The position numbers and the translations under genes were made by a program. Shown here in pieces: positions 1 to 64,000 of a DNA stretch of 64,000 nucleotides. The notes beneath the pieces were generated by a model. That model was not told the DNA's origin. It made no database searches and saw nothing but the letters and a program-made list of their open reading frames with translations. The DNA is from Cladopsammia gracilis (Eukaryota; Cnidaria; Anthozoa; Scleractinia; Dendrophylliidae): positions 186,001-250,000 of the forward strand of contig JAJGOT010000603.1 in NCBI GenBank assembly GCA_022457155.1, written 5' to 3'. The first letter of the stretch is position 1. The number at the start of each line of letters is the position of its first letter.

Positions 1-803
1 ATGAATAAGCAGTCATTTGACACATTCTCCCATGGTAGAGTTGTTCTTTTTCAAAATACTCATGTAGGTAACAAGCCAAAGCAACTTTCTCGCCAACCTT
101 GTTACCTTTGGCTAAAAACTTCGGAAAACTTTCTGACCTCTCAGTCTTTTCGTTAAGGAAACACACCTTCCTTAGACCATATTCGTCAAATAGACTTTGC
201 TGCCATAGGACTTGGACATCTGCGATGGTCATTCCAGCGTTTATATGCGAGATAAAAAATCTACACAACTCTCGCGTGACTCCACTCTTATGAAATAAAA
301 TAAACGGTGCTTGAAAATCAGCTTCCACTTGAGATAAAACACCTTGATCGTGACTGAGGATTTGATGCTTATTTCTGCATAAGTAGACCCTGCCAACAAG
401 AAACACGTCATTTCGCAGACCCGAAAGGAGCCGTGGCTGATCGTAGTCATTGCTGCCAGCGGATTGGGTGCAAATGCTCTACAACATTTTTCTCATGGCA
501 AGACGGACAGAGCAGGATTAGTTCCGGAAAATACCTCAAAGGATCCCACAGCAAAATATCTTGCACTAAAAATGCTCTGGGCGAACACCCGACTGCATTC
601 CTGATACGTGTTCCACGTGGAATCGCATGAACAGGGCCAGTCGAAACGCAAACCTCTTCTCTATCACAATTTTCGATGACAAGGCGAATAAACGCTTTGG
701 TTTCTTCGTCCACCTTAACAGAAATAAGGCTTGGGACCAAACAAACAAGCAGCAACGCTGTTGAAAAGCTAATTTTTGTGACTATCCTGCCGGCGGACGC
801 CAT
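1..803 (-). pseudogene. Broken or partial gene with signal-peptide-like N-terminus and CxxC motif; function unknown
   Basis: An ATG at 801-803 opens a minus-strand frame of 118 codons. Its first ~28 residues (MASAGRIVTKISFSTALLLV...) look like a signal peptide or membrane anchor. Later come LLWDPLRYFPE and a CPSCHEKN zinc-knuckle-like motif. The frame stops at 447-449, but the +1 frame continues open from about 449 to the window edge (about 149 codons) with NDYDQPRLLSGLRND, VYLCRNKHQILSHD and a long alpha-helical-looking stretch. The two halves read as one protein if a single base is removed near 449, so this is either a frameshifted pseudogene or an assembly error. The CxxC...RW...QPR...VYLC...H..SHD spacing resembles domains of unknown function in expanded cnidarian families, but I cannot name the family. 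The gene runs off the left edge, so its 3' end is missing. Confidence 0.5.
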
Positions 804-878
804 CTTTGCTTACTCGCATTCTCGTCCCAGAGCCCTCTCGTTTGCCTTGGTCTCCAGTTTCCAGTTCCCCGCTCCAGC

Positions 879-1210
879 GATCCATTGATCTATTGATCCA
901 TCGATCCAGCGATCTACTGATCTATTGATCCATCGATCCAGCGATCTACCGATCTATCGATCTACTGATCTATCGATCTATTGATCCATCGATCCAGCGA
1001 TCTACCGATCTATCGATCTACTGATCTATCGATCTATTGATCCATCGATCCAGCGATCTACCGATCGATCGATCTATTGATCCATCGATCCACCGATCCA
1101 TCGATCCACCGATCTATCGATCTACTGATCTATCGATCTACTGATCTATCGATCTACTGATCTATCGATCTAGTGATCCATCGATCCAGCGATCTACCGA
1201 TCGATCTAAA
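879..1210. repeat. GATC-based octamer tandem array
   Basis: About 40 head-to-tail copies of an 8-bp unit of the form GATCYAYY (GATCCATC, GATCCAGC, GATCTACC, GATCTATC, GATCTACT) run uninterrupted, then decay into AGATCCAAAC-type units to about 1236. Variants occur in a semi-regular higher-order pattern. The palindromic GATC core puts one DpnII/MboI site every 8 bp. No coding role is evident; frames through it read as monotonous IDR/LDR repeats. Confidence 0.9.
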
Positions 1211-1236
1211 AGATCCAAACGATCCAAAATGATCCG

Positions 1237-1988
1237 ATGAAGAGATGCGCTAACGGCGTTGTCTGGCTTTGACGTCACCGGTGACTTGCTATATGGAGCA
1301 TGAACCGAAAAATGGCCGCCACGAAACGAAGTAGCTTTGGGACTCAACTCTGGATGAATTTCTCGACCTACCACGGCATATTTTGGAAGTTGCGACCACT
1401 GAGGAATACAAAAAGCGCAAAATTTCGGTGGTAGGTCGGAGTGACTGTGGACTTAGTATAAATATGAAATATGTGGGGAAGAAATGAACCCGTCAAAAAT
1501 TTTCGCCATTTCCCAGCATGCAGTGAGGTGGCGATGTTGAAAATCGAGGCAAGGCCAGAATACATTAGAATGAGAGGCTGTAGGTCGGCCCGGGCAACGA
1601 ATACGAGCAAAGAAAATCACTTCCAAGGTAGGACTAGGACTGAATTTTGCTATGAATGTTGACTTTTGGGTTTGCAACGATGATTTCAATAAAAAAAACG
1701 GAAGGCAAAAACGTGAATTTTGTTGCTTTTCTATGACGTTAAGAACGGTCATTTTTGTTCTTGTCCAAATTCAAACGCTGATATTCTGCAAAAATGGCTG
1801 ACTTTTTTGTGTTTATTGGGTATCTCAAATTGAGGGACTTTCTAGTCAATGCTCACAACTGATACTTAAGTTGAGAAAGTTACAATTTTTTAAAGCAGAG
1901 CCAATGGGTTAAGGGACACTCAGAAGCCGCTTTAGTGGAAAAAGACGAGCTTTCAGGGATAAAATCTTGCTTCGAGGAACTTCATGTA
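1237..1988. other. Non-genic spacer
   Basis: AT-rich sequence with several short ORFs in competing frames and no recognisable domain, splice-site pair or repeat structure. I see nothing supportable here. Confidence 0.5.
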
Positions 1989-2921
1989 CAGTGGAACCCC
2001 GCCATACGACCACCTCGTTAATACGACCACCCCGTTATTACGACCACTTTTTTGTGGCCCGAACAAAAGCACACTCATTTTCTTATCTGAAAACCTCGTT
2101 AATCCGACCACCCCGTTATTACGACTAACGACCATCTTTTGGAGTCCTCAGTCGTTATTTTCTTTATAAAATCACCCCGTTAATACGACCAGTCAAAATG
2201 CCTGGTGAGGCTGCTGAATGAAAACAGACTCAATCTGACAAACAATAACGCATTAATATTTTATTGAATGTTTTTAGGCAAAGGTGTTAGTGGTAAGCAT
2301 GTTCATTGCAGTGTTCAGTAAAAAGGATGCATGAACAGATACTTATACAAAAGATCTGAAAGACTTCACTTTGCAGCATTTCGAGGCTCTCAAAGTTATT
2401 TTGCCTTCTTGTTTCTGGAATGTCTAATAATTTGTTAAGCATATCAATGTTTCTTGGCTGTCCAGTAAACTTGTAAACGCATGGGATTTCCATGCCGTAT
2501 CTTCCCCAAGATTAACGGCTTTCCCAACAACTTGAAACTTTTCTTTGTAACAAAAGGCGAATGATTTCAATAATTGTTTAATAATTAAAGTGTCTTAAGC
2601 TACAATATAGAAAACGGCTCTTCGAGCGGACATTTCACTAGAAGCCCTTTCCTTTCATAACAAGGAACTGAAAGAAGTCAGTGTTTTTTTCTCATTCGTT
2701 TACTGTTACATTGTTCAGTTTCATGGAATTGCAGTTGTAAGATTGTTAATTAACTGCAAAAAGGTTGATTTTATAGCGGAATTAAACATTATACATGTAG
2801 TAGAATGTAGTTTAAAAACATGTTTCACCATAATTTGACCCTACCCCGTTAATACGACCACCCCGTTAATACGACCAAATTTCCATGGCCCGAAGGTGGT
2901 CGTATTAACGGGGTTCCACTG
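1989..2921. mobile_element. Non-autonomous Tigger/pogo-like DNA transposon with TA target duplication
   Basis: The left end CAGTGGAACCCCG and right end CGGGGTTCCACTG are inverted repeats, each flanked by TA (1987-1988 and 2922-2923), as expected for pogo/Tigger members of the Tc1-mariner group. Sub-terminal repeats of CCCCGTTAATACGACCA type occur at both ends (2010-2130 and 2845-2910). The interior (about 0.7 kb) has no DDE transposase frame. A 68-codon minus-strand ORF (2287-2493) inside is not recognisable. This is a MITE or internally deleted copy that would need a transposase supplied in trans. Confidence 0.85.
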
Positions 2922-2923
2922 TA

Positions 2924-3702
2924 TTACGTTTTTATCAATGGGGGAGATGTTTGTTTTTTACGGATTTCAGAACCAGAAGCGGAGATTTGAATTTCCAAGC
3001 AAGCGAGGGACTTACATTTGTAAAGGTAAAACAGATTACATTTTTCGTTGAGAATTTATGTTGATATCAATCTGTGAGTGACTTTTTCTTTGTGTTATTG
3101 TTAGTTTTGTAGAATTGATTTTAAAACGTGCTTAAATTCAGTTGTATCGATTTCTTGAATTTCATCGAAGAAAGCTTGAACTCGATGAGCTATAAATGGT
3201 ACGCGTTTTGCTTTTAAACGTAAACTAATGGAGATTTGAATAAAAGTTTTCGAAAGATTGTGTTGTCCATTTTTTTGTGTTTGTACATTCATTAGATAGA
3301 TTGAAAGGCTATTTTATGTAAACAAAACAAGACTTTGATTTTATAGTACAGTTCTATCTTCACTCGCATCGCCTTATGTAAATTTGTTTGTGTATTTTTG
3401 CAATTTTGATTTTCAAATCAGTTTCTCGGGCAATTTTTGACAAGCAACAAGTGTATTTTATTCGAAAAGTAGTCGTACTAGTTATTCTAGACGGAGAAAA
3501 AGTTGTTTTTGTGAACTTTTGTACGGTCTATAAAAATGTACTGTGCAGACGGTCGCGTAATACTGTTTTGAGAATTGCTAAAATTGAAAAATAGCCTTCG
3601 TCAATCTTAATTCCTGTGCTTCCGACCTTTCACCTTAGTTAAGTTTCACCTTAGTTAAGCTTGTTCACAGAGCGACGCTGTTAGGCTCAGCCTATCTATA
3701 TA
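2924..3702. other. Non-genic AT-rich spacer
   Basis: No convincing gene. Short ORFs on both strands (3101-3292 minus, 3388-3594 plus) have low-complexity composition and no recognisable motif. Confidence 0.45.
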
Positions 3703-3988
3703 TATTAATTATAATGTAACCATGAAAATAAGTTGAAACGGTCTTACCTCGAAATACTGCCCCCAGTATGATTTAACTGTCCAGGAATAACATCAAACCA
3801 CAGGTGACAACATATACAGCCTGTACACTCAATACAAACTCAGTCTGAGCTGTTAGACCTCCTTGCTTTATTTTCTTTATCACTTAAGCAGTATTTATAG
3901 GAAATATAGGAGTTTTTGGCCAATTATAGGAGTTTTATAGGATCCTTTAAAATAAATAGGAAAAATAGGAAGGCTCACTGGGGATATT
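3703..3988. repeat. Left end of the ~28-kb tandem duplication, copy A
   Basis: From ATTAATTATAATGTAACCAT onward this sequence matches 31761-32045 nearly base for base, including the phrase TAGGAGTTTTTGGCCAATTA. Left of this point the two copies differ, so this marks the 3'-side limit of the duplicated unit as seen in the window. It contains no ORF. Confidence 0.75.
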
Positions 3989-3989
3989 T

Positions 3990-4106
3990 AACAGTTATTC
4001 ATCGAGGACGAGCCGAATATGAGATGATATATATAACCAACGAGGCGCCGCGCCGAGTTGGTTATATATCAGCTCATATTCGGCGAGGCCGAGATGAATA
4101 ACTGTT
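3990..4106. repeat. Near-perfect hairpin palindrome
   Basis: The arms read outward from about 4048. ACAGTTATTCATC at the left is mirrored by GATGAATAACTGT at the right, with GCCGAATATGAG/CTCATATTCGGC inside and a GC-rich GGCGCCGCGCC centre. Each arm is about 50 bp. It is absent from the corresponding part of copy B (near 32045), so it is an insertion or loss difference between the duplicated units. No coding function. Confidence 0.8.
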
Positions 4107-4759
4107 TTAGTAAAATTTCAAACACTCAAATAACTGGAAATTGGAAAAAAAATTATTTCCGCTCCAAAAAAATACATGACTGTCACGTCAGTGAACAAGT
4201 GTCACATAACCGGTTCGCAAATCGAAAGCGAGTAAATGCTAACAAGCGGCGAGATCGTGAAGAATGTTTCTTTCAAAAGTAGTTTCCTTGAAAAATAGGT
4301 TTTAATCGGACTAGCCGAAATGGTTATGGATTTAAACATTAGAATTGTGGAAATTATATTACGGACGAGGAAGGATTTGCCCCCAACGTGCACGCACGTG
4401 CACAACGTGCTCCCCGAATGTCGCCATTTTTTTCCGCGACGGTTTTTTTTCGCGTAATTCGTCATCATTTTTCCATATTTGGGCAAATTAACCAATAACG
4501 ACTCAGATCGGTAGCGGTTGGACCAATCAGAAATCTAGAAAATCATTATCGAGAGGTAAAAATTTACTAAATAAGGTTATTATGGGTGAAGTGCTAGCAT
4601 GGAAACGAGGATATCACTTGGTATAAGCTAAAAGCCTTATTCGTAATGGTACCGTCAATACGCCTTATTCGATGGTTTAACAGATAGTACACGCGGATAT
4701 TTTATGAGTTGTGTGGTATAAGTATAAGCTAAAAGCCTTATTCGTATATCGTCAATTAA

Positions 4760-4905
4760 CAATTATTGGATGAGGTTGAGCATGATAGCGATAATTATCA
4801 AAGCCAAAGTTTGTGTTATCTGCCGAAGCCGAAGGCTGAGGCGGATAACACAAACTGAGGCCTTGATTATTATCGCTATCATGCGAAAACCGAATCCAAT
4901 AATTG
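4760..4905. repeat. Second hairpin palindrome
   Basis: CAATTATTGGAT...GATAGCGATAATTATCAA is mirrored by TGATTATTATCGCTATC...ATCCAATAATTG around a GCCGAAGCCGAAGGCTGAGG loop. Arms are about 65 bp. Both strands carry matching 70-codon ORFs only because the sequence is its own inverse, not because it codes. Confidence 0.8.
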
Positions 4906-4999
4906 TTTTATTATGCATATTCCTGAGCTGCACTTGTAAAGACAAGAGCGCGCACAAAAACGTGATCAATGCACAGCAGTCAACTTGTAAGTAAACAAC

Positions 5000-5080
5000 T
5001 TACGTCACTTCTGCATGCATAAAACTATTGTCTGTAGGTTGACGTCACTTCTGCATGCATAAAACTATTGTCTGTAGATA
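5000..5080. repeat. Two-copy 39-bp direct repeat
   Basis: TGACGTCACTTCTGCATGCA plus the following ACTATTGTCTGTAG occurs twice in tandem. Each unit carries a perfect TGACGTCA octamer, the CRE/ATF consensus; any regulatory meaning is speculative. Confidence 0.7.
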
Positions 5081-5340
5081 TGACGTAACAGAAACAGCAA
5101 GCAATAATTAGCTGCGTGCTTATAGCCAATCAAAATCGAGCTAGTGACACCAATGTATAATAATACGCCTTATCCGATGGTTTAACAGATAGTACACGCG
5201 GATAATTTACGAGTTGTGTGGTATTGGTATAAGCTAAAAGCCTTATTCGTAATGGTAACGTCAATACACCTTATTCGATGGTTTAACAGATAGTACACGC
5301 GGATATTTTACGAGTTGTGTGGTATTTTTTCGAGTCCCGC

Positions 5341-7908
5341 AGAGTCGAGAATTCGAAAAAATGCGAATGAGTAAAATGTCCGCACGTATTATCTGTTAAA
5401 CTATCGAATAACGGATTTATTATTCGAATGAAATTATTTTTATTATAGTTTCTGTGTCTTCAAGCCGGGACACTAAGGTGTAATACGACAATCTACTGTG
5501 TTGTACGCTCGGATATTTTGCGTGTTCTCTTTTCCTTGTAAGGGAAAATGACGTCACAGTCGAATAATAAAGGAAATTAATCCACGTTTGAGGACAGGAG
5601 AGGCGTGTGTACCAGGCGCCGGTTTATTTATGGGGAGCAATTTTGAGGATGAACGACGACCTCTCCCTTTCTCGCGTGCCCCTCGCGCGCGCGCCTCCTC
5701 GAAATTGCGCCCAATAAATAAACCGGCGCCTGCTACTCAGGTAAGGCCGAGGGGGGTGGGGGGGGGGGGGGGGTGGGGGATGGGGGTAGCACCTCAAGTA
5801 CCACAGGCTTTTCTTGCACTTTCACGTCTCTCATATTACCCAGCTCTTATGGCCCTAAATGCTATCAGTTTCCTCTTATTACTCGCCTCTTACTATGGTC
5901 CTCACTACTCCAAGAAAGACAAAACCCTGTGGTACTCAGGGCAGGAGAAAAGTTTCACATCACAACAAGAACAATCAGCATCATCACTCAACAGCAAAGT
6001 TTATTTCGTCAACCAAACAAATTGGCATTATTCGAGCATTATGAACACTCTGAAAAGCGTTCATAACTTGGTGCATTAAAACAATTTGTACAGTTCTGTT
6101 TTGTTCTATAAAAGTTCATTGCATTCACATACAAGATACAATCTACTCAACAGACGATCATTGCTAAGTTAGCGCTTTCTAAACTAAACTATACTGCTAC
6201 AATTACCATGGTTTTCCGCTGTTACAGAACCTAACATCATTCCTTGAATTTAATTTATTATTAAAAAGGAGAAGCTTCTACAATAGATTAGACTTAAAAG
6301 TAACAATACATTGATGTTGTACATGTATTTACATAGGACTCGTTCCAACACATTACAATTTATGAACAATTTCAATAACGGTACGGAGTTTTAAAAAGAC
6401 AGCCATAAACTAGAAATATGAATATTTACATTTAAAAAATCGAAAGTACAAATATGTGATACTCTTTCTCGTCGACCCTGCAGGAGACCTTGTGATGCAC
6501 TCAATTTGAGCACAATTTTCAGTTTTAGGGTTGCAAAAAGTTTCAACTCCACCATGGGAGTCTTGCATTGTCAGCCATGTTATAACATGTATTATTTATA
6601 GAAGGTTGTTTGGGATTCATCAGCAGAGCATATATTCCAAACCAAGGCTAAGTTCACACTATACAGCAAATACAAAATATCTAGCACAGTATGAAAAGAC
6701 ACGGCACAGGTACAGTGCCAAAGCTAATCCAACAAAGACTTTCTATTGAATGTAGACGCGTTTGAAGGAATTTCCGGCGAAAGTGAGCACATGAAAAAAA
6801 GCAATAGTGGTGGCCATTTGGCAGTCTGTACACCAAAAAATCTCAATTTTTTCTGCATGCAAGGCACAGGGCAACCAACACAAGATTAGGATTGCGATTT
6901 AATACGAGGGTGGGGGGAGGGGGGTAGGGGGAGTGGCGCCGGTAAAACACGAGTCGACACTGGCACGTGTGATAACGAAATTGACACGTCTAAGAACGAA
7001 ATTGGAGAAATTGGAACATGTCGTCATGTGTGAACAAAAGGTTCAGCCGTTAGAGGGGTTTTTACACTGGCGCAGACGATATTCAGTATAGTGTGAACCT
7101 AGTCTTAGGGTGGGCGTACACAGAAAAAAATATGCAACAATAAAACGTATGTGACGTGGCTTAAAATGGCAGTAACCAGTAACTTGACTACAATATGTTA
7201 CGGCAATAGCTATTTATGTAACCACAATGAGTTCGGCCATGCTGTTCGATAACAAAAAAAATGCGGTTGCCACTGGATCATCACTGAGTGCCTCTTTTAA
7301 CTTTTAACCTTCATAACGTTGTATGAAAAGGCATGTTTAGGAGTCAGTTCTATGCTGACATAAATTGCATTCGGGGTAACTTCTTTGCCCATCTACCAGA
7401 GGTCATAACGCCTTTTTCAAGAGGTTATGATTTCATTAAAGGGGCATATGTCACGTTATTGTAAGCTATTTGACCTCAAAAACGGGTCTTTAAATAGTTC
7501 AAAACCCTAAACTGTATCATGAATGGTTTGAAAAACACGAGATTGTCGCACTACAGCGAAAATAAAATGGATACAAAACCTTTCTGCAGGGTTGAAAGAA
7601 ATAAAGTTCATTTAGGTCATGTTGTATAAAATGTCCAAACAAGTTGTACAGAGACTCTGTTATCGTATGAATGGACAGATTAATCTTATTTGCATGTATA
7701 ATTAAGATTGATGCTCAAAATTAAAGAACTTTCGTCAAGGTTCGCCAAAGAGGAAAATAACGTGACAAATCCCCTCAGGTTAGCACATTTTGTTACCTTT
7801 TCATTTTTAGCCGCATTTCTATTGTGATTAAATTTCGCTGTATATATTTTACTTTGCTGTGTGAAGCCCAGGAATTTCAATTACTGCTTTGCTACTGAAT
7901 TTAAGCTT
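5341..7908. other. 3' flank of gene A; duplicated non-coding DNA
   Basis: No gene. The stretch matches 32500-35097 downstream of gene B block by block, including a segment bounded by GGCGCCGGTTTATT and its inverse (5617-5730), a poly-G run (about 5755-5773) and the AT-rich sequence just past the stop codon. The 163-codon ORF at 5588-6079 runs through the poly-G tract and is not kept open in copy B, so I do not annotate it. The 3' UTR of gene A should lie in the part nearest 7908; I could not place a firm poly(A) signal. Confidence 0.5.
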
Positions 7909-10900
7909 TTAGCACTCATTTTCCTTTCCATAAAAACATACAGTGAGGTCAAGTAAGGATAATGATCTGCATTTCGTCAAAAGTTTACCAAAGTCATATA
8001 TATGGCTTCCACTTGTAGCACATTGGTTGTTAACTTGCAATCTCAGTGTAGTTAACGAGTCACTACTTATCAAAATGTTGAACAGTTTGGATAACCAGTC
8101 TTTATTCACTTCTCTACATATGTTGACTGTCAGATTGAATGTAGTTAATGATGTGTTTTGCGCCAAATTTTCAATCAAATTGCGTGACCAGGCTTCATCC
8201 TTGTCCCCTTCACTGTAGTCATTCCACGTCAGTGTAAACGTGGTTAAAGATTTGTTTTTTGCCAAACCATCACCTAGATAACGCGCCCAGCTTCCATGTG
8301 GGACACCGTAGTTATTCACTGTCACAGTTAGAGAAGTTAAAGAAGTGTTTTCTGGCAAACCTGCATACAGTCCAAATGCCCAGTCGCTATTTGTACCATG
8401 CATGTAACTGTAGTTGTTAATTGTCAGAGTGAGTGTAATTAATGATGCGGTTCTCTTCAAACCATCAGCCAGGTCCTGATACCAGATATAGCAGGTACGA
8501 AAGTAATTGTCGATGGTCAGATAAAGGTTCATCAGTGAAGTGTTTTGCTTCAAGCACTTACATAGAACACCATTCCAAATTCCACCCATGTTGTCACTGT
8601 TTAAGGTAATAGACAGTGTAGTTAACGACTTGATTTTCACCAAGCTGTCCCTCAGGCCTTGTGCTGATAAATCCCTCACTTCATTGTGATCGTTTATTGC
8701 AAGACTGAGTGTAGTTAATGACACCATTTTGGCCAAGCTATCACCCAGTGTGCAGTCCCAACCTCCTTTCATGTTAGTGTAGTTGTTGATAGTGAGATTC
8801 AAAGCCGTTAATGATGTGCTTTGCAACATACTCTCTCCAAGACCTTCCCCCAAGTCGGCATTCATCATGTAGTTGTTCATTGTAAGATCAAGCGCAGTTA
8901 ATGATTTGTTTTCTGTCAAAACATCACCAAGATGGCTTGTCCAGTCTTTAGTTCCATCACTGTCATTGTTGATTGTAAGACTAAGCTTTTCCTTTCTGGT
9001 GTCCTTGACTTTAGAGAAGAGCTGTGACAATGATGCAAGATTATCGATAGAGACATCAAGAGCATTATACGATTCATAAGGATCTATAAGCACGCCACGC
9101 ACATTTTGGACAACAGTTAGATTGTTAACTGGTGTTCCTCGGAGAACAGTATGTCCCTCTGTGGTCAACTCGCCCCAGATATTGATAGTGAGAGAGGACA
9201 GCGTCTTGTGCGGTTTTAAGCATTTTGCTAAGCATTTTGCAACGCCATCAGTTAATCTTCCATGGACGTTTAAAGTCAGGCAAGACTGGAGGGAACGAAC
9301 CAAGACTTCACTTAAAGCTTCTGTTCCTTCACAAGTCAGCTCACCCCAAATGTTTACGGTTAAGTGCTGTTTTGGAACTAATGCTTTCTCGACCACAACT
9401 GGACAAAACGGAACTATGTGTCTACTTGCTACTTTGCTGCAGGTGTCTGGATGAAAAGCAAAAGTAACTGATGTCTTCTTTGTGAAACGAAGATTCTCCA
9501 CAATGCTCTGCCAGTTATCAGGAAGCTCTCCACGGACAAATACTCTCAAATCATCCAGAGAACGATTCTCTAGAATTCCTTTTTCTAGGAAATTTGCACC
9601 AGCAAAACTCAGTTTTCCGTTAACACGCAGCTCAAATGACTTCAAAACGGTTTGTTCTGCAAGTCCTTCACCAACAGCAGCTGCTACTGAATCTTGCATA
9701 TCTCCACAAATGATGAGAGAAAGAGAAGTTAAACATTTATTTGATGAAAGCTTTTCTAAAGCTTGTATTGTAGCAGCATCCATTGGGCTATACATCTCGA
9801 GGCCAACAGACGTCAACATGGTATCAGCACACAATCCAGTTTCAAGAGCATGGGCCCAAGCCTCGCCATGCTCTCTTTGCAATGCAAATGTTACTTTTGT
9901 TAAGGTCTTACTCGTCGCCAACCCTTTGCCAATGATAACAGCTGCGTCCAAAGAGATACTGCGATACACTTTGAGAGTAAACTCTGACAAACTCGTGCTT
10001 GCAGACAACCCTTTAAGTAGAGCTTCTGCTAGTATTGAAGTCATTTCGTGATTAAAAATGCTAACATTCGTAAGCTGTGAGCAACATTCTATACAAGCTA
10101 CGATAGTGTTCATTTGGTCCCTCCCATGGTCATGGTAAGGTGCAATGAGCTCAACAGGCTTCTGTAAACCTGAAAAACGTTTGCAAGCCTTCAAAACATG
10201 AACAAAGTCGTCAATGCTGATATATCGATCATCCTCGCTACAATAGTAGTCTACGTTGACGACCAGTGGAAAAGGTATAAAAGAACAAAGAGTAACTGCC
10301 ATTAGTTCAGCATTTCCACTTTCACAGAAGCCTTTAGTAAAGAAAGTTGCCGCCTCCCTACTGCAATAGTGCCAGTCCCAGTTACCTGAGCTCTTCAGCT
10401 CCTCACCAATCTCTGTGAAAAGAATATTTGCTTCCTGGCCTAGTACACCAGACACAAAAAGAAACACTTGTCGATATTTCCCCACCAAATCATCAAAGAT
10501 CAAATGCTCAAATAAATTTAATTGATTTGTTCGTAACTCGTGCGCAATATAGACGGCCGCCAGGTACTCTTGGAAGGTCTTGTGAAGAAAATAGTACTCA
10601 TGGTGTGGTGTTATCCTCTTCAGACTCTCTTCCTTATAAAGAAGACCGATTTCACGGGCTACCAAGTTTTTATTTTTGCTCTCACGTTCTGTCAATTCGT
10701 CTTCACGGAAACAATGACGATCATTCAGCAGGCATATCCAAGCTAGTTCTCCAAGTGCAAGAATGTCCTCTTGAAATTGCTTCCCTAAAGCTTTGTCGTC
10801 TTTATGGGTTTTCAGACGGTGTTTTGCACAATACCTTCTTAAGAGGCACTGGACAATGATTTGGTAAAGCTCAGAACGGGAAGATGGCAGTTTTCCCTCA

Positions 10901-11708
10901 TAGTCCTCATACACAACACAAAGGAGAAGTAAATTTAGCGGATTATTTCGAAGGGCATGCAATAAAGCGTTTTTTTGAATTTCTTTAATGAGCTCCTCTC
11001 CCTTTGATGAATGCCCTGGACTGATATTTGCAAAATGTTTTCTGACATACTCAAAAGCATCACTATCTGTGAATCCTTTGATTTTTAAACAAATGTCAAA
11101 AGGGAACTTTTTTCGCACCTCGATTCCTCGTTCTTGTCGGGTTGTGGCCAAAATACAGCAACATGGTAAAATTTTTCTGTCAAGCAGTTTATCCACATGA
11201 TGCTGTGAGTTTTGGGGAAGTTCATCCAAACCATCCAAAATAATTAAAATTCTCTTCTGGTTATCAGGGTTCTTGATATAGTCAAAAAACTTCTCCTTGG
11301 TCTTTTCATTGATATCTTCGGGCAGAAGTTGTTCATTGATGGCTTTCATTATATCTCCATCGATGTCTCTACATTTCAATAGCAGCACAAATTCCAATTT
11401 GTGCAAGGAAAACTTTGTTGCCCAGTCATAAGCAAGTTTAAGGCAAAACGTAGTTTTACCAATTCCTGGACTTCCCTCAACTAACATCATTCCATTCTCA
11501 CCTTTGTCAAGATCTTTGAAGATATTGTACACGTTGACCTCTTCACCTTCTACCTGAAGGACTGATTTTCGTCTTGAAACAATTTTCAATCTAGTGTAGA
11601 CATTTGCAAGGGGTAACTGGAGGGTGTTATCCCAAAACAGTGGTCTTAATTGAGAACGTCTCTTGTATTCATCTTCGAGCAATTTCATAATAACAGAGTT
11701 ATCCGAAC
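7909..11708 (-). CDS. Gene A exon 4: NACHT NTPase and LRR domain
   Basis: The exon begins after acceptor TTTTTTTCCCAACAG (11709-11710). The upstream in-frame ATG at 11730 lies in the intron's polypyrimidine tract and is not a start. NACHT features (whole-protein numbering): Walker A GSPGIGKTT at 528-536, Walker B LIILDGLDEL at 604-613, sensor-type ATTRQE at about 637-642, winged-helix-region NPLNLLLLC, and the NLR-typical FLHKTFQEYLAA at about 823-834. From about residue 1000 to the end run roughly 20 leucine-rich units, many of the form SLTTLxLTINNY, a ribonuclease-inhibitor-like class with an unusual Asn-Asn-Tyr turn. The stop is TAA at 7909-7911. The single 3.8-kb exon is intact, so the gene is probably functional. 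Confidence 0.9.
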
Positions 11709-14700
11709 CTGTTGGGAAAAAAAGACACACATATAAGAGAAGATTTATTCATAGATTTTTATGTACGTTTTTTTATTCAGTGAGCTGCACTTCAGACCTG
11801 CTTGATTAAGGTTAGGGTCGCATAATGAGATAAGGAAAATTAAACAGCCACTTTATTGGGTGACACAATTACTGAGTCTGGTGAGGCCAGTCTTTAACGT
11901 TGGGGCCCAAGATCTATAAAACAAGACTTCACATATTTGAATTTCGATATAAAAAATATCAACTACAGTTGAACCTCCAATCCTCAGGACCAGGAGAAGT
12001 GTCTCCTTAGGCGTCCCGTTAATGGAGGTTTTGCTGGTTTTGTTAATAATTAACCACCTCAACAAAAGTGCCTGGTTTCTTAACTTGGGATGTCACCATT
12101 TATTTTAGCAACTGTAAAATCCATGTTTGAGATAAATTATTGCAGCAGCAACCTTCGACTGTTAATTGTAGTTTGTTGTAATAGTCTTCTGTTTAGGTAA
12201 TTACAGTCAAACCTGTATTAAGCGGTCAATAGGAGAAATAGCCAACTGACGGCTTAATAGAGGTTGACTGTTCTAGGCGTTCATAGTGGGAAGGCGTGAA
12301 GGGGTGGTGCAAAGGAAAAGTCCGCACGCGAACGAGCAGGAAAACAAGGGAAGACTGGGGAGAGTAGTGCTTGAATGTTCGCACGCCCCTCTCCCCAGTC
12401 TCCTCTTTTTTTCCACTTGCATCAAAATTTTCCTTCTACTGTAGTCACTCCTTCGCACCCTCCCCACCCCTCCCTCTGAACGCCTGAAACAGACTACTGA
12501 CTGCTTGAAAGAGGTCTTCTAAAATTTGGATGTAACATGGTAAAAATTGAACTAGAATGTCAAATTGATCACTATAACTGTAATGCAAAATATGATAAAA
12601 AGAAATAAAGTAATTGCATGTTCAAGGAAGTTCATGCCTTGTCGTGAGGAAAGCGTCTTCACCATCACATTCAACAAGAAACAAACAAATCAGTTATGGT
12701 GGTCTGTGATTTAGGGCCGCAGAGCTTAATTTTGTGCAGCAAGTCACTCACTTCGCTGAGCGCCAATAAGAATTATTTGTTGCCATTAAACTAGGTCACC
12801 ATTAATTTTACTAGAGGTGAAATGCAATGAAATTAGCCAATTAGGAAGTCTAAATGGTGACCATATCTGCTTAATAGAGGTGACCGATTAATAGAGGTCA
12901 AGTTTACAGTAAGTGACAGTTTAATACAGGGTGACTGTTTAACGGAGGGACGCTTAATACAGGTAATCACCTCTCATCACTGGTATTTTATAACAAGATT
13001 TATTGCCATAATCATTTGTAATAAGAGCTCAAGCTTTGAATATTGTAATCACTTGTAGTTAGAGTACAATACAACATTGTCAATCTTCCTTGGCAGTCCC
13101 ATACTACATTCAACTATCCCTTTAAGGTGGCTCGCCTGGATTTTATGGGGGTGATACCCCACAAGTTTGAGCATTAACTATGACGCCATTAACAATGCTA
13201 TGGAAAAATGGCCACCACAGCTGTATTAGATCAAGACGGAAATTTGTTAAGACCAGTGTTATATTAACATCAGTTGCCATAGCAACGTAATGACACAATG
13301 TACCTCCTGTAGCCACTTCGATTATGAGAGCATTTTTGAAATTTTGGGGGATGAAGTTTTGGGAATTATAAATATAGTGAAAACATACTACATGTATCAA
13401 CATAATTGGCTGTTATCTAAACCAAACGATGAGCTTCGGGGATGCAGTTTCATCTCATAGTAGTTTGATTCACTTGTAAACACAAAATCTGCGTAAAAAT
13501 TGGTACAATGGAGGCCCTATTTTATTGCCTTACATGTTTTCGATGTCTTTGAAACTTGCAGACCATATAAACTGATGATTAATCTCAAGATTGTCAATTT
13601 TTAAAAAAGATTTGTCAAGCAGTTTCCAATTTATCATCACATTTGTAGGCATAGACCAAATTACATACAAAAATAGCAACAAGAGCAGCTGAACCCACGC
13701 TAATCAAATCCTTCTTTTTCGCAATCGGCCAAAGCACTCCCCCTCACTTTTTCACACACAATTTCAAATGGAATCAAACTACTATGAGATGAAACTGCAT
13801 TCCCAAAGTGTAACGTTTTCTTTAGATATTAGCCAATTATGTCGATAGAATGTTTTTCACTGTATTTATAATTCCCAAAACTTCATCCCCCAAAATTTCA
13901 AAAACGCTCTCATAGAATTTGTTCAATCTTTGCCATAATCTAGGCGGCTATGGGAGGTACAAGCTCCCTTAAATGATTGCCAAAAAACCTTCTGGTGCCC
14001 AGAAATACGATGGCAAGTAAAAATGGTCATGGCGTCATTATGTTGCTATGGCAACTTCAATGTTAATATAACAATGGTCTTAACAAATTTTCATCTTTAT
14101 CTAATACAGCTGTGGTGACCGTTTTTCCATAGCATTGTTAATGGCTTCGTAGATAATTATAATGCTTAAACTTGTGGGGTATCACCCCCAAAAAAATCCA
14201 GTCAAGCCACCTTAATAAAGTTTCAGATGTCATTTGGAACACCTAAACTCTGTCCCTGTCCCCTTAATAGGAGTGCTCCTTTAATAGAAATGATAATTAC
14301 AAAGATTATATGAGCGTTTGCTAGCCAGGACCAGAAGTGTCCCCTTAATGGCGAAGTCCCTTTAATAGTGGTGATAATTACCGGTACAAAGATTATATGA
14401 ATGTTTTGCTGGGACCAGGAAAAGTATCTGCTTAATGGAGATGTCCTAAATTAGAGGTGCCACTGTAGAAGGCGGCGGTTGACCAGTTGGATATTTTCAT
14501 AGGGTACATTAGAGTTGAATCCGGATCTGCCTTGTTACATTGTACAAATTCATCATGTGATGAAAACTTGAAAGCAAACCACAGGGTTACAAGTCAGCAA
14601 TCTAAAAAATAGGCCAGGACTTATGGCCTCCAATTCCAAGAAAAGCATATACAAATGGATGTATATACTTATACTTTTGAGCAACTAAATACATGTAGAT

Positions 14701-17700
14701 GACATCATAAATATATTGATTATTTTAAAAATTGATAATAAACCATAGAGTCAACCTGTAAGCCTAAACCCTCAAGTTGCTGTAAAATATATGTAAACTT
14801 GTAATTTTACCTTCATGGCAATCTGTTGACAGTCTTGGTTGCTTTGGAGCTGGAGTAATGCTTGGAGATGCTGCCCTTTTGCCCTTTTCTGAAGCATGTC
14901 TTTCTAATGAACCTGAAATAAATAAATCATTTTTCATAAAATGTTGTGTTTGTTTGTTTGATTGACTGTTTGTTTTTAGCTGGATATGAAACTCCCTCTA
15001 CGCTTGTCTTCTAAGGTTCTTGAATCACACAGGACTATCATTTCATTAAAGTCAATTTTTTTCCTCTTGGTTCTACCATGCTTGTCTGCAGTAGTCAATA
15101 TGGAAATATATATTAATTAGTTAACAATATAAAACACAACTACAATTTAATCTCCAATTCATGTAAGCAACACAAAATGTGACGCCTAAAAATGGGTGGA
15201 CAGAGGACAGGGGTCTAAACAACCATTCATAACACAACCTATAGTTATTTCAGTGCACAAAACTGCATCGCTAGTAGTGACAAAAATGCAGGGCTCGAGT
15301 TAGCCAACTAGCCAAAGTCTAGTAAAAATTCAGTTTTGGCTAGTGGAATTTTGCTTTCACTAGCCATTTGGGCTTGTAAAAATCATGAAGCACCAGACGA
15401 AACAAAACTGAAAATTACGTTCCTCTGTACATTGGTACAAATATGTATGTTGGTACATTGGTACATGTACTTTCATTAAGGCATCAGTCTTACTTTTTCA
15501 ACATTTCCTGTGCATTCATACAATTCCTATCTGCTCAATGTTTTTCCACATGTTCGTAAGGTGTTAGCCTTATCTTCTCAATGTTGTTTCATACATTCAT
15601 ACGTTAGTAAGATGTTAGTCTTATCTTCTCGATGTTTTCCTGTGCGTTAGGTCGTTCGTATCTTTTCGACCTTTTTCCGTAATAGTGTTCAGTTCTGTTC
15701 TGTTGACCTACTGAGGAGACTTAAGTCGGGCACAGTGCCTAACACACCACACATCGCATTCTGTCATGAGACAGGCCAGCTCCTGCTTTGTCTGTACTTC
15801 ATAATAGAGACATACAGTAGTAGTAAATTCGTAAGGTGTTAGTATAAGATTTATGAAGACAACTTAAACTATGATCAAACTGTGTTTCCAAGTTTTGGAG
15901 ATTTTTCCTAAATCGGTGTTATACATGTAATTTTCTCCCCCACCCCCTGTACAATCCCGGCTAGTGGAAATTTATTTTGGCTAGTAGTGAATTCAAACCT
16001 GTCACTAGCCACTAGGCTAGAAAGCTAAAAGGTTAGTCTCGAGCCCTGAAAATGCCCAAAAATTCTGACATGCAGTGGACAAACATTTTCCAGGATGATT
16101 ACCAATTTACCATGGGCTAACAACAGTCATGAGAAACTATGGTTATCTACCTTATGGCAAACAATTAAAAAATTTAGTTTATAATTCAATTACAGTGTTT
16201 GAGTAACCAATTCAAAAACAGTAAAACATGCTTTTCAATGCTTTATAATCTAATGAGGTATAGTTTTTTATTGAATCAGATTGCACACAGCTTCCAAACT
16301 ATAAGTATAACAAGAAACAGCAATGAAGTTTTGTTTTACTGGCTATTAACGTAACTTGTGCATGTACTGTACATGTACCTTTAATAGTTTAACCCTTTAA
16401 CTCCCAAGATTGCCAAAGATAAAAATTGTTATAAAATTTCAAATTCATTTTGTATTAAATATTGAAAAACAAATGGTACCATGCAAGAGTACTGCTGAAG
16501 AGGTTTCAATTGAATGTTTCCATTACTGACCCTCTGAGTGAAAGGGTTAAGTGTACCCAAACTACAACATCTTAAACTACACACTTTGTGTGATAATTTT
16601 CACAACCTCTCCTCTCAAAATGTGACATGTGTGTGACATGACAAATAGAATGAAAGTGTCAAAAATACTTGCTGATCCAAACTTAAAACAAATTGGTGGG
16701 CAGATATTCCAATAAACAAATAAAAAGTTTCAAAGCAGATGGCAACAATGTGTACTTCTTTGAAGCAACAGAAAAAGAAGTCTGTGGAAACTCACTTTTT
16801 AAATAATTCATGTACCGGTAGTTGCATCAAAAGATAACTTCATGTACATTGTATTACTTACCCACTTGAGTGATATTCAGCATCCTTTCTACAAGACTCT
16901 CACACTGTTGCTGCCAACTGTACTTCTTTGCATATGCTCTGCAAAGTTCTTTGGACTCGTCGAGTCGTAATTCCCTGTCTTTCTGACGAACAGATCTGAT
17001 TGCCTTGGCCCACTCCTTAGGATCTTCAGATTCCACTACACAGTTTGAACCATATGGAACTTTCTTCAAAGCTTCTCCAAGACCAGAGTTTCCACTAACC
17101 AGCACAGGCAGACCAGCAGATAAAGCTTCAAGGGCAGCCAGCCCAAAGCCCTCAGTTCTTGATGGCATTACAGCAAGATCCACCTCACAAAACAATTCAG
17201 CTAGCTGCTCCCTCCTTTCTTTGAAACAACGCACCTTGAGTTGACTGCGATCAATACCTTGCTGGAGTAATATTTCTTTTACTTTCTCCTCTTCTCCACT
17301 CAGTGCACCAACAAACACAAGTTTGTAGGTCATGTCTTTCAACTCAGCAATTGCTTGGGCAGCAATATCATAGCCCTTTAGCTGAAAGTCTTCACTATCA
17401 CCACGCCCAAAAACTAAAACACTAAAAGTTCCTATTTCTTTAGTGGCCTGCTTGACATCAGCAAACTCAGAGAAAATGCCCGGGGTGAGATTGAGAACAT
17501 CTTGATCCTTTCCACATGAACGGAGGTAACCCGAGAAAGCTTCAGCCAACTTGGGTCCAACTGCTACAACTTGATCAGCTAATTTACAGAGTTTTACTTC
17601 TACCTCATGCTTTTTCTCTCCTTTGGAAATGGTGTCTGTATAGCTTTTGTACATTCCAAGTTCTTCTGGTGCTGTATGGACGACCTGAATCCACTTGCAG

Positions 17701-19400
17701 TTATGGTGACGCTTTATGTGTGGTACTTGTCGACCAAGTGGTAGCCCATGTCCTATCACACAGTCCATGACATGATGTTTGGGAACGGAGGCCAACCAGT
17801 CAACTGGGTCATAACCTGGCATTTCTTCTGCTTCAAAAAGATGGACATTGTGGCTTGCAGCAACTCTTTTATCCTCTTCACTGCACTGAGGAAGATACAC
17901 ACTGACTTCCACATTGGGATGTTTTGCCAACTGAATGGCCAGCTCTCGATTGATGGTTGACAATCCTCCCTTTGTGGATTTCCATTCACTGCTTAACAAA
18001 GTAACTCTCAATTTCCTGCTGGAAGTGGAACTTGAACCATTTTCTAGGTCTTCCTGTGATGTAGAGGCTGTGCTAGGAAAGGATGAATCCTAAAACAAGA
18101 GGATGGTAAATTTAAATTTAAATTTACTAAAAGGCTGCACAAAAAGATGTTAACGTGGCTAAATCTAATTTGGGTAAACTTTAAACCTTGAGTCCGAGTC
18201 AATGCAGTCAGTCAGGCTTCCATCTATAGTGTACCTGATGTGCTGGGTTAAAGCCGTCGTGATAAAAAAAACCTTACACTTAGGCAACAAAATGCAACAA
18301 CAGTTGTAAAAAAAAATGACACCATGCAAAGCCACTGACATCCCCCATCATCTGGAACAGTGAGGGATAAATCAGGAAGCTTGGGAGCATTTCTATTTTG
18401 CCAACACATCCCACCTTTCTGCAATGGTTGCAAAAATTCCTGACTTACAAAAACATAAATGACACTACAATATTGTATCTTTAGGTCAGTACCATGCCTG
18501 TGCTTTATCAAAATCATGTGCTCAGGAATCAGTATGGCAGTCGCAGACTTTGGACATGTCTTTATTTATCTGACACTTCTATTCAATATTGTTCAATATT
18601 GGGAACATATGGGATGGTGGTGAAACAACAAAATGCTCAACTGTCTGCCCTGGGGTAGAATTGAGATGCAGTCTCCCTTAGATCTTCATTAGGGGATAAT
18701 AATTCTCACTCCGGAAATAGATTTCATGCACTTATAGTTTTTCTGTTAACTTCTATTGGCAAGTAAGTCACAAATATGAAATTAGATCTGCTTTATAAAA
18801 ATTTTCTGCTATAAACTTTCCGCGGCCCATACTGTCTTAGAAATTCAGGCACAAGATTGTGAATGTTGACAAAACTACAGCTACATGTATTCACTGTGGA
18901 CAAAACAGTTCACTTGAAACCTTCAAATTCACTAGCTATAAGCAGTGACCCTGTATAATTATTAAGTATAATTAAACCGAGGATACAAAGTTTATCCATT
19001 TTGGGCACTTATGGGCAACATGCGATTTGACCCAAATTCAGGGGAAAAAATCTCAAAAGTGGTTCGTACTCACAGGCTTTCCTGCAATGCCTGACACTCT
19101 GAATAACAGACCTTAGAGACTACTTAATGTGCACAGTGATTGGACAATGTTGGACCATGCCACTGACTTAAATATACTAAACACATAGTAACTATTTTGA
19201 TAAACAAAATGGGACAGGATACAAATAATTGTTGTGGTGCAATTTTATCCTTGGTGCAAAATTGTTTTTCCTTTGTTTTTGGCTATGGTTATGTATGATA
19301 ATGAGTTTTAAACAAAGGAAAAACAAATTTGCACCAAGGATAAAATTGCACCACAACATAGTACATCAAGTTCATATGGTACCTTTGTTGGCCTGGACAT
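7909..19400 (-). CDS. Gene A: glycosyltransferase-NACHT-LRR receptor (whole gene, 4 exons)
   Basis: Model on the minus strand: 19400-19383 (ATG exon, 18 nt), 18089-16862 (1228 nt), 14912-14811 (102 nt), 11708-7909 (3800 nt to TAA). The sum is 5148 nt, exactly 1715 codons plus stop, with every junction in phase (0, 1, 1) and no internal stop. Domain order: short Ser/Thr-rich leader, GT4-type glycosyltransferase (about residues 33-410), 34-residue basic/Pro linker, NACHT NTPase (about 450-1000), LRR domain to the C-terminus. No signal peptide or membrane segment is seen, so it should be intracellular. NOD-like receptors use the NACHT domain for nucleotide-dependent oligomerisation and the LRRs for sensing. 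Here the glycosyltransferase takes the effector position. Combinations of NACHT with glycosyltransferase group 1 have, as I recall, been reported in Acropora. The exact ligand and sugar donor are unknown. Confidence 0.8.
12268..12492. mobile_element. MITE with CTGTTCTAGGCGTTCA termini
   Basis: The left end CTGTTCTAGGCGTTCA is mirrored by TGAACGCCTGAAACAG. The interior holds AAGGCGTGAAGGGGTG and a matching inverse CCTTCGCACCCTCCCC. It is the same family as 29249-29483 in the spacer. Non-coding, about 225 bp. Confidence 0.75.
13126..14211. mobile_element. Foldback element with TTAA target duplication
   Basis: GGTGGCTCGCCTGGATTTT at the left is mirrored by AATCCAGTCAAGCCACC at the right, bounded by TTAA at 13122-13125 and 14212-14215. 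The inverted arms extend about 300 bp or more, including CAGCTGTATTAGATC / ATCTAATACAGCTGTGG and CATAGTAGTTTGATTC / GAATCAAACTACTATG. A TTAA duplication is typical of piggyBac- or Kolobok-type cut-and-paste elements. No transposase is present. Confidence 0.8.
14811..14912 (-). CDS. Gene A exon 3: phase 1-1 linker exon
   Basis: Flanked by TATTTCAG and GTAAAATT, this 102-nt exon encodes a basic, Pro/Ser-rich segment beginning GSLERHASEKGKRAASP and ending RLSTDCHEG. Being phase 1 at both ends, it can be skipped or multiplied without changing frame. Three related exons sit at the same place in gene B (56971-56870, 54982-54836, 53425-53324), which confirms that it is real. Likely role: flexible spacer between the glycosyltransferase and NACHT domains; the EKGKR...KQPR clusters could also act as a nuclear-import signal (inference). 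Confidence 0.75.
14913..15288. other. Gene A intron 2, 3' part
   Basis: Simple intron sequence, homologous to 56972-57430 in gene B. I looked for extra copies of the linker exon here and found none. Confidence 0.5.
15289..16048. mobile_element. CAGGGCTCGAG-ended transposon, 6-bp target duplication, gene A only
   Basis: Ends CAGGGCTCGAG / CTCGAGCCCTG are flanked by direct repeats AAAATG (15283-15288 and 16049-16054). Terminal regions carry the inverted phrase TTAGCCAACTAGCC / CACTAGCCACTAGGCTAG. At the matching place in gene B (near 57425) the flanking DNA is continuous, an empty site. A 131-bp relative with the same ends lies at 59048-59179. No ORF of note; non-autonomous. Confidence 0.85.
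16055..16861. other. Gene A intron 2, 5' part
   Basis: AT-rich intron sequence starting at the GTAAGTAAT donor. It matches 59900-60392 in gene B in places (e.g. ATAGAATGAAAGTGTCAAAAATAC). No further exon or element seen. Confidence 0.5.
16862..18089 (-). CDS. Gene A exon 2: GT4-type glycosyltransferase domain
   Basis: It encodes 409 codons plus one base. It opens with a Ser/Thr-rich stretch (DSSFPSTASTSQEDLENG) and then LRVTLLSSEW, the first beta strand of a GT-B fold. KGGLSTINREL is the glycine-rich donor-side loop; IGHGLPLG and QVVHTAPEE mark the N-terminal Rossmann half; FSVLVFGRGD starts the C-terminal half. The GT4 signature EX7E is present as EGFGLAALE (about residues 319-327), followed by GLPVLVSGNSGLGEAL. 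All the residues one would expect for a retaining transferase look intact. Length (about 380 residues) is a full-size GT4 domain. The donor site is GTG G|GTAAGTAAT, phase 1. An in-frame TTG at 18009-18011 is not a start; the exon clearly extends to the acceptor at 18090-18091. Confidence 0.85.
18090..19230. other. Gene A intron 1
   Basis: Homologous along its length to gene B intron 1 (61621-62690 and 63180-63449). The 89-codon minus-strand ORF at 18248-18517 is not kept open in copy B and is not annotated. No mobile element recognised. Confidence 0.5.
19231..19356. mobile_element. 126-bp palindromic MITE in gene A intron 1
   Basis: GTTGTGGTGCAATTTTATCC is mirrored by GGATAAAATTGCACCACAAC, with CTTTGTTTTTGG / TTTAAACAAAGG inside. 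It begins 26 bp inside intron 1, next to the exon 1 donor. The same insertion is in gene B at 63450-63571, so it predates the duplication. A longer relative is at 24755-25235. Confidence 0.85.
19383..19400 (-). CDS. Gene A exon 1: six-codon start exon
   Basis: ATG TCC AGG CCA ACA AAG is followed by GTACCA as donor and encodes MSRPTK. It joins in phase 0 to the acceptor TTGTTTTAG before 18089, the only phase that leaves exon 2 open. The paralogue has the same exon (MSRLTK) with donor GTAACA at 63615-63598, 215 bp from equivalent flanking landmarks. The context is GTGATGT, with G at -3. I found no alternative conserved ATG in frame upstream of exon 2 in either copy. A longer 5' coding part cannot be excluded without transcript data. 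Confidence 0.6.
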
Positions 19401-19754
19401 CACAGGAAGCCTAAACAACCTTGAACCTTGACACTACAAGACAGAAACAAGTAAAAACAGTCAATAACTGTCCACAGTTATCTATGAATAGAAATTACAT
19501 TTAATTAATTGTGCAATAGCCTGCAATGCAGGCGTTTATTAAATGATGGGGCGAAATTTTGAGGACACGCGCGCGAGGGGAACACGTGGAGGGGAGAAAA
19601 CGCCTGCAGCGGAGACCCTAGTTTTCCGTCTTTTACACTCTCTGAGAGAGCGTTAAAGTCCCATTGGCTTAGAGCGCCCCTTGGGAATTTATTCTGTCAC
19701 CTTCACGCATAATCTGTCAATCAATGGAAATTCGAGTCTTGTAAACGAAAAAAC

Positions 19755-22133
19755 ATGTGCAGCGTGTTATCAGAAACAGATGACATGTCAGAAGAATTAT
19801 TTGAATCGTGCTTGCACAAAGTTTTGACAGGGTTGAGTTCAAAGGGATTGTCGTATACTTTGAAGCCAGAACAACAAAAAGCATTGGGCCATCTTTTTGA
19901 GGGAAAAGATGTGATGGCAGTATTGCCAACTGGATTTGGAAAAAGTCGGATTTTCCAGCTCTTTGTGCTCAAGGTTGGGGTGCGAAGACGACAAGGAGGA
20001 ACAGGCTTCGCTTGTATTGCGGTTGTTTCCCCTCTACAAAGCATAATTCACAATCAAGTAGTGGAGGTTAATTCAATGGAAATGACAGCGTGTGATTTAA
20101 ACGAAAAACTGGACTGTTTGGATGAACTAGGAAAATACCACATCGTGTACGCGTCAGCTGAAGCCGCGTTGGACAAGAGATTCACCAACTCGCTGAAATC
20201 TCAGGATTCTTTGTTCAACGAAAATTTGGCAGGGTTTATTGTTGACGAAAGTCACACAGTTGAAACGTGGACGGGGCAGAGGTACAGTACCGCTCAAAAG
20301 TAAGTTACCACCGTCTCGCGAGACGCGATTCTCGTCTCGCGAGACGAGATTCTCGTATCGCGAGACGCGATTCTCGTATTGAGAGACGAGACACTCGTAT
20401 CGCGAGAAGCTTTAAAAACTGTAAGTTTCACTGCCTTAACTTCTCGCGAGATTTTAATAGCCTGTTGTAAACCACACTGTAGCAACATGAACGCGACGAA
20501 ACTCCGCTTTGACTATGCTTCACTTGCCGAACTCTGTTGCGTAGTGCGTGCATTAAGATTATAGTCTTCAAATTTTCAAATCTACGAGGCCTCAAAAATC
20601 ATATTCATACGAATGGTACTAAGTTTTATGTTTTAAATCGAAAACATAACGTTCATGGCTTTCAGCGTCTTCAAACGTGCCAGTTACATGTATATTAAAA
20701 TTTGCCGATCGCTACCTGGCGTCGCCAGTACGGGCCGATCAGTTCGCTTTCCGAACTCTGCGCTTGTCATTGATTGTAACACTGCCGTTCGGAGTAGGTG
20801 ACGCTTTTCCCGCTATTATGTATCTTTGGAAGTAAAAGGCACAATCTTTAGTGATAAAAATTTCCATGATGTGCCGAGTATTTCTTGTTTACTTAGTGCG
20901 AGCAAATTTTCATTTTAGTAAACATACATATAGAAGCGGGCGCCAATTTGTCGGCGCGGCCACATTGATTTTCATTCAATATCGTGGATTCCACAACGCT
21001 TATAAAGTTACAATTGAAACAGTAAAATACTCTGCCTTCGACAGTTGTCATTAATTATGATATCAGTAGACTTTGAAGTTGTGAGTTTTTTCGGCATGAT
21101 TCTAGACCTTGCTTTCTTTCAAATTCTTTGCAACACGCTTAGTCACAAGTTGAGTCACGTTGTCAAAGGCACGAGTATCAAATTTCGTTTGTTTGTGTTT
21201 CCACTTTCACGGACTAAATTCATCACGTGAATAACGTGTTTCTTATCAAAAGTTTTTTCCCGGAAAAAAGGAACATGGTGAATGAAGATGGGGGTGGTGA
21301 AAGAGAAAAATTATCCCACTTTTTAAAAGCGAGAATAATCTCAGACTTGGAATGAGCCGACAATGCATTCCCATGGGACATTTTTGAACTTCCAAACGCG
21401 CTCATATTTGCATACTGTCAAAGGTCGAAACATTTTCGGCAAACTTGTTGAATAGAACTTAGTTTAGTTTAACTTTCAGTTTAATTGTTGAATAAAACTG
21501 TAGTTTTGAATAAAACGTGTGTTGATAATCGATAATCGAATGTTATGAAAATGAAGATGGCCAAGGAGCAAAAAAGAACCGTGACTAATTCATGACGGTG
21601 TTTGTAAACAACGCACATTTACAAAGTTCGATCGATCGCAGCGGGGTTTGTTGCTATATTTATAAAGCCGTGCAGTGATATATTGAAATCAAGCGCTTTC
21701 ACTAACGTCGTGTTTTCCGATTTTTAACATAACTTCCATTCAAGTTTTCCATTTGTGATGGCAGTTTTTGGATTCAAAAGCCTATCAAGTTCAATTCGCT
21801 CACACACATGAAACATGCAAATTCAATGCGCTTTGAACTAAAAATAATCTGGGAATAAATTGTGCAATTTTAAGCAAGTGCTTCCACTAACGTTGTGATT
21901 TTCGAATTTTAAACCTCGCGATTCTCGTATCGCGAGACGAGTGAGAATTGAGACGAGAGGTGGTAACTTACTTTTGAGCGGCGTGTTCACCACTTATTCA
22001 AATTTGCATCGTTTGCTTTATGCAACTATAAACCTAAAGCTTATTTTTTTTTAGGTCTGATGCTTCGAACAATAAATGTCAAGGAAACGTGTTCCGTGCT
22101 TCCTTTGGAGAACTTGCTACGCTGCGATCCTAA
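19755..22133 (+). pseudogene. RecQ-like SF2 helicase, N-terminal fragment (two exons), transposon-carried
   Basis: Exon 1 (19755-20281, ATG start) encodes about 176 residues with a Q-motif-like LKPEQQKAL, Walker A LPTGFGKSR, motif Ia VVSPLQSII and Walker B VDESHTVETW (DESH instead of DEAH). The donor AG|GTACAGT (phase 2) joins an acceptor TTTTTTTTTAG at 22053-22054. Exon 2 (22055-22133) continues in frame through FRASFGELATLRS, which is the expected RecQ sequence after motif II, but meets TAA at 22131-22133 where the family goes on. A one-base loss at that point would explain the stop. The helicase C-terminal half, RQC and HRDC are absent. Probably not functional as a helicase. It is unrelated in strand and origin to gene A. 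Confidence 0.7.
20291..21980. mobile_element. Element nested in the RecQ intron, with TCTCGCGAGA cluster
   Basis: CGCTCAAAAGTAAGTTACCA at the left is mirrored by TGGTAACTTACTTTTGAGCG at the right. Just inside both ends are runs of TCTCGCGAGA-like palindromes (exact at 20314-20323, 20335-20344 and 20442-20451; variants TATCGCGAGA at about 20357 and 20399 and near 21930). The insertion lies within the helicase intron and is spliced around in my model. I see no clear target-site duplication and no coding frame of note in its 1.7 kb. Confidence 0.65.
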
Positions 22134-22516
22134 GGTCCATTTATTTATCGATTTTCCTTTGTTTATATCATATTTTTTATTCCATTTGACAGCTTTTTAA
22201 ATTTCCTGTGCAGTCACTTGACTAAAAGGATGAATAAATAGCTGAGCTCATGCATGTACTATAAATTAGCTTGGATAAAAATCGAAACTGTAATATTTAT
22301 TAAGCTTATAGGTCACTATAAAGTTTATAGATCTGCACAGAAGCTGTTATTGCTCATTGTTATTAATACAGCGCTGTCACGTAATTAAATTGGGGGCATA
22401 GTTGCGGTTTCATGTCAATCTATTTTTTTGACAGTTGATACAGCGCTGTCACGTAAAAATTTCAAAATTTCGCCCCATCATTTAATAGACACCTGCATTG
22501 CAGGCTAATTGTGCAA

Positions 22517-22924
22517 CCTTGCATTGCACATATACATTAGCCTCGTGCATTGTGTAGTTCCAGAAAATATCCAGACCCCTACCACGAGGGAATTTCAAAC
22601 TGGACCCCCCCCCCCCCCCTTCGGATTTTCCATTTTCATAAGGAAACGTTGACTCCCCCACCCCTCTGGAATTTCCCTGAAATATCGCCCACCCCATACC
22701 CTCTGGAAAGTTTTTTTTTCTTCCTTTAGAAGGGTTCAAGAGTTGAACAAACACAAAACCAAAGGCCGTGTGTTAATAGCCATTCATTTGCTAATTTAAA
22801 GCTGTGTTAAATGAACGCCGTAAATTATCTTTAAAAAATAACATCAACTCAATTTCTTCATACATTAGATCCTGTCTAAAACTTACACAATATTGCTAGC
22901 ACTCAAAGGGAGTTCGTATTTTAA
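22517..22924. other. Spacer upstream of gene A, beyond the transposon
   Basis: It continues the gene 5' flank interrupted by the RecQ-bearing element (compare 63734 onward in copy B). It holds a TATATG at 22529-22535 that corresponds to the TATA-like box of copy B. A poly-C/poly-T stretch (22600-22720) looks degenerate. No gene. Confidence 0.5.
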
Positions 22925-23525
22925 CAGGGCATCTGATAGGATGCAGAAAAAAAATTTAAAATATGCGGAAATTTAAGGGCACATTATGCGGGAAAATGTG
23001 TTGATTATGGGGAAAACACGCTGGATTATGCGGAAATTTAAAGTGATAATTGGGCCTTTCCAATGCATTTACATCGAACACATAAATGCACGAACATCAA
23101 AATACCTGTATTAACACAGTGCTCGCTATCTTTGTCAGATATTTTGAAGCTTTTAGCAATGAAGGAACACCGAAGACGAACGAAAGAAGCCAAAGAAAAG
23201 AGTGTAAACAAGTGGCCATCTTGGTTAACCTTAGTAACCAGGCTAACCACAAAACTAGTATCCAGGGTCATCGCCAACAGACGCATGGAACACCCGAAGG
23301 TTTTAAAACGCTTGTGAACAAAGTGGCATGTTTTCATCGATGTTTAGGAGAAAAACTGCTTCAAAATAATCAATCTCTTCGGCTTTTACGTATGTGAGGA
23401 AGGTTTGCAGCTGCTTTATTGTTAATATTGGGCAATTTTTTCAGTTTTATGCGGAAAATGCTCCGAAGATGCGGGGATTAGAGAATTATGAGGATCTGCA
23501 TCACCGCATCCTGTCAGATGCCCTG
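22925..23525. mobile_element. CAGGGCATCTGA-ended transposon, 6-bp target duplication
   Basis: Ends CAGGGCATCTGATAGGATGC / GCATCCTGTCAGATGCCCTG are flanked by TTTTAA (22919-22924, 23526-23531). The interior has repeated GCGGAAATTTAA and GCGGGAAAA phrases. ORFs of about 100 codons on both strands (23038-23397) overlap each other and are not recognisable. Non-autonomous, 601 bp. Confidence 0.8.
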
Positions 23526-23925
23526 TTTTAAACTCTCGATCGTCTTTAATTGTTGCTAGTTTGCGTCCAAAGAACTTTTAAGAAAGAGAAAAATGTTTCC
23601 TTACTGCAGCAGGGTTAGGAAAAATGCAGGTTGTCTGATTTAAGCTTCAGAATGACCTGCAAAAATTGGTAAGTGACACTTAAAGTGTCACTTACCAATT
23701 TTTGCAGTTTTTGCAATTTTTGCAATTTTTGTCTGATTTAAGCTTCAGAATGACCTGCAAAAATTGGTAAGTGACACTTAAGACAACCTGCATTTTTCCT
23801 AACCCTGCTGCAGTAAAGAAACGTTTTTCTCTTTCTTAAAAGTTCTTTGGACGCAAACTAGCAACAATTAAAGACAATCGAGAGTTTAAAACAGGGCATC
23901 TGACAGGATGCGGTGATGCAGATCC
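23495..23925. repeat. Large palindrome containing a duplicated transposon end
   Basis: GCATCCTGTCAGATGCCCTG and the following ~150 bp (TTAATTGTTGCTAGTTTGCG, AGAAAGAGAAAAA, CTGCAGCAGGGTTAGG) return in inverted order up to CAGGGCATCTGACAGGATGC at about 23895-23914. The centre is near 23684 (GACACTTAAAGTGTC). The inversion includes the right end of the preceding transposon and its flank, so it formed after that insertion. Confidence 0.75.
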
Positions 23926-24754
23926 GCGTAATTCTCTATAATATGGAGTCAATACGAATTCATGAAAAATCAATCGTTTTCCCAACCATTCGGATGCGAA
24001 TTTGGCCTCCAAACCCCCCTCCCCTTCGGAATTTCCTAGGCCATGGAGCCTTTTCAGGAGTCTTTTACACAACAGGGTGTTGAATTATACATGTCTCAGT
24101 GTGAAAGAAAATTTATTTCAAAATTGAAGAACTGTAGCCAAGACAACACATACCGGTATTAAAAATTTTGAAGATGTTTTCTGGCCACTGTGCAAAATGA
24201 AATTTTGAGCTTAAACTGCTGTTAGTGCACAGTCTTTGATGGATAAAAAAGGAAATTTTATCCTCCTGCCATCTTTTAAAAGAAATCTTGAATGAAACTA
24301 AAATTGATAATTCAAGTTAATGATAGCAGTGACAGATTATAGGAGAAGTCTGTTAAATTTAGCCTTCAGAGGTTTATTAAGCTGTCAGGAAAAAATGGAC
24401 TGAATTTGAATATTAATGTTTAAAATAAAGAATAATTTATTGAGACCTACTGATAACATGAAACACAACAACTTTCTAAAATATCTGCTCATATCTCTGT
24501 GAAATTCCATAGAAAAATATCCATCTTCATTTTCACATTAATATTCCTCTTTTACGAGCAATACTTAGGAGAAAACTAAATGATCCAGTGAGCTTCAAGT
24601 TTATTTTTTTTTTTAAGAAACATACCAATGATACAAACGTGACTTTCTTAGTTATTCTTTATAGGCCTTTTGTTTTCACATTAGACACTCCTCCTGTTCT
24701 TCCTGGCAGTCAAACCCTCTCCCTGTCATGCATTCCTTAACCCTTGTGGATGTA
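23926..24754. other. Non-genic spacer
   Basis: AT-rich sequence without a gene or a clear repeat boundary. A 78-codon minus-strand ORF (23836-24072) overlaps the palindrome and is not convincing. Confidence 0.45.
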
Positions 24755-25235
24755 TTGTGGGTCAAAATTTTCCTTGGTTCAAAATTTATTTTCCTTCGTT
24801 TAAAACTCATAATAATATACATGAAAAAATTACTCAATTCTGATTGGCTAAGAGAAGTGCAGTTCAAATGTAACACCAGTGCAAAATGCGTATCACCGGT
24901 GCAAAAAGTGTAACACCAGTGCAAATTACAAATAAAAAAAAAATTTGCAAAAAAATTTTTGCAAAAAAAAAATTCCAAACAATGATGGATGCAAATTTTT
25001 TCATGTATAATTATTAATAAGTAATCATACCGTTTTCTCATTCAATTTGGGATTAATTTGCACTTGTGAGTTTTTCAAAAATCTCAAATTGAGCTTTTTG
25101 AAAAACTCACTTGTGCAAATTAATCCCAAATTGAACTCGAAACCGTATGATTACCTATACATTATCATGCATTTTTCATACCCAAAAACAAAGGAAAATA
25201 AAATTTTGAACCAAGGAAAATTTTGATCCACAACA
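24755..25235. mobile_element. Long palindromic MITE, relative of the intron 1 element
   Basis: TTGTGGGTCAAAATTTTCC...TTGGTTCAAAATTTATTTTCC is mirrored by GGAAAATAAAATTTTGAACC...GATCCACAA. A second near-perfect inverted repeat sits inside (about 25018-25148: GTAATCATAC...TTGGGATTAATTTGCAC / GTGCAAATTAATCCCAA...GTATGATTAC). Same end type as 19231-19356, with longer contents. Confidence 0.75.
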
Positions 25236-25494
25236 GATGCATCCTAAAATCGTTCCATTCATTGTATTACCGGTACTACAATGCTACGATGGTTAAACTC
25301 TCTCTATTCAAACTTGTATATTGAACTTTATTATCTCACACAATGATCTAATGAAATTATTAATGAAAACAAAAACTTACCAAAGCTTGTTAAATGTACC
25401 ATTGAAACCTTACACCACCACATGACTATACTTGAACTGAATCACTCTATGGCCGACCTTTAAAATATAAATTGAGGCCTATAAGTGACATGAG

Positions 25495-25628
25495 GAAGAT
25501 GTAATGTTTATTGTCACGAGTGTGGGACAAAGAAAAAAATCTAAGTCCTGAACAGGAATCAAACCTACGACCTTCCACACACTGATAGGATGCTCTAACC
25601 ACTGAGCTACGAGAGACTTGTGGAGTGC
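25495..25628 (-). repeat. tRNA-derived SINE head
   Basis: Read on the minus strand: CGTAGCTCAGTGGTTAGAGC is a pol III A-box-type tRNA 5' part. About 35 bp later GGTCGTAGGTTTGATTCCTG is a B box with the GGTTTGATTCC core. Downstream come T-rich sequences. It resembles the head of a tRNA-Lys/Thr-like SINE. It cannot be a working tRNA because the stems do not pair. Confidence 0.6.
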
Positions 25629-26380
25629 AAGGTCACATACTAGGTTCATACACTGGTCAGATACTCTAACCACTGAGCTACGAGAGACTTGTGGTGAGCA
25701 AGGTCACATACTAGGTTCACACACTGATCAGATGCTCTAACCACTGAACTACAAGAGACTTGTGGAGAGCAAGGTCACATACTAGGTTCATACACTGGTC
25801 GGATTCTCTAACCACTGAGCTACAAGAGACTCATGGTGAGCAAAGTCAGATACTACATGTAGGATCACACACTGGTCAGATGCTCTAATCACTGAGCGAC
25901 AAGAGACATGTGGCGAGCAAGGTCACATACTAGGTTCACACAATGGTTGGATGCTCTAACCACTGAGCTACGAGAGATCAGATGCTCTAGTGGAGAGCAA
26001 GGTCACATACTAGGTCTAGCCACTGAGCTACGAGTACCTCAGTAACCTAGTATGTGAGCAAGGTCACATACTAGGTTCACACACTGGTCGGATGCTCTAA
26101 CCACTGAGCACTGAGGTACGTGTATGAGAGACTTGTGGCGAGCAAGGTCACATACTAGATTCACACACTGGTCGGATATTCTAACCACGGAGCTACGAGA
26201 GACTTGTGGCGAGCAAGGTCACATACTAGGTTCACACACTGATCGGATATTCTAACCACTGAGCTATGAGAGACTGTCTTGTGGTGAGCAAGGTCATATA
26301 CTAGGTTCACACGCTGGTCAGATGCTCTAACCACTGAGCTATGAGAGACTTGTGGTAAGCAAAGTCACATACTACTGTAG
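25597..26380 (-). repeat. ~71-bp tandem array built from the tRNA head of a SINE
   Basis: About ten units each contain (minus strand) GTAGCTCAGTGGTTAGAGC, then CGACCAGTGTGTGAACCTAG and TATGTGACCTTGCTC. Unit starts are 71 bp apart near 25597, 25668, 25739 and 25810, with small insertions later (77 bp to 25887) and rearranged units at 25980-26130. Every unit keeps the A box but lacks the B box of the first copy. Non-coding. Confidence 0.8.
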
Positions 26381-26618
26381 GTTCATGTATGACATGCGTC
26401 CTGTGTACTGCTGGGATCAGCAATATGTCGATCATGTAAGGTGATAAAAAGAGAAAGATGGTAAATGTCATACCTGTAGATGCGTAATGAAATGAGAAAG
26501 ATGCAATGTTTATCACGACATGAACATGGAATAAAGAAAAAAAATCTGAGTATGAACAAATAAACTTTATATCTTTCTCATTTCATTACTGAGCTTGGCA
26601 TTTATCTTTCTATAGTGA

Positions 26619-26982
26619 GGCCATCCCCATAACATGTTTCGTTTCCCATCGCCTTCCCCCTCATGAAAGTGGGTCAGTCGGTCTATCGCAAAAAAAATTG
26701 ACTGAGGGAGCCCGAGACCAGAAAAAGCCTGGATGCTAAGTAAGAAGGCCTGGTTACAAGTGTGCTTTCGATTACATGTACCAATGTTTTCCAAATCCAA
26801 ATTTACTCCTCATCTACAATGGAGGCTAATAAATTAAATATAAGATTTCTATTCACAATAAAGTCTTGATCACACGTTTAAAAAGTAAAATTTTGCTTGT
26901 CAGACAGTGTATCTGAATTTTTTTTCGGGGGGGGGGGGGGGAGGTCGGGCGATGGGAAACGAAACATTTTATGGGGATGGCC
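26619..26982. mobile_element. MITE, GGCCATCCCCAT ends, TGA duplication
   Basis: GGCCATCCCCATAACATG and TTTCGTTTCCCATCGCC are mirrored by GGCGATGGGAAACGAAAC and ATGGGGATGGCC. Flanked by TGA on both sides. Contains a poly-G run (about 26930-26941). 364 bp, non-coding. Confidence 0.75.
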
Positions 26983-27784
26983 TGACATGTTTTATACAAA
27001 AGAACATATTTCAGGACCATATTTCATAGGAGAGAATTACATGCAAGTCTTAGTGACTGGGTTAAAATGAATTCGATTAATTAATCGTTCGATAATAGGA
27101 ATTATAAAGCGGGTAATGAGATCTCGAGACAACACCAATTCGGGAGCATCTTGAAAAAATACGTGTCACGCGATCTGATTCCATATGATCATTGCCTCAA
27201 ACTACTACAATGTTTATACTCTTCTGAAAGCTACAGTTAAAAGAATAGAATGCATAAAAATACTAAGCTTAATTGTACATATCTGAATTTAGCTGGATTT
27301 ATTAAGGTTAATGAATGTGTCTTACCTTCAGGAATGCAATATGGCGACAATCTGCGAAGAAAATGCAGCCACGCGAAGACAATCACCGCTATGTCGACGT
27401 ACAGACTACATAATGAAACGCTTGGTGAGAAGATCAAGTCAGCCCATGATTGCAAAATTGACAACAACAGCTACAAGTCGAAAATCACAAGCGAAAGAGG
27501 ACACACAAATCTCCACCAAACTTTTGGGTTTCTATCGACAAGCTTCCGCCTTCTGTAGCGTCTCTCACTAGAAATCTTTTTATTGGTCAAATAGTGTCAC
27601 ATGTCTGTCACGTGCTAAAAAGGCTAATGGCAGAATCCACTGGACAGAGAACTTTTAGACTCGAGGAAACTGATTTTATGGATTGGAATGGATTATACGA
27701 AATTAAAAGAGCAAAAAAAAGGCGACAAATGTAACAATTAATGAGTAAAGGGCTTAGTTTGTAAAGAAACTGTGGTGCTGCATC
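26983..27784. other. Non-genic spacer
   Basis: No gene supported. A minus-strand open stretch at 27467-27328 ends in a strong donor (CCTGAAG|GTAAGACA), but it has no in-frame ATG and does not match the phase needed by gene A exon 2. It could be a non-coding 5' exon of something. Confidence 0.4.
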
Positions 27785-28490
27785 CACGGTGGGCACAGAA
27801 GGCTAAAAAAGATGCAGATATTCCTTCGTAACAAAATGGCTTAAATTACAACTTCGAAATTTCTCAACAGCACAGAACTCAGCACTTTCACAAATTGAAT
27901 ATATTTTGTTTTTCCATTTTTGCAGTTTTTGGCGGGAAAATGACGTCATAAAGTTGGCGCCAAAAAATTAATTTTGTATTATGGGATATCTGATGAAAAT
28001 TTCTGAAAGTACTCGCCACAAGCATGTCAAAACTGAAAAAATCTTGTAAATATGTTGATCCGATCAAAAGATATGACGTTTCAAAGTTTGAATTTCCCGC
28101 CCATTTTCTGCTGGGGTCAAAGGTCATTTAGAATCAAATCGACTGAAAAACTAGCGCTTCAAATAACTTCAACAGTTTTGAACCTAGGAAGCTGAAATTT
28201 TGCAACAATATAGAAGTTATAATTCGCAAAATTCCTATGTTTTTTGATTTTCAAAGTTAGGTATTTTGGCGGGAAAATGACGTCACAAAGATGGCGCCAA
28301 CATTTTAAATTAGTATTATGGGATATCTGATGTCAGCTTCTGAAAGTATACGCCATAATAATTTCAAAAGTGAAAAAATTTCGTAAATATGTTGTTGCGA
28401 CCCAAAGATATGACATTTCGAAGTTGGAATTTAAGCCATTTTGTTACGACGGAATATATGCATCTTTTTTAGCCTTCTGTGCCCACCGTG
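27785..28490. mobile_element. MITE with ~60-bp inverted ends and an internal ~340-bp tandem repeat
   Basis: CACGGTGGGCACAGAAGGCT...CTTCGTAACAAAATGGCTT is mirrored by AAGCCATTTTGTTACGACGG...AGCCTTCTGTGCCCACCGTG, flanked by ATC on both sides. Inside, a GGCGGGAAAATGACGTCA...ATGGGATATCTGATG block occurs twice (about 27930 and 28268) with moderate divergence, each holding a CRE-like TGACGTCA. No coding frame. Confidence 0.8.
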
Positions 28491-29248
28491 ATCCGTGGAA
28501 GACTGAAACACAAAACTGCCGGGCTAAAGTATTACCAGCACAAAACTATCAACTTTTCAGAATTCATTTCATATTGGATTTCCATATTATTCGCGCCATG
28601 CCATGTCTTGGTCTTTCTTAAAATGATGTAGCAGTCGCTCACGCTCTTGGGATGAAAACCACTGCTACGCTAATCTGTAGAAGCAGGCGTTTCAAGAGAA
28701 GAAAAAGTCTGCTCTCACAGGCTACTACTACCGAGGCATTAAAAAAACTGGAACCAAGTTGTTCAAGTACAAGTTGCTGGGACAAGTGTTCGCTTAAATT
28801 CACACTCTCTTTCTCTTCAATTTTTCTTTGGAACTTAAATTTATCAGTGAAAAAGACACTTAAAAGCAAAAGGAACAAAAACGCTAGGTTAACTTTTAAC
28901 CTCAAATTTCCTTAATGCTTAGTTATATATTTTTACGCCGACTTACGTAATATATAAAAGTTAGATTCTAGTATAATTTTGATTTTTTTTATATAACCAC
29001 AGGACTCGATGGAAAAGAAGATCTTTTTCATAAATTAATACCGTGTATCATTTCCAACTATCTGGGAGTATTGAAATGTTTTCTTCCATATCTTCTGAAT
29101 AATTTAAAAAATATTACAGAATGTTGAAAAGCATGTTTAATAATAGATTTCAGTTTCCAATGTCATTCCATATTTTAATATGCTATTCCACAAACCGTTT
29201 AAGTCCCATAACTTCTCCTATGAACCCCCAGTTATTATACAATGCAGC
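28491..29248. other. Non-genic spacer
   Basis: Two overlapping ~88-codon ORFs on opposite strands (28639-28915) are mutually exclusive and unrecognised. The rest is AT-rich. Nothing else seen. Confidence 0.45.
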
Positions 29249-29483
29249 CTGTTCCAGGCGTTCAGATAGTGGAGAGCGAGGCAAGGAAAAATTACGAGGA
29301 GCCTGTGGCAGGCCTTTTGATTGGAGATATGGCAAAAAGAAAGGCCGCGCGTCACAGGATAAATTGCGAGCGGAAGAAAGCGAGGAAACTGGGGATAGCG
29401 GGTCTATCTTTCGCGCATATTCCCCTCCGTTAGCACTCGCGATATTTTTCCTTCGCTCCCCATTATCTGAACGCCTGGAACAG
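29249..29483. mobile_element. MITE with CTGTTCCAGGCGTTCA termini
   Basis: CTGTTCCAGGCGTTCAGATA is mirrored by TATCTGAACGCCTGGAACAG. Inner portions GGAGAGCGAGGCAAGGAAAA / TTTTTCCTTCGCTCCCC also pair. Same family as 12268-12492. The ORF across it (125 codons) exists only because the GC-rich MITE lacks stops. Confidence 0.8.
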
Positions 29484-30119
29484 GTACATACAATATAGAC
29501 AGATAGTCAATTTATTTTCAAGACAATCTTCCCAAGTTGCGTGATTGATGTCTTAACTCTCAACACCTGCCTGTTTGAGTTATGTGTTGACTCTGACTTG
29601 TACGACTACTACTAAGAGGTTGAAACAAAACTGCGTGGAAACGGTTATATTTTCCAACTTTGAGGGCAAGGTATTAACTATTTTTTGCCCCTTTTCTCTT
29701 TATTACTTAATTATTCATTCCTGTCAAATTGTTAATTTTTTGGAGAATAAATAAATAAATAAATAAATAAATAAATAGAAACGGTAGTCTTTAAGGGACA
29801 GAAAACATTTGTTTGTGTTTTTATTGTTAAAGAAACATGATTTAAAGTTTGTGGGAATAACAAACTGCTGTGAAAACACGAGTCAAAGAGGAATGTTTTA
29901 ATTCCTGCTACTAGTTTCCACGGAAACACAGACAAAATGTTGTCTGATCCCTTTAGTAAATAACCCATCCAAAACCAGTGGATGTTTTTCACTCGCTCTG
30001 ATTGGCTACTCAATCAAACCCCATCAAAACACTATGATAACACGTGACATGTGATGTTTTTCACTCGCTCTGATTGGCTACTCAATCAAACACCAGTAAA
30101 ACACTATGATAACACGTGA
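29484..30119. repeat. Spacer with (AAAT)n tract and a 72-bp direct duplication
   Basis: ATAAATAAATAAATAAATA at 29745-29777 resembles a retroposon tail. A block containing CACTCGCTCTGATTGGCTAC and ACTATGATAACACGTGAC occurs twice in tandem (about 29985-30050 and 30057-30120). No gene. Confidence 0.6.
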
Positions 30120-30282
30120 CCTGTCAACAGGCCTTCTGGTTGGGGATAGGGCGAAAAGAAAGGCCCCACCCCTTTCTCTCTCCCCAGTTTTTTCCTCGGC
30201 TCGCTTGCTCTCTCACGATCTTTCTTTTCTTATCACGGCCTTTCTTTTCACCCTATTCCCAAACAGAAGGCCTGTTTACAGG
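30120..30282. mobile_element. Palindromic MITE
   Basis: CCTGTCAACAGGCCTTCTGG...GATAGGGCGAAAAGAAAGGC is mirrored by GCCTTTCTTTTCACCCTATT...AACAGAAGGCCTGTTTACAGG, about 163 bp. The plus-strand ORF starting at 30106 crosses it and is not credible as a gene. Confidence 0.7.
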
Positions 30283-30539
30283 CTAGATAAGATGGCGGTG
30301 GAGCGGCGAACACGCGAAGAGAATGGTGAGGAATTAGATAAGATCCTTGTTATGGAGGCTCTGTCACCCAAAGTTTGTCTTCACCCAAACGATTCAGGCG
30401 CTACGCAGGCTTATTTAGAATATAACCCACGAAAAATTACTAACTGTGATTCTAGAGAGTTGAAAAGGCACAGCTTTCAACCAAGAATATCTGGCATTTT
30501 TCAAGGTTACATACATCCCAGCCATTTTCCCAAAACTAT

Positions 30540-31065
30540 ATAGGAAAAATAGGAGCACAGGAGCAAAATTATGGGAGATTTATAGGATTTTTAGACAAAA
30601 TATAGGAGTTTTATAGGAGGATTTTCAGACCGCACACAGATGCCATGATAGTTGAAAAACAATTTAATGAGTATTTCACATCATTCCTAAGACTGTGCTT
30701 TCATGTGTTTGAAACTCCGCCCCGAGGTCCGAACTCTTACTCTTTCATATACCTTTTTTGACAGAAAAGGTACCCCTTTCATATACTTTTCATTGAAAAT
30801 GGTACCCCTTTTATACACCTCTCATTGAAATGGTACCCTTTTCATATAGCCTTTTCGTGCGTCTGTTTGATAAATTTTCGAAGGCCCTTTTTATAATACT
30901 TAAACAGCAGTTGTTCCTACACTTTTTATACTTCAACTCGTGTTTTCCCTAACCTTTCCCATACTTCGTGAAATCCCTACCCTTTCATATACTTCAACCT
31001 GTGAAAATCCCTACCCTTTCATATACCTCCCGCCTAAAAAAGGTACCCCTTTCGGGCGGAGCACT
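30540..31065. repeat. Degenerate CCCTTTCATATAC-type tandem array
   Basis: TACCCCTTTCATATACTT and close variants repeat irregularly from about 30735 to 31045, with a TAGGAGTTTTATAGGA-rich stretch just before (30540-30620) that resembles the ends of the 28-kb duplication unit. Non-coding. Confidence 0.6.
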
Positions 31066-31078
31066 CGCGTACAGCCCA

Positions 31079-31440
31079 TTATAGGGAGTACCTCCCCCCC
31101 CCACCCCCCGGGATGAGCCTCTGTGGCTCTTTAAATTCCATGTACCAATCTTCTGTGGTTTCTACCTGATAGATTCTCCACTCATCAGCCAGTTTTTCCA
31201 GATCCACACTTACTTTCAGCCTATTGTCCAGTATTTTAATTGCCTTTCTTGCCCAATCTTTTGAACGGGTATCGGGTTTCAGTACCTTGCTGCTTCTCAG
31301 GATAAAGTTGTCAAGTGGTAGTTTGTTGAGTAGATGCTTTGTTGCAGCTATGAGAAATGATTTGGCTCCCAGGACAAACTTCTTTTGCTTTTCTTCTGAA
31401 AACTTCCCAATTCTCTGCGGGTTTGTTCTCAAATGTGTTT
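31079..31440 (-). pseudogene. Fragment resembling the C-terminal region of a transposase-derived (possibly hAT-like) protein
   Basis: An open minus-strand frame of about 117 codons has no ATG at its 5' side (it begins in-frame upstream of a TTG at 31430-31432). It reads FVLGAKSFLIAATKHLL, LPLDNFILRSSKVLKP and LEKLADEWRIYQVE, then runs into a poly-Gly stretch (GGGGG) and stops. The LP-LDN-L...KP...LADEWR-YQ pattern is like a segment seen in animal hAT-type transposase families, but this is recognition by eye only. It lacks the N-terminal BED and catalytic regions, so it is a remnant. Confidence 0.4.
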
Positions 31441-31760
31441 TATGGAGGTAAGGGACGCCACACCCTTTAGAATTTGAGCTGCCAGGAAAACTAAAGGCCC
31501 GGAAATTCTGCCAGTAACCTTAAACAAAACATGAGCTGATACAAACAACTAGCTATTCTTTCAAAGATTAAGGTTAATCCTTAACAGTTAAGAGAAGACC
31601 AAATTAATGTGCTTGTGTCTGTCCCTGTTTTTTTTTTTTGCAAGGAAATTTCTCAAGTGACATTTTGGACACAACCTCTAAATATGAGACAACATAAAAT
31701 GCTGAAGTTCTAATGACAAGAAGACAATAAGTACAATAAGTACATGTACTTACATCTGAT
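31441..31760. other. Non-genic spacer at the duplication boundary
   Basis: No gene; contains a short poly-T run. The junction with the second copy of the 28-kb unit lies at its right end. Confidence 0.45.
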
Positions 31761-32095
31761 TATTAATTATAATGTAACCATGAAAATAGGTTGAAACGGT
31801 CTTACCTTGAAATACTGCCCCCAGTCTGATTTAACTGTCCAGGAATAACATCAAACCACAGGTGACAACATATACAGCCTGTACACTCAATACAAACTCA
31901 GTCTGAACTGTTGGACCTCCTTGCTTTATTTTCTTTATCACTTAAGCAGTATTTATAGGAAATATAGGAGTTTTTGGCCAATTATAGGAGTTTTATAGGA
32001 TCCTATAAAATAAATAGGAAAAATAGGAAGGCTCACTGGGGAATATATGAGGTTATTATGGGTGAAGTGTTACCATGGAAACGAGGATATCACTT
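31761..32095. repeat. Left end of the ~28-kb tandem duplication, copy B
   Basis: It matches 3703-3988 closely. After GGCTCACTGGGG the B copy goes straight into the 102-bp array, where copy A has the 3990-4106 hairpin. Confidence 0.75.
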
Positions 32096-32500
32096 GGTAT
32101 AAGCTAAAAGCCTTATTCGTAATCGGTAACGTCAATACACCTTATCCGATGGTTAAACAGATAGTGCACGCGGATAATTTACGAGTTGTGTGGTATTGGT
32201 ATAAGCTAAAAGCCTTATTCGTAAATGGTAACGTCAATATACCTTATTCGATGGTTTAACAGATAGTACACGCGGATATTTTACGAGTTGTGTGGTATTG
32301 GTATAAGCTAAAAGCCCTATTCGTAATGGTACCGTCAATACACCTTATTCGATTGTTTAACAGATAGTACACGCGGATAATTTACGAGTTGTGTGGTATT
32401 GGTATAAGCTAAAAGCCTTATTCGTAATGGTACCGTCAATACACCTTATTCGACGGTTTAACAGATAGTAGACGCGGATAATTTACGAGTTGTGTGGTAT
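32096..32500. repeat. Four-copy 102-bp tandem array
   Basis: Units start with GGTATAAGCTAAAAGCC at 32096, 32198, 32300 and 32401 (periods 102, 102, 101). They include AACAGATAGTACACGCGGAT and ATTTACGAGTTGTGTGG. Related to the disrupted array at 4610-5340. Confidence 0.9.
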
Positions 32501-34538
32501 ATTTTCGCGCCCCGCAGAGGCGAGAAAAAGTGCGAAATGTAAAATGTAGGAAATTAATCCACGTTTAAGGACAGGAGTAGCGTGTGTAACAGGTGCTGGT
32601 TTAGTTATGGGGGCAATTGTGAGGATGAGCGACGACCTCGCCCTTTCTCGCGTGTCCCTCGCGCGCGCACGTCCTTGAAATTGCGCTCAATAAATAAACC
32701 GGCGCCTGCTACTCAGGTTAGGCCGGGGGGGGGGGATGGGGGGGGGGGAAGGGGGGTGGGCACTTCAAGTACCAGAGACTTTTTTCGCACCTTCATGTCT
32801 CTCGTATTACACGCACCTTATGGCCCTGACTGTTTTCAGTTTCCTCATATTACACGCCTCCTATGGTTCCAACTAATTCAAGAAAGCGTTCGAAGACAAA
32901 AACCTGTGGTACCCAGGGCAGGAGAAAAGCTCCACATCACACCAAGAACGATCAGCATCATCGCTCAACAGCAAAGTTTATTTCGTCACTAAATAATGTC
33001 ATCATGAACACTCTGAAAAACGGTCATAACTTGCTGCATTAGAACAATTTGTACAGTTCTTTTTTTTTTAAAGTTCATTGTATCCACATACAAGATACGA
33101 TCAACTCAGATGATCATAACTAAGTTAGAGCTTACTACACTTAATTATACTTGCTGCTACAATTACCATGCTTTTTCAATGTTGCAGAAGCGAACAACAT
33201 TCCCTGTATTTAATTTACTATCAAAAAGGAGAACCTTCTACAATCGACAAAAAAAACTTAAAAGTAACAATACGTTGACGTTGTATAGGTATTTACATGG
33301 GACTCGTTCCACAAGCGTTGCATTATTGTCCCAAACATAAACATTTGTTAAAATGTAAACACTATTTACATTACAATTCATGAACAATTTCTATTACAGA
33401 ACGGACTTTCTAAAAGACTCAGCCATGAACTAGGAAATACGAATATTTACAATTAACAAATCGAAAGTAGAAATGTGGTACTTTTTCTCGTCCACCCTGC
33501 AGGAGCCCAGTGATGCAGATAATTTGAGCACAATTTTCAGTTTTAGGGTTGCGAAAAGTTTCAACTCCATAGAGTCTTGCATTGTCAGCCATGTAATAAC
33601 ATGTATTATTTATTGAAGGCTGCTTGGGATTCATCAGCAGAGCATATTTTCCGCACAAGGCTAAGTTCACACTATACAGCAAATACAAAATATCGAACAG
33701 ACAGAGACGGCAGACAGAACAGACACGGCACAACTTGTTCACACTAGCGTTGTACAGGTACTATGCCAAAGCTAATTCAACAAAGATTTTGTGTTTAATG
33801 CTGTGTCCGTTCACTGTTTTTACTACATGAGGATCAGAACAAAAAAAAGGTAAAAAAAAAAATGTTTTATTTTTAATATCGAAGGCCACCGCGCCCAAAA
33901 AAATAAAAAGGCGTCGAAATTGGCACGAGTTAGAACGAAATTGGAGAATGTGGCTTGTAACGACATAAACAAGTAACTTGGCTACCGCAAACAAAGATAC
34001 GTTATTGTAGTCTCTAAATAAGGGCATCGCAGTAGCTACTTATGTAACCACAATAAGCTCGGCCATACTGTTCGATAACAGATTTTGCGGTTGCCACTGG
34101 GTCATCACCGAGTGCCTCTTATAAGGTCATGAGGCCGAACCTTTTAACTTTTGTAACGATGTTGTATGTAAAGGCATGTTCAGGCGTCAGGAAAATTTTA
34201 AAATAAATTGTTTGCAGAGGCTATAAATACTGAAATAAATTGTATGCAAGCAAACAATAAAGAAAAAACTGTTTGCTGAAAGTATGGCAGTTGGACGGAG
34301 ACACAAAAAAATTGTTTGCAGCAGGTGCCGCATACAAAAAAATGTTTGCATGTGAAAATTTTCCAACACCCCCCGTCAAAAAAATAATGGTTCGTCCCTT
34401 AGGCCATGTTGTATAAAATGTCCAAACAACTTGTACAAAGACTCTGTTATTATATGAATTTACAGATGAATCTTATTTGCATTCATAATTAGGATTGATG
34501 CTCAAAATTAAAGAAACTCTCGTCAAGGTTCGACAAAG
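32501..34538. other. 3' flank of gene B; duplicated non-coding DNA
   Basis: It parallels 5341-7745 downstream of gene A, including the GGCGCC-bounded segment, a poly-G run (about 32728-32757) and TCAGTTTTAGGGTTGCGAAA. At 34198-34360 a TTGTTTGCA phrase repeats several times. No gene. Confidence 0.5.
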
Positions 34539-34925
34539 GGCCTGGTCGCACTAAAGAAATTTTGATAAAAATTGTCTTTAAGATAAAAATCTGTCATCAC
34601 ATCAAGTTTCCTAATGCGACCGGTGTTTTGCAAATAATATATATATATATATATAAAATGGAAATTCCGGCTAAACTTCAAAGACGCCGTAGTGTATGGG
34701 TGAAGCAGGCCGATTATGAAAAAATCGACGAAAACAAAACAAACCGCTTCCGGAGGGACACCCCTTTTGTGGAATGTTTTTGTTTTCATGTCATTATGCG
34801 TATGTTTTAGACAGCATGGATGGACAGCGCGACCTCAAATTTTTGGAACTTCCATTTGCGGTTTTAAATTTTTGGAAATTTTTGCATGGGCTAATTTTTG
34901 TTTTTGACTGAAGTGCGACCAGGCC
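34539..34925. mobile_element. 387-bp MITE, gene B flank only
   Basis: GGCCTGGTCGCACT is mirrored by AGTGCGACCAGGCC. Direct CAAAG copies flank it (34534-34538, 34926-34930). At the matching place near 7748 downstream of gene A the sequence reads straight through a single CAAAG. Contains a TA microsatellite (about 34640-34657). Confidence 0.85.
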
Positions 34926-35097
34926 CAAAGAGAAAAACCACGTGACAAATTCCCTTCAGATTAGCGCACTTTGTTACCTTTTCAGTTTTAGTCGCATTTT
35001 TTATTGTGATTACCTTTCGCTGTGTATGGCTTTACTTTGCTGTGTGAGGCCCAGGAATTTTAATTACTGCTTTGCCATTAAATTTAAGCTTTAAGCA

Positions 35098-38000
35098 CTA
35101 ATTTTCCTTACCATAAAAACTCACAGTAAGGTCAAGTAAGGATAATGATCTGAATTCTTCCAAAAGTCTACTAAAGTCATAAACGCGGCTTTCACTTGTA
35201 GCACATTGGTTGTTAACTTGCAATCTCAGTGTAGTTAACGGGAACCGTTTCATCAAAATGCGGCAAAGGACTGGTAACCAGTCTTCAGTAGCTTCACTGC
35301 AGCTGTTAACTGTCAGATTGACTGTAGTTAGTGATGTATTTACTATCACATAATCAGACATACGTAAACCAAGGCGCTTTGCACGGCAATTGCTGTAGTC
35401 ATTCACTGTCAGGGTGAGTGTAGTTATAGAGGTGTTTGTCACCAAACCCCGAATTAGCGCGGCTACCAGGTCATCATCATAGCTCGAGACCTGATAATCA
35501 TTCACTGTCACAGTTAGTGTAGTTAATGACTCGTTTTTTGACAAACCTTTAATGAAAAATAATAAACACCAGTTGTCCAGATCAATGCTGTTAATTGTCA
35601 GAGTTAGTTCATTTAATGACGTAGCCGTCGCCAAACTGTCTGTGTACCGACCAAAGCTGAAGCCAGCCCTCTCGCCGTTGACTGTAAGACAGAGTTTTTT
35701 CAGTGAAATGTTTTGCTCCAAACAGTTTTGCACAACTTTACTCCAGAATCCATTTATATCTCCATCATTGAATAAAAAAGGAAGTGTATATAATAACTTG
35801 ATTTGAATCAAGCTGTCACTCCGACTTTTTCCTCCGAATCCACTCTCTTCACTATGATTGTTTATTGCAAGACTGAGTGTAGTTAATGATGACAATTTGG
35901 CCAAGCTGTCACCCAGGATGCAGTCCCAGCCTTCCGTCATGTTATTGTAGTTGTTGATTGTCAGACTAAAAGACGTCAGTGAAGTGCTTCGCAACAAATT
36001 CTCGCCAAGGCCTTTCCCCGCGTCTGCAATCATCATGTAGTTGGTGATTGTAAGATCAAGGGCGGTCAGTGATGTGTTTTCTGCCAAAGCATCCCCTAGA
36101 TGGTGTGTCCAGCCTTTAATTGCACCACTTTGGTTGTTGATTGTAAGACTGAGTCTTTCCTTCCTGGTGTTCTTGACTTTAGAGAAGAGCGATGCCAATG
36201 ATGCAGGACTGTGGATTGAGACATCAAGGACATTGTTCGATTCATCAGGAACTACACGCACGTCATGCACCTTTATCCGAACAGTTAGGTTGCTGTTATC
36301 TGATAGTCCCTGAAGAACAGTACTTCCCTCTGTGGTCATCTCGCCCCAAATATTGATCGTCAAGAAGGACAGTGTCTTGTGTGGTTTAAGGCATTTTGCA
36401 AAGCAATCAGCAACGCCAAAAGTTAATTTTCCATGGAAGTTTAAAGTCAGACTTGACAGAAGAGAAAGTACCGAAACTTCACAAAGAGCTCCTGCTCCTT
36501 CACAACTCAGCTCACCCCAAAGGTTTACAGTCAAGTGCTGTTTTGTAACCAATCCTTTCTCGACAACAGCAGGACGAAAATGAGCTATCTGATTGTCTGC
36601 CACTTCGACCCAGGTGTTTGGATGAAAAGTACAGGTAACTAGTGCTTTCTTTGTCAAACGAAGATTTTCCACAGCCGACTGCCAGTTGCCAGGGAGCTCT
36701 CCATGGACAAACACTCTCAAGTCATTCAAAGAACTATTTTCTAGCAGACCTTTTTCTAGGAAATTGGCACCAGAGAAACTCAGCTTTCCATCAAGACGTA
36801 GATCGAGAGATTTTAAGACGGTCTGTCCTGCTAGTGCTTTCCCGAGAGCATCAGCTAATGACTCCTGCATATCTCCATAAATGACGAGAGACAGAGATTT
36901 CAATGATTTGTTTGATAAAATCCTTACTAAGGCCCATATAGCAGTATCACTCATTGGGCTATAAAAGTCGACTCCAATAGTTGTCAGTGGGGTATCAGCA
37001 GACAATTCTCTTTCAAAAGCATTGAAGCAAGCCTCGCCATATTTTCCAGGCAATGATAATGTTACTTTTGTTAAGGTCTGGTGTGCAGCCAATTCATTGC
37101 CAATTAGAGCAGCCGCATCACAAGGAAAAGGGTCATCCACTTTAAGAGAAAACTCTGACAAATTCCTGCTTGCAGACAAACCTTTTACTAGACGATTTGC
37201 ATATGATAATTCCAGCTGACAGATAGAAAGGCCAACAGTCCTCAGCTGCGAGCAAGATTCCATAACATCTACTACAACTCCAATCTGATAGTCCACAAAG
37301 TCTGAATATTCATTACGTATGATTAAAGCAACAGGTTTCTGTACATTTGAAAAGCTTTTGCAAGCATTCAAAACTGGAATAAAGCCGTGACAATCGGTTT
37401 TATCATTGTCATCATTCTCAATTGTTAGTGGGAAAGGTATAAAAGAACAAAGAGTAGCTGCCATTAGTTCAGCATTTCCACTTTCAGTGAAGTTTTCTGT
37501 AAAGAAGTATGCCTCCTCCTCACTGCATTTGCACCAGTCCCAGTCACCTGAGATCTTAAGCTTCTTACCAATCTGTGCGAATAGAATACTTGCTTCCTCG
37601 CCCAGTATGCCGGACACAAAAAGAAACACTTGTCCATATTTTCCTACCAAATCATCAAAGCTTAAACGCTCAAATAAACTTAACTGGTTTCTTCGTAACT
37701 TGTGGGCAACATATGACGCTGCCAGGTACTCTTGGAAGGTCTTGTGAAGAAAGTAGTACTCATGTTGTGGCTGTAATCTCTTCAGACTTTCCTCCTTGTA
37801 AAGAAGGCCTATTTCACGAGCTAACAGGTGTTTATTTCTCCTTTCAAGTTCTGCCAATTCGGCTTCACGGAAACCATGACGATCATTCCGCAGGCACATC
37901 CAAGCCAGCTCTCCAAGTGCAAGGATATCCTCTTCAAATTGCTCCTCTAAAGCCTTGTTGTCTTCATGGGCCTCCAGATTACACTTTGCACAAAATCGTC

Positions 38001-38915
38001 TCAAAAGGCACTGGACAATGACTTGGTAAAGCTCAGTACGGGAAGTTGGAAGTTTTCCCTCATAGTCCTCATAGACAACACAAAGGAGCAGTAAATTTAG
38101 CGGATTATTTCGAAGGGCACGCAATAAAGCGTTTTTCTTAATTTCTTTAATGAGTCCTTCTGCCTTTGATAAATGCTCTGAACCAACATTTTCAAAATGT
38201 TTCCTGACATACACAAAAGAATCCTTATCTCTGAATCCTTCAATCTTTAAATGAATGTCAAAAATGAACTTTTTCCGCACCTCAATTCCTCGTTCTTGTC
38301 GGGATGTGGCCAGGACATGGCAGCATGGTAAAATTTTTCTGAAAAGCAGTTTATCCACATGATGCTGTGATCTTTGGGGAAGTTCATCCAAACCATCCAA
38401 AATAATTAAAATTCTCTTCTGGTTATCAGGGTCCTTGATGAAGTCAAATAGCTTCTCCCTGGTCTTGTCCTTGATATCTTCGGGGAGAAGTTGTTCATTG
38501 ATTGCTTCCATTATACCTCCATCGATGTCTCGGCATTTCAGTAGCAGCACAAATTCCAGTCTGTGTGGGGAAAACTTTGTTGCCCAGTCATTAGCAAGTT
38601 TAAGGCAAAACGTAGTTTTACCGATTCCTGGACTTCCCTCAACTATCATCATTACACCCTCACATTTGCCAAGAACCTCAAAGATGCTGTCCGCGTTCAC
38701 CTCATTATCTTTTTCAAGAGCCTCGAAGATGTCGAACTTGTTTACCTTATCACCTTTTACTTTGATGCCCGCTTTTCGTCTTGAAACAATTTTTAATCTT
38801 GTGTAGACATGTTCAAGGGGTAACTGGATGGTGTTATCCCAAAGAAGCGGCCTCAACCGAGCACGTCTATTGTATTCAGCTTTGAGCAACTTCACAATTA
38901 CAGCGTTATCCGTAC
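35098..38915 (-). CDS. Gene B last exon: NACHT NTPase and LRR domain
   Basis: The exon starts after acceptor CTCCATTTTCCAG (38916-38917); the in-frame ATG at 38934 is intronic. NACHT landmarks (whole-protein numbering): Walker A GSPGIGKTT at about 626-634, Walker B LIILDGLDEL at about 702-711, LATSRQE sensor region, FLHKTFQEYLAA. It carries a small insertion before Walker A relative to gene A: IFEALEKDNEVNADS is followed by a second IFEVLGK, an apparent local duplication. The LRR half has SLTALDLTITNY / SLTTLSLAINNH-type units. By eye it is much more diverged from gene A than the glycosyltransferase exon is, most of all in the C-terminal third. It ends VSFYGKEN then TAA, three residues shorter than A. 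Confidence 0.9.
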
Positions 38916-38954
38916 CTGGAAAATGGAGACACATGTGTAAGCAAGCGAAGATTT

Positions 38955-39002
<48 letters not shown>

Positions 39003-40823
39003 CTTTTGCAAAAATATTGACACCTCAAAATATATATAAATATATATTCGTCCTTTGTGTTTATATCGCATACGTGACGATAGGCGGCAAACAGTTCTCG
39101 AGGTGGGTACAGTAGAGTTTGTAAAATGCTAATGTAAAACTATTAAAAACTATTTGCCGCCTATCGTCACGTATGCGATATAAACACAAAGGACGAATAT
39201 ATATTTATATATATTTTTAAGTGTCAATATTTTTGCAAAAGGGTGTGTGTATATATATATATATATGTATATATATATAGACTTAAGTTTTATGTACTTT
39301 ATCAATGAGGTGAACTTCAGGACCTGCTTGATTAAAGGTAAGGGTTACATGATGAGATAAGGAAAATTAAGCAGTCCCTTATTGTATTAGGTGACACAAT
39401 TACTGATTTTCTCTAAATATTTTCCCTGCTCGATACGGAAAACGGACATTTTTCCCATCACGATCAAAACAATCTCATACAAAGTTAACCTCCTTAATAC
39501 GGACAATTTGGCTTAATATTCTAAGCGATAAAAACGTTCTCAAATGCACCAAGTCAGTCAGCTACACATATACTGTACTTAGTCTATCAATTTGGTTCAG
39601 AAGGAAAATTACGATTATTGGTCTAATAGGCCATTTGCACGATGACGTCATTTGACTACTACTACAAGAATCCTTCAGTTTTTTGTTTTGTAGTGCAAAT
39701 TAGGGCTATTGTTATTTAAACCGCGCTGGGATTACAAAATTTAAATAAGAAAGGAAAAACGAAATGAATTCTGGTAGTAGTAGTCAAATGACGTCATCGT
39801 GCAAATGGCCTATTGCAATTTGTGAGTGTCTTAGTGGGGTTAGATGCAGTAATTACTTGGGCGTAGCGACCAAGTATAAAAATGCAGTTTGGTCGTCCAC
39901 AAATGTGCAGTATTGCGCAACTCTGGGGACGGCGGGATTGTTCAAACCTTCACCGCAATCACACGTCCGAGGCGTTTTTCGTTTTATTTGGTGGGATTCA
40001 TTTAGTATTAAGTGGAAACGTAGGCAAGGATGTATAAAATAATTAGTTTATGTAACTATCTTTTCATCTTTCCGGCTCAAAATAATGAGCTTCTTTTCGA
40101 TCGTTAAAACTGATCAAAACGCTTCGTGCCTGAGCAAAATTGTGTTGGCAAATGGCGCCGACAGTTCTGCGGTTCATAGTTTTCAAACGCTTAGAACTCT
40201 TTTTAGTAAACTTTCAAAACGTTTAGTGAGTTGACAGTGTATTGTTAATATATGAAACTTTTAAAAAAAAAGTGAAAATGACAACCTTAACTTTGAAGTA
40301 CCTTGAGAGGCAGCGTGGTCGAGTGGTTAGGGCGCTGGACTTGAAACCCGGTGGTCCCGAGTTCAAGTCCAGCTCTGACCACTATCTGGAGTTGTTTCAC
40401 GGTAGTCCCGAGTCCAACTCCTCGGCCACGCTTGTAAAATAGCCAACTGGTTTGCCTACTGCCAGTTGGGATTTTTAACGTGTTATGTTCTATTTGCAAT
40501 ATTTGTTTCTATATTTAGTGTCCCCAATTAGTGCTCGCGCGCTAAATACCTTGACACTTAAATAAAGTGATTATTATTATTATTATCTTCATAAATGAAC
40601 TGGATGATCTTTTTCCGAATTGTTTTCTAAGGGGCGGGTCATAGCCCATGACCATTGGTCCCCTAGGGTTTTCTCTTTACTCTAAAGCTCCAACACCTTT
40701 CTCAAAATCCTCGCAGTTCCCAGTAGTGTAGTCTTCTGAAGTAATGAAATACTAATTTTAACATTCAACTTTGCCAACCACTTGTCCAAATTTTTTGTTA
40801 CACTTCCCAATGATCCGACAACA

Positions 40824-40901
<78 letters not shown>

Positions 40902-43900
40902 GGTTAACTTTTGCAAATTTCTCTCGTTTGACCGCGTGGAGTACATACGATGGCCCAGAAGGCTCATAGTCCAGTCTTCGTTTTCACAGTCCAGTCTTCG
41001 TTTTTCACAGTCTAGTCTTCATTTTTCACACTGTCCAGTCTTCGTTTTCACAGTCCAGTCTTCGTTTCTCACAGTCCAGTCTTCATTTCTCACACAGTCT
41101 AGTCTTCATTTTTTAGACAGTCCAGCCTTCGTTTTTCACAGTCCAGTCTTCATTTTTCACACAGTCTAGTCTTTATTTTACACACTGTCCAGTCTTCATT
41201 TTTTAGACAGTCCAATCTTATTGTTATCTAGTGCCCAGACCTCTTTTGGTGCTGGGGCTGGGCTTTCGTTGGCAGCCATCTTGAGTTTTATCCGATCGTT
41301 TTTTGATCTTTTCATTGAACTGACTGAACATGTCCTTGCCAAATTATTCTCCTTGTGTGACACTGGAGGAAAACGCAACGGAAGAAGAACTTATTTCCAA
41401 TTACTTTAAACAGGGTTACAGCAATCAGGAAATAATCGAGTTTCTTAAGCTAACATGGTATATTTTTGAGTTTATCAACATTGAAAAGACGCATGCAAGT
41501 ACTGAAATTGGCACGAAGGGAGGCAAAAATGGAGTACGTTGTGTCCGACGATGATCTAAAAAGGGCAATACAGCCAGAAATTGCAGGTAGTGGCTGCTTT
41601 ATCGGTTGCAGAAAGATGTGGGCTCGATTGAGAAAAAGAGGTGTTTTGGTCAAGAGAGACAGTCATGATATTCCTGAAAGAACTTGATCCTGAAGGTGTA
41701 GAAAGCCGAAAAAGTAAAAGGCTACGTCGAAAAGTGTAACACGCAAAGGGCCAAATTTCATCTGGCATATTGATGGCCACGATAAACTAAAACCGTATGA
41801 AACAGGTTGGTGGCGATAAACTAAAACCGCATAAAACAGGTTGGTGGCGTACCGAGGAAGGTTAGATCAGATGATGGCACTGAAAACTGTTTAATTGAAG
41901 CTATCCATACGTGTCGTAGGTCTGATCATAGTGACGATGATGCAGGATTGGGATGCTTTGCTATTGGTAGGTGCACATCAAATCAGAGAATTGAAGCCTA
42001 TTGGTCCCATTTGGTGAAAGATGGCCCTGGCTGGTGGATGATTTTGTTTAAAGATCTGGTTGACTTAGGCATTTCACGGTATTCAAGTAAGACTTGTCGG
42101 GGTGGATTTTTTTTGTGAGATTGAAAGGGCGAAAGAATCGAAAAGAAGGCACATTCAAAAACTAGCGAAGAAAAAGAGTTGCCTTTAGATAATAATTTAA
42201 ATCCCAGCCGGAAATCATCGTGCAACCACAAATAAGTGTGGAACCGGAAATAAGTGTGCAACCGACACAATCAGAAAGCCACTGATCAATCCTTTTAAGA
42301 GTCTTCTGACAGTGGAGGTATAAATTCCAGCCAATCAGGAATTTAACCAGTTGGGAGTACTGTGGCTTGAATGAAATTATAATAAAATCAGTCAGGGTAA
42401 TCGATTCCTGAATCAGTGAAAGGACAGGACAACGGTATCTCCAGAAAATGTCTGAAATTGCGACGTTAGTGTGGAGAGAAGTTTTACCAGAAGGGCCCAG
42501 AAAAATGCCCCTGATTTGTGGGTAAATACTGTGAGCTGGATGCCCGACGTCATTAGCCAAACTATCAGCCAGGGCAAGGACAAGGTCTTAATTTGGCATT
42601 AACAGTTCCAGCATCGCCGAGGAAAGCGCCTTACACTGCCTTACTTGAATACCGTGAAATGCTTATTTCATGCAACAATTGTTAGAACCCTTAGGAACTG
42701 AAAACTCAAAGTTCATGTAATTTAATATTATTCCTGTCAATTAAGAGCTGTCAATCATTGACCCTGTCACGCAACAAATTATAACTTTGTCAAATTGTAC
42801 TTTTTCAAATGCAATTATCTCCAATGGGCAACACTGTAATTCAACAAACGTTATACTACAATACAAACCTATCCTAGTACTACGTTTTTGTGAAAAAAAA
42901 TTTTGGCATCTGTCAAATATTCTTAATGGCATTCATCTATAAAAGTAAGTGACCAGCGTCTTCAATCTGACTTTTTCTTAATACTAAAAATAAGCAGGAA
43001 ATTAAACCTAACATGACAATTAAAGCTTTAATGGCCAATAGTTCCCTTATTATACTGTAACATGTATCAACAGAAAGTTTTACAACTAATTACAAGAATA
43101 TTATTGACAACGGAACGGTAATGTCACGCAATCCTTATTATGGTCACCTTTTACCTTTTACATGTAACGTCTAAAGACTCAGTCTTCTTTTAAGTGCGCC
43201 GTTCAGACCCACTTATCTGACATCTAGTATAAAAACATTGATTTCTATCTTGGAGACCGATTCCTTATCTTTGCAACCATAAACCATTGGATGGGGGGAA
43301 TGGCGGGAATACTTTCTGTTAGGCGTTTTTAAATACTTTTGTTTTATATATCTGTTATAGTTAAATCTATTGTAAAGTATATGTTAGACAGGACTCTATT
43401 TACTCATGCGCAAAGCGCAATGAGTTAAAAAATGCCCTTCGTTTTTCTTTTTTATTTTTCTTCTTCTTATTATTTTTTGTGTCACGATTTTGCATGCAAA
43501 TTTATGCTCGCATATTTTAAATTGTGCACTTCCGGTTCATAGCTTTGCCATTTACACTTCCTGTTTAGTGACTTCCGGCTTCTCTCACTTCCGGTAAAAC
43601 AGCATTAATGAAGTGTCACGACAGCGTCCCCTACAACCCTACTTACATTACTTGTGTTCACGTTAGGTATATATAACACTCAGAAGAATCACTGGCTTCA
43701 TTGTGGTACAGCCTTCATTTACAAAACATTCAATAGTAAACAATGTGGTTTGCAGGAACGATGACTGAATGAAAGGAGTAACTCTTCTCCATGTCAGACA
43801 TCATCTTGTCATGTTTAAAACATATCATAAAACTTTGTTACGCATGCGCATGAGTATAGGCTGCTTGGAGCCTCTTGTTAAACTAGCAGTTATGCTAAAT

Positions 43901-46900
43901 TAGATATTGCTGTATAAATATTTGGTAAAATAAATAAATTTAAAGTGGGAGAAATGGGAAAAGTAAACAAGGGTTCGCTTGCGGTCTATTGTTTTTGGAA
44001 CAGTCGGCTGGCCCAAGCAAAAAAAGTGACAGTGAAACAAAGTAAGGAGATCAAACATTAAATTTAATCGCGACAAAAATCACTCCACTGAACATGATCG
44101 ACTGATCAATCATTAGATTGAAGAATACATACTTGATCTCGTCTTCCCTGAGGGAGGGAGGGTGGTACTCTGTACAAGTTTGGGTGGTAGTGTGTCGCTG
44201 GGACTCTGATCCTGATACCAGACCATGTTCGGCTGCAATTTGCTACCCTATTCTAGACAATAGACACCAAAAATCCTTACCCCATTGCTGTTGGAGAAGT
44301 TTCAAAAAAACCATGCAAAAGAATTGTCTTAGCTTTGATTATTCAACCTCATCACAGCCGCACGCTTTATTGATCCCCGATGAGCTTGTATAACGAAGAA
44401 CAATGAGTAGGCCCAGTTTGTACTGGCATAAAATGCTTGTTTCATAAACAAAAACTGTCATTGTACAGGTTTTGTGTGCGAACGAGTTGTATTTTGTCTT
44501 AAAAAATGACTGGAATGCACCGAATGCTCAATTCTACAGCTGGCCAAAATGGTTAAAAGCGTGACAAAGCTTTTAAGCCCTCAGGCACGAGTTGGTTATT
44601 GCAGCATGGTAAAATTACTTTTGCTTGTCATGTTTGTAAGAAAACAGATGCTGGAAAATTATCCGCAATTTTGCTGTTCTGGCCATTTCTCAGTCAGTTA
44701 TTGGGCCGGTACAAAACGTGGACCCCCCCCCCTTCAGGACATCCCTTTTGGACGTCATCTGGACCCCCACTTGTACCCCTCCTGATCCCCTTCTGGACCC
44801 ACACCTGCATCCCCTTCTGGACCACCTCTTTTTCTTCCAAGAAATGGCCAAATGACAGTTTTGAATTAATACATGTGTGCAAAGTAAGAAAAACTGTAAA
44901 AACTGAAATGAACAGAAGTTAAATTAAAACAACTGGGCGACTGGAATAGGAACTGAAGAGTGCTATAAAAAAATTACAACATATTTCCCGCCTTTACGAT
45001 TGCACCATCAGCTCTTTACAAAAATGTAACTATCGCTGACCAATTCTTACTTGGAGGTGAGTGTTTTTCAGGTTTCTTTATTATTTGACGTAGAATCTGG
45101 TATTTTCAGAGACCATCGTTATTTGGATTTGTAGTTACCAAGTGAGCAAATGAAAGCTGTTCTCACCAGAACATGTATTATAAACGAAAAGTGAAACATG
45201 ACAAGAACACATTGTGTTGCAATTTTGTCGATCCAAGCTAAAAAGCGTGCGACAGAGAAAAATATGGCTTTTGCAAGCAGCTGCAGACTTTCTTTTCACG
45301 GTATGTCATTATTATTTAATGATGGTCTCCAAAAAAGACCAGATTCTACATCAATAATAAAGAAACCTGAAAAACACTCACCTCAATTTTAACAGCCAGG
45401 TAAGAATTGGTCAGCAGTAGTTATGTAAAGAGCTGATGGTGCAATCGTAAAGGCAGGAAATATGTTGTAATTTTTTATAGCGCCCTTCAAATACTTTTCC
45501 AGTCACCCAGTTGTTTTTATGTTCTGTTTATTTCAATTTTAATATTATTTTTTTACATTTTTTCCTACTTCGCATACGTGTATTAATTCAAAACTGTCAA
45601 AGAAAAAGAGGGGGCCCCAGAGGGGGTCCAGAAGGGGGTCCGGAGGGGGCTCCAGAAGGGGCTCCAGAAGGGGGTCCAGACGTGGTCCACGTTTTGTACT
45701 GGCCTATCAGTTATTTTTGTATTCAGCTTATACGAGAATACTGCTAGGTTGCCAGTTACATGTTTTAATGCGAATTCCCAACTAGATTCCTGACAGTTAA
45801 GGCAAGAAACAGTACGACAAATGGACAAGCGACCAAAAACGCTTTGTCCAGCTATGGGCTGACAGACAGATTAATGACTTGAATATACTTTGGTGTGAAC
45901 CTAACATGCCAAAATATATTTTTACCGGAAATAAAAATTTGGCTGAAATATGTTTGCAACAAAAACAATTTTTTTCCTCTAGGGCAGAATGGAACCTATT
46001 TATTTCTAGATTGTATTATTGTAATTTCCTTACTCATTGTAATTGCTTTGGTAATACCATGTATTTAGAAATGGGAATACTGAAATAAAATTGTACAGTG
46101 CAAACACTAATTTCTGGGCTGCATGCAACCATGTGTCACTTCTGATTTTCAATTTCTATTCTAGACTAAATTCTTCATACCACTGATCATTTTCTTTGTA
46201 AATAATACTCTATTCTAGACCAAAACTATCTGATTTCTGTGGTGGCCCACAAGTATCACGGCAAAAGTTTCAAGTCAACACCACACAATTAAAAAAATAA
46301 TGTCAACATTTATTTTTGTTCAATCCCATTAGTTTTTGGTGATAGATTTTACCTAGTTTTATGTCAACGAACAAACAATTTCGTTCGCACAGCAAAAGTT
46401 TGTAGACATCGCGGCAAATGTTTGAAAACACCACGGCAAAAGTTTGAAGACACCACGGCAAATGTTTTAAAACACCACAGCAAAGGTTTGAAGGGACTAC
46501 AGCAAATGTTTCAAAACGCCATGGCGGAAGTGAACAATACTCCCGCCAGTCCCATTTGCTCTCCTTACGCAAAATGGCGGACAGAGATGCACGTCGAGAA
46601 AAGGAAGCAATTCGCGATTATTTCAACAAAGGATTTACTTATGATGAGATCCTTGCACTGTTAGAGAGATACCATGATATTCAAATGAGTATTGCCACAT
46701 TGAAAAGGCGTACTAAAGAATACGGCCTGGAAAGGAAAAATCTAGACTATGATCTGGATTCAATTCGAGACAAGATAAGGGACCGTTCATTAATTATAGA
46801 TACATGTAGGGGTGGGCTGGAGGAAAATTAAGCAATATCAAAAATAATTTCCCTGCCCCCCCCCCCATGCACTGTAATTTTTTTTTCAAGACTCTCCCCC

Positions 46901-49900
46901 CCAATTTTCTTCAGATCTATTTCAGAGCCCCCCTTCCCCTTTCCAACAATAAATGGAGCCGATAAAGCAGAGACGTGGATGCCAGTTAATTATGTATAAT
47001 ATTAACGTAGTCCACATTATGCTGTCATCGAATATTTGGCATCTGTAAATTTAGAAGTTAAACTGTCTTGAAAAGTGTTTCGACGCACAATATACATGTG
47101 ACTTGTATAGTAAAAGGAGACATGTTGATCATTACAGCGTCAAATGGCTTGTCAGCATTCAATATTTTTTATATTCTCTGTGTTGAGAAAAAAGCACATT
47201 GACACTTCTTTGACACTTCTCCAACTGCGATAGGGTAGGGATTTTTGGTGTCTATAGTCTAGAATAGGGTAGCAAATTGCAGCTGAACATGGTCTGGTAT
47301 AGGGATCAGAGTCCTGGCAACACACTACCACCCAAACTTGTACAGAGTACCACCCTCCCTTCCTCAGGGAAGACGAGATCAAGTATGTATTCTTCGATTG
47401 ATCAGTCGATCATGTTCAGTGGAGTGATTTTTGTCGCGATTAAATTTAATGCATGATCTCCTTACTTTATTTTGCTGCCACTTTTTTTCGCTTGGGCCAG
47501 CCGAATGTTCCATAAACAATAGTTCCTCTCTTCCCGCCGCGTGTCTCGCCTTTCTCGCGTGGGGTGATTTTCATGCGTGCTCGCGTTTTGATCGCTCTAC
47601 TATTCCTAAGGAAAAAGGAGGGACTACTCGTAGTATACAAACGATTCAGAACGGTGCTAGAGCATTTCAAAGGTCGTTAAAATTGGAGTTATTTGACCTT
47701 TTGAGGTCAACTATCAATTTGCCAGTCACACAAATATTTTACTTTCTACCACGTCTTAACACAAATGAGATTAAAGTAGCCACATAGAAAAAAAGTGTTT
47801 TGAAATTTTCTTACCGAATTTCCTGTAGAACACTGATCTAGAGATCATTTTCTTGTTTTTTTTCATTGTTCATTTTACATACTTTTAACAAGAAGATGTA
47901 CACAGCTTGAATTTGTAACTGTAACTCACTGCAGCATTGATTTCCGAGTGTTTTGAAGCTTTTACGTCTAATCAAAGGCTCCTAAGAGCCAACTTGGAAT
48001 ACCAAATGATAAAGGTCACGCAATATTGTGGGGTTTTATTGGAAATCAAATGTAACAACTTTAGACAAACGCAAAAAAAACCCGGAAATTATCAGTTCTA
48101 AAAAAAATAATTTCGCCCTGGGTGAGAATCGATCTCACGTCCTTTGACTCCCTCCGGCTCTACTCCCTATCATTTACTCACTACACTACCAGACGCTGAT
48201 CCATACCGGTTTCCACCGTTTAATATGGAAATCGGTCAGATTTTTCATAATGATTTTTTTTTAAATAAAAGTAAATTTCCAAGTTGAAATTTTGAAAATG
48301 GTTTGGACAAATGCATTGATCAATGAAATGGAAGCTCGATTTGGTAGTGGTGACCAAGAAATAGTATACTATTACGCACTGCAACAATTATCGCATCGCA
48401 TTAAGGTCTGGGATGAAATTCGGCGACACGACGAGAGGCACAGTGCGAACGGAAAGAGGGGTGGGAGGGAGGGTGAGTTAATTTCCCTGGCCCGTACACC
48501 CACCCGTAACACCCAAATGCCAATTGCTTTACACTTGGTATTAATATTTCCTTCGCCGTTGCACTTGAAGGAATGACAATTTATTCATATTTTGTTGGTC
48601 TTATATGCTCTGCTTATGATTTATGCAGTGCAAATAGTATACTATTACGCACTGCAACAATCATCGCATCGCATTAAGGTCTGGGATGAAATTCGGCTCC
48701 AATCGTCTTCAGTCCCCTGAACTCCACAAATCCTGACCATCAATGGTCTCTTAATCCCCCAAAACTTACATCCAACCAAAGAGGCCATTGATGGTCTGCT
48801 GACAAGATCAAGTAACAATCAGTACCCCGAAGGATAGGGAGGGGCACATTCACACCCAGTAAATAACACATGTCAGTCAACCTATCCCAGTAGTCCGAAT
48901 ATCATCACAACTGCATTGGCCATGTCAAAACGCACCACCAAACCTCACTCCCAAACCTCACTCCCCAAACCTTACTCCCCACACCTCATTTTCCCAAAGT
49001 GCACATAATCCAGGCCTCACTGTTATCTCCAAGGCCACAATAATTGCTCGCCATGCGCCCAACCAAGAGCGGCTTTACATCGTATAAACGTGAGCGATTG
49101 GTATCATGTCTGTAACTTTGATAGTTTACTTGAACGTTTCCAGGGCAACCATCACCCCTTCACTGGCCCCAATAAGGGTCTCCTTCCAGTGAGCCTAAAT
49201 GTATGGGTTAGGCAGCTGTTGAGCCGAAACCAGTAGACATTCGTCAAAGGAAGGATCAAACTGCTAGTCCCATGCCGGGGGGACATAAAATGGGAGACCC
49301 CCCGGGGCCAGCAAGGGGGTGACAGTTGTGACCCAGAATAACTAGGGGAGCTGGATTAAGATACTCCGTTTTCGCAACTGTCACTCCCAGCAGCCTATGG
49401 GTAGGTCGGAGGGAAGAAGAAATAATGTACAGAAAATAGTACGTCCAGTAGTGATCGACTGGCGGTCCCTCACTGGGGGACAAATGTGAGCAAGATAATG
49501 ACTTGAAGCTCAACACAATAATCGTTAAAAAGATACTTAATAGTAAAAACTGACGATCCCTTGCCGACAGAATCATTTCAATAAAAGACAAGTGTCAATG
49601 TGACAATAACTTGAAGCTCAACACAATAAACCTCAAACAATTTTCCTTGTGCGCATGCACACACTCATTAGTAAACATCAATCGTTAATTCCCTTGACAA
49701 AAGAATCATGTCATTAAGAGCACAATGAAAAACCGGAGCTCGAACAATATGCACTGTAACACACTCATTAGTGATCATCAGACGTTCCCCTGACGAAAGA
49801 ATCATGCCACCAAGAGTACAACCAAATACTGAGCTTGAATAATACTCATCGTAAACACACTCATTAGTGATCATCAGTCGTTCCCTTGACGAAAGAATCA

Positions 49901-52900
49901 TGTCACTAAGAGTACAAACAAACACTGAGTCCAAACAATGCTCATTGTAAACATACTCATTAGTGATCATCAATCGCTCCCTTGACGAAAGAATCATGCC
50001 ACCAAGAGTACAACCAAATACTGAGCTCGAATAATACTCATCGTAAACACACTCATTAGTGATCATCAGTCGTTCCCTTGACGAAAGAATCATGCCACTA
50101 AGAGTACAAATAAACACTGAGCCCCAAACAATGCTCATTGTAAACATACTCACTAGTGATCATCAATCGCTCCCTCGCTGACAGAATCATTTCACTGAGA
50201 GACAAATCTCCATGTGAGAATATAACTCTGAGCTCAATACAAAAATCATTCAACACTCATTAGTAATCAACTGACGGACCCTCGCCGACAGAATCATTTT
50301 ACCAAGAGGCAACCATAGTATATGCTAATTTTCCGCAACTACACGTGGTGACAACATTTGACGACAGAAAATACCTCTCACCATTGAGGGCAAAACATGG
50401 GCACAAAACATCCGTGGTCATCGTTCAAATATTAGGCCGAGTAACTTACTTCAAGGTACAATGTAACTCTCCCAAACCTCAAAAACTGGCGCTTGCTCAG
50501 TAAGAGATAATTGCAGTTTTGCTCCAATATTAAGCCCCAGCCGAGCAATTCATCCTACAAAAGGAAACAAGAAACTGGCGATATATCACCCACATTTATA
50601 TTAGAACAATATATCGGATGAAATGCAACAAACATTTATGGAGGTTGCTCGAAATTGGCTCGCTTACATGCCGAAAATTCTATTTATAAAAGCGAGCCCC
50701 CGCGCCATTTTATAACCGCGGGCCACCTTCAATAATCCGCCGATTCACAAGGCTTCATCCGAGGAGAATGAAACTAGCCAATATCCTGTCTGAATGACTC
50801 AGAAACCCAGGACAGGGGACTTTAGGTAGTTAAAATCCAAAACTTTTCCCGTTTAATATATAAAACACAAAACTTGCGAGAACAAACATCGCACAGGAAT
50901 AAGTCCAAACAAACAGTCCTATCCATCCATGAACGTCTTGCATTGTCTTGAAAACTTGCAATTGTACGCTGTAGCTCTTTCTTTTGCTTCTAAATTCAAC
51001 ACACACACAGATTTTGCGGTATGTATTTCACGGCTGAAAGCAGGGTTGTATATAAGAGCCGGCAACGTTTCGCGGGGTACTTTTATTTAATAATCAGCTG
51101 TAAAACTGAATAAAAAAGAAAATTTTCACTGTTTACCTTTTTCGATACCACATAGAAAGTTTTAAACCCAAGAAAAGTTTACAGATCTAATGTTTAAGTC
51201 CGTTTGTATAAACAAATCAGCTACGGAATCAGGATAGTACATACATTGGACTAAGTTTAATTTAATTTTTGTTCTAAAATATATTAAGTGGTAGCAATGG
51301 CCTTTTGCATCTTTTTGCCTTTCCTTTTTTCAGTATTCATATAGTTGTATTCTCTTCTCATCTGTCCACATACACTGGTACATGGTGATAGGCTTATGCC
51401 ACATAAAATATTCTGGAACTAATCACTTTGTGCAAGCTTATGATGGGAGACCTTTTAATCAGCGGTGAGGAAAGTGTAGTGGGCAAGGAGAAACTGACTA
51501 TATTTTTTGGATAACAGAAAGGATTGCTATAATAATGTTCTTACTAATAGTGTTTTAAGAGTGGTATATTCTGTTAAAGTATGGGTGGGGCATTTGAAAC
51601 ATAGTATGCTTAGTTCTAGTTTCCTAAGACTGCAAAACAGCTGTTATTTTTTTCTTTAAAAGCTTGCGGAGAAGGTTCCAAGCGCTGATGCTCGCAAAGG
51701 CAGGCGTGGAGCACCAACTCTCATGAGCAATGATTTTTAACGCCTCTCCCAAGTATTGCTCTTAAAGTATTCACACTCACTCAAAACGTTTTCAGCCCCA
51801 TCCGTCTTTGCTGCTTCACTTTTTGGTGGAATCATGCACAATTACGTGTTCCCTGCAGTCTATCACTGTCGGCGAAGATGGCCACATGTTCTTTAAATGC
51901 GATGAAATGCTTTTCAGATTGGCTTTTACGTTCGAAACCTAACTTATTTTTATGAAATCTGTGTTAGAATTCATATTTGTGTGTCCAGAGCTCGATATCT
52001 TGATGAAAACATGCTTTTTTGGCATCGGAACAAAGTAAATATTTGTGTCACGATTTGATTCTGAAGTATGCAAATTAGTATTATAAGTAATTAGCATAAT
52101 CTGATAGTGTCAGGAAATAAATTTGTAGTAAATTCTACACAGCTCATTATTTTAGGCAGAGTGGCACTGTTTTTTTTTATCAAAGGAAAATTTTTACTAT
52201 TAACATTTTTTCTCAAACCAGACAATATGATTGCAAAACTTAGATTTTTATTAAAATGCTTGCCTGAATTATGCAAAACGTATCACGTAAACTTTTTGGG
52301 TGAAATACAGTGGAATCCCGATTTTTCGAATACTCGAATACAAATTTCTGTTTCGCTTGGAGGTTCGAAAAATCGGGATTGGGTTTCTAGAAAACAAAAT
52401 AGATTTTTTTTTGAAAGGGTATTTTTTGCCCTTTCAAAAGAGGTATAGCTTTCTATGCTGCTCTAAACACATGCTGAGATATTAATTTTTTTTTAAAATA
52501 AGGTAAATTTTGGCGGTCAGAAATCAGTTGATGGAGATGCCCCCTTAATGAGATATCCCAAATAATTTAGAGGTTCCACTGTAGTAGGAGGCTGACCAGT
52601 TGGATATTTTCATAGTGTACATTAGAGTTGAACTCGGAACTGTCTTGTTACATTGTACAAATCCATCTTGTGATTAGAGAGTCGAACTCGGAACTGCCTT
52701 GTTGCATTGTACAAATCCATCTTGTGATTAGAGAGTCGAACTCGGAACTGCCTTGTTGCATTGTACAAATCCATCTTGTGATTAGAGAGTTGAACTCGGA
52801 ACTGCCTTGTTACATTGTACAAATCCATCTTGTGATTAGAGAGTTGAACTCGGAACTGCCTTGTTACATTGTACAAATCCATGTTGTGACATTACAGTTG

Positions 52901-55900
52901 AACTCGGAACTGACTTGTTACATTGTACAAATCCATCTTGTGACATTACAGTTGAACTCTGAACTTCCTTGTTACATTGTACAAATCCATCTTGTGACAT
53001 TACAGTTGAACTCGGAACTGACTTGTTACATTGTACAAATCCATCTTGTGAGGAGGACTTGAAACCAAACCAGAGGATTACAGGTCAGCACTCTAACAAA
53101 TAGGCCAGGCCTTATGGCCTCCAATTCCAAGAAAAGCACATACAAATAGTCTGACTATATATATATATATATACTTATACTTTTAAGCAACTAAATAGAT
53201 GTATGCTAAATTGATTAAAAACCACTTCTTCTTCCAGAGTTAAACATAAAAATAACTTCATAGTGAACCTCCAAGCCTAAACTCTCAAGTTACTCTAAAA
53301 TATATGAAAATTTGTAATTTTACCTTCATGGCAACCTGTTGACAGTCTTGGTTGCTTTTGAGCTGGAGTAACGCTTGGAGATGCTGCCCTTTTGCCCTTT
53401 TCTGAAGCATGTTTTTCCCATGAATCTGAAATAAACAAATAATATTTCATAATATTTTTTGTTTGTTTGATTGACTGTTTGTTTGTTCTCAGCCAGATGT
53501 AAAACTCCCTCGCCGCTTGCCTTTTAAGGTTCTTTTATCACACAGGACCAGCATTTTATTAAAGTCAATATTACGAGTGATCGATGAGAGGAATGGTAGT
53601 TCACAGACTAAACAGAACACAGGGTTGTTGGAAAAGCAACAAGAAGATTTATTCCAAATGAACGTAGCCTTCACAGCTGTAAAACTCTACAAGAAATCAC
53701 CACTCTGAACTTGTGAAAAACTAGCTAAACCTAAGCTAACACTCGCCTGCTTATATACCTTCTTTTCGGTATAAAATTCTAGAACCTTCTAAATAGACTA
53801 ATTATAGTAGTATTACAAAATATACTGTAACAATCTACAGCAGCTTATGCAAGGTCCTTCAAAATTCGTAAACAAAGAATATTCAAGAAACTTCTAGAAT
53901 GTCACGCAAGTCATGCAAGGCACTTTTTCGTAACAGGCAATTTGTATTTTTTTCCTTGTTTCTACAGTGCTCATATGCAGTACATGTATATAGTCAATAA
54001 TGAAATATAAAATTAATTAACAACAAACATAACTACAATTTAATCTCCCATACATGTTCCCTGAGACATGCTGTCAACATCAACTTTTATTTATTAATGT
54101 TTTGGCAAATTACAAATTTTCTACTGCCTGCAAATACTTGTACCATGGTGCTAATGGAGGTGAGCAATAAGAAAAAAGGAATTGTTTACAAAATTTCAAG
54201 AAACATTTGAACATTCTTATGCGAACAAGGAAATACAGTATACTAGTAATTATGAGAGTCATAGCCTTGAAACAGCTAGACCAACAGAGATGTAGGTCCC
54301 CGTACGTTGAAGCCCCATATGCGACTTTAGACATTGCAGGTACTGATGAGTTAGTTATGGAGTCATGTAAAACTGACTTTATGCACAAGTCTTTGATCTA
54401 CACTTTCTTCATTGCAAGTCCTGATGAGTGAGTGATGGAGTCATGTAAAACTGACTTTATGCACAAGTCTTTGAACTACACTTCCTTCAACATTCTCAAA
54501 TGCATTCATAATTCATCAAGTCTGAACAAAAAAAATCATAAGCGTGACAGTGGTTTGGAAACTTGATCTCAATCAGCATAGATATTTGCGATTTTATTCC
54601 TTCTTTTTCTCTGTATTTAATGATCAGTTTGAGAAGCTTTCTTACACACTCTAAAGAGTGTTTCATCAGGGATCCAAAGTCCTTCTGGCTGGGTAAAAAA
54701 AAACTAGACTACATCTCGCTTTTTTAACTAATTTCTCTTTGTTTTGAAATCTTGATGCAACACTCTTTCTTGTGTTTGATGTACAGAATTACTCCTCAAC
54801 CTTAACCTTAAAAAACAAAACAAAACAAGCTTTACCTTCACGGTCATCTGTCAGCCGTCTATTTAGAGCTGGAATAGCAGCAAATGAAGGAAATGGTCTT
54901 TTGCCTTTTCCTGAAGCCTGTCTTTTGCCTTTTCCTGAAGTCTGTCTTTTGATTTTTCCTGAAGCCTGTATCCCTGCTGGACCTATACCAATAAAAAAAT
55001 CATATTTTATAATTTTTTTATCTACTTGTGTGTGATGTCTGCCTTCTCAGGTTAAAAACCCAAAAGGAAACTCTTCTTTAAAGTCAATTAACATTTTCCT
55101 TTAGCCAGCACCTAGATCTCACCTAAACCAAATTATTTGCCTTTAAGATAATTTAACTGCAAAGCCATAAAATTAAGGACATTTTGCTTCAGATCATTGC
55201 AAGCCTTGCTGGACATATTGATTCAAAGATTCTTTAAGATTATCATCTTCGATCCAGGTTGCCTCACGATTATCCACCATATTGGGTCCCATTTTGGCTA
55301 ATAAACTGCGCGCAGGCGCAGTGCTCAATCGAAGTATTTAAGCACGTGTAGCATGATGGTAGTGGCAGCCCTCGGCCACGGCGAAATTCACTTTCACTTG
55401 CTTTTCGAATTTCGTTTGGAATTGATTTTTTATTTCACTTTTGGCTGTATTTCCATCTTAGTTTTATCTTGAAGTGAAATGTGGTTTTACTTTTACATTC
55501 TATGTACTTTTAAATCAATTTCACTTTACTTTGATTTTTGATATCAGTTTTCTTTTATTTCTCACTTCAACTTATTCTTATTGTATAAAAATATTGGAAT
55601 TTTTTATTGGCAGTTCTCGGCCACCTGCATGGTTTTGCATTCTCTTTTAAAAATGCATTCAATTTTAATCTTAATCGAGTTTGACTTTGATTTGCACTTT
55701 GCTTTTTGTTTTACATTTCATCGTATTTGCATTTGATTTTAATTTTATTTGCTTAAAAAAAAAATGCCCAGAAAACCCAGTGGCAGTCCTCCGCCACCAC
55801 ACAGGTCAAATTTACTTTCAGGTTATACTTATTTTAACCTGGGTCATTGTTTAAACCAAGGTTAGCATTTTCATTGCACATTTGCATAGTTTAAGTTTTG

Positions 55901-58900
55901 GCCGAGGAGAGGCTGTGTAATAACATAAAAAATTATAGAAGTTAAGTGGAAATTGCATTGTTCTTCTGCATTGTATAGTGGTGAAGGCAGTGGGCTACAG
56001 ATCTGAAAGGTGAGAGTTCAGCTCCAAGGTAAATACAAAATAAAATTTCTTTATTTTGTTATTACAAAGCATGTTTGTCAGGGGGTCATGAGGTAAAGTG
56101 GGTGGGAGGGTGGGTTGAGCAACAAGAAGTTGGTGGGGAGGGGGAGGGTTAGTGTTAGAATAAATTTTGCCATTATTTGTCCTTTTGTTTTTTTTTCCAA
56201 CATATTGTTTTTAGACCCCCCCCCCCAAAAAAAAAAAAAAAATGCCCCTGTTTTTTAACCACACCCCATACAGAAAATCCCTTTTCAGATAGAAAAAAAT
56301 ATCCTAGGTTAATAAAACTTGACCCAGGTTAAAATAAATCTATCCTGAAAGTAAATTTGACCTGTAACATACCAACTAGTAGGATACATTAGAGTTGAAC
56401 TCGAAAATGCCTTGTTGCATTGTACAAATCCACCTTGTGATTTGAGAGGAGGACTTGAAACCAGACTGTAGAATTACATGTCAGCACTCTAACTAATAGG
56501 CCAGGCCACATGGCCTCCAATTCCAAGAAAAGCATGCAAATACTTTGAAACCTGTATTAAGCAGACACCCTTGGGACCCTCGTTAGTGTCCACTTAATAG
56601 AGGGGTCTGTTGAATACAGGTTTGTTTTCCAGTAAATGTGGGAAGAAAATTTAGGGACTCAAGCAATTGGTGTCTGCTAAATAGAGGGTGTCCCCTTCAG
56701 TCTGTTTACCGGTAATACAGGTTTCATTGTAGATGTAGATGCAACTACATAGATATGTTAAATTGATCAAAAAACAGTTTCTCATTCCAGAGCTCAACAT
56801 AAAAATAAAACTTTACAGCGAACTTACAGGCCAAAACCAAGTTGCTTTAAAAATGTAAACAAGTTTTACCTTCATGACCATCTGTAGACAGTGTTGGTTG
56901 CTTTGGAGCTGGAGTAATGCTTGGAGATGCTGCCCTTTTGCCCTCTTCTGATGCGTGTCTTTCTAATGAACCTGAAATAAATAAATAAATCACATTTCAT
57001 AATTTTTGTTTCTTTGATTGGCTGTTTGTTTGTTTTTAGCCAGATACGAAACTCCCTCAATGCTTGCCCTCTAAGGTTCTTTAATCACACAGGACCAGCA
57101 TTTGACCAGCAATTTGTTTTTTCCCGTTGGTGGACTTTATTTTCTTTTAGCAACCTGACAGATCACCGATTTTACAATGTATCCACCATTCATTAATAAA
57201 TTATGCCTATCTGCAGTTGGCATTAATTCATGGAAATAAATAATTAATTAATAATAAACATATTAAACTATAGTTTTATCTTCCAAAAGCAACCATGGAA
57301 ATGTCAAGCCAGCTTCACATAGGTGAACACTTAAAGGAGGTCAGATCATAGGGGTCTAAACTTCAAATCATAACAACCTGTTGTAATTTAAGTACACAAT
57401 ACTCACTATAGTAGTGATAAAAAATAAAAAATAAAAATCTCTGATATGCAATGGCCAAAAATTTTCCAGGATGATTGCCAGTTTACCATGGGTTACAACA
57501 GAAATAAGAAAGTGTTATTATCTAGCTCACAACAAACAATTAACAAATAAAGAACAAGGCCAAACCATGGTAGAGACCAGGGCTGGAATCCCCAACCTTA
57601 ACATCTGAATTCCAAAGGGGATTTATCACTACACCACAGCGTCTCGATATTGTACAGTACACTACTACTATAATATACTGAGTACTACCACACTGAAACA
57701 AGGATGACTCACACGGTGACCTTTGGGAAAAATGAAAGGACAAGTTTTCATCATATCAGGGTTGTACTACATTGCAATAATTTTACATTAGTAGTGTCTC
57801 AGAATATGTGCAACTGTTTAAAGAGGTTAAAAACAATAGAACAATTCAAACCAACAGCATTGCAAGTGTTCAGTCACTGAAGAGAGGTGCTCACTTACAA
57901 GAGGTTTTCAACTGACATAGCAGTGATATTGGGAAAATGTCTGAGATTGGTCGTTTAGAAGAGGTAATTGCACAGGGAAAATTGCAACCTCGTTCCCAGG
58001 GTCTCTCATCTTCCCGCCCTCGGAACGAGAGAGGAGAGACCCTGGTCAACTCTGGTCACGTGCGTCCCAAAATCTGGGATGTAACAAATAAAAGATTTGA
58101 GGGAAGGGCGGCAAAGTGTGAAATTTGTTCGCTCAAGCAGGCATTGCAAATCAAAACAAATCCAAAAAGCGTTTGGCGGCTTGCGATAAAAACATGTCCA
58201 CATCGACTGGTTTTGAGAGTGCAAGTAGTTGCTTTAGGATCTGTAAATTAATGGTTGTGGAATTGTCACGGCACTTGAAGATTTGTCTCAGTATTAAAAG
58301 CTAAATTTGGACTCGCTACACAATGAGTGAATGCAGTCCAATTTTATTACTGGACGCCGCCGCTAAGCCGTCGTTCTCGGCAGAAAATGCTTTCGATTTA
58401 TGGCATTGTTCCGAACGGGGATGAGTTATCACTACATACTATTTAGCGGGCGATCTTCAAGCTTCATTTGACCGGCACATTAAAATGTCGCCGTCTGTTC
58501 TCGAACGATGGCGAAGTGGAAAAATATTTTGACATGCAGATCGACTCTACACTTTTATAACAGGAAACGAGGTAGAGAAGATAATGATAGCTTTTATTCT
58601 TCGTAGGTGAGGCATGTTTTTTGTTTTCAACATTTACCAGTTCCAGTCGTTTGAATGTCTACACAAGATTTTTACATTTCATTGTTTCCTTATACCCTTG
58701 TGAAATTATTGAACGATAACCATTTTAATCCTTGCGCATAATTCATTTTTTTGTTTGATTCATTTTGGATTGAACCATTTCCGGACATCAACCGACTCGC
58801 GCACAGCACAAGCCACTGAGAAAACGAGACAAAGTTACAAACACTGTCGACCCCTCCTTAGGAATATAATTGTCCAAGAGGCACGTGACCAGACTTGACC

Positions 58901-61900
58901 AGGGTCTCTCTTCTCTCGCTCCAGGGGGCGGGAAGATGACAGACCCTGGGAACGAGGTTGGGAAAATTGACATTGAATACTGTACTATATAAGAAACACA
59001 GATTCACCCAGTTCTTATGAGAAAACGTAATGACAAGAAGCAACAAACAGGGCTCAAGACTAACTTTTTTATTATTATTATTAATAGCCCAAATGGTATA
59101 GTGAAAGCAAAAATCCACTAGCCAAAACTGAATTTTTACTAGACTTTGCCTAGTAGACTCCTGTTAGTCTCGAGCCCTGAACCAAACAAGGAAACATCCT
59201 GTGGTCATCTTATGACTCACTTCAAACAATGAACGGGCAACCTAATCTCTCAGTAATAAGGTGTGAGGAATGTTAAAAATAAAGACAACTGGAAGTGGAC
59301 AAAGCACAATGACAGTGATTGAAACAAGTAAACTTGACCCAAAAACTGCTTCCCAAAGGTGTTAAATTAATTTTTGTGTCAGAAAACCCATATAGCAATT
59401 TATTTATTTATTATTTATTTATTTTATTTTACATTTGCCACATAGAATAAATATTACAAAAAGAAAAAGAAAAAATATTAATAAAATTGCAAATTTACAG
59501 AGCAGGAAGAGCTACAAAAGTAGTTCAAAATTAAATGTAATATTAAGTGACTTAACTTTGATATAGGTAGAGTGGCATGGAAGCCCAATGGAAGCTAAAA
59601 AGCTTGTAGAAATCGGGCTCCTCATATTTAATTAACACTTACATGCACAAGTGATTAACCATGATTTAAACCACTTACTAATGAAAATCTAATCAGCCAT
59701 TCATGGAAATTATCACAAAACAACGTTTATAGTGCAAAAGTGTAGCAATGGGGAGTGAGTGGTTGACGGAACACCAATTACTGCTCACACATTCCATTCT
59801 TGCAGATTCCTCTATCAACCGTCTTATGATCAAACTTGACTCATAATTTAATTAATTCATTTTACCATGTACAAACTTCCTAATGAGTAAATAATTATTT
59901 TTGGCTAAGAATTTAGAATGAAATTGAGAAATCTATAAAACAACATTTTTTAATCAGTAACAAAAATTCAAAAGTAAATTGCAGGAAATGGTACAATTTA
60001 CATAATTCCATGTGATGTGGAATCTCATCAGCTTAAAACATTTTAAAAGTAACATAGGAAAGGGCAAATAAAATTATTTAAACTTAAATCTAGGAAATGG
60101 TAAAGTAAGGTAAAATAAAGCAATGGTACATGTATCCTTTGTATGATAATTGTCATGTGCGTGACATGACATATAGAATCAAAGTGCCAAAAATACTTGC
60201 TAACCCATACATACTGGTAGACAAATTGGTGAGACATGTTCCAACAAACAGAAAAAAGTTTCAAAAGTGGGTGCCAGCAATGTGTGCTTCTTAATGAAGC
60301 TACACAAAATAGAAGTCTACGGAACTCCCTAAGTTAAATAATTCATAAAAGTTGAATAAAAAAAGGCAACTACTATACATTGTATTACTTACCCATTTGA
60401 GTGATATTCAGCATCCTTTCCACAAGACTCTCACACTGTTCCTGCCAGTTGTACTTCTTTGCATATGCTCCAAGAAGTTCTCTGGACTCTTCGAGTCGTA
60501 ACTCTCTGTCTTTCTTTCGAACATCTCTGATTGCCTTGGCCCACTCCTTAGGATCTTCTGATTCTACTACACAGTGTGAATCATATGGAACCTTCTTCAA
60601 AGCTTCGCCAAGACCAGAGTTTCCACTAACCAGCACAGGTAGACCAGCAGATAAAGCTTCAAGAGCAGCCAGCCCAAAGCCCTCAGTTCTTGATGGCATT
60701 ACAGCAAGATCCACTTCACAAAACAATTCAGCTAGCTGCTCCCTACTTTCTTTAAAACAACGCACCCTGAGTTGACTGCGATCAATGCCTTGCTGGAGTA
60801 ACACTTCTTTCACTTTCTCCTCTTCTCCACTCGGTGCACCAACAAACACAAGTTTGTAAGTAGTGTCTTTCAACTCAGTAATTGCTTGGGCAGCAATATC
60901 ATAGCCCTTTAGCTGAAAGTCTTCACTATCACCACGCCCAAAAACTAAAACGCTAAACGTTCCTATTTCTTTAGTGGCCTGCTTGACATTAGCAAACTCA
61001 GAGAAAATGCCCGGGGTGAGATTGAGAACATCTTGATCCTTTCCACATGAACGGAGGTAACCTGAGAAAGCTTCAGCCAACTTGGGTCCAACTGCTACAA
61101 CTTGATCAGCTAATTTACAGAGTTTTATTTCAGCCTGATGCTTTTTCTCACCTTTGGAAATGGTGTCTGCATAGCTTTTGTACATTCCAAGTTCTTCTGG
61201 TGCTGTATGAACGACTTGAATCCACTTGCAGTTATGGTGATGCTTTATGTGTGATACTTGTCGACCAAGTGGTAGCCCATGTCCTATCACACAATCCATA
61301 ACATGATGTTTGGGAACAGAGGCCAACCAGTCAACTGGGTCATAACCTGGCATTTCTTCTGCTTCAATAAGATGGACATTGTGTCTTGCAGCAACTCTTT
61401 TTTCCTCTTCACTGCACTGAGGGAGATAAACACTGACTTCCACATTGGGATGTTTTGCCAACTGAATGGCCAGCTCTCGGTTGATGGTTGACAATCCTCC
61501 CTTTGTGGATTTCCATTCACTGCTTAACAAAGTAACTCTCAATTTCCTGCTGGAAGTGGAACTTGAACCATTTTCTAGGTCTTCCTGTGATGTAGAGGCT
61601 GTGCTAGGAAAGGATGAATCCTAAAACAAGAGGATGGTAAATTTAAATTTACTAAAAGGCTGCACAATGAAAATGTTAATGTGGTTAAATTTAATTTGGG
61701 TAAACTCAACTTTGAGTCTGAGTCAATGCAGTCAGTCAGGCTTCCACCTATAGTGTACCTGATCTGCTGGGTTACCTCAGGGGCTTGATGCTAGTTTTCT
61801 GATTTGCATTGGAGGCGATCTTTATTTTATTTTCTCTTTATTTTAGCTGTCATTACATAAAATATTGAATTGTTTTGTGTATCACACGTGCACACTCACT

Positions 61901-63615
61901 CACTTGCTAGAGAATTATTTGGTAGATTATGGCTTTCACCCTTTCCTCCCTTGCGGTTCATAGGCTTAGGAAAGCATTCGGTCAGATAAGTATTTTTCCA
62001 TCAATTCCTTTCTGTGTGAGCATGCCAGTTGCTTGTAGGGGTGGTTCCCATGGACACCTTCTGACTCTGCCTGAATTGCCTACACCTGCCAACCTTAAAG
62101 GCACTAGATCCCAAGATCATCTATTTTCCCATCACATCCCGTATTTCTGCGATGGTTGCAAAAATTCCTGACTTACAAAAACATGAATGACACTACAATA
62201 TTGTATCTTTAGATCAGTACCATGCCTCTAATTTATCAAAACCATGTGCTTAGGAATCAGTATGGCAGTCACAGACTTTGGACATGTCTTTATTTAGCTG
62301 ACACTTCTATTCAATATTGTTAAATATTGGGAACATATGGGATGGTGATGAAACAACAAAATGCTCAATCGTCTGCCCTGGGGTAGAATTAAGATGCACT
62401 CTCCCTTAGATCTCCACATTGATTTTCGCTCCAGAAATAGATTTCACTTATAATTTTTCTGTTAACTTCTATTGGCAAGTAAGACACAAATATAAACATT
62501 AGATCAGAGAAATTCTGCTTTATAAAAATTTTTATCAACTTTACGCAGCCCCTACTGTCTTCGAAATTCAGTGACAAGATCATGACTGTTGACAAAACTA
62601 CAGCTATTCACTCTGGACAAAACAGTTCACTTGAAACCTTCAAATTCGCTAGCTACAAACAGTGACCCTTTATCTTAATAATACACGCAAATTGTAATCA
62701 TAAACACTAATTACTCATGTGCAAAGCGGCATGAGGCAAGGTTTCGCCTCCGTTTTTCTTGTTATTTTTTGTGTCACGATTTTGCATGCAAATTTATGCA
62801 TGCATATTTTAAATTGTGCACTTCCAGTTCGTAGGTTTGCCATTTACACTTCCTGTTTAGTGACTTCCGGCTACTCTCGCTTCCGGTAAAACAGCGTTAC
62901 TGAGGTGTCACAACAGCGTCTCCTACAACCCTACTTACATGTACATAACTAATGTTCATGTTAGGTTTATATAAGACTTAGACGAATCACTGGCTTCATT
63001 GTGGTGCAGTCTTCATTTACAAAACATTCAATAGTAAACAACATGGTTTGCAGGAACGATGACTGAATGAAATGAGTAACTCTTCTCCATATCGGACATC
63101 TTCTTATCATGTTTAAAATATATCGTAAAACTTTCTTAAGCATGTGCATGAGTATAGCCTGCTTGGAGCCTCTTGTTAGTAAAATTAAAACTGTGGATAC
63201 AAAGTTTATCCATTTTGGGCACTTATAGCAACATGCAATTTGACCCAAATTCAAGGGAAAAAATCTCAAAAAGTGGTTCATACTCACAAGCTTTCCTGCA
63301 ATGCCTGACACTCGGAATAACAGCTAGACCTTAGTGACTACTTAATGTGCACAGCGATTGGACAATGTTGGACCATGCCAATGACTTAAATATACTAAAC
63401 ACATAATTATTATTTTGATAAACAAAATGGGACAGGATACAAATAATTCTTGTGGTGCAATGTTATCCTTGGTGCAAATTTGGTTTTCCTTTGCTTTTGG
63501 CTATGGTAATGTAATGAGTTTTAAACAAAGGAAAAACAAATATTTGCACCAAGGATAAAAATGCACCACAGCATAGTACATCAAGTTCATATGTTACCTT
63601 TGTTAGCCTGGACAT
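35098..63615 (-). CDS. Gene B: glycosyltransferase-NACHT-LRR receptor (whole gene, 6 exons)
   Basis: Model on the minus strand: 63615-63598 (ATG exon, 18 nt), 61620-60393 (1228 nt), 56971-56870 (102 nt), 54982-54836 (147 nt), 53425-53324 (102 nt), 38915-35098 (3818 nt to TAA). The sum is 5415 nt, exactly 1804 codons plus stop. All junctions keep frame and there is no internal stop. Same domain order as gene A, but with three linker exons instead of one, which lengthens the segment between the glycosyltransferase and NACHT domains from about 34 to about 117 residues. The last intron is about 14.4 kb against about 3.1 kb in A, filled by mobile elements. Probably a functional tandem paralogue. 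No effector domain other than the glycosyltransferase is seen. Confidence 0.78.
38957..39243. repeat. (TA)n tract followed by a 242-bp palindromic element
   Basis: A run of about 43 bp of alternating TA is followed by CCTTTTGCAAAAATATTGAC...CGCATACGTGACGATAGGCGG, mirrored by CCGCCTATCGTCACGTATGC...GTCAATATTTTTGCAAAAGG (39002-39243). The loop carries TTTGTAAAATGCTAATG. Inserted just inside the last intron of gene B; absent in A. Confidence 0.8.
39244..39623. other. Start of gene B last intron
   Basis: 39300-39405 still matches gene A intron (11760-11872), then diverges. A Tigger-like phrase (AACCTCCTTAATACGGACAA) occurs near 39487. No exon. Confidence 0.5.
39624..39814. mobile_element. 191-bp palindromic MITE with CRE-like ends
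   Basis: ATAGGCCATTTGCACGATGA...CGTCATTTGACTACTACTAC is mirrored by GTAGTAGTAGTCAAATGACG...GTGCAAATGGCCTAT. Each arm includes TGACGTCA. Non-coding. Confidence 0.8.
40308..40588 (+). repeat. tRNA-derived SINE
   Basis: GTGGTCGAGTGGTTAGGGCG is an A box and GAGTTCAAGTCC about 35 bp later a B box, in the layout of a type II (Leu/Ser-like) tRNA-derived pol III promoter. A tRNA-unrelated body follows (AGTTGGGATTTTTAACGTG, CGCGCGCTAAATACCTTGAC), ending in AATAAAGTGA and a short (TTA)n tail. About 280 bp, a full-length-looking SINE in the sense orientation of the plus strand. Confidence 0.85.
40590..40822 (-). pseudogene. 3' end of a non-LTR retrotransposon (C-terminal ORF fragment)
   Basis: On the minus strand an open frame from 40822 to a TAG at 40682-40684 reads VVGSLGSVTKNLDKWLAKLN and ends LLQKTTLLGTARILRKVLEL. 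This Gln-Lys-Thr-x-LLGTARILRKVL ending is one I associate with C-termini of reverse-transcriptase polyproteins in cnidarian LINE-like elements (recognition by eye). The sequence to about 40590 would be its 3' UTR. Upstream it is replaced by an (AAT)n tract, so only about 45 codons survive. Confidence 0.55.
40824..40901. repeat. (ATT)n microsatellite
   Basis: About 26 uninterrupted ATT units; it abuts the LINE fragment. Confidence 0.95.
40968..41218. repeat. ~21-bp minisatellite
   Basis: About eleven copies of CAGTCCAGTCTTCGTTTTTC with CACA spacers of variable length. Open in one plus-strand frame by composition only. Confidence 0.9.
41330..42110 (+). pseudogene. Degenerate integrase-core (DDE/rve-type) transposable-element gene
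   Basis: A start at 41330 gives MSLPNYSPCVTLEENATEEE, then YFKQGYSNQEIIEFLK. After a frame change comes ISLSTLKRRMQVLKL, IAGSGCFIGCRKMWARLRKR, then DPEGVESRKSKRLRRK and GPNFIWHIDGHDKLKPY. A further frame change gives VRSDDGTENCLIEAI, TSNQRIEAYWSHL and WWMILFKDLVDLG. These blocks follow the order of the integrase-core family common in fish and cnidarian genomes, with HIDG and DDGTEN holding catalytic Asp/Glu positions. The middle of the catalytic domain is missing and replaced by a short direct repeat (GGTGGCGATAAACTAAAACC). At least three frame breaks; not functional. Confidence 0.7.
42111..43399. other. Non-genic intron sequence
   Basis: A 22-bp inverted pair (GCATTTCACGGTATTCAAGT at about 42069 and its inverse at about 42641) spans the tail of the integrase remnant. 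Otherwise unremarkable AT-rich DNA. Confidence 0.45.
43400..43880. repeat. Interspersed repeat, copy 1
   Basis: From TACTCATGCGCAAAGCG to GCTTGGAGCCTCTTGTTA. A second copy is at 62712-63178. Contains CACTTCCGGTTCATAG, TGACTTCCGGCTTCTC and a TATATAACACTCAG stretch. The ends TACTCATGCGC and GCGCATGAGTATA are partly inverted. No ORF. Likely a non-autonomous element. Confidence 0.75.
44690..45720. repeat. Nested inverted repeat with ~400-bp arms
   Basis: GGGCCGGTACAAAACGTGGA (44701) pairs with TCCACGTTTTGTACTGGCC (45687-45705); AAATTACAACATATTTCCCG (about 44971) pairs with a stretch near 45455-45475; TTTTTCAGGTTTCTTTATTA (about 45065) pairs with TAATAAAGAAACCTGAAAAA (45354-45374). The loop is about 45120-45325. 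GGACCCCC/AAGGGGGTCC-type short repeats occur near both outer ends. Confidence 0.75.
46574..46831 (+). pseudogene. N-terminal fragment of an integrase-core element protein
   Basis: ATG at 46574 (MADRDARREKEAIRDYFNKG) leads into FTYDEILALLERYHDIQMS and IATLKRRTKEYGLERKN, then DLDSIRDKIRDR, where the family would go on to its glycine-rich GxxxGYRxMW segment. Instead the sequence changes to unrelated DNA and stops at 46829-46831. The helix-turn-helix-like N-terminal part is the same family as the remnant at 41330, better preserved but truncated after about 75 residues. Confidence 0.65.
47523..48110. other. Non-genic intron sequence
   Basis: Open stretches on both strands (47431-47787) share no recognisable motif. 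AT-rich otherwise. Confidence 0.4.
48112..48210 (-). repeat. tRNA-like sequence, probable SINE head
   Basis: Minus strand: GCGTCTGGTAGTGTAGTGAG resembles an A box and GTGAGATCGATTCTCACC a B box with a perfect TpsiC-type stem. Spacing (about 45 bp) suits a tRNA-derived SINE. Not a functional tRNA by eye. Confidence 0.4.
48211..49480. other. Intron sequence with a duplicated 62-bp block
   Basis: AATAGTATACTATTACGCAC...GGTCTGGGATGAAATTCGGC occurs at 48361-48422 and again at 48635-48696. The first copy is within a 94-codon plus-strand ORF (48292-48576, MVWTNALINEMEARFGSGDQ...) that I do not recognise; it may be a piece of a transposable-element protein. 48930-49010 has repeated CTCACTCCCCAAACC. 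Confidence 0.4.
49485..50300. repeat. ~95-bp tandem repeat array
   Basis: Units contain CACTCATTAGTGATCATCA, TCCCTTGACGAAAGAATCAT and CCACTAAGAGTACAA. CATTAGTGATCATCA recurs near 49766, 49862, 49957, 50053 and 50148. About seven units, the outer ones diverged. The central part is open on the minus strand (161 codons at 49668-50153) and reads as repeats of MILSSRERLMITNECVY; I regard this as non-coding. Confidence 0.85.
50301..52307. other. Non-genic intron sequence
   Basis: No exon, domain or clear transposon boundary. A TATATAAGAGCC at about 51050 could be a TATA box of an old LTR-type promoter, but I found no paired terminus. The rest is AT-rich. Confidence 0.4.
52308..52581. mobile_element. 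Tigger-like element remnant
   Basis: The left end CAGTGGAATCCCGATTTTTC is flanked by TA (52306-52307), and its inverse AAAAATCGGGATT lies at about 52369-52381. The right end TAGAGGTTCCACTG is followed by TA (52582-52583) and matches the right end at 14465 in gene A. Probably two overlapping elements: an older one shared with gene A and a younger fragment inside it. Confidence 0.55.
52620..53060. repeat. 54-bp minisatellite, expanded only in gene B
   Basis: About eight copies of AGTTGAACTCGGAACTGCCT...TTACATTGTACAAATCCATC. Starts of GTACAAATCC are 54 bp apart (52655, 52709, 52763 and so on). The last copies carry GACATTACAGTT instead of GATTAGAGAGTT. Gene A has one copy (about 14513-14560) and another single copy lies at about 56390-56445. 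The multiple-of-3 period leaves both strands open, which is not evidence for coding. Confidence 0.9.
53324..53425 (-). CDS. Gene B linker exon nearest the NACHT exon
   Basis: 102 nt, phase 1-1, acceptor TTATTTCAG and donor GTAAAATT. It encodes DSWEKHASEKGKRAASP...RLSTGCHEG. Closest in sequence to gene A's single linker exon, and flanking intron is also alignable with gene A. Confidence 0.7.
53569..53935 (-). mobile_element. Solo LTR in a gene B intron
   Basis: Read on the minus strand the 367-bp unit starts TGTTACGAAAAAGTGCC, has a TATA box in GGTATATAAGCAGG, an AATAAA signal in GGAATAAATCTTC, and ends CACTCGTAATA (terminal TGTTACGA against TCGTAATA). Flanks are GTCAA (53564-53568) and GGCAA (53936-53940), a 5-bp duplication with one mismatch. 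Gene A lacks the insertion at the matching place (near 15051-15060). The two-nucleotide change at its 3' end and the mismatch suggest some age. Class (gypsy- or copia-like) cannot be told from the LTR alone. Confidence 0.75.
53941..54835. other. Gene B intron between linker exons
   Basis: A 60-bp direct repeat (TGATGAGT-AGT-ATGGAGTCATGTAAAACTGA at about 54344-54400 and 54422-54480). No further exon found. Confidence 0.5.
54836..54982 (-). CDS. Gene B middle linker exon with octapeptide repeats
   Basis: 147 nt, phase 1-1, acceptor TATTGGTATAG and donor GTAAAGCT. It encodes a strongly basic segment with three tandem eight-residue repeats (QASGKIKR, QTSGKGKR, QASGKGKR), then PFPSFAAIPALNRRLTDDREG. 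The frame of the C-terminal part (AIPAL..RLTDD.EG) matches the other linker exons (SITPAP..RLSTD.HEG), so all share one origin. The repeat arose by local duplication of the GKxKR stretch. It could serve as a nuclear-localisation or nucleic-acid-binding patch (inference). Confidence 0.65.
54983..55801. other. Gene B intron with a thrice-repeated GGCAGTCCTCGGCCAC phrase
   Basis: GGCAGCCCTCGGCCACG (55364), GGCAGTTCTCGGCCACC (about 55610) and GGCAGTCCTCCGCCACC (55783) start blocks of T-rich sequence with TTTCACTTT/TTTGATTTT runs. It looks like a degenerate tandem element; I cannot name it. Confidence 0.45.
55802..56364. mobile_element. 563-bp TIR element
   Basis: CAGGTCAAATTTACTTTCAG...TTTTAACCTGGGTCA is mirrored by TGACCCAGGTTAAAATAA...CTGAAAGTAAATTTGACCTG. 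Inside is a tRNA-like stretch (55975-56035: GTATAGTGGTGAAGG as A box, GAGTTCAGCTCC as B box) followed by GC-rich and poly-C/poly-A runs. Confidence 0.7.
56543..56729. mobile_element. 187-bp Tigger-like MITE
   Basis: CTTTGAAACCTGTATTAAGC is mirrored by GGTAATACAGGTTTCATTG, flanked by TA on both sides (56541-56542, 56730-56731). Related in its ends to the phrases at 12203-12260 in gene A. Confidence 0.75.
56870..56971 (-). CDS. Gene B linker exon nearest the glycosyltransferase exon
   Basis: 102 nt, phase 1-1, acceptor TATTTCAG and donor GTAAAACT. It encodes GSLERHASEEGKRAASP...TLSTDGHEG, very similar to gene A's linker. Flanking intron sequence (TTGATTGGCTGTTTGTTTG, CACACAGGACCAGCATTT) is also repeated beside the exon at 53324, showing that exon and intron were duplicated together. 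Confidence 0.72.
57560..57655 (-). repeat. tRNA-like sequence, probable SINE head
   Basis: Minus strand: GCTGTGGTGTAGTGATAAAT as A box and GGTTGGGGATTCCAGCCC as B box, about 30 bp apart. Truncated, with no clear tail. Confidence 0.4.
57985..58960. mobile_element. 976-bp transposon with CAACCTCGTTCCC ends, 9-bp target duplication
   Basis: CAACCTCGTTCCCAGGGTCT...TCTTCCCGCC is mirrored by GGCGGGAAGATGACAGACC...CTGGGAACGAGGTTG. Flanked by GGAAAATTG on both sides (57976-57984, 58961-58969). The interior has a plus-strand open stretch with CEICSLKQALQIKTNP that I do not recognise. Present in gene B intron 2 only, as far as I can align. Confidence 0.8.
59048..59179. mobile_element. Short CAGGGCTC-ended MITE
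   Basis: CAGGGCTCAAGACTAAC is mirrored by GTTAGTCTCGAGCCCTG, with ACTAGCCAAAACTGAATTTT inside as in 15289-16048. 132 bp, a deleted relative. No exact target duplication is visible. Confidence 0.75.
59390..59640 (-). repeat. Probable retroposon 3' end with (AAAT)n tail
   Basis: On the minus strand, GCTTTTTAGCTTCCATTGGG...ATGCCACTCTACC...AGCTCTTCCTGCTCTGTAAA leads to a tail of ATAAATAAATAATAAATAAA. It has the layout of a LINE or SINE 3' end. No coding remnant is visible, so the family is open. Confidence 0.4.
59641..60392. other. Gene B intron 2 beside the glycosyltransferase exon
   Basis: Plain intron, homologous in part to 16300-16861 of gene A. No further element. Confidence 0.5.
60393..61620 (-). 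CDS. Gene B exon 2: GT4-type glycosyltransferase domain
   Basis: The same length as in gene A (1228 nt), with acceptor TTGTTTTAG at 61621-61622 and donor GTAAGTAAT, phase 0 in and phase 1 out. All signature segments are intact: KGGLSTINREL, VIGHGLPLG, QVVHTAPEE, FSVLVFGRGD, TEGFGLAALEALSAGLPVLV. By hand comparison with gene A I count about 27 amino-acid differences in 385 aligned positions, many conservative, and none in the motifs named. The start-distal region (around RDVRKKDRELRLEESRELLG) holds the densest changes. Confidence 0.85.
61621..62711. other. Gene B intron 1, 3' part
   Basis: Matches gene A intron 1 over most of its length. 61770-62120 is a stretch absent from A, with an 80-codon ORF (61929-62171) I do not recognise. 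No mobile-element ends found. Confidence 0.45.
62712..63178. repeat. Interspersed repeat, copy 2, inserted in gene B intron 1
   Basis: From TACTCATGTGCAAAGCG to GCTTGGAGCCTCTTGTTA; near-full match to 43400-43880. Gene A intron 1 passes from GTGACCCTGTATAATT to AACCGAGGATACAAAG without it (about 18950-18985), so it inserted after the duplication or was lost from A. No exact target duplication could be assigned. Confidence 0.75.
63450..63571. mobile_element. Palindromic MITE in gene B intron 1
   Basis: TTGTGGTGCAATGTTATCC is mirrored by GGATAAAAATGCACCACA. Orthologous in position to 19231-19356 of gene A, with a few differences. Confidence 0.8.
63598..63615 (-). CDS. Gene B exon 1: six-codon start exon
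   Basis: ATG TCC AGG CTA ACA AAG followed by donor GTAACA encodes MSRLTK, matching gene A's MSRPTK. It joins exon 2 in phase 0. Same reservation about possible further 5' exons. Confidence 0.6.
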
Positions 63616-64000
63616 CACAGGAAGCCTAAACAACCTTGAATTTTGACACTGCAAGACATAAACAAGTTAAAACAGTCAATAACTGTCCACAGTTATCTAT
63701 GAATAGAAGTTACATTTTAATAATTGTGCAACCTTGCATTGCACATATATATTCAAAGGGTACAGACCTCAAATAAATGTGGCTACTAAATATACCTGAA
63801 TTTCATAACTGTTCATCAGTAGGATGCCCAAAATGCGTGAAATTCCACAATTGTTATATATATTAGCCTCGTGTATTATTTAAACATTCGACTTTGAAAG
63901 AACCCAAAACCAAAAAAGCGAGATGAAAACAACTGTAGAGAAGCATTGTTTAGATAATTTTCTTGGCACTAAAGGCCATTAACAGCAACAACATGACAAT
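63616..64000 (-). promoter_or_regulatory. 5' flank of gene B with TATA-like box
   Basis: Minus-strand sequence at 63745-63752 reads TATATAT, about 130 bp before the start codon, a plausible core-promoter distance if the 5' UTR is about 100 nt. The single ATTGTGCAA (63725-63733) is the empty site of the transposon found upstream of gene A. Transcription start not known. Confidence 0.4.

Follow-up and report, generated by a model that had tools for sequence, protein, structure and literature searches.

Tandemly arrayed GT4-NACHT-LRR receptors of the coral Cladopsammia gracilis: a putatively active glycosyltransferase domain and a linker cassette resembling a nuclear localisation signal

Introduction

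The closest described relatives of the receptors considered here are the NACHT-glycosyltransferase group 1 proteins of Acropora, which show the order glycos_transf_1 - NACHT - LRR and large tandem expansions in the consulted parts of three reports (PMC4083563, PMC12314368, PMC5013795). Shuffling of the N-terminal domains of coral NOD-like receptors (NLRs) has also been proposed already (PMC4083563). With respect to the enzyme domain, the consulted sections of an eLife 2021 paper (PMC8195603) describe the GT4 paralogues of Acropora digitifera, over 500 in number, as kin to the GT4s of bacterial conflict systems, record many GT4 proteins without NACHT as well as fusions to STAND NTPases, and propose lateral transfer and an effector role. 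Among vertebrate NLRs, NLRC5 is described, in the excerpt consulted, as carrying a bipartite nuclear localisation signal (NLS) upstream of its NACHT domain (PMC7922096). The GT4-NACHT-LRR architecture is known as a kind, and the consulted portions of the literature on these coral receptors report no function for any of them.

The present analysis concerns a window of 64,000 nucleotides (contig C1272, positions 186001-250000) in the C. gracilis genome, which comprises 877,814,584 bases in 1469 contigs. An earlier note on this DNA had mentioned NACHT-glycosyltransferase combinations from Acropora, which are indeed in print (in the parts consulted of PMC4083563, PMC12314368 and PMC5013795). The same note expressed surprise at a glycosyltransferase in the effector position; the architecture is real, while its novelty was overstated, since it has been in print since 2013-2014. 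What the present analysis adds is a cassette in the linker between the two halves of the protein, which may serve as an NLS-like lead.

Organisation of the receptor gene

The first copy of the gene lies on the minus strand and begins with the ATG at 19400. Exon 1 (19383..19400; MSRPTK, donor GTACCA) is followed by exon 2 (16862..18089), in which a Pfam match, alignment with MshA and residue conservation all identify a complete GT4 domain of the GT4-conflict type. Exon 3 (14811..14912) is a 34-codon linker of phase 1-1 containing KRAASPSITPAPKQPR, a weak NLS-like cassette, and exon 4 (7909..11708, stop codon included) encodes NACHT and leucine-rich repeats according to Pfam and profile matches. 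All introns are GT..AG, with phases 0, 1 and 1, and the spliced exons give 1715 residues without an internal stop, in the order GT4, linker, NACHT, LRR. The single in-frame protein from four exons put forward in the earlier note agrees with these results in coordinates, intron borders and phases alike.

The short exon 1 is backed by the second copy of the gene in the window (copy 2), which has an identical ATG and donor site, and by MSR(L)-type starts in relatives. Comparison of 20 N-termini found MSRL starts in P0121, P0129, P0157, P0145 and P0189 and MSG, MST, MSS or MSM at the equivalent position in others; six lack the initial Met, at least five of these being named 'partial' by NCBI. No secretion signal is evident in the copy 1 protein when its sequence is read by eye. 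Head to head with exon 1, at a distance of ~310 bases, lies a DEAD-box helicase fragment (PF00270, E 7.4e-15; 19713-20303, plus strand).

In Pfam, the GT4-conflict family PF20706 matches copy 1 over positions 3-385 of 385 (E 5.3e-86, 289 bits), against weaker matches to the general glycosyltransferase models PF13692 (76 bits) and PF00534 (73 bits); the PF20706 cut-off was also exceeded in 14 of 14 control genomes, so that passing it is not diagnostic by itself. NACHT (PF05729) is matched over 3-166 of 167 positions (E 2.3e-24), and the columns of its P-loop (GSPGIGKTT) and Walker B motif (ILDGLDEL) are nearly invariant across 20 aligned sequences. For the last exon, no LRR family reached E<=0.1 in Pfam, and phmmer with the LRR part alone returned little. 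A NACHT-LRR profile of the 20 aligned sequences, in turn, matches the solved structures of NLRP6, NAIP, NLRP3, NLRC4 and NLRP2 through its NACHT part, and 5irl/5irm ('Uncharacterized protein', presumably rabbit NOD2; 5irl E 3e-13) through its LRR part. By sequence, copy 1 fits an NLR, with a NACHT domain bearing Walker A and B and with C-terminal leucine-rich repeats. The GT4 and NACHT motifs, described as intact at first sight of the sequence, are so, as seen from the full-length PF20706 match, the Walker columns and the retention of EX7E and Lys. A precomputed Pfam domain, PF27087, is recorded on many NACHT-LRR relatives; the Pfam run of this analysis did not return it for P0121 and P0150.

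The tandem array and divergence between modules

Within the window, copy 2 repeats the exon order, strand and junction phases of copy 1. It consists of an exon 1 positioned by alignment (63598..63615, minus strand; MSRLTK), a GT4 exon (60393..61620, minus strand) whose protein is 93.4% identical to that of copy 1, and a NACHT-LRR exon (35098..38915, minus strand) with 62.8% protein identity and a stop two codons earlier. Two candidates exist for its linker exon, namely A (53324..53425, minus strand; KRAASPSVTPAQKQPR) and B (56870..56971, minus strand), the second basic half of the latter being degenerate (KQPT). Direct tandem repeat arrays occur in the window at 25576-26374, 49659-50315 and 52616-53063; the last two sit within copy 2, in the long intron that separates GT from NACHT, and that at 52616-53063 immediately adjoins linker exon A.

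Both window copies belong to a same-strand tandem array on C1272 that comprises seven NACHT and six GT4 exons. The NACHT exons are located at 56692, 156560, 197026, 224188, 269468, 306351 and 369143, and the five GT4 exons listed at 67514, 164916, 202893, 246424 and 406508, all on the minus strand. The sixth GT4 exon (310003-310827) is cut by the edge of the sequence examined and has its exon 1 at 312490-312536. No GT4 was seen for the NACHT exon at 269468 in the sequence examined, outside which lay the stretch from 270 to 310 kb. The NACHT-LRR exon of a further copy (C1272:366053-369835) has one stop codon within the aligned stretch. Across the genome, at least 101 NACHT matches over the cut-off (101 of 318 candidates scored) and at least 60 GT4-conflict matches (60 of 186 candidates scored) were found. 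Seven NACHT matches in series with open frames of 1213-1338 aa, resembling the C1272 array, occur on the plus strand of another contig (G000:C286:150491-363606) and represent either another array or the other haplotype.

The modules of the two window copies have diverged to different extents. The NG86 dN/dS ratio between copies 1 and 2 is 0.26 (0.032/0.125) for GT4, 0.37 (0.124/0.338) for the NACHT part and 0.59 (0.303/0.511) for the LRR part, an order as for a conserved effector combined with a diversifying sensor; along the last exon, the ratio stayed at or below 0.77 in every 150-codon window (NG86). In the comparison with the C1272 copy at 406/369 kb, dS likewise amounts to 0.295 for GT4 and 0.473 for NACHT. 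Since dS is lower in GT4 than in NACHT, and intron 1 and exon 1 share 86-92% identity between copies, the 5' module (exon 1, intron 1, GT4) is either of more recent origin or more strongly homogenised than the receptor module, which is what separate exchange or conversion of the effector and receptor halves would produce.

Relatives and catalytic residues of the GT4 domain

Two protein searches yielded 240 listed proteins (the best 120 of 5818 and the best 120 of 580 matches), among which 177 have a GT4 match, 120 a NACHT match and 57 both. NCBI lists full-length coral proteins with the order GT4-NACHT-LRR, and GT precedes NACHT in all 57 of the two-domain proteins listed. These come from Acropora (21), Montipora (16), Porites (9), Oculina (7), Pocillopora (3) and Stylophora (1); they are largely gene predictions and, being related and including isoforms (for example, P0131, P0133 and P0134 of Oculina), are not independent. 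Among the matches listed, the closest to copy 1 is a Porites lutea protein with 59% identity over the whole length. The linkers of some other coral GT4-NLRs contain extra domains, such as a TRADD-like N domain (P0146, Montipora) and an OTU protease (P0157, Pocillopora).

Conservation of the EX7E acidic residues, whose loss in most orthologues would have spoken against the reading of the earlier note, is nearly complete. The first Glu is kept in 174 of the 177 listed GT4 domains (Asp in two, Gly in one) and the second in 176 (Gln in one), while Lys238 and His138 are each present in 177/177 and Arg229 in 160/177. Similarly, at 30 GT4 loci of the C. gracilis genome, the first Glu is found in 29 and the second Glu, Lys and His in all 30. 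A decayed enzyme was considered and finds no support, given this near-complete conservation of Glu and Lys in corals as well as in the genome itself. Because the first Glu is replaced in three of the 177 listed domains and in one copy of the genome, some GT4 copies may nonetheless be inactive. The genomic case, L049 (G000:C1294:256316-257425), is an otherwise intact GT4 exon with Lys in place of the first catalytic Glu and is possibly an inactive paralogue.

In MshA, residues K236, E316 and E324 along with His133 are stated to be responsible for substrate binding (PMC4506291, in the part consulted). In the HMMER alignment, K238, E313 and E321 of exon 2 align with MshA K236, E316 and E324, and His133 is unmatched: as read by eye, the invariant His138 is paired with MshA His130, and a Pro stands opposite position 133.

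Kinship with bacterial conflict-system GT4s

The earlier note took the likeness to bacterial STAND defence proteins to be one of logic and not of homology. This proved wrong on account of the PF20706 assignment, the tree grouping, the bacterial fusions to STAND-type NTPases, Roc-COR or CATRA and the kinship set out in eLife 2021 (in the sections consulted), which together indicate that the coral GT4 domain is homologous to the GT4s of bacterial conflict systems. Scanning of genome contigs gave 33 loci, six of which code for an almost full-length PF20706. Beside GT4, these proteins contain nSTAND3, just over the cut-off (L001), LRR, Roc and COR (L002), helix-turn-helix, NB-ARC and TPR (L003), TPR-like repeats with only sub-threshold AAA/NB-ARC matches (L004), nothing further (L005) or CATRA-N and CATRA-C (L006). 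GT4 is C-terminal in all six and N-terminal in the coral proteins, a difference that counts against the mechanism proposed below.

In a 39-row tree, 23 coral and the six bacterial conflict GT4s form one group (support 100/99) apart from ten other bacterial GT4s, which were picked by motif and are less similar by choice; branches in this tree are long. Within it, the coral group is supported at 92/96 and the bacterial conflict group at 100/96. The tree covers 13 of the 30 loci of the C. gracilis genome and ten of the 12 'other' GT4 loci tried (out of 27), two having been dropped for a short or missing open frame. Apart from these, a plasmid search returned six rhizobial glycosyltransferases at ~26% identity.

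The linker cassette

A bipartite NLS consists of two basic residues, a spacer of 10-12 residues and at least three basic residues among the next five. This strict form occurs in 43 of the 57 GT4-NACHT linkers, where 1.7/57 would be expected from segments of equal length in these proteins, and the loose pattern KR[PSAG]..K..R in 45 of 57 (expected 2.9). When spacers of 8-12 are allowed, the count is 44/57 linkers as compared with 7.2/57 in shuffled linkers. A chance origin of the motif is rejected by these differences (43/57 vs 1.7; 44/57 vs 7.2), with the reservation that the 57 proteins are related to one another. With the wider spacer, the motif also appears by chance in 9/57 of the GT4 domains, whose length exceeds that of most linkers. 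Examples of the cassette are GKRPLHPSDTPPSKKQR in Montipora, GKRPALAHLSSSPPGKKQR in Acropora, DKRPLSLFGTQPSKRLR in Oculina and DKRPSLRTDTDFPSKRIRR in Stylophora, and in six proteins the cassette is repeated, with two to four copies each. The short linker exon is a conserved cassette that looks like a bipartite NLS.

The cassette is not uniform across the family. The copy 1 linker KRAASPSITPAPKQPR matches only the loose pattern, as in Porites (KRPLSSSNIPAPKYPR), where the strict form is found in 3/9, at least partly through another basic stretch of the linker. In the copy at C1272:366-408 kb, a look through the 37 kb that separate GT from NACHT revealed no clear cassette. A limited search of the literature on coral NLRs and GT4s, in the parts consulted, found no description of this cassette.

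Proposed mechanism and alternatives

The locus is best read as part of a tandem array of coral GT4-NACHT-LRR receptors in which glycosylation by an active GT4 would be gated by LRR and NACHT, possibly in the nucleus; a probability of roughly 0.5 is assigned to this reading. The leucine-rich repeats would sense an invader, a symbiont or a damage signal, upon which NACHT would switch and oligomerise. An NDP-sugar would then serve the clustered GT4 domains as donor for glycosylating a molecule of the invader or a protein of the host, which would thereby be blocked or tagged. With less weight, the linker cassette present in most family members may direct to the nucleus either the protein itself or an isoform that contains GT4. 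The fuller form of this idea, that coral GT4-NLRs are nuclear glycosylating receptors whose phase 1-1 linker exon supplies the NLS and couples sensing to glycosylation of a nuclear target, is tentative and rather doubtful; if it held, the target might be a host chromatin or transcription protein or a viral nucleic acid or protein, a suggestion as tentative as the nuclear reading that it includes.

A GT4 that binds an NDP-sugar or glycan merely as sensor or scaffold, with signalling through other partners and no enzymatic role, is unlikely, though it deserves consideration: the equivalent of MshA His133 was not found in the alignment, the first catalytic Glu is lost in a few copies, and the TRADD-like N and OTU domains in the linkers of P0146 and P0157 would provide a separate adaptor or enzyme. 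Mere binding would, however, not obviously need the Glu pair and Lys to be kept almost in full. A GT4 whose substrates are glycans of algal symbionts or other colony-mates, serving symbiont or self/non-self recognition instead of the killing of invaders, is more improbable still. It would suit the arrays and the lineage-specific expansion in reef corals, and the consulted literature raises a link between coral NLR expansion and symbiosis as a possibility. The GT4-NACHT-LRR proteins listed, however, include some from Oculina patagonica, a coral that can do with few symbionts or none, and a protein without an evident secretion signal should meet cytosolic or nuclear glycans and not those of the surface. 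Finally, that GT4 and NACHT-LRR are separate proteins made through alternative ends or splicing, the fused model being an artefact of gene prediction, is very unlikely, as against the ~22 kb that lie between GT and NACHT in copy 2 and the many GT4 proteins without NACHT (PMC8195603, sections consulted) stand the junction phases kept in both copies, the recurrence of the unit in the array and the 57 listed database proteins from six coral genera, largely predictions, that join both domains, all of which suggest a single mRNA.

The gated glycosyltransferase receptor proposed above would bring together an enzyme half that is near-invariant at its catalytic residues, a diverging sensor half and a linker cassette that points to a cell compartment, in receptors that corals hold in large numbers. 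If the domain does transfer sugar and the linker does bring its cargo to the nucleus, this would be a case of an animal receptor that delivers a glycosyltransferase effector of bacterial type.

Comparison with known systems

The Acropora glycos_transf_1-NACHT-LRR proteins share with this locus the tripartite architecture and the large tandem expansions, whereas the present copies come from a different coral species and have their closest listed database proteins in Porites (59% identity). The bacterial conflict GT4s (PF20706) have the homologous domain with EX7E, joined to modules that act as NTP-dependent switches; GT4 is C-terminal in the six bacterial proteins, while the coral GT4 is N-terminal with the LRR at the opposite end. 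In enzymes of the MshA/PimA type, EX7E and the donor-site Lys align with the coral domain, but the similarity is low (E about 4e-8), the donor-site His is unmatched and the coral GT4 is fused to a receptor. The vertebrate nuclear NLRs NLRC5 and CIITA combine NACHT and LRR with an NLS upstream of NACHT, and the coral cassette likewise stands before NACHT. In contrast to NLRC5, a receptor with an atypical CARD whose action is on transcription, the coral receptors carry a GT4 enzyme domain in front of the cassette, of which copy 1 has a weak form only.
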